A stretch of 64,000 nt of DNA, from positions 248,001 to 312,000 of the forward strand of contig KV748192.1 of assembly GCA_001692895.1 (NCBI GenBank), read 5' to 3'. The position numbers and the translations under genes are program-made. Shown in pieces: positions 1-64,000 of this stretch; position 1 is the first letter of the stretch; the number at the start of each line of letters is the position of its first letter. Source of the stretch: Cenococcum geophilum 1.58 (taxonomy: Eukaryota; Ascomycota; Dothideomycetes; Gloniales; Gloniaceae). Below the pieces are notes generated by a model. The model saw nothing but the letters and a program-made list of their open reading frames with translations, ran no database searches and was not told where the DNA came from.

Positions 1-547
1 GGTAGAGTGAATGAACAAAGAGGCCAAGTGTTCGGAGCAGAGAAGTGTAGAAGTAGAAATACAAAGAGCCAACCCTGAGGGTCGAGGCTTAAGATAAACA
101 AAATGGCATAGCACAACAGCGTGACCACCGAACCCCCTGCAACCTTTCGGCCATCTCCACCACTAAACCACCACTTCTGGCGCCTTGACCTTGTTACTTT
201 ACCCAAGTAGGTGGGCGGTCAGCCATTATTTCTGGACCCTGGCATGTCTGACAACGCCTCAATCCTGCACCTCGCAACAGCACATCAACAATTCCCCAAC
301 ACCACCGCCACATCCAACCGGGATTATTCCTACCATTGTTCTTGGATCCATGCGACTTCCCGAACTCAATCGCTCTCCTATATACACCTCTCGCTTCGCG
401 TGCCTTGCGGTCCACCTCTATCACCCAGCGAGGAAACATTGAGCCCGTCTTACACCGCTGCTTCTGATCGCGTCGTGTTGTCAGCCATCACCATGTGGAA
501 TTAGCACTTCAACACTGTTCCATCTCGCAGATCCACCCTCGGTGCTC
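1..547. other. 5' intergenic/leader region before WAPL
   Basis: No protein I recognise is encoded here. The stretch is pyrimidine-rich with several CACC/CCACC runs, as expected for a fungal promoter and 5' leader of the gene starting at 548. Short open frames overlap on both strands without family features, so none is called. No tRNA-like or terminator structure was seen. Confidence 0.5.
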
Positions 548-3500
548 ATGGCTACAACTGCGATGGCTTCGTCTTCCTCTTTCAGCACAGCCCAGCGCCG
601 ACGCAAGGTTACAACTTATGGCAAAGCGGCGCGCAGTTCTAACTTTGCTGCTCGGGAAGATCTGCTTTCCCAGGATCGCCCGAAAGGCTCCCGGGAAGGT
701 TGGAGAGACGGTTTAAGTAAACCAGATACCCTCTTCAAGTCGAGCAACGGGTTGCCGTCGCAAGGAAGCGGTTGCGAAAGCTCTACCAAGCCAGCGGCAA
801 ATCTAGGAATCTTTGACGTACCATCCTCTGACGATGAGAACATAACCACTCTTAAACACACATCGACGAAGCCATCGACTGTATTGCAATCTATAAAGCC
901 CGCGGAATTGGGTGGCCCTTCGTCTGGCAACGACGTATTACGGTCACGACGCGCAGAGAGAAAAGCTTCTACGGAGCCGAAATCTACAGATCTGAATATC
1001 TTCGACGTCCCTTCGTCGGAGGACGACAACCTCTCCTCTAGACGAACCCCGAGCGGATACAGCCAGCCTCAGACTTCCGGTCCAAAAATATCTCCCAAAT
1101 CTCAGAATGCAACCATGCAACCATCACCGCGGCGGGCTTTAGACTCTGATTCGTCTACTTCAGCGCGAAAACGAAAAAGACGTATCCCTTTACACTCTGG
1201 ACAAGAATCTCAAGCTAACAATGGTCGGGGACGTCAAGCACAGGACTCTCTTCTGATGGTGGATCACCGAAGCACAAAACAACCTCGCAAAGAGGACAGC
1301 GGTCCCCTATCGCGCGATAAAAAGGCACCGGTGGAAGTTTCTGCTCAATCGGAAATGGTTGCTCCAGATACAACGGCACTTAAAATGCCGCGACGGACGA
1401 GGACAAGGACGGTGCCGACAATTCTGAAAGGACAATCAGCGCCTGCCATAATGCATGGTATGCTAACAGCACTAGAGTCACGCCCAGTACAATACCCTTC
1501 ACCATTACCTAGTGTACCACCGTCTCCAAGCAGCAGCCATATTATGAACAACGATATGATGCCTACCACACCACCGTATTATCAATCTAAATCTCCCTCA
1601 TCGGACTTAAAGAATGGTTCGGTCACACCGCGCCAAGCCCAGATATGGAGCAATCTGTTAGGTGATCCATCAGAGAAAACAACCCCCGGAATTCTCAAGA
1701 TCGAAAACCTGCGAATTTCCGACCGCCGAACGAACGGGCCTCCGGCTCGACTGGCAAGATCTACATCCGATGTTCCTCGGTCAACGCAGACCAAGCGGCG
1801 AAGGCTTATTGACACCCTCATCCAGGTCGCCCCTATGGCAGATGAAGAGGAAAGCGACAGTGATGGTGAGGAAGAAGACCATGCAGCTAAAGAGCCAAGG
1901 CCCGTTTACGACAAATCAAAGGAGCATCAAAGATGCGACCCCCGAAAGGATCAGGCTCGACTGACCGATGAGCCCGGGATGCATGAAGAAATGGATGTAG
2001 GCGTGGAGCCAACCTCTGCTTCACAGTCTTCTCAACCTGTACCAATCTTGAATGGTGGCCCCAAGGTGACATACGCGAAACAACGGTCATACCTGGACGA
2101 AGCTAGCCTTGAAGCTGAGCTCCTATCATCCTTACCGATGGAGAGCGGTTCCCCGTTTGCCGGAAGCTCATGTCGGAGAGATATTACCACAAGCACCTCT
2201 CTTGCTCGGCGCACGCAGCTCGTCTCAGATCTGGAAGATCTGGATGAGCCTACGAACAAAGTACGAGGTATTCACGAGCTTCGAAAAGGAGGGCAAAACT
2301 TTCGTTTTGAATTCGATACAGGAGCCCTGTTGGACGACATCAAAGACCAGAGCAACGCTGGAAAGTCGAGAAGACGAAGCGCGATGATCGAACTTTGTAC
2401 AAAGCTGTCTGATGATAGCTTCATCGGTCGAATGATTGACCAGGGTTTAGACAGGCAGCTATTCTTGAGCTTGGCCTCGACATCTGATCCAATATTCGGA
2501 TTTGCAGCTGCTGTTGCTATCGCATTCATCGTTAAGGCTGGCGTTGCTCTTAACATTCTGGATAACATCTTCCGTTCGCAATGTCTGGCGACTCTCAAAT
2601 TCCTTCTTGATTATGACGCGGACATTATTCGCATTGCCAAAGAGCGTCGTACAAACATGTCGAAGGTCGCTCAAGGCTCTGTTACCGATTTCCGAAAACT
2701 GGTGCAGGAGTCGGTTCTATGGAAAGGTGACAAGCCAGAGGTGCTTTCCCCCCGACTTGTCGCTATGAGAAGCATGGAGCTTTTGATTCGCGGTCTAAGG
2801 AAGTGTGGAAATACTGAAGAGTTGTTGAACGAAGAAATAATATCCACTTTATTGGATGTTGCCAAAGCTCCGTGTAAGCGGCTTGTTGCAGGAGGCGCGT
2901 CACCATCCGACCTGCTAAACCTCAGGTTAGCGCTCTCAATTACCGAGTCTGCATCTGTAGGTGCGGGAAGACAAGTAGTTTGGTCAATCAAACTGTTGCG
3001 CAGGTTGGTTGAGATGATGCCGGCTTTCTTGGAAGTTAATGGTCACGCTCCAGCTCAGCTGAAATCCTTCGCCATTCGACTATGCATCAATCTAGCAAAT
3101 AACAATCCCAGAGTTTGCGAAAGTTTCGCTGAGCCGATGTTTGTTCAGCCTCTGGTTCGCTCGATCGATCATAAATTTAAGATGCTCTCGGAGCCTCTAG
3201 ATGAAGAACAACGTGCGGTGGTGCTCGAATGCCTTATCCTCAGCCTTGGCGCTATGATCAATCTTGCTGAATACAGCGACAAGGCTAGGTCCTCGGTTTC
3301 CGCCGGTGACGATTCTATATTGGATGCACTACTTCAATCTTTCCTCGAAGGACTTGAAAGGGCGTCTCAGGTAAGCTCTGTCAGATCCCTTTATCTGTGC
3401 TTATTGCTGACTCAAGATAGGCGGACTCGATGGAAGAGTCGCAGTCTAACGTAGCTTACGGCTACCTATCGGTGCTTCTTGGCAACCTTTGCCAGAACGA

Positions 3501-3699
3501 CCAGGTGCTTCGTAAGATCCAGAGCAAGCTTCCGAATCGGCGGCTAGATATACTTATCAATGCTGTGGAGGAGTTCATCCAATACCACCAGAAGGTTGAT
3601 CGGGATATGTTTGATGGCGATGAGGGCGGGGAAATCTCGATAAACTACACGGAGCGACTGCAGTCAGTGGTCGATCGATTGAGAGGTGTGGTGACATGA
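548..3699 (+). CDS. WAPL-family cohesin release factor (Wapl/Rad61-like)
   Basis: Two exons, 548-3370 and 3421-3699, joined in phase 0 across a 50-bp GT-AG intron (GTAAGC...GATAG); product about 1033 aa. The ATG at 548 is used; an in-frame GTG at 542 is ignored because this is a eukaryote. The first ~570 residues are low-complexity, basic and Ser/Pro-rich. They include an RRRKVTTYGK-like N-terminus, two copies of an acidic FDVPSS[DE]D motif (residues ~89 and ~152) and an acidic stretch (EEESDSDGEEED). From ~573 to the end there is a helical WAPL domain, opening with HELRKGG and followed by LLDDI, RRRSAMIEL and SLASTSDPIFGF. Known role of the family: WAPL with Pds5 opens the Smc3-Scc1 gate and unloads cohesin from chromatin. 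The second exon encodes the end of the helical domain (LSVLLGNLC), so the intron is needed for a full-length protein. Family assignment rests on motif recognition. Confidence 0.88.
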
Positions 3700-4540
3700 G
3701 TATAACGGAATAATAATGTCTTTTTTGGGACAATTACTGTATAATGATGCTGAGAGGGTTGGGCTTTTTGTTACTGGATATCCTTGGATGATGGACGAAC
3801 TATAGATGAATTTGGACCTTGGAGCGAGGATGCCTGGCTTTGGAATAGGCTCTTACTTTTGCTGTATTTTTTTCTCGATAGCTCTAAGGCACATGGGACA
3901 TGATAGAGGCAACTGAATGTCACCTGGCTGCCCAGCCACCGAGCCACCGTGCCACCAAAAGCTATCTACCAGGGGTGCAGGTAGGCAAAACTTGTGTGGC
4001 TGTGACGTGACTGGCTTGCTCGGAGCTGGAGAGTGAAACCAAGTCTCTCCGATGTTTTCCGCTTATCATAAGCAAATACGATGCTTGATCCCTCGACTCA
4101 CCAAATACTCCCGCAGTAGGGCCTTCACGCATCAGGGCATGCGGCATTCGGGTAAAGCTGGCCGGACGCCATTTCTGCTCTGCTGCCCCGCGTTCACGCA
4201 CATGGGGCCGCCAGAGCTCCCTAGGCGCGCTACGGCGCTCCTCTCGATTCCAAAGGCTCCCGTTCCTATTACTTGATGTGAACGCATTTCCACCTACCAC
4301 AGCCTTTTTTAAGACGTATGGATGTCGTGCCGTCATAGGGAAGCGTAGCGCCTTGTCTTCTTTTTTATTTTTTTATTTTTTTTTGGGTTCTTGAACAACT
4401 GCCTCTGTAATCTCACCGAGCACCTCAACACCTTCATACCTCAGCTTACCTCAATCCCTTCAGTCTGCTTTTTTCCACCGCACAAATATTCCCCAGCACT
4501 ACGCAACGCCTCGAGAAAAACAGTGCATCAGTTACGAACT
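3700..4540. other. WAPL 3' flank and Rheb promoter/leader
   Basis: An intergenic stretch between two + strand genes. The first ~250 bp is TTTT/TGTA-rich, consistent with a 3' UTR. Near 4360-4386 there is a T-rich run, and CAC/CTC-rich sequence leads to the Rheb ATG at 4541, which is typical of fungal promoters. A 124-codon open frame on the - strand (3962-4336) shows no domain and is not called. Confidence 0.5.
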
Positions 4541-5358
4541 ATGCCGTCGCCTCCTAAGCAGCGCAAAATTGCCATAGTCGGCAGTCGCTCTGTCGGTACT
4601 CACTCGATGCTCCAATTCCCTTTCGCATCGAGAGCTAGAATCGCTAACGGTGTGGCTTAGGCAAATCGTCCCTTACAGTACAGTTCGTTGACGGTCACTT
4701 CGTAGAAAGCTACTACCCTACTATAGAAAATACCTTCAGCAAAGTCATTAGGTACAAGACACAGGATTTTGCTACTGAAATCATTGATACTGCAGGCCAG
4801 GTAGGATACCTCTACCCTCTCCCCTAGCCAGCCCTACCGCGGCCGGATTCAGAATGGGAGCTTTGATCTGTTGTACGGAAGTTCATGGCTGAGCGGACAC
4901 TGGAGGACGAGGCGACTGACTAGTTCGCTTCATCTAAGGATGAGTACAGTATCCTGAATTCGAAGCATTTCATTGGCATTCACGGCTATATGATTGTGTA
5001 TTCGGTCGCATCCAAGCAGAGCTTTGAGATGGCGGGAATTATCAGGGATAAAATCCTCAATCATTTGGTGCGTACAACAATCCATTGCCCGCAGACGATG
5101 CTGACTGGGATCTTCAAGGGTACCGAATGGGTACCCATCGTCATCGTCGGCAACAAAAGCGATCTGAGACCGGAACAACGGCAAGTCCAACCCGAGAACG
5201 GCAAAGCTCTCGCAGAGGAGTTCAAGTGCGCATGGACGGAGGCCAGTGCGCGGTACAACGAGAACGTCTCAAAGGCCTTTGAGCTCATGATTGCCGAAGT
5301 TGAAAAATCGCAGAATCCAGGAGAGCCAACAGGCGGGGCGAAGTGTGTGGTCATGTAG
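4541..5358 (+). CDS. rhb1: Rheb-type small GTPase (TORC1 activator)
   Basis: Four exons: 4541-4595, 4661-4800, 4939-5067 and 5119-5358; product 187 aa, close to the ~184 aa of Rheb proteins. The introns (65, 138 and 51 bp) are GT-AG; intron 1 has a GCTAAC branch motif and intron 3 CTGAC. The first splice restores the P-loop: GSRSVG joins KSS, giving the Rheb-specific G1 with Arg after the first Gly-Ser. Switch I (YYPTIENTF), G3 (DTAGQ, at the exon 2 end), DEYSIL and G4 (GNKSD) follow. The last four residues, CVVM, form a CaaX box, so farnesylation and membrane attachment are expected. Rheb-GTP activates TORC1, and in fungi Rhb1 also affects arginine/lysine uptake (family knowledge). It lies in the same direction as WAPL and the synthetase, but each has its own intergenic region. 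Confidence 0.93.
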
Positions 5359-5747
5359 CACGAGTATTTTACTATCTACGCCCAAATCTGCTGGCATAGA
5401 TGGTCAAATGTGGGGTTTCTGGGTTTTTATATGGAGTTCTTGGGATAGCGGTTCACTTGGTTATGGCGGTCTTCATATGCAGCATCTAGGTCATGCTCTT
5501 GTTGCAATTTCCAATAGAGAGGTGGAATTCCCAGAGATAGTTTCGTACTTTGTCAAGATTTTCTAGAAATAAGGCTGAAGCTGTTCTTTGGAGGGGCAGA
5601 GGGGTTTCTTGAGGCCTGAGGCTTGGCCCGTGCCCTGACTCACAACGCCCGCAATCTGTTTTAACACCCCACTATCCATCTCTGTCAAAATATTTGACAA
5701 CCAAATTTCCCTCCACCCCCAAACATTCTCCTTATTTGCCCGCGACC
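5359..5747. other. Rheb 3' flank and SerRS promoter
   Basis: A 389-bp intergenic region between two + strand genes. The last 50 bp before the ATG at 5748 is C-rich (CCACCCCC and similar), a common fungal leader composition. Nothing else recognisable. Confidence 0.5.
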
Positions 5748-8276
5748 ATGCTAGACGTAAATGACTTCATCATCGAGCGAGGAGGCAACCCAGAAAAGAT
5801 TCGGGAGAGTCAACGGCGCCGCCATGCTAAAGTTGAGCTCGTTGTATGTGACAGCAGAGCGCGATGATTCAAGTGTGGATGGAACGAAGTCTCATTCGCT
5901 GATATGTATTTAGGACGAGGTAATTGCGGGTTTTGTGGACCATAGGGAGAGTGCGTGTTCCGCCCTTCCATAGGCATTGAGGCCTTTTGGCTGATCTCGT
6001 GAATGAATAGCCCAATATGCAGCTACACAGATCGGTTCTCAAATGAACATGATCCAGAAGGAAATAGGCCAAAAGAAGAAGGCATGTCGCATATTCCTGT
6101 CGCCGAAGCTCCACCATTGAGGATTGTCGTTACCCGCAGAGCAAACACTTACAAAGGCATCCTGGACAGGCAAAAGAGAACGCGGACGACCTGCTGAAGA
6201 AGAAGGTGGAGCTTCAAAACGATAAAAAGGCACGTGAAGATGTAGCGGCAGAGAAGCTAGTCAAGCTCCTCCAGAAAGTAAAGTCTGTCGGCAACTATGT
6301 GCACGACAGTGTTCCAGTGTCAAATAACGAGGTGCGTATACGTTCTTGGGTTTATGAGCAGGGTGCTCTGATGGTGGGGCTGATGAGCACAGGACAATAA
6401 TGTGGAGATTCGCAAGTGGGCACCTGAAGGCGTGGTAGTGGAGCACAAGAAGGACTTTCTAAGTCATCACGGAGGTCTGAAGTTCAGATCTTGCGGTCAT
6501 AAAGCCTTATATGCAGGATGCTAATACCATCGTAGTGCTAACACGGCTAGATGGTTATGACCCTGAGCGAGGTGTCAAGATCGTGGGTTAGTATATAAGC
6601 AGAACCGGCCATTCATAGAATTCAGTCTCAAGATTTACTAACTTCTCCAAGGTCACCGTGGTTACTGCCTTACCGGATATGGCCTCTTCCTAAACTTAGC
6701 TCTCGTCAACTATGGCCTCGAATTTCTCTTCAAAAAGGGCTACACACCCAACCAGCCGCCATTTTTCATGCTTCGGGATCAGATGGCTAAGACTGCTCAG
6801 CTCTCCGATTTCGATGACGAACTCTATAAGGTCACAGAGTCTAAGGACAGGCCGGAAACGGACAAGTACTTGATCGCAACATCTGAGCAGCCTCTCTCAG
6901 CGCTACATGCGGATGAGTGGCTGCAGGATAAAGATCTTCCGATCAAGTACGCAGGGTATTCCACAAACTTTAGGTCCGCTCGCTCTTCCCTCTTGAATGT
7001 CTACAAGTCTAATTATTCTGTAGGAAGGAAGCTGGATCGTGAGCAACTCCCGACACCAAAAGCGGAAAACTGTTGGAATGTACTGACTCCGGACAGTCAT
7101 GGCAAGGACGCATGGGGTATATTCCGTATCCATCAATTGTAAGTGAGAAACCCTTTAAAAGCTTGTCTACATCACCAACCAAGTATCTATGGCCGGGTGC
7201 TCGTCTTGAGCACCGAATTCATTAGCAGTGCTCTGTGCTACTACAGATGAATTTTCCTCTCGCTTCACCTGTCTGTCTTTTTGATTCCCTCGTCATAGAA
7301 CGAAGAAACCCCTCACTAATTTTTCTTCTCATCAGCGAAAAAATCGAGGTAAGCATGCCGTATGTAAGGAAACCACGAGAAATTGTCTAAAAACGTTTAG
7401 CAATTCGTCTTTACGAAACCCGAGGATAGTTGGGAAGCTTTTGATCAGATGATCGCGACCTCAGAAGGTGATCCGGGATATCTTTGAAATTCCTCTTATG
7501 AAAGCTAACGGAGGGCCTCAGAATTCTACCAATCGCTAGGACTTCCATATCATGTGGTCGCCATTGTCTCTGGTATTTCTTTCTCGGTTATAAAGCGACT
7601 CTGCTTCATTCCATTAACCTTAATTGTCCTCTAGGTGCCCTGAACAATGCTGCTGCCAAGAAATATGATCTCGAAGCCTGGTTTCCCTATCAAGGCGAAT
7701 ACAAGGTAGACGCACCCTGAAGAAGATGGGTTATATGGCCAATTTTAGGGTCTCGATTAGGCTTGGGACTGTCTGTGTGTAAGGCTGATTGTACTGCGAT
7801 AGGAACTTGTAAGCTGTTCGAACTGTACCGACTACCAAACCCGCGAATTGGAGTAGGCCCATCAATTTCCTCTCAGGTAAAATAGAGTTTAGAATGCTGA
7901 TTTAAACAGGATTCGCTATGGCGTGAAGAAGCAGACCGGCACACGGAAAGACTACGTACACGCCCTCAACTGCACCTGTACGTGTTTCTCCACTGTCCTA
8001 CCATTCCTTGCTTGGCCTTTATCAAACTAATTTCACCTGTCTCTAGTGTGTGCTACGGAACGCACCTTGTGCTGCATTCTAGAGAATTACCAAACCGAGG
8101 AGGGTATTGTTGTGCCAGAAGTGCTGCGGAAGGTATTCTTGGAAATTTCAACGTTTAACGGATCTATCCGCGGGCAGTGAGCTAACAAAATATAGTATAT
8201 CCCTGGGCAGCCAGAGACCCTACCGTATGTGAAGGAGTTCAAAAAAGAGACGACGCTCCTGGACAGGACAAAATAA
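5748..8276 (+). CDS. Cytosolic seryl-tRNA synthetase, 17 exons
   Basis: Exon model: 5748-5843, 5914-5950, 6011-6081, 6170-6331, 6393-6474, 6536-6586, 6652-6973, 7024-7038, 7097-7138, 7336-7348, 7401-7467, 7522-7572, 7635-7705, 7803-7852, 7910-7977, 8047-8132, 8196-8276. The exons sum to 1365 nt = 454 aa plus TAA with no frame break, a strong internal check. The product starts MLDVNDFI and has the N-terminal tRNA-binding coiled coil (residues ~25-110), then the class II core: TSEQ (T-x-E loop, ~243-246), motif 2 [17 protein letters not shown] (~273-289, assembled over a 15-nt exon), [28 protein letters not shown] and motif 3 ENYQTE. Length agrees with fungal cytosolic SerRS (~460 aa). Reaction: serine + ATP + tRNA-Ser gives Ser-tRNA-Ser (and selenocysteine tRNA where present). 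Intron 3 (6082-6169) starts with GC, not GT; another acceptor at 6139/6140 would add 10 in-frame codons, but the shorter protein fits the family better. The C-terminus lacks the long Lys-rich tail of the yeast enzyme. Confidence 0.92.
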
Positions 8277-9444
8277 GGCGTTGCACTCTTTGCTCGAAAA
8301 GAAAACGAGGTAGTCAGTAGATGAGATCGTGTGTTGGTAGCGAGTTTTCATGCCATGTGCAACGGGAATGATTCTTTGCGGCATGCTAGGGAAACTGGAG
8401 TATTGGAGGATACGAAGAAACACTCCCAGTGGGAGGCATAAAGCATTAACGCACTGGTCATAGAAAATTAAGCATTTCCATGCCTGAACTAGAGGTGTGT
8501 ATAGAAAAGATACGTATCTCGTGTTTGAACCCCAAGACTCTAAAATTGGACAAGCCGGCCACGAATGCAGCGTTTATAGTTCATAGCGGCTTAAGGGATA
8601 ACCGACTGTTCGGAAGATAATCCAAGATGGCTTCCGCGTGGCGCAAGAACATTCCTATTCCAAGCCGGTATAATTGCTGTGCGTGACGTTGTCGCCTGGG
8701 CCGTGGTCTACAACTATCAGCGGTTCTCTATTAATTAGCCAACTTTCAAAAATATATCCTCTTGGCATCAACACCATTCCAAATCATCTTTATCCTCCCT
8801 CGCCAATCGCGGCATCCAACGGTGAGTGCATTTTAGGTACGAACAGTTACGGCGTGGACCTACTCGGAATCGCGAATTTCCGAGATTGTTTGCTAGTTTG
8901 TCCTATGATAGAAGACGGGCTACAATACTGGGTTCCTAGACGATTCAGAACGAATATGAACTATCTTGGGACAGTACGGTTGAGGGAGGTCTCGCATTTT
9001 GGGAAGCCGGTTGATTATTATTTTCTCGAAGCGGTATCGTTCGATTAAGGAATATATTGCAGCAAGCATTAAGCCTTGCGGAGCATTTTCTTATCAGATG
9101 CCTCAGACGGGTGCCGGAAAACCAGACTGTCAGCACCAGGTGTAATACATCTGTGGGAAGGATATTTGTCGACCTAAATCAAGTTGTTTTGCCACCCGAC
9201 TCAGTTACCTACCCCTCGACCCAGTCACCACCCCCTGCTTGACTCGATCACCTACCCCCTATTACGTATTCCCCCCGCTAGTCCTGCATCTACATCATGT
9301 ATATATAGTCTCTTTTCTTTCATAGATCAATCAATACACGAGTTCTATAGATCGACAATATTGTGCTTTGTCCCTAGGGATGGCAAGGTAGAGCAGCTCA
9401 TGCTGTTGGCCCCAGAAGGCACCGTAGTAGCCCACATATGGAGG
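8277..9444. other. Intergenic; no supported gene
   Basis: The downstream flank of the synthetase. One 124-codon open frame (8674-9048, +) has no recognisable domain, an odd composition and no visible splice partners; I treat it as chance. Around 9190-9270 a short imperfect repeat of the type CGACTCAGTCACCTACCCC occurs about four times. Confidence 0.4.
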
Positions 9445-9898
9445 CAGGGATGCATATAATCAACGTAATCGTAATCAGCCCATTGATTTTGATTATTATA
9501 AAATCACCGCACCTGATTCTGATTGATTACATTGATTACATTGATTATATACTAATTTCCTAATTAGGTAAATGGTGATTAAAATGGAACTCTAGATAAT
9601 ATACACGTGACGCGTAGGCGCGTATACGTCAACATTTTTTTAGAAAGCCCACACGGACGTTTTCTTTAGCTGGTTTAGCGCTTTTTAGTTAGCGCCGACT
9701 ATAGTAGGAAAATTAAAAATAACTTTCTTAACACTAAAGCTTTATTACTATATTCTATTCCTACTTGTTCTTACCCCGGGTGATTATATTGATTATAAAC
9801 ATGTAATCATAATCAAAAGATCGATTATGATTATGATTAGTTAAATTATATAGTAATCATAACTTATGTAACTAATAGAATAGTTATATGCATCCCTG
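9445..9898. mobile_element. hAT-like MITE (454 bp)
   Basis: The ends are perfect inverted repeats of about 14 bp: CAGGGATGCATATA at 9445 and its complement ending at 9898. Subterminal regions carry many GATTA/TAATC words in both orientations (9470-9560 and 9780-9870), typical transposase-binding-like clusters. CAGGGATG fits the hAT TIR pattern (CARRGATG-like). There is no coding capacity, so it is non-autonomous. I do not see a clear 8-bp target duplication at the flanks (ATGGAGG against GGTGAGAT), so the class is inferred from the termini only. A matching end lies at 62411. Confidence 0.6.
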
Positions 9899-10698
9899 GG
9901 TGAGATATACGAGAGTAAGCAGCTGAAAATAGTAAACAAGTCCAATTTGGGTCGACAACAGCACTTGTTCGAAACTGAAAAACTTCAGGAGCAGCAAGAA
10001 CTTAGACTTCTTATCAGCAATTCCAACGGGATTCTCTTCGTTTAGGGTTTAGAAGTTCTCAAAATCGGCCTGGAAAACTGCCTACCTCCAGGCTTGCGAG
10101 GATTATAGTGGTAGACGCGCTGCACGAATCGAGCGAGATGCAGGATTTCTCGTAAAGGAATTCAATCGATCAAAGGAGGAAAGAACAAACCGATCGACGT
10201 CACACTCTGCTGCAAAGGCATTATGGCACGGTATAGATGCCCAATCAGAGAGTATGGCCAAAATGAGATATAGATCGAACTCATGATCCCTAAAACGACA
10301 CCGTTTTATAACCGTTTTTACGAATTCATTTCTCATCTCGCCCATTCTAATTTCTGCCGTCCCATGGGGCAACTCTAATAACTGTGGGGTCAACATCTCC
10401 TCGATCATCATGGTTGTATTTACTATGTTTGGGTGGAAGTACGGCCTACACTATATGCTTGAATAGCAGTCGTTGTTCTGAAAGTAATCCAAATATATTA
10501 GAAGAAATTATCTAGACGGAGATTCTCACAATCTTACGAATTTTGGAGCTGATACTTTACTCGTGAAGAAGACAATTACCAAAGCTTACTAGGGGGTTAA
10601 TACCAAGAAACGTGGATTGAGCTGGCTAAACTTCTCCGAATATTATTCCATAGAAATCGTTCATCTCCTACCATCTGCGAAATCACGGCCCATCCGGC
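9899..10698. other. Intergenic; no supported gene
   Basis: Between the MITE and the 3' end of the hydrolase gene. A 102-codon open frame on the - strand (10103-10411) starts MMIEEMLTPQ and reads as plausible protein but matches no family I recognise and has no neighbours to support it; it is left uncalled. Otherwise nothing seen. Confidence 0.4.
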
Positions 10699-11602
10699 TT
10701 AGAGCTTCTCTCCGGCAGCCCTTCTAATTACATCGGCCGTCTCCTTCGGCATGCTCAAGAACGGGCTATGGCCAGCCTGACACTTCTCGATCTCAAACAA
10801 GTGGCCGGGTGTGTTCTTGAGCAGGCCCTCTTGAGCGGATCCCGGGATCGCGTTGTCGTTTTCGCACACCAGATACGTCGACGGAATATCGCGCCACGCA
10901 GCGTACGTTACGTTGGAGAAGAGACAGCGCCATGAATGGTGCGTGAGCGAGGCGGTCGTGGCCTCGGCTACTTCGGGAGTGCAGTCGTTGTAGAAGATGT
11001 GCGGGGACTGGGTGGCCCAGACTTTGTTGGTCTCGTACTGTGGGCTGTTAGATCTGTCCCTCTCGTACCACTTCAGGTGAGAAAAGTGATATCCCATGGA
11101 GAAAATTTTCAAGGAACAGTGGTACTGGTTTGCAGAAGCTAGCAGCGGGAATGAAGAGACGTGAAGGTGTGTTAGAAAGGCCACTTACATCAACCTTCAT
11201 CCACGAATGCGGCTGATCGTTCTTAACGGCCAGTAAATGCATGCCTAGCTCCAGAAAGAAGGCACAAATATACACTAGACGGACGACGCCTCCCTTCTTC
11301 CCCTCACTTTCTCTTTGCTTTTTTCCCAATCCTTTCATCGCTTCGGAGCCCACTAGCCCGCCGTAAGAATGCACCACTAGCACAACGTCCTTCCCCTGGT
11401 CAAGCACACCAAGCACTGTCTTGTGGATTAGCTCAACATCCGGGTTCCAGTTCTCGAGCGCAGGGTCGGCGCCAGTAGAGACGAGTGAGATGCCAATATA
11501 CTCGTAGCCTTCAGCCACGAGGAGGTCTGTCATGGGGGCGTAGAGGTCGGGAGAGTGCCAGGCGCCAGGGACGAGCAGGATGGTGGGTTTTGACGAAGAC
11601 AT
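10699..11602 (-). CDS. Alpha/beta hydrolase (AB_hydrolase, esterase-like)
   Basis: Two exons on the - strand: 11602-11189 and 11037-10699, with a 151-bp GT-AG intron (GTAAGTGG...CCACAG) in phase 0; product 250 aa. It begins MSSSKPTILLVPGAWHSP, the usual first beta strand and oxyanion segment of this fungal group. The nucleophile elbow is HSYGG (Ser79), the acid is probably Asp199 in CENDNAIP, and the catalytic His is His228 in QAGHSPF. The segment FYNDCTPEVAEA is shared by a large fungal set of short alpha/beta hydrolases annotated as esterase or salicylate/pyrethroid-hydrolase-like. The natural substrate is unknown, and no signal peptide is visible, so it is probably cytosolic. An unspliced reading of exon 1 runs to a stop inside the intron and would lose the Asp and His, which supports splicing. 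Nothing near it suggests a metabolic cluster. Confidence 0.87.
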
Positions 11603-12407
11603 GATTTTTGAAGATTGATTTGATCTTCAATCGCTAAGGTGTGATACAAAGCTACGGCTTGGGCTGTTCAGTGCGAGCTGAGAGTGCTCCTCCTTATACC
11701 TTTCTGGGCAGTGTCGGATGGCGGTGTGGGAAGTGCTAGTTGAAACGGAAAGCGGCAGTTGAGGTGATAAGCTTCTTGTAGTTGTGGAGCCAGTCAAGCT
11801 GTCCCGCCGAGCTGTTTATAGTTTTGAAAATGACAAGGTAAATAATAGTACGCGCATCGTGGAAGCTCAGTCATGATTCTGGCGTTTAGCCCTCATGGGA
11901 CATATCTACCATAGTAGGCAATCAAGAAAGCCGCAACATGGGTAAATCGGACAGGCGATATTGATCTGGGAGCCAAATGAGCGGTAGCGGAAGGGCAGAG
12001 TGATTGATGGTGGTTCAATCTCTCGAACGGTGACAGCTCGCACCCCTGCAGTGCAGGGATAGCAAATTAAGTTAACACGCGTGATACGGTCCCTTGCACG
12101 GCATCTTCCGTTTCGTTCGCCGCGAAGTGCTGAGACAGGTAATGACTGCGTTAAGAGGAAAATGCTATCAAAGTAAGATGCTGATGGCAGAGAGGTCCGC
12201 CTTGAGATGGCTTGATGCATAAGAGCACAAGAGTGCTGAGTTATGAGGACAAGTGGACTTGGACCTGGCGTCAGCATGTCCGGATCCGAGGCTCGGGAGT
12301 TATAGGTAAACTCTTGATCAACAGCATATTGAATAGCAACTAAATTTAGCAACTGAAAAGTTGGATGTGGTGCACTAAGTCTATTTCAATCTTACCAATG
12401 AACACAA
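11603..12407. other. Divergent/3' intergenic region
   Basis: The promoter side of the hydrolase (minus strand), then sequence up to the 3' end of the dynamin relic. A 148-codon frame on the - strand (11906-12352) has no domain or bias pointing to a gene and is not called. Confidence 0.4.
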
Positions 12408-14860
12408 TTACGAAGTCCCGTCAAAGCCGTCAGTGAAGAAGTCTAACCCCCCAAGCTCTCCAAAGTCACATAACACTCCCAAAGGCTCTCTATTCTTTAC
12501 TTTGTCACATTCTCTTCGCCGTCCTTCAAGGTGTGGATCACGCGTGACGCGGTTGAATATCTCTGGTCTTCTAAACCAATCGATGCGGAACTCTTTATCT
12601 AGGTCGTCGAGCAGATGGCGCCCCACCACCTGGATAATGACATTGTTAATGTATCGATCGCGCGTAATCTATCGTGTTTTTATTAGCAAACACTCTTCCA
12701 TTGAGGTTTAAAGGGGGTATAAGGAAAGGGCTGGATGAACATTGTAATAAATTAACATCTCCTCCATCATCTGGGCAGCAGCTTCTTGTCGTTTACCCTC
12801 TGGTTCTGTCAGATAATCTGTATTCTTGGTGGCGTAGGACGTGCACTGGTCACGTGCACTGGTCACGTGTATTGTAAATAGGGGCCCTAGGTCCATCACC
12901 GATGAAGACACCATCAAGATCATCAATCAATCAACCCATTTCAATCAATGAATAGCTCTATATGAACTATCTGACAGGTTCTCCAAAACCAATAACATTG
13001 GCTGTTTGTTCCGGGGAGACTGGAGGGAAGGAGCCTTTTTCCTCTGCATCTTTGATCCTTTTTGCTAGCCTGGTTGCAAACTTTTCCGAAGACCGCGCTA
13101 GGAAGCAAATGTTTTCCGTGACATATCTCCTCTCCGGTCTCTCTCTCGCGCTGCCAGTTCCTCCTCTGCTCGACGGAAACGCCTCTGCAGCCGTTTTTCC
13201 GTTACATGTCTTCGGAAGCTTGAGGCAATGTCTGGAAACTCGCGACCAAGCTTCTTGTTGATCACCAGTTTCACAAATTCGCGACAGTGATCATTCGATC
13301 TCTTCAAATACTCGGCTGATAAGTTCTTCTAGGGGTTAGAGTAATGGTGAAACAACTGTGTGGTCCTGTATGGATCGAAATTGCCCGGAAGCTCCGTTAC
13401 TACTGTCTCTAATAAGAAACGGTGGAACTTGTCGACCCATGCAAATCCCTCCGGAGGTGTGTCATCTGGTGCCACAGCATATTCTTCATTGTGTCCTTTG
13501 GTCTTCATTTGGTCGTGGAATACAGAATTCTCATCTCGAATCCTTCCGCGCAAGTAACGGCCTGTTTTGTTATCTGCACCTATGCCGAAAAAATCTGGAT
13601 CAGTCCGATAGGTTCTGAGCACAGCCTGGCTTGTGGTTTTGGGTATGCTTCCGAATCTCTCTGAAAGTAAATCCATCATTTGCTCGGGATCTAAAAGCCC
13701 TAGGCCGAGTTGTTCTAATCGTGCATCGTATACCTCCGACCTTGCCTGGATGTCACCGCGGAGAGTACCTATTTGATCTTGAGTGTGATTGTAGAGGAGA
13801 GTTTTTAGGCGAGGAATCAAATGCCTAACGTCCCACTCATTAGTTTCATAGAGAGTGTGCCGTCGGTTCGGCTTGCCCGCATTTTCACCGCTGTCGGCTG
13901 CCCATGTCTCTTTAGTAAAGAAAGCTTCTCCTGTCACGTTCCGTGGAGGTTGTTCCGTCCTTCGTCTTTTGCCCACTGTGATTCACCAAGACATGGCACC
14001 CTTTCCCAAACTTGAAGAAAGCACCATTGGTTTGCCGGGCAAGCCTAAGCCATTCAGTTTCGTTAGGTAAACCGGCTTCAATTCTGTCAGGCTTTGTTAT
14101 GATGCCAAATGTTCTCTTTCCTTCGGGATTGACAACTCGAGCTTTCTCTAAGATCCCGTTGTCTTGAACGTTGATGTCGGCATTAACAACTGGCAAAATA
14201 ATCGATCGCTCATCTTTGATATAACGATCCGTGATAGCTTCCACAATGTGAATATCGTCCTCTTCACCTTGGTTGACCGCAATTAATCCTGGGAGATCAA
14301 CAATTGTTAGATGGGGTGATCTAGGACCTCGGATTTCGACGCAAGGAATGTCGCCAGCGAATTTAACACGATTTTCTGACCCGTCCTCGGCAAGCCCCAT
14401 TGCGCGGGAAGCATCTTGAACAATTTTTCTCAAATTCAAATTTGCGAGGGCCATAAGTAGACTAGAATAGCGCTAGCACCGCTCTTTCTTCGGATCTGCG
14501 GATATACTGGCTGTTATCGATGTTTTAGAGAGACTCCGATCAGGAATTAGAAGAATCCTAGAGAAGGTCAGAAACAGGTAGGGCTAACATGCTGGAAGCT
14601 TGATTCCGGACACGTACTCTGTCACAAAACGGGTGCATGTTGTGTCACTTCTTGGGAAAGGGACTCTTGTGATAGCCTCTAGGACCGAGCTCTTCCCCGA
14701 AGATTGTTTCCCGCAGACAACAAGTTGGGGGAGACTGAGTTGCCGATCAAGGTCGTGATCTCGAATCGCATCTACAACATCGAGAAACTGATTTTCTTTG
14801 TCATCGCGAAGCGACTAATTCCCAAGCACACCATCCTACTCTTGCTGTTCTGTGTCTTTT
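12408..14860 (-). pseudogene. Mx-like dynamin GTPase, degenerate
   Basis: Read on the - strand, the order is dynamin-like. G1 CGKQSSGKSSVLEAI lies near 14690 and TTCTRF (switch I Thr) near 14640. A 60-bp intron follows (14617-14558), then DLPG (G3), TKPD (G4), the stalk (ETWAADS ... PPEGFAWVDKFHRFLLETV ... LFHHYSNP) and a C-terminal GED-like helix ending YYN | ITRDRYINNVIIQVVGRHLL across an intron at 12740-12669; stop at 12408. Damage: an in-frame TAG at 14473-14475 between G2 and G3; a TAG at 13329-13331 exactly where the family has Trp (SNP-W-KNLS); a frame change near 13925-13940 (TSTERD to GEAFF); and probably another near 13130. The Trp stop is a CpA-to-TpA change on the + strand, as RIP makes. 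Fungal Mx-like dynamins of this type are often multicopy and lie near heterokaryon-incompatibility-rich regions; the function is unclear. The 5' end is uncertain. A very unusual intron set could rescue part of it, but I found none that would. Confidence 0.78.
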
Positions 14861-14879
14861 GATACGAATGGCCCTGACT

Positions 14880-15085
14880 CATGTGCAGTCAGCCTGATAA
14901 ACTTGGAAGATTTGGGCGGGTTGGTCGTTCTTGGCGGATGTCCGTTGTTCGCGGTGGGATTTCCGCAGACCCGGACGTATTTTCTGTAGGCGGTGGGCTT
15001 GGCGGTAGGTTGGGAAATTTGGGTTGCAGCGAATTGGTGTTCTGGGGTGGAGCCGGTGGAGCACCATAGATTTCAGGCTTTATCC
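14880..15085 (-). other. Proline-rich coding-like remnant next to the dynamin relic
   Basis: On the - strand, one frame from ~15076 to ~14895 stays open and encodes a Pro/Thr/Asn-rich segment (APPAPPQNTN, PPSPPPTENT, RPTRPNLPSLSG). It may be the N-terminal disordered part of the dynamin-like gene or a separate exon. The pogo-type transposon begins immediately beyond it (TA at 15086), so any upstream coding part has been cut off. I could not find a convincing continuation at 18062. This is inference from composition only. Confidence 0.35.
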
Positions 15086-15087
15086 TA

Positions 15088-15205
15088 TCCGTGCCAAGGC
15101 TTTGGCTTATTCAGCCAAAGTGGACTCGTCCACACTCGCCGCAGGCGAGTGCCTGCACTTAATACGATATTACCATCAATACGATATTTTTGATCAACTA
15201 TCTAA
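15088..15205 (+). repeat. Left TIR of the pogo-type element
   Basis: About 115-118 bp. It contains two internal palindromes, CTTTGGCTTATTCAGCCAAAG-like (near 15098-15120) and CTCGCCGCAGGCGAG (near 15137). It matches the right TIR (17942-18059, reverse complement) with a few differences, mostly C/T. Confidence 0.8.
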
Positions 15206-16027
15206 TTATTATCGCGTCATACAACAACAATAATGTTGGAATTGTAGATCTAGATAGATGATTAGATTAATTAGGCTCTAGAGTCTATAAGAGACGTTAA
15301 AAAGCCTAATTATAAGCAGCTAGCGCGTGAGAAAAACCTTCCTTATTAGTGGCTTCTTGCTTGCTTAAAAGGTCGTATAACACGTTCTTAACGTCCTTCT
15401 GGCACATATAAGCTCTTAGAGGCTTAAGATAGCGCTCTTTATAATTATATAGCTTGTCTTAATAAGCTTAGAATCTATATACGGCTACTAATAATTATAG
15501 CGTATGTAAATTACCTTCTTTAGCGCAGCTACGATGGTCTAGGATCCCTACTTTTAGCCAATCTATAATGGGCAAAGCGATGGCTTAAATATAACCCTAA
15601 GCTTTATCTTCGCTATTAGCGATCCCTTAATCTTAATTATATAATTACACACAATAAAGAGGCTATCTTTAGGTGGTTTAATGGCTTAATTAAAGTGATA
15701 GCGAGGCTAACAGCAAGGCTGATAACGAGGCTGATAATAATACTAGCAATATACTACCCCTATAAGAGCTAAGAACTCCATTAACTATCTATACGCTTAA
15801 GTATAATATTAATTATTGCCTTAAGAATAAGGAGCTAAGTAAGAACGTTAAGCGTACGCTGTTTGGCGCATATAGTATATCTATTGCTGGCGATTAAGTA
15901 GTTGGTACGTCAGGAAAACGGGAGAGTAGTAGGGGCTAGCTAGGGGCTGGCCCGGGGCTGGCCCGGGGTCATTTTAGCTGGATCCGCTGATCTGCTCATG
16001 TACACTTCTTTACGCTAGCCCCGGGCC

Positions 16028-16186
16028 CCATTAGCAACATTAGCAACATTAGCAACATTAGCAATATTAGCAACATTAGCAATATTAGCAATATTAGCAA
16101 TATTAGCAATATTAGCAATATTGCAATATTAGCAATATTAGCAATATTAGCAATATTAGCAATATTAGTAATATTAATAATATTAA
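16028..16186. repeat. 9-bp tandem array (ATTAGCAAY)n
   Basis: About 17-18 tandem units of ATTAGCAAC/ATTAGCAAT. The C/T difference at the last base segregates along the array: C at the left, T at the right. One unit lacks its ATTA part near 16120. The 65-codon open frame read through it on the - strand is an artefact of the repeat. Confidence 0.9.
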
Positions 16187-16399
16187 CCCCCAAAAATTAT
16201 AATATATCTTTTTACTATAATAGTTATAATATTTTCTATAACTGCAATATTATATAAAAAATAATAATAAAATTTAAAATTAAAATTTGGGTATTAAGCA
16301 ATTAATTAAAATAAGTGTGGAAGCCTCTTGCAGAGGCTCCAAATCGTCAATTGGCGATATTCCTGACGATCCACCGGCCGTGTACTGATTTCCTAACTA

Positions 16400-16630
16400 G
16401 GCCTAGCACCCGCCTACCCGCCTGCCTGCCTACCTACCTGCTTGCCTACCTGCCTGCCTACTTGCCTGCCTACCTGCCTACCTACCCTGCCTGCCTACCT
16501 GCCTGCCTACCTGCCTGCCTATACCTAACCTATCTGTACCTACCTGTCTGTGCCTACCTGTGTATGCCTACCTGTCTGTGCCTACCTGTGTGTATGCCTA
16601 CCTGTCTGTGCCTACCGGTCTATATCTGTC
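16400..16630. repeat. (CCTG/CCTA)n tetranucleotide array
   Basis: A run of CCTGCCTACCTGCCTG-type tetranucleotide repeats, grading at the right into CCTGTCTGTGCCTACCTGTG units of about 20 bp. The Leu/Pro/Cys/Tyr-rich open frame at 16315-16653 is produced by this array and is not a gene. Confidence 0.88.
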
Positions 16631-16741
16631 TATGGATATCTAATTCAATTTGATTCGCTAGCGGGCTGATATCGAGGCTCTGGTTCGATTTAATCGATCG
16701 ATTAAGTCGTTCGTGGTGTTGCTGACTGGTTGTTCGAATGA

Positions 16742-17062
16742 TCGTCGTCTAGTTCTGGCGACGGTCGTCTGGTCCTGATGACGGTCGTCCTGATGACAGT
16801 TGTCTGGTTCTGACGACGGTCGTCTAGTCCTGGCGACGGTCGTCTGGGTTCTGGCGACGGTCGTCTAGTTCTGGCGACGGCCGTCTGGTTCTGGCGACGG
16901 TTGTCTGGTCCTGACGACGGTCGTCTGGTCCTGATGACGGTCGTCCTGATTGACAGTCATCTAGTTCTGGCGACGGTCGTGCTGGTTCTGGCGACGGTTG
17001 TCTGGTTCTGGCAATAATCATCTGGTTCTGGTGATGGTCGTCTGGTCTGGCCACAGTCCTCT
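16742..17062. repeat. ~20-bp minisatellite with palindromic core
   Basis: About 15-16 units close to GACGGTCGTCTGGTTCTGGC, with some 15-bp short units (TGATGACGGTCGTCC). GACGACGGTCGTC is nearly its own complement, so single strands can fold. Units vary at a few positions and lack the heavy TA bias around them. Confidence 0.88.
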
Positions 17063-17394
17063 GCTAGCTGCCGTTTGTAGTGCCTCCCTAGGTAGAGAGG
17101 ATGGGAAGGAAGGGTGAAAAATAAGTGGTATTTTAGGTGTACAAGGGGTATGTAAAAGACACGTAGAGGCTGCCGGGAATATTTGTGGGGACCCGATAGC
17201 ACCGTGGGGCCCGCTGTCAGGACGATTGAGAATAACTAGGAAAATCAAAGTCCTACTAGGCCTGCTAGGAAGCCTGCTAGGAAGCCTGCTAGGAGGCCTT
17301 TAGGATTGAATCCTAATAGCAATAGACGCAGGTCCTTTAGGATTTTAATACCCTAATAGCAATAAACGCAATAATAGTAATAATATTTATTTTA

Positions 17395-17545
17395 TAGCCA
17401 TAAGCTAGCATAATGCTAGCGTATAGCTCTAGGGCCTAGCTAATATGGCAGAAAGCTGGCGTAGAGCTCTCTAGCGGGTCAGCTAATATGGCGGAAAGCT
17501 AGCGTATAGCCCTAGGGGGTCAGCTAATATGGCGGAGAGCTAGCC
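17395..17545. repeat. Three ~60-bp imperfect repeats
   Basis: A unit with AGCTAATATGGCGGAAAGCT followed by AGCGTATAGCCCTAGGG-like sequence occurs about three times. Upstream (17245-17300) CCTGCTAGGAAG is repeated three times in tandem. Confidence 0.65.
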
Positions 17546-17941
17546 CTGGGCCCTAAAAACACTTTTAGCGAAACTAAATTTCGTGCGCCACCCCCCGTTT
17601 TCCTGACGTAAGCTAAGAACTATGACTTTAATTGCGCAATTACGCTAATCTCGCTAGTAACGGTCTTATACGATTTTAAAGTTATTAATGGGAGCTATCT
17701 ATTTATATATAGCACGAAAGATAGTTTAAAATTGGCTTTAATCTAAAATAAAAGAGCTTTAACTGGAGTATGGTTGGATAAAAGGCATACCAGTCGCTAA
17801 GAAGAAACGTTATTTTTAAGCTTATTAGCCAGTATATAATTAATTACAGCTTATTTGGGCGTCTATGCGCTCTATAGGTGCTCTATTATACAAAAATTAA
17901 TATAATAACTGGCGTGGTTAAAGCGTCAATTGAGGTTAAAT

Positions 17942-18059
17942 CTAGATAGTTGATTAAAAATATTGTATTAATGGTAATATCGTATTAAGTGCAGGCACTC
18001 GCCTACGGCGAGTGTGGACGAGTCCACTTTGGCTGAATAAGCCAAAGCCTTGGCACGGA
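17942..18059 (-). repeat. Right TIR of the pogo-type element
   Basis: The reverse complement of the left TIR at 15088-15205. A TA target duplication follows at 18060-18061. Confidence 0.8.
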
Positions 18060-18061
18060 TA

Positions 18062-18345
18062 CATTTGTATGGCTGAATCAGCGGCTAAGTCACGATTACG
18101 CGGGCGAGGAGGTCCGTGCGTTTAGCGACTGTGGATGTTACCCTATATCCACAGTCGATTTTTGATCGCCAGCAACGCCATACTCTTAACACCCGTCGAG
18201 CGCTATGCGTAGAGCCTGCTGAGCGCTTTCTACTCGCACTAGAATGGTAAGAATCGGCTGTGGGTTGATGAAGATATTCGCGTTTTAAGTTGCGCGCTAC
18301 TACCCTAAAGCACCCCATTAAACTTATACGGCACTAAAATAAGCC
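18062..18345. other. Non-RIP single-copy-looking DNA between two elements
   Basis: Normal base composition between the pogo-type element and the RIP-affected Crypton-like part. A 77-codon open frame on the - strand (18085-18318) matches nothing I know. It is probably the pre-insertion host sequence that once continued into ~15085 and perhaps ~49926. Confidence 0.4.
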
Positions 18346-20331
18346 CCTAAGGGGCTATAGACGAAGGTTTTAATAGAGGACCTCTTAGTATCTTATTAGA
18401 AGTTATATATATAACTATTTTAAAGCCTTTTTACCCGCTTAAAGCCGTTTACAAAGCTAATTTAGTAAGCACTACATCTGCTCCTACCGTAGATTAACCT
18501 ACTATATAGCCGCTTCCTCGCTAACCTTCTAGACCTACGCGACCCGCTTAATCTCCTTAATAACCTTAAGCTATAGGGAGTACCATTAAACCTCCTTTTA
18601 CTGGCTAGCCCGCTATCTACTGCCCTATTTAGAATCTAGCGCTACTATAGAAGGATTGCCTCCTAGCCTTTTAGTCTACTTATACTAAAGGGCCCGTACG
18701 GAGTTTACCGCGCAGCTTATATAGTATATAGGTGGAGACCTAGACCCGGGCTCTAGCTGCGGCTGCGGCTATAGCTATTACGGCAGCGGCGGTGGTAAAG
18801 CTATACGGGAAAGAGAGCCTATAGCGCTTACCTAGGCGGACGTATATCTACTAAATCCCGTAATAGATAGAGCTAGAGGGGCCGCTTCTATAGGCGGATA
18901 TAGGGGGTTAGTAGACCGGCCCTAAGGCCATACCGTAGCTGCTGCCGTAGCTATAGCTAAAGGGGCTTTTAGTCAAAATGTAAGGCCTCCGGATGTTAGT
19001 AATTAAAGCTATAAAGACTAGGCCTACTAGGACTTATTTAGATAGTCTAATAAGCCCTTAACCTTACTAGCTATCTACTTATATTCGGCGCGTAGAGCCT
19101 TTAATTAGTTAGTAAGAAGTAGTATAGCCTAATAGAGAATTGACAGCTAATTTAGGCTCCCCTCTTTCTATAGGTAGGGCTCTAGATCCTATATAAAGGC
19201 CTTATACGCCTTATACTAGAAGACAGGGTAGCTCTATACTAGATAGCTTAGGAATATCTTACGGAGGGCTACTAAGTTTTATAAAATGACCTCACGGAGG
19301 TAAAAGAGAAGGTTCGTAACCCTTATAGCGGTAAGGTTATTAATCTAGTATAGCTATAGGCTAAAATAGCCCTTCTATTTGTCCAGTTTGGGCTATATTA
19401 TTAATAGTAGTACATTAGGCGGCGTAATACCCGCATGGCGGATTTTAAAGTAGCCTATCTATAAGGGGTGCCTTACTATTAACCTTATAAACTCTTATAG
19501 GAGAGAGTTTAAGTAGCAGCCTATTATTTACTCTTAGTTCCACCTCCTAGCGCGCCAAATCTAGTCCTCGCTAACCCCCTTTAGCTCCGCTATCTTAGCG
19601 CTGGCGCTCTACCTAATATACATTTTCTTCTTTAAGAAGACGCTAATATACTAAAAGGCCTTTACGACCTAATCTTGCTGCAAGTTATATAAAAGGGCTA
19701 CCTCACGGTCCCTACCGCCCTTAATTAGGCGTATATTATATATAACCAACTACCGGACCTTGCATATTGCCCTGTTTCACTAGCGTTAGCACTAACCTCG
19801 TATATCTTAGATATGTTTAAAATGACTTATAGGCTTTAGAGTTAGGGGTCTACTTTTATATATATATACCACTTGATTTCTATAGATTTATAATTAAGTC
19901 GTTTATTTAATCCTTTACACTATAAAGCTTATATTATACTATACTAAGCGTCTACTAAAGTCTGGAAACGGCTCTATACTAAGATTCTAGCGGTATAAGA
20001 GATAGAAAGCTAGCCCGCTAAGTATATAAATAAGCGGCTTTTTATTCCGTAGGGCCCTAATAGTTTTAAGGCGGCTATACTGGTTTTACTTACCTACGCG
20101 TATAGTAAATATTAAGGGTATACAGCGCGTAGGGCCTTTACCCTTAAACTTAAAGGTAAATAGATCTAAGATCTCGGCGGAGCGTTTATCGCCGCCGTAG
20201 GTAAGCATATAGTGGCCTAGTAGGATATTAATAAGCGTATAAAAGTAGCACTCTAGGGATAAAGCGGCGCCCCTAGCCTAAAGCTTACGGCAGACGCTCT
20301 AGAACTTATCTTTGGTATAGCTATTAAGGAG
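18346..20331 (-). mobile_element. Crypton-like element, C-terminal part
   Basis: TA-rich with stops in all frames, but near 20050-20330 the - strand reads as the Ndc10/CBF3-type domain of Crypton-like fungal transposons: LLGHYMLTYGGDKRSAEI, DLFTFKFKGKGPTRC, PLIFTIRVGK. In this family (Ndc10_II / GCR1_C-type ORFs) a tyrosine-recombinase-derived protein carries out transposition. Downstream parts (18346-19900) are too degraded to assign. The left limit is set only by where RIP-like composition starts. LTR element A interrupts the ORF at 20332; the reading resumes at 28288. Confidence 0.6.
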
Positions 20332-20756
20332 TATTACGGACGCTTTAAGTACGATATTACGACTACTTAGAGAGGAGTTAGAGGAAGCTAGTTAGTTAAT
20401 ACAAGCACGGTCTAGGATAGAACCCGTAGAACTATATGACAAGGAATAGTAAGTAGAGTCACGTAATATAATCTGTATAATCTATATAATCTATAAGATC
20501 TATTATAAAGCGAGCAGAGTAGACAGAGCAGATAGAGCAATAACTTTCTTAGAAGTACGTTTGTATATTTAAGGACCCTTAGTCCCTACCTAGATAGTTC
20601 CTTCCTTATAGTAATTCTTAGAATATAATTAGAGTTAATCTATTAGGNAACCACTCCACCAGTTATTATTACGTTGTTGACTTTTATACTTGCATTTCCT
20701 ATATACCTAGCCTATTAACAAGCCTATCGTAGTTCTTGCTACAAGGTTCCGTTACA
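20332..20756 (+). repeat. 5' LTR of element A
   Basis: 425 bp, TG...CA-type ends (TRTTACGGACG ... GGTTCCGTTACA). The family is shared with elements B and C. Confidence 0.88.
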
Positions 20757-23700
20757 CAATTACTACCCAGTTACGGTATTAATATAAGAAGTCGAATAAT
20801 ATGCCACCAAAAGCAGCCACCACAACGCCATTAACGGCAGCAACTACTTTAAGGATAGGAGGTAATACCAGTATGGCAGATACTAACTTATAGCAACCTA
20901 TAACGGTCGGACAGCTATAGGAAATAGTCGATTAGCTAATAGCTAATAATATAGTATTAGAAGAAAGACTTAACGGGATAGGAGCAGTAAAGATTAAGCT
21001 ACTATTAATTAAGAGATTTATAGGAGAGAGGTTAAAGCTCAAAGGATTCCTTATACAGATGCACTTTAAGGTCTTATAGGAGGGAGTAAAGTTACCTACA
21101 CCTATAGATCGGATAGCCTACGCAGAACTATTCTTATTAGGAAAAGCACTTAAGTAATTTAAACCTTACCTTATAGAGATACAGGCAAACGGAATAACAA
21201 CCACTAACTAAGACGTGCGATTTATATTCTTAAGTTAGGAAGGATTTACAAAGCAACTTACGCAGATATTTAGAGACCTAGAAGAAACAACTACAGCAGA
21301 AAGAAAACTCTAGAACCTCGTGTAATAAACTTTAGCAATTAAGTATATAATATAGTTCTAGACACTAGCAATATAAGTAGAGTGGAATAATAGGGCGCTT
21401 ATAGCATAGTATAAACAGGGACTTAAGGCTAAAGTCTAGGACGTAATTATCCTAATAGAAGATATAGACACCCTAAGGGGACTAATAGATTAGGCGATTA
21501 AAATTAATAATTGGATCTACTAAAGGGAACAGGCTAAGAGAGGCTAGGATAGAGTTCTATAGTTATATAAGGCGCAGAGTACATAATAATAAAAGCTAAG
21601 TTAAAAACTATAGTATGGCGCAGAGCTAATAGACCTAAGTAGTACTAAAGAAGCCTATAAGAGATAGAGTAAACTATAGAAACCCAGAGGACAAGGATTA
21701 AGTAATTAAAGGTTTAAAAAGCAGAGGCCGAATTAGGGATTTTAATAGCAGAAGATATTTAGGCGGACTCTATAACAAGAGAAATGGTTTAAAGAAGGAG
21801 CTTATATAAATTGCAGAAAATAGGGTCATTACGTCAAAAACTATAGAAGTGGGTAGAGTCACTATATAGTAAAGGGCATAAGACTAGTAGACGACATATA
21901 CGTATAAAGGGACGACAATGTACTGCAAGGAACAAAAGAATATTTAATTAAAAGTTTTACGTTTTGTTATAATAACATATACTGAATTTATAAGGACGCT
22001 AAGTATAGTATAAGCTATTAGCTATAAGAGCTAGTACTTATAGGATGCAGAGGAACCAACAAACCAATTCGTAGATCGGATATTAAGGACAATGAATTCG
22101 ACCTAGGCGAAACATTCTATAACGATAAGGCAATAAGGGCCGCTTACTAAGAACGAGCAGACCTCGGAGATATTATACTAGAGGTAGAGGATGATTCCAC
22201 TATAGAATAGGGAACATTAGTAGGGATCGAAACCCCACTAGATACGATATCTATTGCTTCACAAGACATAAAAGAAGTAGGATAGTGAACCACTTCGGCA
22301 CTTAATAAAGGCAAAAGGCCAAAGGCTTAAGATTCTTATAGCGAGATAAAAGATAACTAAGATTCTTAAAACGAGATAAGGTAAGCTTAAGGACCCATAA
22401 CGGACAGAAACCGATAGAGTAGAGCAGTAGCTTAGTTTAAAGACATATGAATAAGCTCGGGACAAGAATTCCCAACGGTATAAGATTTTTAAGACGAGAT
22501 AAGTAAGATCTAGGACTCTTAAGATAAGATAAGGATACTAAGTAAGCCTAGTTAGACTAAGGCTGGAGCTAAGCTTAAGTCAGAAGCGAGCTTGGGATTA
22601 AAGAACCTAAGGGGTTAAGAATTCGGAGTATAAATTAGGACACCTATAGATAAGAGGTAAGGAGCTTCTTTACAGATTAGAGAATCTATAGCATAAATAG
22701 CGATTAGACTGGGAGACAGATATATAGACCTAAAAGACTTACTAGGGGAGTATAGTGTTTAGCCTAAAGATTAAAAAGTCGATACCAAGATTAAGAAGCA
22801 AGACGACTTTAAGGATTAGAGCGTAAGGCGCAAACCAAAAGAAACTATAGAAGAGTTTAGGCAAAGAATCATCGCATAGCAAAAACAGAAACTAGATAAG
22901 AGATCTAGTATATTAGGACATATAAAGGACAGAGCACTAGTATAAAGAATTACTAATAGGCTAAGAGCAGGCACACTAAGAGCTAAGTAACTTATTAAAC
23001 TAGAAGATGAAGAGGATCTAGGGATTCTAACTAGGTTTAAGGAATAATATATAAAGGGCTGTTATAATATAGTAATAAGAAGATACTTCCTTACGGACAG
23101 ACCATATACACTCTAGCAGCTATACTAAAAGTAGTATAGGCAAAGGCACAATAATAAGTGGGAAGATTTCTATATATAGTTGGATAAAAAAGTTATTTAA
23201 GACTACCCGATTATAGAGAAGGCTATAACGCATATTAAAGGAGCCTTAATTATAATGTTAAAGGATCTAGAGGAATGTTTAGAGGACTAGAGAAGTAAGA
23301 GACGCATCTTAGTACCTGCGAATAAAGTCGTAACGTTTAGATTAGCACGATAAAGGTTTAAACTTAGAGATAAAGACAAGCTAAGAGTTAACCTAAAGTA
23401 CCTAGCACACTATACGTTATTATAGATTGCGTGCGTAGACGATATATACGAAATATATAAGAATCTAAAGGAAAAGAATTAGAAATACCCTATAAGGATA
23501 TACTAAATAACGGACAAGTAATAGTACAGGAATGCCAAATATATATATAGATGGCATCTAGCAGAGGTCTAAGAGGAAGGAAGTTTAGTACTTTAACTAG
23601 GAAGATTTCTCACAGAAGAATGCTTAGACGGACAATAGTAATAGGAATGCCTAAAAAACACGTGTTTATAGCATATTAAAGATAAAAAGCGAACTAGGTA

Positions 23701-26700
23701 TTAGCTAAAGAGTAAGCTAAGTACACTAGAATTAAGCAGCTAATAGTTAGGAAAAGTAGAGGCCTATAGGACTAAAGGGAGCCAGTAGTAGAGCCTTAGA
23801 CCCTTAAAGGAATTTAAGGACAATACCTAAATTTACGAGTTAATTAGTAAGATTAGCAGTTTGAAGCGCTAATAGATAGTAAAGTAATATAAAACCATAT
23901 CTTACTAGTAGTAGTTAAGAGAATAGGACTACCTTATAGATAAAAGGAGCAACCTTACCTATTAGTTACGATTTTAGGAGATCTAATAACCTATAGAGGA
24001 GGGATTATCAATCTTAAAATAGGACCTATTTGGATAACTATTAAAGGGAGATAAATCAAAATGTCTTTTAATATCCTACCATTGGGACAGGACAAGGCAG
24101 TATTAGGCATGCCTTAGTTATAGGAATATAATTTAAGAATCGATTGGATTATAGGTTAGGTCAATATTAGAGATACTTAACGCTATAAGATGCGACAATA
24201 AGCCAAGTTGGTATAGTACTAAGTAGGAGCAACTTATAAAGAAATAGAAAAAGGACTAAGCTATATACTAAAGAGATACTATAAGTATGGTAAGAAACTA
24301 TAGTTACCGGAAAGTAAAAAGCTGTTAGAATATATAGCATAGGATTATAAGATAGAGTTAGAACTAGAAATAAGTCTAAAGTTCTTTCTAATCTATAAGC
24401 TTACTAAAGAAGAAGGTAGAGCGTTAAAAGAGTTTATTTAGGAAAATCTATAAAAGGGATATATTAGACCATCGCAGTCATTAGCGGGTTATCCAGTACT
24501 ATTCGTACTAAAGAAGAATGGTAAACTAAGGCTATATATTAACTATAGATAGTTAAACAGCATTACTAGGAAGGATAGGTATTCTTTACCCTTAATTAGC
24601 GAAATCTAAGATAGGATAGGTAATGCGCAAATCTTCACGAAGATAGATCTAAGATGGGTATACTATTAGATTAGGATTAAGAAAGGCAACAAATAGAAGG
24701 CAGCCTTTAGGTTAAAGAAAGGACTATATAAACTATTAGTTATACAATTCGGGCTTATAAACGCACTAGTAACATTCCAGAAGTGTATTAATAATATATT
24801 AGGAGAACACTTAGATGAATTTATTATAGCATATCTTAACAATATTATTATCTACTTAATAACTAAGGAAGAATATAGGGAACACGTTAAATAGGTCTTA
24901 AAAAGACTATAAGAAGAATAGATACTAGTAGCAATTAAGAAATACAAGTTCTTTACTAGGAAGACTAATTTCGTTAGATTTATTATTAAACTAAGCTAAC
25001 TTAGTATAGATCTAAAGAAGATTAAGGCTATAGTAAATTAGTAAGAACTAGAGAACGTTATACAGTTAAGATCATTCTTAGGGTTTTGCAATTACTGTAG
25101 AAGGTTTATAGCGCAGTAGTTAAAGAACATTAAGCCATTTACGTGGTTAATAAAGAAAGAAGAACTATAGGCATAGGGAGAGGAGCAAAGAGAACTCTTT
25201 AAGAAAGTTAAAGAGTTGTTTACCTAGGAGCCAGTTCTTAAGATCTATTAACTAAGACTAGAGACGGTTGTAGAAATAGATGCATTAGACTATATACTAG
25301 GGGCGTACTTTATATAAAGATATTAAAATGGATAGTACCCAGTAGTATACTATAGTCGGAAGATAACACCACCGGAGTTAAACTATAATATCTATAACAA
25401 GGAGTTGTTAGGTATAGTTACAGCATTAAAGGAATAGAGAGCATTCTTATAAGGTATAGAGAAACTATTTATAGTTAAGATAGATTATAAAAACCTAATA
25501 GGATTTCTAATAATAAAGGAACTTAACTAAAGATAGGTTAGATGGGCAGAGATACTTATAGAATACTATTTTAAGATTTAGTATACTAAAGGTACAGATA
25601 ATACGCGGGCAGATACTCTAAGCCGCAAAGCTAAACTATAAAATAAGGAAAAGCCATTAGGGGCTTTATTATAAAAAGATATAGACAGATTAATTAGGTA
25701 CAATTATCCGAAAATTATAGTAACTTAAGAAGATAATAAACTAGAGAAAGTCTACGAGATACTAGAAAGCTTTTAGGCATAAAGAATTCTAAAAATATAG
25801 CTAGAAGATCTATAGACGGATATATACAAAAATTAAGAAGTAAAGTATATCCTAAGAAGTATAGCAGAGTAGTTCATAGAAGATTTCTATAAGGGACTAA
25901 CTTAAGGACATAATAGAGCTATGGGCTTAGTATTAAGACTTTAGAAGGAGTATATTATTAACAGAATCTAAAGGATAGCCAGAAAGGTTATAAAGGAATG
26001 TTTAGATTACTAAAGGAATAAACTAACGAGGCATAAGCTATATAGAGGGCTATAACCTATTAAAATACTAAAGAGACTATGGGAGGTTATATTATAGGAC
26101 TTTATTATTAAGTTGCTAAAATTAAAAGATCCTATTACTGGATAAGATTATAACATAATCTTAGTAATAGTAAATAAGCTTACGAAGTGGGGATACTTTA
26201 TAGCATATATAGAAGAAATCTTAGCAGAAGATATTGCTAGAATCTACGTTAAAGAAGTATTTATAAGACATAGAGTACTAAGTAAAATTATATTAGATAG
26301 AGATCTAAGATTTGTAATAGCATTCTAGGAAGTGTTCTTAGCGGAGTAAGGAGTTTAAGTAGTAACTTCCACCGTATATTATCCGCAGATAGACGGTTAA
26401 ATAGAAAGGTTAAATTAGACGCTAGAGCAGTATCTAAGGCATTATATTAATTATATATAGAATAATTAGGTATTACTGTTACTAGTTATATAGTTTACAT
26501 ATAATATAATACCTTAAAAAGGAATAGGCACATTACTATTTAAGGCAAATTATGGATATAAGCTAAGAATATTATTATTACTATAGTAAGTAAAGAAAAT
26601 GAGTAGTACAGCCAAAGAAAGAATAAAGACGTTAATAAATCTTTATGCAGACCTTATAGAATTAGTAAAGAAAGTATAAGAGAGAATAAAAAAGTATTAT

Positions 26701-26900
26701 AATGCTAAGAGATCTAAGGGACCAGATCTTAAGGAGGGAGATAAAGTATAGCTATTATATAAAAATTTTAAGAGTTGACGACTAAGTAAGAAATTGGACT
26801 ATGTTAAACTAGGACCTTTTAAAATTACGTAAAGGATTTCACCGGTTATATTTAAGTTAAACCTACTAGCTAAAATAAAGATCTACCCTATATAGCATAT

Positions 26901-26968
26901 NGNNATNCTAGAGCNAGTATANNGGAATATTAAGCNANTAGTNTANNANGCAGACANNTATAGAGGNN
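26901..26968. other. Cluster of ambiguous bases in element A
   Basis: About 15 N over ~70 bp in the region after the integrase. Similar clusters lie at ~34910-34972 and ~36674-36764 (element C) and ~46719-46803 (DIRS-like RT), with a single N at 20648. They probably reflect unresolved differences between collapsed repeat copies, not biology. Confidence 0.7.
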
Positions 26969-27857
26969 AGGAAGAAGATAAATGGTAAGTTTTAAGGATT
27001 ATTAGTTATAAGGATATTAACAATAAAACATAGTATAAAGTAAAGTAGATAGGCTATACTAAGACTACCTAAGAGCTACTAGAGAATTTAAAGAATGCTA
27101 TAGGGAAGGTATAGGAGTATCAGAAGAGATTAGGTTAGGCAGCATTAATAAAAAAGGATTACTAAAGAATAAGTCACCTAAGGGGGACCTAAGAAGAGCA
27201 GTTGCTAAACTACTTAGATCTATTTCCTTCTCTATTAGAGGAGAATCCGTTTTTTTATTACCTAGTTCCTATAAACCTTATTCTATAAGTTTCTACTCCT
27301 TAGAATAAACCTTCTTATAAACATATTAGAGACGTTAAACTTTTACAAAGGTAGACTGCTAAGCCTTAAGGGCACGAGCAGATTCTTTAGAACGATAATA
27401 GACTTCCGCTAGCGCCGCGGCAAGATTACCCTTAAGTTTTTCTGCCTTAAATTAAATACGAGACCCTATAATAAATTACTTAGGGAACTTAAAGACTACT
27501 AAGGGTTATAGGATATATATACTTAGCGTTAGAAATAGAGCGTATATTATAAAACAATCGAACGTTTACTTTAGTGCACTCTAAGTAAGAAGAAGGTTGC
27601 TAAGATAAAGGGCTTACTAACGTAATATAAACCAACCCCTCTTTCGCACAATAAGAACACGGAGATGGCATTATTTTACTAAGAGATAATATTATAGCAA
27701 CGGTACGAGACTGGCGAGCTATAGAAGAAAAAGAGGATGCTTTAGGTATTATAAGTAATAATATTAACCAAATTAATTAAACAGATATTATACCTCTAGT
27801 AAACAACCTAGAGATGCTAGGTATCTTTAAGGATAAAGATAAAGAGGAGGGAGATAG

Positions 27858-28282
27858 TGTTATGGACGCTTTAAGTATAATATTATAACTACTTAGAGAG
27901 GAGTTAGAGAAAGCTAGTTAATTAATATAAGCATAGTCTAGGATAGAACCCGTAAAACCATATGATAAGGAATAGTAAGTAGAGTTACGTAATATGATCT
28001 GTATAATTTATATAATCTATAAGATCTATTATAAAGCGAGTAGAGTAGATAGAGTAGATAGAGCAACAACTTTCTTAGGAGTACGTTTGTGTATTTAAGG
28101 ACCCTTAGTCCCTACCTAGATAGTTCCTTCCTTATAGTGATTCTTAGAATATAATTAGAGTTAATCTATTAGGCAACCACTCCACCAGTTGTTATTACGT
28201 TGTTGACTTTTGTACTTGCATTTCCTACATACCTAGCCCATTGACGAGCCTATCGTAGTTCTTGCTACAAGGTTCCGTTATA
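27858..28282 (+). repeat. 3' LTR of element A
   Basis: 425 bp, the same length as the 5' copy. Differences between the copies are mostly transitions. Confidence 0.88.
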
Positions 28283-28287
28283 AGGAG

Positions 28288-28880
28288 GGTATCTCTGCCC
28301 TTATCGGCGAACTGCTCTTTCTTACACTGCGCGTCCCTTTACTATAGCGTCTTTAGGTACTCCCTAACGCTATCCTCCCGCGGAAACAGGTAGCTGTTTA
28401 TTTTTATAGCTTTCTACATCTAATAGAGGTCTGTTAGAGCGGTAATATAGCCACAAACTAACCGCTATAAGAGCCGCGTTTCCTCTTGGGGTACGTTAAT
28501 ATCGGCTTTACAGCTCTTCCCTTTTAAGGGCTGGCTTATAACCTCCTTAATAAAAAAGAGAAGTAGTTTATCCTCCGTAATAGTATTGCTGTTATAGTAC
28601 TACTTCTATTTACAGAAGGCCTAGAGCCGGATAACGCGTTAGCTATAGGCCGCAATACTTTTAAAAGGGGGGGGGGTATTACCTTAAACTCCTTCTACTT
28701 TAGATTGTATGTTAAAGACGTGTTCTTAGGCCTTATAGTACGCATAAGGGCAAGGACATACTACGCGTTAGCGCGTAATTTGGTATTATTAGCAATATTA
28801 ATCTCTACGCGATTAGTTAGCGCTATCTTATATAGTAGGTATAATAGCAGATATGCTACCGCGATTAAGGATAGGTAGGG
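28288..28880 (-). mobile_element. Crypton-like element, middle part
   Basis: Continuation of the Crypton-like protein between LTR elements A and B. On the - strand the words PLKGKSCKADINVPQEETRL and CKKEQFADKGRDTLL are readable. The second joins directly to the segment left of element A (NSYTKDKF), with AGGAG present on both sides of A as its target duplication. A G-run (9-10 G) lies near 28669. Contains stops; inactive. Confidence 0.65.
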
Positions 28881-29306
28881 TATAACGGAACCTTATAGTA
28901 GTAACTACAATAGGTTCTATCAATAGGCTAGGTGTATAGGAAATGCAAAAATAGTAGTTAATAACGTAATAATAACTAGTGGAGTAGTTGCCTAATAGAT
29001 TAACTCTAATTATATTCTAAGAATTACTATAAGGAAGGAACTATCTAGGTAGGGACTAAGGGTCCTTAAATACACAACCGTACTCCTATAAAATCCTTCT
29101 TATATATAATATACGTGTTATATATAAGGTACATAAGTTCCTCTCGTTCCTTTTGTTTAATATATAGCATGTTATATAACCTTAGCTACTATTCCTCATT
29201 ATATAGTTCTATAGGTTTTATCTTAGACCGTGCTTATATTAACCAACTAGCTTCTTTTAACTCTTCTCTAAGTAGTTATAATATTGTACTTAAAGCGTCC
29301 GTAACA
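28881..29306 (-). repeat. Left (3') LTR of element B
   Basis: About 426 bp, the reverse complement of the element A LTR family (TATAACGGAACC ... GCGTCCGTAACA). Confidence 0.87.
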
Positions 29307-31844
29307 CTATCTCCCTCCTCTTTATTTTTGTCCTTAAAGATACCTAGCATCTCTAAGTTATTTATTAGAGGTATAATATCCGTCTAATTAATTTAGTTAA
29401 TATTGTTACTTATAATACCTAAAGCCTCTTCTTCTTCCCACGCGCAACATTGTGCCCGTACTATTGCTGTAATATTATCGCTTAGTAAAATAATACTATC
29501 TCTATATTCTTGTTGTTTAAAAAAGGGGTTAGTTTATATTATATTGGTGAGTCCTTTATCTTAATAACCCTCTTCTTATTTAGAGTGCACTAAAGCAAAC
29601 GTTTAATTATCTTGCGATATTTGCTTTACTTTTAACGCTAAGTATACGCGTCCTATAACTCTTAATAGTCTCTAAGTTCCCTAAGTAATTTATTATAGGG
29701 TCTTATATTTAATTTACTACTACAAAGCTTAATAGTAACCTAGTGTAGGCCCTTATAAAGCTTAAGTGTTCTTAGAATACGGAATAGAAGGCCCTAGATA
29801 CTTATATTGCGGCATTTACCCATCTACTTTATCTTAAGAAAGTTTGTAAAAAGGTTTATTTTAAGGAGTAGAAGCTTATAAAATAAGGTTTATAGGAACT
29901 TAGTAATAAAAAAACGGATTCTCTTCTAATAGAGAAGGAAATAACTCTAAGTAGTTCGGCAGTCGCTCTTCCTAGGTCCCCCTTAGATAACTTATTCTTT
30001 AGTAATTCCCCTTTATTAATATTGCCTAACCTCTTCTCTTCTAATATTGCCTAACCTCTTCTCTTCTAATACTCCTATACCTTTCCTATAGCGTTCTTTA
30101 GGTTCTCTAGTAATTCCTAGGTAGTCTCGTTATAGCCTATCTACTTTACTTTATACTATATTTTATTGTTTATATCCTCGTAACTAACGATCCTTAAAAC
30201 TTACTATTTATCTTCCTCTTATCCTCTATATATATCTGCTTTATAGATTAGTGGCTTAATATTCCCATATACTAGCTCTAGTATTGCAATATACTATATA
30301 GGGTAGATCTTTATCCTAGCTAGTAGGTTTAACTTAAATATAACCGATGAAATTTTCTATATAATTTTAAAAGGTCCTAGTTTAACGTGGTCCAATTTCT
30401 TACTTAGTTATTAACTCTTAAAATTTTTATATAGTAGCTATACTTTATCTCCCTCCTTAAGATCTGGTCCCTTAGATCTCTTAGCATTATAATACTTTTT
30501 CATCCTTTACTATACTACCTTAGCTATTTCCGTAAGGTCTATATAAAGATTTATTAAACTCTTTATTCTTTACTTAACTATATTACTTATCTTCTTTACT
30601 TAATATAGCGATAATAAGGTCCTTAGCTTATATCCGTAATTTGCCTTAAATAGTAATATGCCCATTCCTTTTTATAGTATTATATTATATATAAACTATA
30701 TAACTAGTAATAGCAATACCTAATTATTCTATGCATAATTAATATAATGCCTTAGATACTATTCTAGTGTCTAATTTAATCTTTCCGTTTAACCGTCTGT
30801 TTGTAGATAATATACGGTAAAAGTTGCTGCTTAAACTCCTTACTCTGCTAAGAATACTTCCTAAAATGCTGCTATAAATCTTAAATCTCTATCTAATATA
30901 ATCTTACTTAGTGCTCTATATCTTACAAATACTTCCTTAACATAGATTCTAGCGACATCTTCCGCTAATATTTCTTCTAAATATGTTATAAAGTATCTCC
31001 ACTTTATAAGCTTGTCTACTATTACTAAGATCGCGTTGTAATCTTGCCTAGTAATAGGATCTCTTAACTTTAGTAACTTAATAATAAAGTCCTATAATAT
31101 AACCTCCCATGGTCTCTTTAGTATTTTAATAGGTTATAGCTCTCTATATAGCTTATACCTTATTAGTTTATTTTTTTTAGCAATCTAAATATTCCTTTAT
31201 TACTTTTCTTATAATATTCCAGATTCCGTCGATAATATACTCCTCCTAAAGTCTTAACACTAAGCCCTTAGCTCTATTGTGTCCTTAAGTTATTCCCTTA
31301 TGGAATTCTTCTATAAAATACTCTGCTATACTTCTTAGGATATACCTTGCTTTGCAGTTCTTATATATATCTATTTATAGATCTTCTAACTATGCTTCTA
31401 GAATTCTTTATACCTAAAAGCTTTCTGGTATCTTATAGACCTTCTTTAGTTTGTCGTCCTCTTAAGTTACTGCAATCTTTAGATAATTATACCTAATTAA
31501 TCCGTCTGTGTCCTTTCGCAGTAGAGCCCCTAATAGCTTTTCGTTATTTTGTAGTTTAGCCTTTTAACTTAAAGCGTCTGCTTATATATTGTCTGTACCC
31601 TTAGTATACTAAATCTTAAAATAGTATTTTATAAGCATCTCTGCCCATCTAACCTATCTTTAGTTAAGTTCCTTTATTATTAGGAATTCTATTAGGTTTT
31701 TATAATCCGTCTTAACTATAAATAGTTTCTCTATGCCTTATAAGAATGCTCTCTATTCCTTTAGTGCTATAACTATACCTAATAACTTCTTATTATAGAT
31801 GTTATAGTTTAACTCTAGTAATATTAATTTCTAACTATAATATG

Positions 31845-32263
31845 TGTAACGGAGCCTTGTAGTAGGAACTACGGTAAACTTATTAATGGGCTAGGTATAT
31901 AGGTATCGAAGAAATCAATAACATAATAATAACTGGTGGAGTGGTTGCCTAATAGATTAACTCTAATTGTATTCTAAGAATCACTACAAGAAAGGAACTA
32001 TCTAGGTAGGGACTAAGGGTCCTTAAATATACAACCGTACTCCTATAAAATCCTTCTTATACGTAATATACATATTATATATAAGGTATATAAGTTCCTT
32101 TTATTCCTCGCGTTTAATATATAGCACATTATATAACCTTAGCTACTATTCCTCGTTATATAGTTTTATAGGTTCTATCTTAGACCGTGCTTATATTAAC
32201 TAACTAGCTTCTTCTAACTCTTCTCTAAGTAGTTATAATATTGTACTTAAAGCGTTCATAATA
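31845..32263 (-). repeat. Left (3') LTR of element C
   Basis: 419 bp. Starts TGTAACGG and ends at the sequence equivalent to GCGTCCGTAACA. Confidence 0.85.
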
Positions 32264-34365
32264 CTATCTCCCTCCTCTTTATCTTTATCCTTAAAGATAC
32301 CTAGTATCTCCAAGTTATTCTAGAGGTATAATATCCATCTAATTAATTTAGTTAATATCGTTACTTATAATACCTAAAGCCTCTTCTTCTTTATACGCGC
32401 AACGTCGTGCTCGTACTATTACTGTAATATTATCGCTTAGTAAAATAATGCCGTCTCTATATTCTCGTTATTTAAAAAAGGGGTTAGTTTATATTGCGTT
32501 AGTAAGTCCTTTATCTCGGCAACCCTCTTTTTATTTAGAGTGCACTAAAGCAAACATTTAATTATTCTGCGATGTTCGCTCTACTTCTAACGCTAAATAT
32601 ACGCGTCCTATAACTCTTAATAGTCTTTAAGTTCCCTAAGTAATTTGTTATAGGGTCTTATGTTTAATTTGCCGCTGCAAAGCTTAATAGTAACCTGGCG
32701 TAGGCCCTTATAGAGCTTAAGTATTCTTAGGATGCGGAATAGAAGGCCCTAGATACTCGCATTGCGGTATCTACCCATCTACTTCGTCTTAAAAAAGTTC
32801 GCAAGAAGGTTTATTTTAAGGAGTGGAAACTTATAGAATAAGGTCTATAGGAACTTGGTAATAAAAGAACGGATTCTCCTCTAATAGGGAAGGAAACAAC
32901 TCTAAGTAGTTTAGCAGTCGCTCTTCCTAGGTCCTCTTTAGGTGACTTATTCTTTAGCAATTTCTCTTTATTAATATTACCTAACCTTTTCTCTTCTAAT
33001 ACTCCTGTACCTTTCCTATAGCGTTCTTTAGGTTCTCTAGTAGCTTTTAGGTAGTCTTATTATAGCCTATTTACTTTACCTTATACTATATTTTATTGTC
33101 TACGTCCTTATAACTAACGATTTTTAAAACTTACTATTTATCTTCCTCTTATCCTCTATACGTGTCTGCCTTATAGACCGGTGGCTTAATATTTCTATAT
33201 GCTGGCTCTAGTATTATAATGTATTATATAGGGTAGATTTTTATCCTAGCTAGTAGGTTTAACTTAAATATAACTAATAAAATTTTTTATATAATTTTAA
33301 AAGGTCCTAATTTAACATGGTCTAACTTCTTGCTTAGTTATTAACTCTTAAAATTTTTATATAGTAGCTATACTTTATCTCCCTCCTTAAGATCTAGTCC
33401 CTTAGATCTCTTAGCATTATAATACCTTTTTATTCTTTACTATACCACCTTAGCTATTTCCGTAAGGTCTATATAAAGATTTATTAAACTCTTTATTCTT
33501 TACTTAGCTATACTATTTATTTTTTTTACTTAATATAGCAATAATAAGGTCCTTGGCTTATATCCGTAATTCGCCTTAAATAGTAATATGCCCATTCCTT
33601 TTTATAGTGTTGCATTATATATAAACTATATAACTAGTAATAGCGATACCTAATTATTTTATACGTGATTAATATAATGCCTTAGATACTATTCTAGTGT
33701 CTAATTTAATCTTTCTATTTAACTATTTATCTATAGATAATACGTAGTAGAAGTTACTACTTAAACTCCTTATTCTGCTAAGAACACTTCCTAGAATACT
33801 ACTATAAATCTTAGATCTCTATCCAATATAATCTTACTTAGTGCTCTATATCTTACGAATACTTCTTTAATATAGATTCTAGCGATATCTTCTGCTAATA
33901 TTTCTTCTATACATGCTATAAAGTATCCCCACTTTATAAGCTTGTCTACTATTACTAAGATTACGTTATAATTTTGTCCGGTAATAGGATCTCTTAACTT
34001 TAGTAACTTAATAATAAAGTCCTATAATATAACCTCCTATAATCTCTTCGGTATTTTAATAGGTTGTAGCTTTCCATATAGCTTATACCTCGTCGGTTTA
34101 TTCCTTTAGTAATCTAGATATTCTTTAGTAACTTACCTAACTAGTCCCCAGATTCTATTAATAATGTACTCCTTTTAAAGTCTTAACACTAAGCCTATAA
34201 CTCTATTATATCCTTAAGTTAGTCCTTTATAAAATAACTTAACAAACTCCTTTATAATAAATCTTAGTACATACATTACTTTTTAATTTTTGTACTGCTC
34301 TAAGTCTAGATCCTCTATCTATATATTTTAGATCTTTTATATCTAATTACTCTTTAGTAAATTAT

Positions 34366-34627
34366 TGTAAGGGTTATTTTGGCCCTTACTCGGCTACATC
34401 ACCTAGGGGCTCTTAGGGGTCGCCAAGGCTAGCCTTCGGCTAGCCCTTGGCACCTCCTTATAAGCACCCCAGGCTTGCAGCCCTTCCCTCCTCATCGGTT
34501 CGTCTCTCTCTGTACTCAGGCTATTGCCTACCCTCATTACCATATCGTCCTCTTCCATCGACTCCCTATATAACTCATGCTCGGCTTGCCTACTCCCTAC
34601 CGTACACCCTAGCAATACTGCCTTACA
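34366..34627. mobile_element. Solo LTR of an unrelated family inside element C
   Basis: 262 bp with TG...CA ends that form a short inverted repeat (TGTAAGG ... CCTTACA). A perfect 5-bp duplication ATTAT lies on both sides (34361-34365, 34628-34632). It is GC-richer than the host element and shows no RIP-like shift. A hairpin GGCTAGCCTTCGGCTAGCC lies near 34423-34446. No internal region is present, so it fits LTR-LTR recombination. It is the youngest visible layer in this branch of the nest. Confidence 0.75.
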
Positions 34628-37600
34628 ATTATAGATCTATTCTTTTTATATTACTGCGATTTTTAGATAATTATATCTAATTAATCTAATTATATCTAAT
34701 TAATCTAATTATATCTTTTCGCAATAAAGCCCCTAATGGCTTTTTATTATTCTATAGTTTAGTCTTTCTACTTAGAGTATCTGCTTATATATTCTCTATA
34801 CCCTTAGTATACTAAATCTTAAAATAGTATTCCGTAAGTATCTCCGCCTATCTAACCTATCTATAATTAAGTTCTTTTGTTATTAGGAACCCCGTTAGGT
34901 TCTTATAATNNGTCTTAANTATAAATAGTTTCTNTATACCTTATAAGAATANTCTCTATTNCNTTANTNCTATAACTATACCTAATAACTCCTTATTATA
35001 GATGTTATAGTTTAGTTCTAGTAGTGTTATCTTCCGACTATAGTATGCTACTAGGTGCTATCTATCTTTATATTTTTATAGAAAGCACGCTCCTAGTATA
35101 TAGTTTAATACATCCGTTTTAACTACTATCTTTAACTGTAGTTAATAGATTTTAAGAACTAGCTCCTAAGTAAATAACTATTTAATTCTCTTAAACAGTT
35201 CCTTTTATTCCTCTCCCCATGCCTATAGTTCTTCCTTCTTTATTAATCTTATAAGTGGCTTAATATCTTTTAACTATTAAGCTATAAACCTTTTATAGTA
35301 GTTATAGAACCCTAGAAATAACCTTAACTATATTATATTTTCTAGTTCTTGCTAATTTACTATAGCCTTAATCTTCTTTAGATCTATACTAAGTTGGCCT
35401 AGTTTAATAATAAATCCGACAAAATCCGTCTTCTTAGTAAAAAACTTATATTTCTTAATTACTACTAGCATTTACTTTTCCTATAGTCTCTTTAAGACCT
35501 ATTTAATATATTCTCCATATTCTTTCTTACTTATTAAGTAGATAATAATATTATTAAGATATACTATAATAAATTCATCTAAGTGTTCTCTTAATATATT
35601 GTTAATACGCTTCTAAAACATTACTAGTGCGTTTATAAGCCCGAATTATATAACTAGTAGTTTATATAGTTTTTCCTTTAACCTAAAGGCTGCCTTTTAT
35701 TTATTGCCTTCCTTAATCCTAATCTAATAGTACGCCTATCTTAGATCTATCTTTATAAAGATTTACGCATTACCGATCCTATCTTAGATTTTACTAATTA
35801 AGGGTAAAGGATACCTATCCTTTTTAGTAATGCTGTTTAACTGTCTATAGTTAATATATAGTCTAAGTTTTTTTATTCTTCTTTAGTACAAATAGTACTA
35901 GATATCCTACTAATAACTGCAATAGTCTAATATATCCCTTTTAAAGATTTTCCCGGATAAACTCCTTAAGTGCCTATAACTCTTTTTCTGTTAACTTATA
36001 GGTTAGATAGAACCTTAAACTTATTTCTGGTTCTAGCTCTATCTTATAGTCCTATACTATATAATCTAATAGCTTTTTACTTTCTAGTAACTATAGTTTC
36101 TTGCTATACTTATAGTATCTCTTTAGTATATAACTTAAGCCTTACTTAGTCTCTTTATATATCGCTCCAACTTAGTACTATACTAACTTAGTTTATTATC
36201 GCATCTTATATTATTATATATCTCTAATATTAACTTAACCTATAACTTAATTAATCTTTAGATTATATTCCTGTAACTAAGGCATTCCTAATACTGCCTT
36301 ATTATTCCCTAATAGTAATATATTAAAAGACATCTTAACTTATCTCCCTTTAATAGTTATCTAAATTAGTCCTGTTTTAAGATTAATAATGCCTTCTTTA
36401 TAGGCTATTAGATCTCCTAAAATTGTTACTAATAGATAAGGGTGCTCCTTTTACCTATATAGTAGTCCTATCCTTTTAACTGCTACTAGTAAGATATAGT
36501 TTCTCGTTGCTCTACTATCTACTAATGCTTTAAACTGCTAATCTTACCATTTAATTCTTAGATTTAGGTATTATTTTTTAAATTTCTTTAAGAGTTTAAG
36601 GCTCTACTACTGGCTCCCTCTAGTCCTATAGGCCTCTACTTTTCCCAACTATTAGCTGCTTAATCCTATTATANTTAGCTTANTCTTTAGCNAATNNCTA
36701 GTTNNNTTTTTATCTTTAATATNCTATAGANAGGTNTTNTCTAGATATTNCTACTATTNTNNTNTATTTAAGCATTCTTCCGTAAGGAATCTTCCTAGTT
36801 AAAGTATTAAATCTCCTTCCTTTTAGACTTTTGCTGGATGCTAGCTGTATATATATTTAGCATTTCTATACTATTATTTATCTATTATCTAGTATATCCT
36901 TATAGGGTATTTCTAGTTCTTTTCCTTTGGATTTTTGTGCATCTTGTATATATTGTCTATATATGCAATCCATGATAGCGTGTAGTATGCTAGGTGCTTT
37001 AGGTTAACTCTTAACTTATCTTTATCTTTAAGTTTAAACCTTTATCGCACTAATCTAAACATTATAACTTTATTTATAGGTACTAAGATGCGTCTCTTAC
37101 TTCTCTAGTCCTCTAACCGTTCCTCTAGATTCTTTAATATTATAATTAAGGCTCCCTTAATATAATTTATCGCTTTTTCTGTAATTGGGTAGTCTTAGAT
37201 AACTTTTTCGTTTAACTATATATAGAAATCTTCCTACTTATTATTGTGTCGTTATCTATACCACTTCTAGTATAGCTGCTGGAGTATATACGGCTTGTCC
37301 GTAAGAAAGTATCTTCTTATTACTGCGTTATAATAGCCCTTTATGTGTCGTTCTTTAAACCTAGTAGAAATCCCTAGATTCTCTTTATTTTCCAGTTTAG
37401 TAAGTTACTTAGCTCTTAGTATGCCTTTTTTTAGCCTATTAGTGATTCTTTATACTAGTGCTCTGTCCTTTATATGTCCTAATATGCTAGATCTCTTATC
37501 TAGTTTCTTTTCTTGCTATGAGGTAATTCTTGCTCTGAATTCCTCTATGGTTTCTTTCCTTTTGCGTCTTATAAGTGGATCCTTAAAGTCTTCTTACTTT

Positions 37601-39665
37601 TTAATCTTAGTATTAAGCTCTTAATCTTTAGTCTAAATATCTTATTTAACTGGTAAGTCTTCTAGGTCTATATATCTGTCTCCTAATCTAACTGCTGTTT
37701 ATATTGTAGATTTTCTAACTTATAGCGAAGCCGCTTGCTTCTTGTTTATAGGCGTCCTTATTTATACTCCGAACTCTTAACCCTTTAGATTCTTTAATCC
37801 TAAGCTTACTTCTAACTTAAGTTTAGCTCTAGCCTTAGTCTAATTAGGCTTTATTAGTGTTCTTATCTTATCTTAAGAGTCTTAAATCTTACTTATCTTA
37901 TCTTGGAAATCTTATACCGTTAGGAATACTTATCCCGAGCTTATTTATATATTCTTAAACTAAGCTACTACTCTGCTCTATTGGTTATTATCCGTTATAG
38001 GTCCTTAAGTATACCTTATCTTATCTTAAGAATCTTGGTCGTCTTTTATCTTGTCTTAAGAATCTTAAGCCTTTGGCCTTTTGCCTTTATTAAGTGGTAA
38101 GCTAGCACTAGCAGTCGTCTGCTTGCTTAATTGTCTCTAGATATTACTCCTTCCGTCTTATAAAGCGATGGATGCCGTATCTAATGGTGTTATAATACCC
38201 GTTACTAAACCTTGCCCTATGGCGGTCTTAGTCTCTACTTCTATTGCGTTATTAAGGTTTAGATACCCCTAGTTAGTTCCTTTACTATCCTTATCGCTAT
38301 TAATTAATAAGTACTCTAACTCCATTGTTATTATTACTAATTATTATCTATACGTTGCTATAATATCTTAATCCAGCTTATAGAGTTAATCTTATTTTTT
38401 ATCTAACTCTTTAGTTTCTTTAAGTCCTCTTAACTCTAGCTCTTATAGCTAATAGCTTACACCATACTTAGCGTCTTTATAATTTTAGTATATGTTATTA
38501 TAATAAAACGTAAAACTTTTAATTAAATATTCTTTTGTTCCTTACAGTATACTATTAATCTAATTCCCTTTACTACGTAATAACTTTAACCACTTCTATA
38601 GTCTCTAGCAAAATAACCCTTTTTTCTATAATTTATATAAGCTCCGTCTTTAAACTATTATTTTTACTATAGAGTCTGCTTAAACGTCTTCTGCTGTTAA
38701 GATCCTTAGTTTAGCCTATGCTCCTTAGTCCTATAATTACTTAATCCTTAACTTCTAGGTTTCTATAGTTACTTTCCCTATCTCTTATAGGTTTCTTTAG
38801 TACTGCTTAGGTCTATTAGCTCTACGCCATACTATAGTTTCTAATTTAGCTTTAGTTATTATATACTCTATATCTTATATAACTATAGAACTCTATCTTA
38901 GCCTCTCTTAGCCTATTCCCTTTAGAAGATCCTATTGTTAATCTTAATCGCTTAATCTACTAATTCCCTTAGGGTGTCCGTATTTTTTATTAGAATAATT
39001 ACGTCCTAGACTTTAGCCTTAAGTCCCTGTTTATACTATGCTATAAGCGCCTTATTATTCCATTTAACCTATATAGTAAGTATTTAAAACTATGTTATAT
39101 ACTTAATTGCTAAAGTTCGCTGTATTAGGTCCTAAAGCTTTCTTTTTACTATAGTTATTGCTTCTAGGTCCCTAAATATCTATATTAATTGTTCCGCGAA
39201 TCCTGCCTAGCTAAAAATATATATTGTACCTCTTAATTAGTAGTAGTTATTCCGTTAGTCTGTATTTCCGTTAAGTAGGGTTTAAATTACTTAAGTGCCC
39301 GACCTAATAGGAATAGTCCTACGTAGGCTATCTGATCTATTATTATAGCTAACTTAGCCCCTTTTTATATAACTTTAAAATGCATTTGCATTAGGAATCC
39401 TTTAAGCTTTAATCTCTCCCCTAAGAATTGTTTAATTAAAGGTAGCTTAACCTTTGCTGCTCTAATCCCATTAAGTCTTTCCTTAAGTATTTAGTTGTTC
39501 TTATTTAACCTATTAATAATTTCCTATAACTGCCCAACCGTAACTAGCTGTGAGTTAGTATCTCCACTTATCCTTAAAGTGGTTACTACTATTAACGGCG
39601 TTATAGTGGCTGCTTTTAGTGGCATATTATTTAACTTATTAAAACTATAACTGTGGTAGTAATTA

Positions 39666-40084
39666 TATAACGGAGCCTTATAGTAAGAACTACGGTAAAC
39701 TCGTTAATGGGCTAGGTATATAGGTATTAAAGAAGTTAATAACGTAATAATAACTAGTGGAGTGGTCGCCTAATAGATTAACTCTAATTGTATTCTGAGA
39801 ATTACTATAAGGAAGAAACTATCTAGGTAGAGACTAAGGGTCCTTAAATACACAACCGTACTCCTATAAAATCCTTCTTATACGTAATATACGTGTTATA
39901 CGTAAGGTACGTAAGTTCCTTTTATTCCTCGCGTTTAATACGTAGCACATTATATAACCTTGGCTACTATTCCTTGTCATATAGTTCTATAGGTTCTATC
40001 CTAGACCGTGCTTGTATTAACTAACTAGCTTCTTTCGACTCTTCTTTAAGTAGTTATAACATTGTACTTAAAGCGTTTGTAATA
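39666..40084 (-). repeat. Right (5') LTR of element C
   Basis: 419 bp, followed by the ATATG duplication and then RNase H sequence of element B. Confidence 0.85.
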
Positions 40085-43000
40085 ATATGCTACTAGGTGC
40101 TATCTATTTTAATATTTTTATATAAAGCACGCCCCTAGTATATAGTCTAATGTATCTATTTTTATAACCGTTTCTAGTCCTAGTTAATAGATTTTAAAAA
40201 CTAGCTCCTAGGTGAATAATTCTTTAACCTTCTTAAATAGCTCTTATTGTTCCTTTCCCCATATTTATAGTTCTTCTTTCTTTATTAATCGCGTAAATGG
40301 TTTAATATCCTTTAACCATTACGCTATAAACCTTCTATAGTAATTGTAAAACCCTAAAAACAATCTTAATTGCGTAACGTTCTCCAGTTCTTGCCAATTT
40401 ATTATAGCCTTAATCTTCTTTAAATCTATACTAAGTTGGCCTAGTTTAATAATAAATCTAACAAAATCGGTCTTCCTGGTAAAGAACTTATATTTCTTAA
40501 TTACTACTAGCATCTATTCTTCTTATAGTCTCTTTAAGACCTATTTAACGTGTTCCCCGTATTCTTCCTTAGTTATTAAGTAAATAATAATGTTATTAAG
40601 GTATACTATAACAAATTTATCTAAGTATTCTCCTAATATATTATTAATACGCTTTTAGAATATTGCTAGTGCGTTTATAAGCCCAAATTGTATAACTAAT
40701 AGTTTATATAGTTCTTCCTTTGACCTAAAGGCTGCCTTCTATTTATCGCCTTCCTTAATCCTAATTTAATAGTACGCCTATCTTAGATCTATCTTTATAA
40801 AGATTTGCGCATTGCCTATCCTGTCTTAGATTTCGCTAATTAAGGGTAAAGAATACCTATCCTTCTAAGTGATGCTATTTAACTATCTATAGTTAATATA
40901 TAGCCTTAGTTTGCTATTCTTTTTTAGTATAAATAGTACTAGATAACTTACTAATAACTGCGATGGTCTAATATATCCCTTTTATAGGTTTTCTTAAATA
41001 AACTCTTTTAATGCTCTACCTTTTTCTTCGGTAAGCTTATAGATTGGAAAGAACCTTAGACTTATTTCTGGTTCCAATTCTATTTTATAGTCCCATGCTG
41101 TATATTCTAATAGCTTTTTACTTTCTAGTAATTATAGTTTCTTACTATACTTATAGTATTTCTTTAGTATATAACTTAAGCCTTACTTAGTTTTTTTATA
41201 TATCGCTCCGACCTAGTACTATACTAACTTAGCTTATTATCGCATTTTGTGGCGTTAAGTATCCCTAATATTAACCTAACTAGTAATCCAATTAATCCTT
41301 AGATTGTATTCCTGTAACTAAGGTATCCTTAATACTGCCTTATCCCTTCCTAATGGTAAGATATTAAAAGATATCTTAATTTGTTTTCCCTTAATGGTTA
41401 TCTAAATAGGTCCTATTTTAAGGTTAATAATACCTCCTCTATAGGCTATTAGATCTCCTAAAATTGTCACTAATAGGTAAGAACGTTCCTTTTATTTATA
41501 TGGTAACCCTATTTTTTTTAACTACTACTAGTAAGATATAGTTCCTTATTACTCCACTATCTATTAATGCCTTAAACTATTAATCTTACCATTTAACTTA
41601 TAAATTTAGGTATTATCCTTAAATTCCTTTAAGGGTCTAAGGCTCTACTATTGGCTCCCTTTGGTCCTATAGGCCTCTACTTTTCCCAACTATTAACTGC
41701 TTAATCCTATCGCGTTTAGCTTATACCTAGTTTATTTCTTATCTTTAATATACTATAGACACGTATTTTCTAGGCATTCCTACTACTATTATCCGTCTAA
41801 GCATTCTTCCATAAAAAATCTTCCTAGTTAAAGTGTTAAGTTTCTTTCCTCTTAAACCTCTACTGGATGCTATCTATATATATATTTAGCATTCCTGTAC
41901 TATTATTTATCTATTATCTAGTATATCCTTATAGGGTATTTCCAATTCTTTTCCTTTAGATTTTTATATATTTTATATATATTATCTATATATACAATCT
42001 ATAATAGCGTATAGTGTACTAGGTGCTTTAGATTAACTCTTAACTTATCTTTATCCTTAAGTTTAAACCTTTATTATACTAATCTAAACGTTATAACTTT
42101 ATTTATAGGTACTAAGATGCGTCTTTTGCTTCTCCAGTCCTCTAATTATTCCTTTAGATCCTTTAACGTTATAATTAAGGCTCCTTTAATATAAGTTATA
42201 GCCTTTTCTATAATTAGGTGGTCTTAGATAACTTTTTCATCTAACTATATATAAAAATCTTCCTACTTATTATTATATTGCTGTCTATACCACTTTTAGT
42301 ACAGCTGTTAAAGTATATATAGCTTATCCGTAAGGAAGTATCTTCTTATTACTATATTGTAACAGCCCTTTATATGTCGTTCTTTAAACCTAGTAGGGAT
42401 TCCTAAATCCTCTTCGTCTTCTAGTTCGGTAAGCCACTTAGCTTTTAGTATACCTATTCTTAGCCTATTAGTGATTCTTTATACTAGTACTCTGTCCTTT
42501 ATACGTCCTAATACGCTAAATCTCTTATTTAGTTTCTATTCTTACTATATAATAATTCTTTACCTAAACTCTTCTATGGTTTCTTTTAGTTTGCGTCTTA
42601 TAGATTAATCCTTAAAGTCTTCTTACTTCTTAATCTTAATATCAACTTTTTAATCTTTAGGCCGAACACTGTGTTCCCCTAGTAAGTCTTCTAGGTCTAT
42701 ATACCTGTCTTTTAATCTAATTACTATTTGCGCTATAGATTCTCTAATCTATAAGGAAGCTCCTTACCTCTTACTTATAGGTGTTCTGATTTATACTCTA
42801 AATTCTTAATCCCTTAGATTCTTTAATCCCGAACTTACTTCTAACTTAAGCTTAGCTTCAGCCTTAGTCTAACTAGGCTTGCTTAGTATTCTTATCTTAT
42901 CTTAAGAGTCTTAAATCTCACTCATCTTATCTTAAGAGTCTTATGCCTTTAGGAAACTTCGTCCTAAGCTTATTTATATATTACTAAACTAAGCTATTAC

Positions 43001-44674
43001 TCTACTCTATCGGTTATTATCCGTTATAGGTCCTTAAGCTTACCTTATCTTATCTTAAGAGTCTTAGTCATCTCTTATCTTATTATAAGAATTTTAAGCC
43101 TTTTACCTTTTGCCTTTATTAAGTGCTAAAGTAGTTTACTATCCTACTTCTCTTACGTCTTATAAAGCGATAGACATTATATCTAGTAGGGTTTCGATCC
43201 CTACTAATATTCCCTATTCTATAGTGGAATTATCCTCTACCTTTAGTATAATATCTTTAATAGCTACGTGTTTCTAGTAGACCGCCTTTATTACCTTATT
43301 ATTATAAAATACTTCGCCTTTATTAAATTTATTGTCCTTAATGTCTAATCTACAAGCTGGTTTATTAGTTCCTTAATATTTTAATAAACTTAGCTTTTAT
43401 AGCTAATAGCTTACGCTATACTTAGCGTCTTTATAAATTTAGTATACGTTATTATAATAAAACGTAAAACTTCTAATTAAACATTCTTTTGTTCCTTATA
43501 GCACACTATTATTTCTTTATATATTTGTATTATATACTGCTAGTCTAGTTCCCTTTACTATATAATAACTCTAACCACTTCTATAGTCTCTAGCGAAATA
43601 ACCCTATTTTTCATAATTTATATAAGCTCCCTCTTTAAACCATTACTTTTATTATGGAGTTCGCTTAAACATCTTCTGCTACTAAGATCCTTAATTTAGC
43701 CTATACTTCCTAGTCCTATAATTACTTAATTCTTAACCCCTAGGTTTCTATAGTTTCTTACTTTATCTTTTATAGGTTTTTTTAGTACTACTTAGGTCTA
43801 TTAGCTCTACGCCATACTATATTTTTTAACTTAGCTTAGGTTATTACGTACTCTATATCTTATATAACTATAGAACTCTATCCTAACCTCTTTTAGTTTA
43901 TTCCCTTTAGTAGATTCTATTATTAATTTTTATTACTTAATTTATTAGTTCCCTTAGGGTATTTATATCTTCTATTAGAATAATTACGTCCTAAACTTTA
44001 GCCTTAAGTCCTTACTTATACTATGCTATAAGCGCCTTATTATTCTACTTAACTTATATTACTAGTATTTAAAACTATATCGTATACTTAATTGCTAAAG
44101 TTCGCTATATAATATTTTAGAGTTTTCTTTCCACTATAGTTATTGCCTCTAGGTCTCTAAATATTTGTATAAGTTGTTCTATAAATTTATCCTAGCTTAA
44201 AAACATAAACTATACCTCTTAGTTTATAGTTATTATTCCGTTTACCTATATTTCTATAAAGTAAGGCTTAAACTATTTAAGTGCCCTCCCTATTAAAAAC
44301 AGTCCTATATACACTACTTAATCCGTAGGTATTACTAGCTTTACTCCTTTCTATACTACCTTAAAGTGCATTTATATAAGGAATCCTTTAAGCTTTAATC
44401 TCTCTTCTAAGAATCTTTTAATTAATGGTAACTTAACCTTTACTACGCCTATCCCGTTAATCTTGTTTTTAAGTACTATATTATTTTCTATTAACTAGTT
44501 AACTATTTCCTATAATTATCCTACCGTTATAGGTTGTTGCGAGTTAGTGTCTGCTATACTAGTGTTACCCCCTAACCTTAAAGTAGTTGCCGCCGTTAAT
44601 AGCGTTATAGTAGCTGCTTTTAGTGGTATATTATTTAACTTCCTATATTTAATATTGTAACTAGGTAGTAATTA

Positions 44675-45000
44675 TATAACGGAACCTTATAATAGTAACT
44701 ATAATAGGTTCTATTAATGGGCTAAGTGTATAGGAAATGTAAAGATAGTAGTTAACAATGTAATAATAACTAGTAGAGTGGTTACCTAATAGATTAACTC
44801 TAATTATATTCTAAGAATTACTATAAGGAAGGAACTATCTAGGTAGGGACTAAGGGTCCTTAAATATACAACTATACTCTTATAAAATCCTTCTTATATA
44901 TAATATACGTATTATATATAAGGTACGTAAGTTCCTCTTATTCCTCTCATTTAATACATAGCACGTTATGTGACCTTGGCTACCATTCCTCGTTATATAG
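44675..45000 (-). repeat. Right (5') LTR of element B, first part
   Basis: The first ~326 bp of the LTR. It stops abruptly at GTTATATAG, where the DIRS-like element starts, and the remaining ~102 bp is at 49741-49842. Confidence 0.82.
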
Positions 45001-45103
45001 ACATGTCTATATGGCTAAGCAAGCACTACAGCAGCACCCCTGCATCTCAGTAACACTAACATTATTAACATTTATAAAATTGAGCCTTGCTTGCTTGCTT
45101 TCC
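45001..45103 (+). repeat. DIRS-like repeat A1
   Basis: 103 bp at the 5' end, matching A2 at 49414-49516 in direct orientation (CAGCACCCCTG, TTGCTTGCTTTCC). The match stops sharply after TTTCC. Confidence 0.8.
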
Positions 45104-48100
45104 ATATTAGTTTTATTTAAGAGCCAATGCCTTATTTACTTAATTTCTAATAATTAATTATTGCTGTTAATGACTTAACGACCTATACGCTCATCTAAAC
45201 CTTCGCGAATTGTTTATAAAAACCTTAAAAACTCGACTAACGACGACACACTCGACGAGCTAAACTCCTCAAAGGTTACCTACCAGTCTCCCTTACCTTC
45301 CCCTACACCTTTAGGCGATACGCCGGCGTTACAGTCTCCATCCTCTATAATAGCGCCTCTCTCCACGGCTTAACGCGAGACTTTAGCCGCTAAAAAAGCT
45401 AAAGAATGGCTTTAGTAACTACACAAGGAGGACCTAAGGATTAGAAGAGCTTAGGTAAAGGAAGTTAAGGACTAGGCAACTGACCGGAAAATAAGACTCC
45501 TTTAGGAACAGAAGGACCGTACTAAAATGCTACACGTCTAAAAAGAATAGGAAGATTAGGTAACTAAACTCTATATATTAAGCCTTGCTACGGTAATAGT
45601 AAGATTAGCTACGGTAGTATTATCCTTAACCCTAATTAATAAACTGGGTAAGTTGCTCCTATTTATAGCTAATATCCTAAATATCTTCCTCCCTGGCGTC
45701 CCAAATAAAGAGATACTTAAGGTATTTTAAGGTACTTTCTTACCTAATAACCTCTCTTGCCTCTGGATACACCAGCTTTGGTCTAAGCCTTAGAATAATA
45801 TCCTTATTATTAACAGCGTCCTTTTTATAAGACCGAAAGAAGGGATGATAAAGGACTACCCGTCCGTTAAAGTGTGGGTAGAGGGCTTCCTTAACTATAT
45901 AATAATTTTAATTGTTATATATAAGAATCTTTTAGTAGATCTTATTCCCTAAATGCTTACCTTCTATAATTAAGTTATCTGGCTATCTACCACCTACTAA
46001 ATTGCTCCCTTAATAACTATAGCCTTAGAGTACTACTCTATGGTTATTTAAAAGAACTAGTTAGAGCTAGCTAACTAGAAGATTTCTAGTAACTTCCTAG
46101 ATATCTATTATAATCCCAATACTTATAAATCCGTATCTATCTTAAAACGCGCGTAAGTAAGCACTAATATCTTAAGGACCTATTATAGCTTTAATAAAGG
46201 GAAGTGTGACCTAGGCAAGGATTGCAAGTTCCTATATACCTACAGTAAGTGTAGTAGCTTGTATACTATAAGGAATTATAAGTAGTAATTACTAGAGGAA
46301 AGTGTTAATAAGGAAAAGAAAGAGAAGGAAGAGGATTTTATTAAGCTATACCTATACTTCGCTAAAACTATACTCTACCCTTATAGTACGGGTAGGCTGA
46401 ATACTATACTATTATTTCTAGTCTTTCTACCCTCCTCTCCTCTATAGGACTCTCCCTCCCCCTTAATTATTTAAGCGTGGGGGCGTTATCTATCCCTATA
46501 CCCCGGCAACCTCTAATGCAATATTATTAGTATCTTAAAGTTTAGATACTAGATTGGGGTAGACCTAGAAATTAAGCTTCTCTTCTAAAAGAACTAAGCC
46601 TTAATAGCCGTAAATACGGTCCTAATCTTAGAGAAGATTAGCGCCAATTTAGATATAGGTAGGATTATAATGGCAACGTCTCCTGTTATATCCTTACCGC
46701 TAGGTTTAGTACCTAAAGNGGATNGGGNATAGCGCNGTATTTANAACTTATCCTTACTATNTAGCNNATCTNTTAANAACTTAATCCCTATAGNATTNGC
46801 NANACTATAATATTTAATAGTTAATTAGGTTCTCTAACACGTTATATATATAGGCCATAGTTATATAATTATTAAGAGGGATATTAAGAACGCCTTTTAG
46901 AATATTCTACTTTCTATTAAAGCTTAACGCCTTATAGGGTTCTCCTAAAAGGGTATAGTATATTTTAAACGTTGCCTCTTATTCGGCCTTTAAACTACAC
47001 CCTTTTTATTTAATCTTTTTGCAAAGGGATTCTACTAGATACTTATTTAACATATCCCAAACGCCGCCTTAGAGCACTATCTAGATAACTTTATCTTTAT
47101 ACTCTCTAACGCTTCTATTCTCCCTTAATTGCTTAGTATATATAACTAATTAAGCGACGAATTAGGCATCCTATAAAACGAATTAAAGAATATTAAAGGC
47201 ACTATAGCTGAAGTTCTAGGTTATATTATAGATACTCTAAAGTCTAAGCTATGTCTTTCTCCTTTAAAACAGGCCACTATAATTAAGGAGATTAATAAAG
47301 CGTTAAGTAGTAGATCCCTAACGCTGGTTTAGAGTTAAAAACTGGCTAGTAGACTTACTTAGAGCGCCCAGGTAATTAGGCTTAGGCGTCTATATAACTA
47401 CTCTATCTAGGAGTTTATCTCCACTTTTATAAAGGCAGGTAGTTATCCTTACTAACGGCTAACAGCTAAACTTCGCTAAGACTTGTTATAGTAGAGGGAT
47501 ACTCTTACCCTTTTAAATAGTATCCTCTTCTTTAATAATACGGATTAAAAATAATTCTATCTCTTCTTAGATATATTTAGGATTCTTAGTTATAGGGCCT
47601 TTTTCTTTTTTAATAATTCTTAAGGGATAATATGGCCGCCCTATTCGGTATCTTTACCCTAAGACGATTCTTTAAGCTACTACCCTAATATAGAATACCG
47701 CCTTACCCTAATTAATAAGCGGGAGGTTTAAGCGATTACGACCTTATTCTAGCTCTAGGCAACGCGGTAGAAGTATAGCTTAGTTTATATCTATATGGAT
47801 AATATAGTAGTACTCTTAGGATTCTAGAATATGGTAGTAAAAGGACTAGGTAATTACCCGCTCCATAAGATCCTCTAACTAGCCGCAGCCTATAATATTA
47901 CGCTCTATACGGAGTAGGTTTCCTCTATAGAAAACGGGCTAGCTAATACTCTATCTCGTTTTAATCGCGATAGGGTGTTATTACTATACCCGCATTAGGA
48001 TACTTCTGATTTACTATTACTATATGCTTCTTTATTATATTTAATCTAACGCCGAAATAGGAGATTTAGTCCCTTTTAAAGACCCCCTACCTAATTTCTA

Positions 48101-49264
48101 GATTAAGGTAAAAGCCCCCTTAGAATGCTTCGGCTAACTATTATAGCATAGCCTTTTTAATAGAATAAGAGATTTATACCATCCCGTAATTAAGAGTTAG
48201 GAGGGCTACTGCGACCTTTATAGAGCGGTAAAGTACCTAGCGCCTCTCTACTACCTAGGAGAATGGATTACCTAACAGATCTTTAGTAATACTAGTTTAG
48301 GAATAAGCTATATTAAGCCTACTATAGTTAAAGCCTATATCTCCATAATTTAATCCCACCATATTAACGCTAATTATAACACCTCCGTCTTTAATAATTC
48401 TATTATTAAAAGGATCCTAAACGGTGTAATATCTATAAATCCCTCTACTACGGCTAAAAAATTGCTAATTACTAAAGACATCCTTGCCTAATTAGTTACC
48501 CTAAATGCCTAATCCGTTAAGGATCTTAACTTTAACGCCGCCGTTACTACGGCCTTTATGGGATTCCTTTATCTAGGCAAGATTACCTATACTAAAGCTT
48601 AGAAAGATAGCTACGCCTTTTCTGCTATAAAATATACCAGAAACAATATAACGCTAGTAGAGGACTATATAATATTATGTCTAAAGCGTAGTAAAACAGA
48701 CGTTAATTATTAAGGAGTTTTAATTATAATTGCCGCTTTAGGGCAATCTAAATGCGCAGTTTAAGCTATAAAACACCTATTTAAAAATAACCCCTAACCC
48801 GGAAACGCCCCTCTCTTTTACTTTAAGAGATCGGCCTTTATAAGCTACGCGGTTAGGAATAAGCTAAAGTATAGAGTTGCCGCTCTTGGCCTTTACTCTA
48901 AGCTCTATAACGGACACTTATTTTAAAAAGGTGCTACTTAATACGCTTAAGATAACGGTTTTATAGACGGCCAAATATAGCAACTAGGCTGGTGGTCCTC
49001 ATAAGCGTTCTAGCTTTACTATTTATTATCCCTAAAAAACCTATTCCGGTTAAGTGTAAACTTTTAACATAGAATGCTAATACCGTTCTTATTATTACTC
49101 GCCCTAAATACAATAGGCGAAGGTATTTAGGTATAACGGCGTGTAGGAGTACCTATTTTAGCACTCTAATATATTAACTTAAATCTCTCCTTTCCCCCCC
49201 TTTTTTATTTTTTATTTTTTCTTCCCCCTACTCTACCTTGTATGGTATAGGCGCTACGCTTCTA

Positions 49265-49413
49265 GGTCTATAGGTATTACGTTTAGTTAAGGCAGGGTAA
49301 TCCCCTATAAATAGCCTTACGAATATACCCATTCTTAATTAATGCCTTTAAGCCCGTACCCACTAATTAGATTAATTAATCCTCTTCTCTATAAGTGTAT
49401 AAATAATAGATAG
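49265..49413 (+). repeat. DIRS-like repeat B1
   Basis: About 149 bp, matching B2 (49594-49740) in direct orientation from GGTCTATAGG to AATAATAGAT. It directly abuts A2. Confidence 0.8.
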
Positions 49414-49516
49414 ATATATCTATGTAGCTAAGCGAGCACTATAGCAGCACCCCTGTATCTTAGTAACATTAATATTATCAACATTTACAAAATTGAGCCT
49501 TACTTGCTTGCTTTCC
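49414..49516 (+). repeat. DIRS-like repeat A2
   Basis: The internal copy of A1, joined directly after B1. B1-A2 is the junction expected of a circular intermediate in this group. Confidence 0.8.
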
Positions 49517-49593
49517 CTCCCACCCATACCTTTTTCTTTAGTTATATATTTTGGGCTTTATAAATAGATACTGCAGCGATATGCTTGCGCACG

Positions 49594-49740
49594 GGTCTAT
49601 AGGCATTACGTTTAGTTAAGGCAGGGCAATCTCCTATAAATGGCCTTGCGAATATACCCATTCTTAATTAATGCCTTTAAGCCCGTACCCACCAATTAGA
49701 TTAATTAATCCTCTTCTCCGCAAGCGTGTAAATAATAGAT
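49594..49740 (+). repeat. DIRS-like repeat B2 (3' terminus)
   Basis: Terminal copy of B. Element B's LTR sequence resumes immediately after it (GGTTCCACGG). Confidence 0.8.
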
Positions 49741-49842
49741 GGTTCCACGGGTTCCATCCTAGACCGTGCTTGTATCAACCAACTAGCTTCTTCCAACTCT
49801 TCTCCAAGTAGTCGTAACATCGTACTTAAAGCGTCCGTAACA
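49741..49842 (-). repeat. Right (5') LTR of element B, remaining part
   Basis: The final ~102 bp of the LTR, strikingly less TA-shifted than other copies (GGTTCCACGGGTTCC, GCGTCCGTAACA), next to the TAGGG duplication. Confidence 0.82.
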
Positions 49843-49847
49843 TAGGG

Positions 49848-49925
49848 AGGACTTTTTTATATATACTTAGGGCCTTAATAGCCCTAATTACCCTACGGTC
49901 GGCGTTAATCAGTGGCTCAATCAGC
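49848..49925 (-). mobile_element. Crypton-like element, outermost part (approximate)
   Basis: Short TA-rich remainder to the right of LTR element B after the TAGGG duplication (49843-49847), presumed upstream or N-terminal sequence of the Crypton-like element. The boundary with normal DNA near 49910-49925 is judged from composition only. Confidence 0.35.
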
Positions 49926-50130
49926 AGGTGGCCCTAGATACGCGAATCTCCTCAGCTTGGCGCTGGTGGCGCTAAGGAGATCCTCGAATCTGACCCAGGT
50001 GGCTGGCTGAACACGTGATTTTTCGGCTGACCGAGGATCAGCCGGGCAGTCAATACCATAGAATCAATTAGCGGACATACGTATGTCCGCAAGCGGATAT
50101 CGCTAACCTTTTTTGTCAAAAAGTTGATTC
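49926..50130. other. Short normal-composition DNA with palindrome
   Basis: Between the Crypton-like remainder and the first long-TIR MITE. It contains a perfect 18-bp palindrome, CGGACATACGTATGTCCG, near 50071-50088. No gene seen. Confidence 0.45.
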
Positions 50131-50132
50131 TA

Positions 50133-50495
50133 CAGCCATGTGCATGACCAGCTTCCACCCCCCTCTAGCAAATATTTATTTCGCTTCGGTAGGCTACGCG
50201 GGCTCGCTCAATCGCCACCAACTGCACATAGTAATTGTAGCGAACGCCTATGTCAAAACTTGCCTGACGTACGCTTTCTCTCTCTTCCCCTTTCCACCCA
50301 CGCCTCTAAAACGCGAATATAACGCCGTCTTTGCAGAGAGGTCGATGAAATTTGGCAATATCGTACGGGTGGAAACCTTGCGATATTTGACAAAGATCAC
50401 GACGTTGCAGAGGAAGGCCGATCGCAAACAGAGGCGTTCGCTACGATTGCCATGTACAGCTGGTGGCAATCAGGCGAAATTGAATGACATGGCTG
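50133..50495. mobile_element. Long-TIR MITE, copy 1 (TA-flanked)
   Basis: Ends CAGCCATGT...ACATGGCTG with TA on both sides (50131-50132, 50496-50497). A long internal inverted repeat (GCCACCAACTGCACATAG ... and GAGGCGTTCGCTACGATTG) extends far inward. The reverse complement of its centre matches the centre of copy 2 (VAATATCG.. / TTTCCACCC words near 50345-50380 and 56530-56560). Non-coding: the 166-codon open frame over it is inside the repeat. Tc1/mariner-type by TA duplication. Confidence 0.68.
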
Positions 50496-50577
50496 TACAG
50501 CTTTGTTCACGACCCCCCTCCAGGCGAGCTGCGATTTTTGTACGCCATTTAATTTCGCTTGATCGCCACCAACTGTA

Positions 50578-50718
50578 CAAGGGGGTAACACAAATTGCTC
50601 AGACGCCCCCTGCTAGTATAATACACAAAATAACCTAGCCCTGCTATTACTTAGGGCTCGCTTATTTCCTCTCCATACTAGCAGGGGGGGCGTCTGAGGC
50701 ATTAATGTTACCCCCTTA
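50578..50718. mobile_element. 141-bp foldback TA-MITE
   Basis: Inverted termini of about 40 bp, starting CAAGGGGGTAACA at the left and (complement) TAAGGGGGTAACA at the right, followed inward by CAGACGCCCCC and CTGCTAGTAT. TA on both sides (50576-50577, 50719-50720). It is inserted in the left TIR of MITE copy 2 and is non-coding. Confidence 0.78.
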
Positions 50719-50729
50719 TACATAGCAAT

Positions 50730-53700
50730 TGGCGTGCCCCGGAGAGAACTTTTAAAAGAGGAGGATATTCATCTCAGACTTTCTTTTAATCGAATCCTAG
50801 TCTTTTATTTAGCTAGTTCCCGCTATAAGGCGGCCCCTGCGGCCCACCGAACAAAGCCCCAGAGCCCTAATGGCTGCTTCGACCCCTAAACGCGTATTAG
50901 CAATACCACCTCTAGACCCGCCAGCAGCTCCACTAAAACATACAAAGAAACCAAGCGCGAAGGTATAAGAGGCCTAGCAGTCGCTAAGGACATAAGCCCA
51001 AATATTAGTATAGTTTAAACAGTAGATAACCGCACCATAAACCGGACTATAAGCTATATAGTATATACTGCCTCTATTCCCTATAGTAAGAGTCTCTACC
51101 TTACCCAAATATAAAAGAGGAGGTATTAATCGTAATAAATTTTATCGACTTATTAAAAGCCTTAAAGAAACTATAGCATAGCAGAGCAATATTATTATAA
51201 ACTAGAATAGCATTATTAAGAGTATTAGAAATAACCTTATAGATATTAAATCGGAATAGTAAAGCCTTAAAAAGTAAAACGCCGAACTTTAAAAGGCCAT
51301 CTGGTCCTTATAAGCGCAACTAAATACTCCCTTAGCTCCAATACAATTATAGGCATTAGTAGCGGCTAGTAGAGGCATAGTAGGGTTAGAGATAATCTTG
51401 CCATAAATAATAAGCGCTAGGAACCCCAAGGAACCCAATTAGCAGCTAGTAATAGACGTTAGCCAAGCGGGTTTAAAGGCAATAGAGAGGGTAGCTACTA
51501 CTAAAGCAGTAAAGTAAACTATTGCGTAAGGTATAAAGGATGTTAAGGGGCTTATAGGAGCTATACTTAAGGACTTCCGCGTATAGCGAATAAGCAACAG
51601 CGCAAGCATTATTAGATTCTCGGTAGAAAAAGACAAAGAAGCTGTATTTAGGTAGACGACTGCTTAATAGCTTAAACCGCACATCCTTAGGGCGAGGCTT
51701 ATCGGACCTAAGTAGTATACAGTTAAGGCGGACTAGGTTAAAGTACCTTTAGTAATAGACATTAACAGCGGAAAAGTAAGTAAGTTAGCTATGGAGCGCT
51801 TTAGGGTAGAGAATGGGGTAGAGGTATATATAATAAGATAGCTAGGACAACTAAGGCCGCGCGGCTAGCACGCGTCGGTGATTATTAAAGTGGCAGCAAA
51901 GGAGGATATAGAGAAGCTGCTCACGTCGGACAACGTGTTATTTGGGGAAGGCGCGATTATTATATCACCATTTAAGGAGCGATGTACCCCTATAGTATGC
52001 TATAAATACAGAAGGTTTAGATATAGGGCTAAAGACTACACGTAACCTAATACGTGCGAAATATATAGGCGGGAAGGCTATCTCTAGTATAAGACGGTAA
52101 ATCTACACTGCGTAAACTGCCAGGGTCCTTACTAAGCCTTATACCGTAAATGCCTAGTATATAGGAAAGAGATAGACAGGATTCTTATACAATAGCGCTA
52201 TAAATAGAGAACTCTAGATCCTCTAGGCGAACATAAAGAAGTATAGGGAGGCGCAGCATACGCTATATAATGATAAAGCGCTAGCAGACTTCTACTTTAT
52301 TCTAGGCCAGGAGCCTTACTGCTTTCTTTTAGATAGGGAAGTGGTGCTAGCTAGCTCAAATCCCCGGTGGATAAGGTTCGTCCCAATGGGTAGGCAGCAG
52401 TGGTATCCCCTAGTTAGGTTATATATCTAGGCATCTAAAAAGCTAGCAGCTATATAACTATAGGTAGATTTAGCAGATATCACGGCAGTAGTAGCGCACG
52501 TTAGCTAAAGGAGACTTATAATTATATTAGTATACATTCTAGACAGATATTTAAGGAGAACTAAGAAAGAGAACCTAGAGGAGCTCTCTAGTAGACTAAA
52601 GATAATTAATAGGCTAATCTAGGGTAAACTATTACGCGACCCATATACTAAGGTAGTAATCATAGGTAACTTTAATCGGCATAATCTACTATAGGGAGGA
52701 AGTTATATTAGTACCATATTAACGCAGGAAGAAAGCGCGCCAATTATTAACTTTATGGCGGACTAGTTACTCTAGAGCCTACTTCTAGTAGGAATACCTA
52801 CGTTTAAAAGCGACGTAGGGCGAATATTAACAATTAACCTTATACTTGCAACCCCGGGCCTAGTAAGTAAACTAGTAAAGTGCGCCATCTAGGAGTATAA
52901 GTATGGATCAGACTATAAAGCTATCTATATTAGCTTCTAGGTTAATATAGACACGCAAGAGAGCTAGGAGAGGCTGCTTATTAAAAATACAAACTAGGAT
53001 AAGATATGAGAAGATATAGAGCAATAAAAAAAGATAGGATTCCCTATAGAAGATGTGGACGAAATAGTTAACTACCTTAATAGGTGGGTTAACAAAGCCC
53101 TTAAAGCATACTACTAACAGGCCAGACCATCACCGTATATAAAAAGATGGTAGAATAAAAACCTTATAACGCTAAGGAAGTTATATATATACTAGAGGAA
53201 CAGGAATAGCGCAATATAGAGGTAAGGAAGGGATAACCCTAAGCTATATAATATCGCAGTAAGAGCGAAGAAGCTCTTTTATAGGACTATTCGGCGATAT
53301 AGAAAGCTCTATTAGGACAAATTCCTTAGTAATAGTAACAATATATAGAAAGCGTCGAAATACCTTAATCCGCAGGCTATATTCGCGTTCGCTAAAATAC
53401 CGCTAATTAAGAAGGATAGAGGATAGGGAGAGGTTATTATAAAGAACCACAATATTATAAGAGAACTACTTTAGGTATTCTTTCCGGTCCCGCCGCCGTA
53501 CGAATAAAAGAAGGAAGCTATAACTAGCTATAACCAATTGCTATAGGAGCCTATCGCCAAACACAAGGTTAAGGCAGCTATATTTAGGGCTAGCCTAAAT
53601 AAGGCTCCTAGAAGGGACGGCCTACCAGCTAGAGTATAGCAAGAGCTATAGCCCGTACTAAGTAGTAAGATTACTACTCTCTTTACCAAATTACTTAAGA

Positions 53701-56445
53701 TAGAAAAGGTACCCTAGGAATAGAAGGTAGTAAAGATTATACCGCTATAGAAGCTAAAGCGGGGGGACTATACGGTAGCAAATAACTATAGGCCGATCTC
53801 CCTCCTCCTAACGCTAGGAAAAGCACTTAAATCGCTAATGGCGGAGAGGATAGTATACCTAGTAGAGAAACACAGCCTATTACCTAAGACGCACTTTAGA
53901 GCTAGGAAGCAAAGGTTAACAATATATACGCTATTATATCTCTATAAGGACGTATTTAGAGCGTAAAGAGGAAAGAAGACGCTGTCTCTAGTATTATTTA
54001 ATATTAAGGGTGCGTACAATAATGTAGCCATAAAGCCGGAAATTAGGAGATTATAGCAGCGTTAGATACCTCAGACGATTATATAATAGGTATAGGACTT
54101 TTATATAAACCGTTAAGCCTATATCCTAGTTAATGGATACACATTAAAGGTACAGGCGCTCCTATAGGCAGGTCTCCCGTAGGGATCAGCACTAGCCCTA
54201 ATACTCTTTCTATTCTTTAATGCGGATCTTATATAAAGCGCACCTAGAAATAGCAACTCTATGGCCTTTATTAACGACTACTTAGCATAGGTTATAGGCC
54301 CTATAGCGGAGGAAAACACGCAGATTATCTAGGGCGAGATTATACCAATGCTTAAGAAATAGGAAAGGACTAGTAGAGCCTAATTTAAAGCAAAGAAAAC
54401 GTTATTTATCCACCTTACTAGATATAAAGAAGCAGGCAGGGATGCCACCACGCCACTCCAATTCAAAGGAAAAGGGATCCCCCTGACTTAGGAAGTTAAA
54501 ATTCTTAGGGTAATCCTTAATAAGGAGCTATGGTTTAAGGCGTACCTAGCGGATAAGGCAGGCAAAGCCACTAAGGTGGCGCTAGCGTTGCGCAGATTAA
54601 AGGGACTGTAGTCTAAGAGCGTTAAGCAGCTAGCTAAGAGCTTAGTCCTACTAGTAGTAGACTACGCGTCGCTAATATAGTACCCGCTTACGATACAAAA
54701 GTTAATATAGCTCCTTTAGTAGGCGCAGAGGATCACGGCACAAGCTATTATTAGGGGGTTCCGCTCCGTCACCCTACCAATAACAGAAGTAGAAGCCGGC
54801 TTACTCCCTCTTAAGCAAAGGCTATATAACCAGGCTATCGCGTTCTAGGTGTTAATCCATAAACTAGGCAAATTATATCCTTATTAGATAATTTAAAGAT
54901 AAAGGCTCTATAGACGGCACCGATCGCCGCTCTAAAGGACAGTAGAGATATGTGAGGATGTCTAGGTAAATGGGGTACTAGAGGTTAAACCGTATATATG
55001 CCTACCGTAAGTAGCTAAGCCTAATATAGTAATATATAAGGACAAAGATTATACTTAAGCTATTATTAAAGACTATAAGCTAAGGTAGGTTAATATATAC
55101 GTTAATATATTAGTGTATAATAGTAGGGCAGGAGTTAGTATATATGCTATACTATCTAAAGCAATACTTTTAAAAACGGTGGTAAGCTCTAATTAGGCTA
55201 ACGCCCACCTTATAGAGCTTCTAGCAATTAGCAAGGCAGCTAACTAGCTATAGGACCCCACGTATACGGCTGTTAACTAAGTAGGTTTTCTAATACCTAC
55301 ATCTAGTATAAGAATATTCTCCGACTTATAATTAGCGTTGCTATTAGTATAAAGCTAGAGGGCTAGAGCCTGCTAGGAAATAGTTATAGAGATTTTAAAG
55401 AAGCTTTGGCTAAATAATATCACGCTATACTGGATTTTAGGCCACTTAGGATTTATAGAAAATAAAAAGGCTAATAAGCTTACTAAAGCAGCAATAAGAC
55501 TAGAGAGCGAGGAGCTACCACAGAGAGACGGCCTCCTATAGTACCTTATAACGTAAGCGTTAAAAAGAGCTAAGATAACAACAGAACCGCTTCTATTAGG
55601 AAGATCTAATACGGGCAAGTTTATAAGGAAGATTAACGTAGTACTTTACCTTAGAAAGGCTATAGGATTATACCAGCAGCTAATTAGCTTAGAAGCTGCC
55701 ATCCTTATACAGCTATGGACCGGCAAGTTATTTCTAAAGGAATATCTCCACAAAATTAATGTATTAGAGACGGCGTTATGCGACTATAGGCTTATAAAGT
55801 TAATATAGTACTTTCTCTTCTCTTATAGGAGGTAGGCATAGTAGAGAATTAAATTAAGAGAGTAATATAGAGATCAATTTAGGGATCTATTATATATATT
55901 AGAAGGCTACTTACGCAAATAAGAAAAAGGCAGGAATATTAACGGCCCAATTAAGCGCTGAAAGCCAGATATTAGCGTAGTTAAAGCTATAATTAAATTT
56001 GCAAAGGAGACCGGACGTTTATACCTAAGTATATAAGATATAAAGAGCATAGAAGCCGACATTAATAAGCGAAGACTCTTAAGAATTCCTCCTCTAATTA
56101 TCTAACCAAATACACCACAAGCCTCCTCTACACGTGCCTCCACTAGTGCGTCGCCAATTAAGAAGCGCACAACGCTAGAATAGCCCTACGGACACGAGGC
56201 ATTAAAAACTACTTACTTAGGCTTACCTCTAAACTCTAACTTTCTTTAATAGTAACACATTACTTTCCTTTATTTTTTCCTTAGTTAAGTATAGTATTAG
56301 GTAATAGATATATAGTTCTTATAGTTAGCTTCTAAACTAGAGCAAGTATATTAATAGCAGGAAGTATTTAGTTAGCGCTCTATAACGGCCCATACCCTAG
56401 ATAGTGCATGGCCATAATAGAATATACATACATACATACATACGT
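50730..56445 (+). mobile_element. Tad1/CgT1-like LINE (non-LTR retrotransposon), RIP-degraded
   Basis: 5716 bp with a 10-bp target duplication ACATAGCAAT (50720-50729 and 56446-56455). ORF1-like region ~50860-52200, ending in CCHC-type zinc knuckles (~52000-52150; CVNCQGPY). ORF2-like region ~52250-56150: endonuclease (~52440-52900; VVIIGNFNRHN), reverse transcriptase (~53740-54350; RPISLLLTLGKALKSLMAER and LVLFNIKGAYNNVA) and RNase H (~55080-55520; LAISKAAN and HLGFIENKKANKL). A CCHC-type cysteine/histidine end (~55750-55900) may be present. The RNase H domain and length match Tad-clade elements such as CgT1. It ends in a short (TACA)n run. Stop codons occur throughout every frame (C-to-T type), so it is inactive. 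It is inserted in MITE copy 2. Confidence 0.83.
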
Positions 56446-56847
56446 ACATAGCAATCATAGCAAACGCCTATGCTTGGCTGTAAGAACTTCAAAAAGCTGT
56501 TTACGCTCCACAGTATCGTCATCTTTATCAAATATCGTGAGGTTTCCACCCCTACGATAATGACAAATTTGAGCGCTGTATTTGCGTTTTGGCAGCTATT
56601 ATAAGTCCACAACGTAGGTGTAGGCGTAGGCGTAGGCAAAAGGGGAAGGAAAGAAACTTCAACAAGTCGTTGAAAGGGAGGAGTCGACAGTTCTCCCAGA
56701 CAACCAAAATGGCCCTTGCGTTCAGCCATAGGCGTTCGCTACAATTACTATGTATAGTTGGTGGCGATCAAGCGAAATTAAATGGCGTACAAAAATCGCA
56801 GCTCGCCTGGAGGAGGGGGGTGGAAGCTGGTCGTGAACAAAGCTGTA

Positions 56848-57583
56848 TGGTCTGAGGGCGACGTTTATTAAGCGATGCGACTTATTTTGTATGTAGAGCA
56901 GTCACTTTCTTCAACGAAATTAATCTACACCCCCACAACAGCTATCATCTTAGAAATACCGTCAAATTGATCCGCAGAAGCAGCTCTATAATCGATGAGT
57001 ATATCTACTCCGTATGCCTCCACAATATCTGATAGAAAGCGCCGCCGAACGGGCGATTCGCCTACTCAGGCTCTGCACGAAGCTCGTATACGGAGGCTCT
57101 GCACGACGGCTCTATATAAAAGCTTTGTGCAGAGCTTCATGTAGAGCTTCGTGCAGAGCCTCCGTACGCAGAGCTTCGTGCGGAGCTTTTGTACGCGGAG
57201 CCTCTGTACGGCCTACCCAAACAATAACTACCTAAGGTACTCCACACGTCCGCCAGGCCGTAATGGGTTCTTTAGGGTGGCTATTATAGATTTATGGTAG
57301 TTTTATATATGTTAGCTAGCATCCGATAAAGTTATATATGGTCGCGGAATTACTACTAATTTACTAGTAACGCCTTTTTTTTTGGACGAAAATGATCACA
57401 AGACCTAAAAATACCTAAGTAATAAAAATTATATATTCTAAAAGCCTAAGTTCTGTTAACTACTCGAAGACATCGAGATGCACTCTAAAGGAAATCAAAA
57501 GCCCACATCACCCCACTAAAAATGCCTCAGCGAACATCAAACGCCAACACAATGCCCCACCCATCCGAACTCCAGTAGCAATC
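56848..57583. other. Intergenic with dispersed-repeat fragment
   Basis: At 56905-56940 a CAACGAAATTAATCTACAC block occurs again, inverted, at ~58985-59015, so it belongs to a dispersed repeat. A foldback minisatellite lies at 57069-57213. A poly-T run (9 T) is near 57377. No gene seen; the 73-codon open frame at 57014-57235 is a product of the minisatellite. Confidence 0.45.
57069..57213. repeat. GCAGAGCTTCGTGCAGAGCC-type foldback minisatellite
   Basis: About seven imperfect ~20-bp units. The first two are in the opposite orientation (GGCTCTGCACGAAGCTC) to the later ones (GCAGAGCTTCGTGCAGAGCC), so the array can fold into a hairpin with the turn near 57115. Confidence 0.75.
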
Positions 57584-58141
57584 CTACAAGGGGCGGACGA
57601 TGATATACGGTCCCGCGACTGCGCCATTCCACTTAATCTCGACCACATCGTTGACCCCGACCAACTCGCCCGCCATCCTGCGACCCGCCGGGCAATCAAA
57701 CACGCCGTTAGAGCCATACCCATCAACCGCTGTCGCATACCCGCCATTGACTGCCTGGGCCCTTCCTAAATACTGGTCCCTTAGATTACCACTCGGCCAG
57801 GTCGTTGTCGGCCCCGCGGCAGGCGCCAAGCTCGTAAAGACGTCGAACTGGCCCGAGCCCGTGACCGTGGCACTGCTGTCGAGGGAGAAGGCCAGCTCGC
57901 ACTTGTGGCCCGCGGTCCAGGCCGGGAAGTCGAAGGTCACGAGCGTGGTAACGTCGGACTCGCGGCCGGACTTAAAAATGCGGCCCCATGTAGTGGCGTA
58001 GTTGATCGCGCCAGTCCACACGCTGTACTGCGAGAGTGTGGTTGGGTGGATGGATTGGGCACTGTTATAGGGCTCGATGGGGGCGGCCAGGGTAGTAGCG
58101 AGGAGGGTGGTGAGGGTTGCGAGGGTGGTGGTGAACTTCAT
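57584..58141 (-). CDS. Secreted But2-domain protein
   Basis: One uninterrupted exon, 185 aa, ATG at 58141-58139. Residues 1-20 (MKFTTTLATLTTLLATTLAA) form a classic signal peptide with AXA-like cleavage before PIEP. The rest resembles the C-terminal But2 domain of fungal cell-surface or secreted proteins (family named after S. pombe Uba3-binding protein But2). It is a beta-sandwich with a conserved Cys early (HKCELAFSLD), VTGSGQFDVF, a Trp-containing turn (TTTWPSGN), CPAGRRMAGELVGV and a final GPYIIV strand. Two Cys remain in the mature part and may pair. In fungi these are small extracellular proteins of unknown function, sometimes counted among candidate effectors. Base composition is normal and GC-rich, with no RIP, although it is close to the nest. 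Confidence 0.82.
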   Translation of the reverse strand: MKFTTTLATLTTLLATTLAAPIEPYNSAQSIHPTTLSQYSVWTGAINYATTWGRIFKSGRESDVTTLVTFDFPAWTAGHKCELAFSLDSSATVTGSGQFDVFTSLAPAAGPTTTWPSGNLRDQYLGRAQAVNGGYATAVDGYGSNGVFDCPAGRRMAGELVGVNDVVEIKWNGAVAGPYIIVRPL

Positions 58142-58297
58142 TTTGGCTTAGAAGAGGAGATGGAATTAAAGTAGCGATTGATAGAAGATTTTGAGCGAAG
58201 GTTGAAATAAAAGTTTGACTGGAAAGCTGTCTTTGCTGCTTGAAGATGAGATCTGAATGCTGATGATGAGAACCATTCTGCCTCCATTCTCTCGACC

Positions 58298-58304
58298 TTA
58301 TATA
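58298..58304 (-). promoter_or_regulatory. TATA box of the But2-domain gene
   Basis: TATATAAGG on the - strand, about 160 bp upstream of the ATG at 58141. The region between is A/C-rich on the coding strand with CAAC and CATCA words, consistent with a 5' leader. Position and sequence only. Confidence 0.4.
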
Positions 58305-58843
58305 TCTTTTCCCCTCCACGACGTCCGCAGCGCTATGTTCTTAGAGTGCGCTAGATTGCGAAGCACAGCACGCAAAAAGGCTCACCTGCGACCATAGCCC
58401 GATCTTTACGACCGCGAGTGTAACTGTGGCTGTGGCGTAGTGTGATCTTTTAGCTAGCAAATAGCAGCCAAGCTTGCACATTTGGCTAGACCACTGACCG
58501 TTTATTCGATGCGGGAAGGTTATGCCAAGCTTTTCTTTTTGCTTGCTGGGGCTGGTTGATAATCAGCCGCAGGGCTAAGCTGGGGAGGAGGACGGTGATA
58601 GGTTAAACCTTTCAGCCGGGCGCAGCATTTCTTGGAAAGTGCTATTTCAAGGATTTAAGCTTATTTCTTGGAAGGTTACTGCGGAGATCACAATACTCGG
58701 ATGCCTATAGCGATAAGGCCAAGGCATAAAGTTGTATTTTTAGAGTATTATTGAAAGTTCTAGCTGTAGTGAGACATATACTACTATCTATCAACAGCCA
58801 CCACCTTCTGCCTGCGCCAATTGTTTGGCATTTGTCAGGTATA

Positions 58844-58895
58844 CAGCCATGTGCATGACCAGCTTCACCCCTCCTGCAGAAATTCCTCTTAACGT
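58844..58895 (+). repeat. Fragment of the long-TIR MITE family
   Basis: TA followed by CAGCCATGTGCATGACCAGC and CACCCCTCCTGC, matching the left end of MITE copy 1 at 50131-50165. No right end was found nearby. Confidence 0.65.
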
Positions 58896-59571
58896 CGCGC
58901 GCGTATAAGGAACTGAAGATCTTATAACTTATAGAGTATGCTTTCCTCTATAATTTGGTGTAATTTTTATATCGACAGGTATTGTGGGGGGGTAGATCAA
59001 TTTCGTTAAAGTTAATAAGATCTTCTCATATAAACCGTGTTTAGGCTTTCTACAAAGCTCGCCAAAGTGCCTCAGACCAAGAAAACGATTACCGTCCTAA
59101 TGCACTTGGTAATCTCTCGACAAGCTCCTTGGGCTCAAATCGGTTCCGAACGTAGGAGTCCAAGGCGGGGGTCTGGGGGTATGTACAAATGCCGGAGGCT
59201 CTAACTAGGCTGATAATGCATAAATATGAGAGAATTTTAGAAGTTTGGCTGGGAGGTCTAGAAGTCCGCCGGGAGTAGCAGCAACTATCCATACAATTAG
59301 TGATGAAGAGGTTTAAGCACACCTAATGTGAGCCCCCAAAGACTCCGGGAGGGACTATTTACAGCTTTTGTTTCTACTATTACTACGTCGCAATAGGGTA
59401 CACGCTATGGCCTTAGCCTGTTTAAGGATAATGGAGGAGGCGAAGGCGAGGGAGTAGCTTTTGGCTTGACAGGTTGAAGGCTGGGTGAGCAAGCAAAGCG
59501 CATCATCAGGGTTGTAATAAAAGACATTAAGTACAACGAACGTTTAATATTCGGTATTCAGTAATAGCTAA

Positions 59572-61895
59572 TCAATACCGAATACTGATTAAAGTGCTGG
59601 ATAGACAGCTTGGCCTTAACCATTTGGAAATGCACCGCTTGGCTCGCACTCTCTTAAGACTGAAATTATCTTCCACTTCTTGCTTCCTATCCTTTCGTTT
59701 CCTCTTCTGATTAGGCGTGATGCTACCCAACGGCTGTCTAACGGGGATCTTTGCTTGCTTGAGATTAATAATCATAAAACTCTCGCTTTGCTCGTCCCAT
59801 AACATATTCCGTAGTTTAGGATCCTTATGCAACACCCGTAGATTGTGCAAAGCCTGCAAAGCCGTATCCAATTTTCCCGCAAAGTATAATTCGTTCTCCC
59901 GGGTAAGAAAGTTAAAGAGTGGCCGCCCAGCCTAGCTAAGGAAGAGCATGCTAACATAAACCCCACCGTCGTAGTATTGTGGGAGTTTTAGTATAATAAA
60001 TCCAAGGTAGACTAGGACGAATTTCCCTTAGATAGGACGAGCGTGATTATAGATGCGCTGTTTATTCTAGAGGTAGAGGAGATTAGATTTCACTATCTAT
60101 TTCGCAACCAGAGTATATCTATATAACAACAGTCTAACTTTAAAAAGCGCTCCGCGGGCTCCTTTAATATATAGTGGCTTACAGTCCGCATTACTCCCAC
60201 GGTCCGTGGCAAGCTGTTGCCGGATAAGGCGGAGAAACGTCCTTTGGTCAATGTGCTTCCCTTTATAAACCTAAAAGTTAGGGCACTGCTTATCTATCGT
60301 ACCGCTATAGGCTAGCCTAAGTAAACACCGCTGCGTGTAGTACACTCGCTCCTTGATCCTTGGTCTAGACATTAGTTCTGCTGGCTTCTTACCACCGGCC
60401 GTACCTTTCTTGGTTCTTCTGCTTCCTTTTGCAGTCGCCGCTTGGTTCCCGGCCACACGTCGACTGCTGCCCCAACACTGAGGCGGTGAGTCCGGGGTGA
60501 AGTCGTCTCCCTTATTATATCTATTATCATCGCCACTGATATCTTTATCGTTGCAGGTAGTCGCTTTGCCGCGAGACCGTAATGCAATCGGCGAGCGTAG
60601 AAACCCATTTTCGCGCTTTAACCTGTACGTGCTGTGGCGGACCTTTTTCTTCTTTTCTCCGGAGTTGGTGAGATTTGCTATAGAATATCGACACGCTCTA
60701 TGGGCTAAGTGGGTAACTTTTCTGCTTTATCGTGCCACAACTAACTAGGCGCCTTGGCTCTGGCTGCACGAATAATAAAGGTAAAAATCCCCGGGACCGC
60801 CGTTAGGTATAGTCTGTTTTTATCGTCCTCTCGATAATCTAACTTTGGTATTAAAAGATGGTAGTAGGTAACCGAAGGGTCATCCGCAATATACAGGAAA
60901 ATGATGGCTTCTTCTGTAAAGACGTAACCCTATTAGACGCCTTTGCGGATTATGTCTGAGAAGAGTTGCGTGATTACTGCAGCTGCCAGCCATTTCGAAT
61001 TAAATTCGAAGCTCTCGCCTTCCTTATTGATTACATCTTCGACCGGTCGAATCTCCCTATCTAGTCCGGCTACTACATTGTCCAGCGAGAACTTATGCGG
61101 CGCCTTGTATTCAATCGACATAATTGCAGTCTTTTTACCGCCCAACCGCTCGTATATACAGAACTGGTCTGCTGGTCCACCTTTCGTTCGACTCCTGCTC
61201 CTTAAAATGTCCTGCTTAGCTTTCTCTTTACCCTTATCTGCTTTCTGCCCCTTGCCTTACGCCATTACCATTATCTAGTTTGGTATAGTGGGTCTACTGA
61301 TTAATATTTGCTCCATTTTCTCCTCGATTGGTATCCCGCTCGGCTCTCCCATATTTGTATGGCTTTTAAATACCACCTTTCCCCGAAGCCCGAGCACTTC
61401 CCGCAGCTGCTTATCTTTATATATTTCCTTAACTAAGCTCCGCATGTGGTTCTTAACCGTTTCGCGTGCGTAGTATCAGAGCCCGGTCTCTACGCTAATT
61501 AGGTGGAGGTTTTTGCGGATATAGTTAAGTTGGTGCGAGGACGGGAAGATAGGCTTTAAATGGAAATCTGAGTTGGTTGAGAATTGTTCCTAGACCTCTT
61601 CTTGTTCCAGTAAGAAATTGTCCCACGGTACGATGCGCAGCGGGTGTTGTCTGTTAGTAGGGTCGGTCGTATTTCCCTGGGTTGTTGAGGCTTTGTTGGT
61701 AATGATTTCGATGGCTTGGGAGAGTTTATGGCAAGCTTCAAGATAGTTGATGAATGTTTTCGGCTGGGACCGTTCTGCATCGGCTTCGGCTGCTCGCCGC
61801 AGGCGTTGCTCCTATTCCCGCAGGCGTTGCTCCTCCTTTGCCTGAGCTTTGGCCTGCTCGAGCTGTCGGCGGAGCCCCGCAAGCTCTTGTTCCAT
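59572..61895 (-). pseudogene. Fungal kinase-like multicopy gene, degenerate
   Basis: Read on the - strand from an ATG at 61895-61893. It opens with a Gln/Glu-rich coiled coil (EQELAGLRRQLEQ), then FINYLEACHKLSQAIEI, TTQGNTTDPTNRQHPLRIVP, W-x-NFL, an N-terminal helical region (ETVKNHMRSLVKEIY), SIEYKAPHKFSLDNVVAG (~61090) and YYHLLIPK. A linker with KKGTAGGKKP and YYTQRCLLRLAYSGTIDKQCPNF (~60290) follows, and finally the kinase-fold end LHNLRVLHKDPKLRNMLWDE (~59800), where HKDPKLRN stands for the usual HGDxxxRN catalytic loop. This order is that of a large fungal family of protein-kinase-like proteins. It is broken by several in-frame stops (for example TAG after RLRE near 61830, in EEV-TAG-EQF near 61594, TGA near 61480, and stops near 60930) and has lost the frame in the middle. 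Gly-to-Lys in the catalytic loop also argues against activity. Some of these breaks fit C-to-T changes, but the damage is far milder than in the nest. Confidence 0.75.
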
Positions 61896-62410
61896 CCTGA
61901 TGCGATCTAGATTTGACGTAGTCTTGGCAAAATAAAGCTGTAGATTTGATTAATCAAATTATAACGCAATATCGCGATAATAAAGCTCGAACTTGAGATA
62001 TATTATACTAGTCAGGCTACACGGGATCTTCATCATTAGAAGAATGCTTACGGCCCATTGTGGTAGTTAAATTGAGGTAGAAAGCTATCTAGATACTATG
62101 GTTGAGCCGATTTTGGTGTTCGCGCACGGGCCACATTCCTAAACGACCTCAACAGCGATAGAAGATTGATGGCCTTGTTGAGACTTTGGTGCTTCCCCAT
62201 GCGCAGCGGCAGCAAATTTCGAGGGCGCCTTGAGTTATCAGGCCTCGCGGTTATCGGAGGTTGATGGTGTGCTTCGAACGACTCATTCAACCTGTTAAGA
62301 GGAACCTCAGGAAGGCGACTTGGTGGAGGCATAGGTAGACCTCAACGAGGTTCCAAGGGAGGGTCAACCAAGCTTCCGGGAGGCTAAGATCTAGAGGTGT
62401 CTTAGACGAC
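61896..62410. other. Intergenic, no gene seen
   Basis: AT-rich at the left (61920-62000), normal composition to the right. A 78-codon frame on the - strand (62096-62332) lacks family features and is not called. Confidence 0.4.
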
Positions 62411-62430
62411 CAGGGATGCATATAACTATT
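62411..62430 (+). repeat. Terminus of the hAT-like MITE family
   Basis: Twenty bases starting CAGGGATGCATATAA are identical to the complement of the right end of the MITE at 9445-9898. No matching opposite end was found downstream, so this is a truncated copy, or one later interrupted by the MITE at 62488. Confidence 0.6.
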
Positions 62431-62487
62431 ACGCTTGGACGAAGTTAAAATTTAACACTATTTATAACCATAAAAAGTTACTATTTA

Positions 62488-62627
62488 TCCCTTGACACGG
62501 CAATTTTGGTCCTTAGGTTATCAATAAGAATCAACCAATTGGAAAAGCTGGGTTAAATATAAATATCCAATTGAATCCAGTCGCGAATATAAACTACCTT
62601 GGCAAAGGACCCTACCGTGTCAAGGGA
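62488..62627. mobile_element. 140-bp Tc1/mariner-type MITE, complete copy
   Basis: Inverted ends TCCCTTGACACGG ... CCGTGTCAAGGGA with TA on both sides (62486-62487, 62628-62629). The inner inverted bases continue to GGTCCTT / AAGGACC. No coding capacity. Confidence 0.82.
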
Positions 62628-62995
62628 TAATATATTGCCCTTACCAATAGTATTAGTTTAAAAAAAAACTTATATACCTGCCTGTAGCCTTGTTGGCTTG
62701 TAACAGGTTGGGACGGCTTGGCAGCCTTCCCTGCGACATTCACCACAACGGCAAGGCAGGTTTAAGCAAGGCGCAGGCAAACCTAAATTTGGGTGTGGGA
62801 TTGATGTATACATGAGAATACGAGGCATCTGCAACGCCAAAAAAGCCTGTTTTCCATAAAAAGCCCCTGGTAATCAGCTTGCTGAATGGCGTAGCACTGC
62901 ACGGTTGGGACGTCGTCTGCTCTAAGATACCATAAGAAATCAGGCACACAGTCTATGAGATTTTACCTTTCCCCGGAATCTATGAATTGGGGAAA
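62628..62995. other. Spacer between the two MITE copies
   Basis: Normal composition with CAGGC/GCAAGG words and a poly-A run near 62660. No gene is supported; the 69-codon frame at 62740-62949 (-) is not convincing. Confidence 0.4.
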
Positions 62996-63113
62996 GTCCT
63001 TAGGGTATCGATAAGAATCAACCAATCGGAAAAGCTGGGTTAATATAAATATCCAATTGAATCCAGTCGCTAATATGAGCGACCTTGGCAAAGGACACTG
63101 CCGTGTCAAGGGA
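62996..63113. mobile_element. Second copy of the same MITE, left end replaced
   Basis: Matches the first copy from GTCCTTAGG to CCGTGTCAAGGGA (differences such as AATTGGAA/AATCGGAA), followed by TA at 63114-63115. The left TIR is missing: instead a different short inverted repeat, TTTCCCC...GGGGAAA (62967-62994), precedes it. Confidence 0.72.
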
Positions 63114-63115
63114 TA

Positions 63116-63927
63116 GAAATTGCGCCCTGCGCGCACCCGGACCGTGCTGGATACTTTTGGCGGAATATTTCAGTTCCTTGAAAAAGGACACTCATGACTC
63201 GATAGAGGGACATAGCACGGAGGGATAAGCATGATCCTGCATGCAGAGGAGCAAGGTTTGTTAGTAGCGTTGGTGGTAAAGCCGGGTAGAGAGGGATAGC
63301 GAGAAGGTAGTCCAGGCACCGACCAATAGACGCATTTCCCGTTTAGCCTGTGCCTGGAGGCCTCATCTGGGCTCTCTGACAGTTATTAGAGTTCTAGCGA
63401 TGGATGCAGCTTGGGACGTTAGTGTAAAGGTCCCACTCAGACGTAGGGGAAAAACATTGTTCCGTAGTTAGTGGCTTCGTCCTTGATTATCTCGCTACGT
63501 TTGATCCCCAGCTAACGGGCATGGAATCATCTCGTCTGGTGCAGCCATAGCTTGCTCCGGGTAAAAGAGACTTAGAATTAGCTACTTTAGTCTTCACTCC
63601 GACAGTGGCGTCGTGGAGCTGCGTAAGCGGAGCGGGGCAATTATGATGCAGTTTCCTTAATTTCCTCAATTCGTGTAGGCGAGCTTCGATGGCGGTAATA
63701 CATATACAGAGGGCGTGCTGGTTTTACCTCAGGCCACCGAAGTCTTCTTCTCTTGTTTTCACTGCTGGCACTGTTCTTTTCAACGCTTATTTTCAGTACA
63801 TATTTTGAGTTTTCGACTCAATCCCATTCGTTTGAACATCGACCCTTTCGTCCTCTACGCTCATTGAAGACTATAGCCACGGCCTTCCCTCTGTGTTGAA
63901 CACTGGATCTCTGCCGGACTAGAAATC
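63116..63927. other. Promoter region of the terminal gene
   Basis: No gene seen. The last ~200 bp before the ATG at 63928 is rich in TTCTTCTCTTG/TTTTC pyrimidine tracts and contains CAGTACATATT near 63795. This is consistent with a fungal promoter and leader for the + strand gene starting at 63928. Confidence 0.45.
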
Positions 63928-64000
63928 ATGAAGCTTCTAGTATCCATTCCTCTTCCAATACTCGCTCTATGCGCGAGCTTTAGCCTTGTCTTTGCTCAGT
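63928..64000 (+). CDS. Secreted protein, 5' part only (cut by window end)
   Basis: ATG at 63928 begins 24 codons that stay open to the window end. They encode MKLLVSIP, a hydrophobic core (LPILALCASFSLVF) and AQ, a textbook signal peptide with cleavage expected after VFA. ATC ATG context (AAATCATGA) is acceptable for a fungus, and a pyrimidine-rich leader precedes it. The mature protein lies outside the window, so its identity is unknown. Confidence 0.65.
   Translation, partial: MKLLVSIPLPILALCASFSLVFAQ

Follow-up and report, generated by a model that had tools for sequence, protein, structure and literature searches.

What kind of retrotransposon carries its direct repeats in the split order A1 ... 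B1-A2 ... B2, and how did it enter the chromosome? The question is raised by the 64,000-nucleotide stretch of Cenococcum geophilum 1.58 DNA analysed here (the window), in which an initial annotation had placed a DIRS-like retrotransposon with split direct repeats inside an LTR. We find that the element is very probably an inactive copy, decayed by RIP, of a Ngaro-type tyrosine-recombinase retrotransposon that would have integrated via the B-A junction of a predicted circle. Tyrosine-recombinase (YR) retrotransposons are poorly understood and were reported by older surveys as absent, or nearly so, from ascomycetes. This kind of element is rarely described in ascomycete fungi, and what is unusual about the present family is that crossover occurs at a single edge.

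The window contains one such element, laid out as A1-[gag-like, RT, RNase H, tyrosine recombinase]-B1A2-(77 bp)-B2 (Table 1). Pairwise comparison bears out the split direct repeats, with 87% identity over 110 nt between A1 and A2 and 93% over 147 nt between B1 and B2; the end of B1 and the start of A2 share a few bases. Other repeat pairs in the same comparison span at most 37 nt when direct and at most 50 nt when inverted, the latter outside the element. No inverted pair longer than 30 nt lies inside it, where all long pairs are direct. The element limits were redrawn, as base 49740 belongs to the target; the new limits come from a comparison of 37 left and 40 right ends, plus gap-free empty sites. 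The LTR said to enclose the repeats is absent from the element. Within the window copy, A1 and A2 differ at 13 of 103 compared positions and B1 and B2 at 11 of 145. All of these differences are transitions, in CpA/TpG context in 11 and 9 cases, respectively. Across copies, 32 apparent A1/A2 transversions were rejected, all of them from one copy (L014) that is out of register through an indel.

Table 1. Positions in the window of the element and its parts.
Feature	Coordinates	Strand	Remarks
Whole element	44998..49739	+	4,742 bp; flanking target bases 44997 (A) and 49740 (T)
Repeat A1	44994..45103	+	First 4 nt are target DNA
Gag-like zinc-finger motif (presumed)	46190..46264	+	Frame 2; C-x5-C-x3-H-x-C-x2-C-x3-H
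Reverse transcriptase core	46853..47188	+	Frame 2, with stops; Pfam RVT_1
RNase H C-terminal part (presumed)	47783..47962	+	Frame 2; TDN and ENxLAxxLSRF motifs, by eye
Putative tyrosine recombinase	48123..49128	+	Frame 3, with stops; N-terminal limit approximate
Recombinase motifs	SKTD 48690-48701; HxxR 48915-48926; LGxW 48984-48995; Tyr 49017-49019	+	Residues vary by copy
Repeat B1	49265..49411	+	From repeat comparison within the window
B1-A2 junction	49402..49431	+	Identical to the expected circle junction
Candidate recombinase site	49406..49423	+	5-bp inverted arms ATAGA / TCTAT, 8-bp spacer; presumed role
Repeat A2	49407..49516	+	From repeat comparison within the window
Linker A2-B2	49517..49593	+	77 nt; linker pattern has 70 genome matches, reversed control 0
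Repeat B2	49594..49740	+	Last base, 49740, is target

The element belongs to a multi-copy family in its 177-Mb genome, and the A and B repeats are common to the other copies for which the initial annotation had advised a search. A transition-tolerant pattern of the B1-A2 junction has 91 exact genome matches (reversed control, 0), and a second pattern brings the marked places of the family to 107. The layout recurs, with both A repeats inside the fetched stretch in 37 of 41 copies (the window copy and 40 fetched). Solo A-B units were seen at two of 12 places inspected. The region around the window copy is repeat-rich and AT-rich. In the interior of 37 copies, only 29 of 4,161 columns contain a transversion, 28 of them confined to a single copy, and in the copies read neither the RT-RNase H frame nor the recombinase frame is intact, both having been interrupted by RIP-type C-to-T mutation. 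Decay through transitions, with shared transversions almost nil, shows that the main subfamily spread in a recent burst, its source nearly uniform, after which RIP broke these frames. A second subfamily has family-specific 3-nt indels common to both members of a repeat pair (B1 and B2 in 3/3 copies; A1 and A2 in the sole copy with A1 found), as the split-repeat model predicts.

Pfam RVT_1 matched the RT core of the window copy with an E-value of 1.6e-6 (28.4 bits, cut-off 29.6; 34.1 bits in another read-through). The match was supported in 12 of 12 copies tested, the best at 4.1e-10; these were the 12 of 21 copies aligning gap-free from the first base of the stretch. Masked N bases occupy 46719-46803, just upstream of the core. 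The stretch that we take, from its motifs, to be the C-terminal part of RNase H has no Pfam match, and the RT-RNase H region gave neither a hit in a PDB profile search nor a relative in a viral_contigs scan with its alignment. Upstream, a motif that is presumably a gag-like zinc finger has no library match; each of its residues is preserved in some of the 37 copies, counted per column.

A tyrosine recombinase is predicted near the 3' end, as annotated, from catalytic motifs that have persisted in one copy or another and from the mode of insertion. Among 37 copies, the catalytic Lys and Tyr are each kept in 37, His in 22, Trp in 25 and the Arg of HxxR in 2, while the first catalytic Arg position holds Tyr (35 copies) or Cys (2 copies). 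The ordered motif occurs at one place in six frames and in 0 of 18,000 column-permuted frames, the pattern having been picked after the sequence was seen. The annotated domain was not recovered by profile: no match came from Pfam, PHROGs, NCBIfam or a PDB sequence profile in 17 read-through copies (17 of 21; three had gaps or left the stretch uncovered, and L027, with a match two bases short, was omitted). Weak matches to unrelated profiles in one or two copies were discarded. Pfam PF00589 found nothing in the whole genome, though all 14 control genomes gave matches. It should also be noted that hhalign returned no match to E. coli XerD alone, nor any for the RT-RNase H alignment used as its control, and that AlphaFold2 on the window recombinase sequence alone returned an uninformative fold (pLDDT 36).

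The reading as DIRS-like stands insofar as this is a split-repeat, recombinase-type retrotransposon; within that group, direct repeats that are split and lie downstream of the recombinase, together with the failure to find a methyltransferase, point to a Ngaro-type architecture. We favour Ngaro over DIRS1 because the repeats are direct and split and no methyltransferase was found, and the inverted terminal repeats and internal complementary region of DIRS1-like elements are not present. The element has the A1-[ORFs]-B1A2B2 repeats and an RT domain, as expected of Ngaro, and the ordered catalytic motifs place a putative recombinase downstream of RT on the same strand (profile matches, 0/17 copies). 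Insertion without target-site duplication, general to YR retrotransposons, is seen here too. Split direct repeats are common to PAT and Ngaro, so that a PAT-type element whose methyltransferase was lost or went unrecognised has to be weighed. A Pat1-derived lineage without methyltransferase is reported from C. briggsae in a passage of PMC4157794, and the Pfam evidence is weak on this point: a scan of all six frames of the window copy brought up no methyltransferase, but it missed the recombinase as well. However, the interval from the last RNase H motif (47962) to the first recombinase box (48558) leaves at most 596 nt, which the N-terminal part of the recombinase must share; the internal repeats, moreover, are placed as in Ngaro, on the 3' side of the recombinase. 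We consider a PAT origin unlikely.

Two further readings deny the split-repeat structure itself. An LTR retrotransposon with rearranged LTRs could mimic the A/B repeats: RVT_1-type RT occurs in both kinds of element, and A-linker-B solo units look like solo LTRs. Against this, the repeat order is identical among copies with both ends, the same LTR is not found at both ends, and a few-base target duplication is absent; the empty sites already contradict this reading. No DDE integrase, the match that the initial annotation had set against its own assignment, appeared when the window copy was scanned with Pfam in six frames (a scan that, again, missed the recombinase too), and the circle-type junction recurs across the genome; we consider this reading very improbable. 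Repeats gathered around an RT fragment by chance or segmental duplication would suit such a repeat-rich, AT-rich region, but a 4.74-kb unit recurs at many sites with differing flanks (0 of 49 flank pairs alike on both sides), leaving this explanation with a negligible probability.

The Ngaro-type reading is joined by evidence on how copies inserted. Empty paralogous sites that the joined flanks match gap-free are available for 10 copies; for one more, the evidence is match length only. Within the fetched DNA, a gap-free spanning paralog was found for 9 of 36 copies, compared to 16 of 1,260 mismatched joins. Shifting the junction by -3, -2, -1, +1, +2 and +3 bases gave 2, 4, 0, 0, 3 and 2 copies, compared to 9 at the true place. 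Genome searches supplied the empty site of L056, with three paralogs viewed, and that of L035, supported by equal match lengths only; for L033 and L022 they recovered only the flanks themselves. For L018, the paralog lies in the copy's own flank, as a tandem repeat. Matching flank ends show no excess. Thus, in copies with the original site found, insertion occurred without target duplication, as the initial annotation had held, and without deletion.

The crossover can be placed to the base. In 50 of 50 scored insertions, the exchange lies at one edge of the B-A junction, always the same one: left ends read target bases through position -1 and then the element's TGGACATG (apart from RIP changes), and right ends read the element's AATAGA and then target bases. 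The last target base (-1) is A in 49 of the 50. Further left ends, seen singly (L040, L050, L101, L103 and L106), all have A. In the discovery set (36 copies; L040 omitted, its 3' end not being at the expected place), no left ends were lost to the pattern that requires A (37/37). The hold-out called for 20 copies, of which 13 were scored by script and six had no A1 at the expected place. One hold-out copy, L056, has A1 and was missed by the pattern demanding A at -1; it was added by hand as the exception, with C. The three empty paralogs viewed for L056 also carry C at -1, so that in this copy only the bond joining -1 and +0 can have been the place of exchange. In L019, the empty paralog carries G at position -1. 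Target preferences for C at +3 and G at +11, significant in the 36 discovery copies, failed in the hold-out (2/13 and 1/13) and were dropped.

These observations fit a life cycle in which the transcript of a live element would be copied by its own RT and RNase H. Under the published split-repeat model, the internal B1-A2 block would supply the sequences missing from the transcript ends, and each cycle would restore A1 = A2 and B1 = B2 and yield a circle with one B-A junction. The internal junction equals the sequence formed by joining the element's two ends, in agreement with its annotation as a circular-intermediate junction. The putative recombinase would then recombine the B-A junction of the predicted circle with chromosomal DNA. 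The circle would open between AATAGA and TGGACATG and insert, nearly always after A, with no base gained or lost, the precision of this last step being directly observed.

The arms of a typical tyrosine-recombinase site are separated by 6-8 bp, and a heteroduplex resolved at random should leave about half of crossovers at the far edge. In integron cassettes, one strand is exchanged and replication finishes the process. Since the spacer is usually 6-8 bp and exchange here is at a single edge without visible overlap, we propose that these elements might integrate a single-stranded circle, or swap one strand and then finish by replication like integron cassettes, a possibility that we hold tentatively and consider somewhat doubtful. 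Zero overlap of exchange is by itself no proof of single-strand integration.

By description, the closest parallels are other Ngaro elements. PMC3783388 gives Ngaro of Basidiomycota, and a truncated Ngaro of Neosartorya fischeri, as having RT, RNase H, YR, no methyltransferase and A-pol-B-A-B repeats; the present family has the RT and the repeats, with a presumed RNase H, a putative YR and no methyltransferase found; the N. fischeri element is there a single truncated copy without terminal repeats, in contrast to the many long copies with repeats in place reported here. Ngaro of the protist Cafeteria burkhardae (PMC8547959) shares A1-[ORFs]-B1A2B2, a gag-like ORF (presumed here) and solo AB repeats, to which the present family adds RIP decay, the target motif and the crossover point. 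DIRS1-like elements are described in PMC3266345 with terminal repeats that are inverted, with a methyltransferase and with a 3-bp junction common to element and target. They are alike in being YR retrotransposons with a circular intermediate (predicted here) and no target duplication, whereas the present element has direct split repeats and one preferred target base. PAT, described as carrying a methyltransferase, and VIPER, known from kinetoplastids, have split direct repeats A1...B1A2B2 as here (passages of PMC4157794 and PMC6681497). Among ascomycetes, annotation tables list one Zymoseptoria tritici RYN (Ngaro) family of 23 kb (PMC4502367) and 'LTR Ngaro' in Hortaea werneckii with 12 hits per strain (PMC7601665), sharing the Ngaro label with our family in passages that give no structure.

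The family is likely previously undescribed, though Ngaro entries exist for a few ascomycetes. Young and uniform, it is marked at 107 places; 50 insertion sites are resolved, about ten of them with empty paralogs, and together they give a base-level view of integration. With such data, sequence alone can test whether the circle is double- or single-stranded when it is joined.

The element proper spans 4,742 bp, with limits trimmed by comparison with other copies. In the window copy, both repeat pairs are direct and follow the order A1 ... B1-A2 ... B2; this arrangement, proposed in the initial annotation, is borne out by the pairwise identities of the repeats (see table). The insertion ends imply a circle junction in which AATAGA is joined to TGGACATG, and this sequence stands at B1-A2, in line with the suggestion that the internal junction is circle-like. 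Inverted 5-bp arms, ATAGA and TCTAT, flank the circle junction and are separated by an 8-bp spacer.

Features of the window and their coordinates
Feature	Coordinates	Remarks
Element proper	44998-49739	
A1	44994-45103	direct repeat; 87% identity to A2 over 110 nt
A2	49407-49516	
B1	49265-49411	direct repeat; 93% identity to B2 over 147 nt
B2	49594-49740	
Empty sites of window copy	20385-20451, 29156-29253, 32113-32210, 39934-40031	gap-free paralogs; four copies of another repeat
Second repeat family	23810-23907, 36487-36584, 41529-41626	empty versions of the target of L015, another copy; one gap in 36487-36584
Inverted-repeat pairs	50204-50722	just downstream of element; 50 nt, 80%, and 37 nt, 86%
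N clusters	26901-26968, 34910-34969, 36674-36764, 46719-46803	last = start of element's RT
WAPL-like	443-3454	Pfam
Ras-like	4924-5358	Pfam
Class II tRNA synthetase	6642-7142	Pfam
Alpha/beta hydrolase	11048-11626	Pfam
Dynamin-like	13912-14472	Pfam
But2-like	57584-58147	Pfam

The repeat block is flanked on either side by ordinary genes. The inverted-repeat pairs downstream of the element are in GC-richer, less RIP-like DNA and are perhaps a small non-autonomous DNA transposon. Scattered N bases form short clusters that look like masking, not sequencing gaps.

Reverse transcriptase (RT) is encoded in frame 2, where Pfam RVT_1 was detected in 12/12 tested copies (best E 4.1e-10). By itself, the window copy scored slightly under the curated cut-off in one read-through and over it in another. 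Downstream in the same frame are what we take to be RNase H motifs, and upstream of RT is a presumed gag-like Cys/His motif. The putative tyrosine recombinase annotated near the 3' end matched no profile searched, and structure prediction was not usable, but the residues expected of its active site are present in frame 3 (Lys in 37, His in 22, Arg in 2, Trp in 25 and Tyr in 37 of 37 copies). Using a motif pattern drawn up after the sequence had been seen, these residues were found correctly ordered at a single place when all six frames were scanned, whereas 0 of 18,000 column-permuted frames showed them. The first catalytic Arg was not seen: 35 of the 37 copies have Tyr at its position and the other 2 have Cys.

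In published descriptions (PMC4157794, PMC3783388), DIRS1-like elements combine a methyltransferase with inverted repeats, whereas the repeats here are direct and split; PAT elements share the split repeats but carry a methyltransferase, and Ngaro elements lack one and have their split repeats 3' of the recombinase. The layout is that of Ngaro, although the test for a methyltransferase was weak. Of the annotated features, the direct split repeats and a recombinase by motif hold, but the arrangement points away from DIRS1-like elements. A 2011 survey of 75 ascomycetes found no well-conserved DIRS1-like copy (PMC3266345), and a survey from 2013, covering 177 fungal genomes, found one ascomycete Ngaro, a truncated copy (PMC3783388). 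Tables published since then give a single family, RYN, for Zymoseptoria tritici (PMC4502367) and, for Hortaea werneckii, 12 'LTR Ngaro' hits in each strain (PMC7601665); a 2015 fungal genome comparison kept DIRS as a plotted category (PMC4352252). The main text of the C. geophilum genome paper contains neither 'DIRS' nor 'Ngaro' (PMC5023957). Among the titles and abstract openings listed by full-text searches, no multi-copy Ngaro family was announced in an ascomycete.

A search for other copies in the 177.19-Mb assembly, where the window copy sits on contig C17, gave 91 exact matches to a transition-tolerant B1-A2 junction pattern and 70 to a linker pattern (reversed controls, 0 and 0). With 16 linker matches lacking an adjoining junction match, 107 places were marked, a lower bound in which one copy on contig C82 accounts for two and solo units for two more. 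A looser initial search had returned 239 and 229 end candidates, 40 of each being scored. We examined 40 long copies beyond the window copy; both A repeats were found within the fetched stretch in 37/41, and both ends were usable in 36/41. The C82 copy (L049; 244900-246000) ends 3' in B1 A2 B2 A3 and a cut-short B3, the extra A-B unit being joined head to tail at a B-A junction. This unit and the solo A-B units (L101 and L103) are compatible with recombination events that joined either two repeats or two B-A junctions. On contig C47, linkers at 771452 (+) and 772032 (-), ~580 bp apart, place two 3' ends face-to-face.

The window from ~18 to 56 kb, element included, is mostly CpA/TpG-depleted and TpA-rich, which is the signature of repeat-induced point mutation (RIP). 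Transversions occur in 29 of 4,161 interior columns of 37 copies, 28 of them confined to one copy; therefore, the copies derive from a single young, nearly uniform source. Of 65 RT-RH/recombinase codons with a stop in some copy, 58 remain sense codons in one or more of the 37 copies, and therefore most stops arose after insertion. Among plus-strand interior columns in which both bases occur in two or more copies, C/T differences stand before A (267), T (188) and G (128), a wider context than classic CpA-only RIP.

The split-repeat model requires A1 = A2 and B1 = B2 at insertion (PMC6681497). In 19 copies, differences within both pairs are transitions only, mostly in CpA/TpG context (L014 was left out because an indel puts its repeats out of register). 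A second subfamily (L093, L097, L100 and L106), set apart by 3-nt indels in A and B, puts the model to the test; its likeness is 84.5-87% over the 3' interior piece and 91% over the single 5' piece read. In L093, L097 and L100, the B insertion is in both B1 and B2 (3/3) and the A deletion in A2 (3/3); the deletion is also in A1 of the copy on contig C65 (L106), and A1 of the other two copies was not found at the expected place. The frame-3 recombinase would be the enzyme and a circle its substrate.

For 36 copies, 50 bases per flank were joined and compared against 334 kb of sequence. In 9/36, the joined flanks aligned to a paralogous empty site with no gap across the junction, compared with 16/1,260 mismatched joins, 0/36 with the junction moved 1 base and 2-4 with it moved 2 or 3 bases. 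A fifth empty site for the window copy lies in L024, another copy. The genome search added three viewed paralogs for L056 and, by equal match lengths only, a site for L035; it gave none for two copies with single-copy flanks. Flank-end matches to each other were no commoner than chance. Thus insertion is conservative, with zero bases duplicated and zero lost, in agreement with the annotated absence of target duplication.

The last target base (-1) is A in 36/36 discovery copies. Of 20 hold-out copies requested, A1 was found in 14, and 13 of these also have A at -1. The hold-out keeps T at -4 (11/13) and A at -3 (9/13), with T at +0 weak (8/13, p 0.03); C at +3 and G at +11 were not upheld as preferences. 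The base following the element is T in 30, C in 13 and A in 6 of 49, and G in L100. RIP changes apart, target runs into TGGACATG at the left end and AATAGA into target at the right in all 50 insertions, and the spacer is absent from all 49 right flanks. L056 has C at -1, as do the three empty paralogs viewed for it; this places its exchange precisely between -1 and +0.

Exchanges are at the left edge of the spacer, with one preferred target base and no heteroduplex stretch visible in 50 insertions. Tyrosine-recombinase sites typically have inverted repeats 6-8 bp apart (PMC3212892), and the junction that DIRS1-like elements have in common with their target is 3 bp long (PMC3266345), whereas one base is preferred here. 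Random heteroduplex resolution would put about half of crossovers at the other edge. Single-edge exchange may reflect single-stranded DNA as the substrate, an overlap of very few bases or one-sided repair, each of which would explain it.
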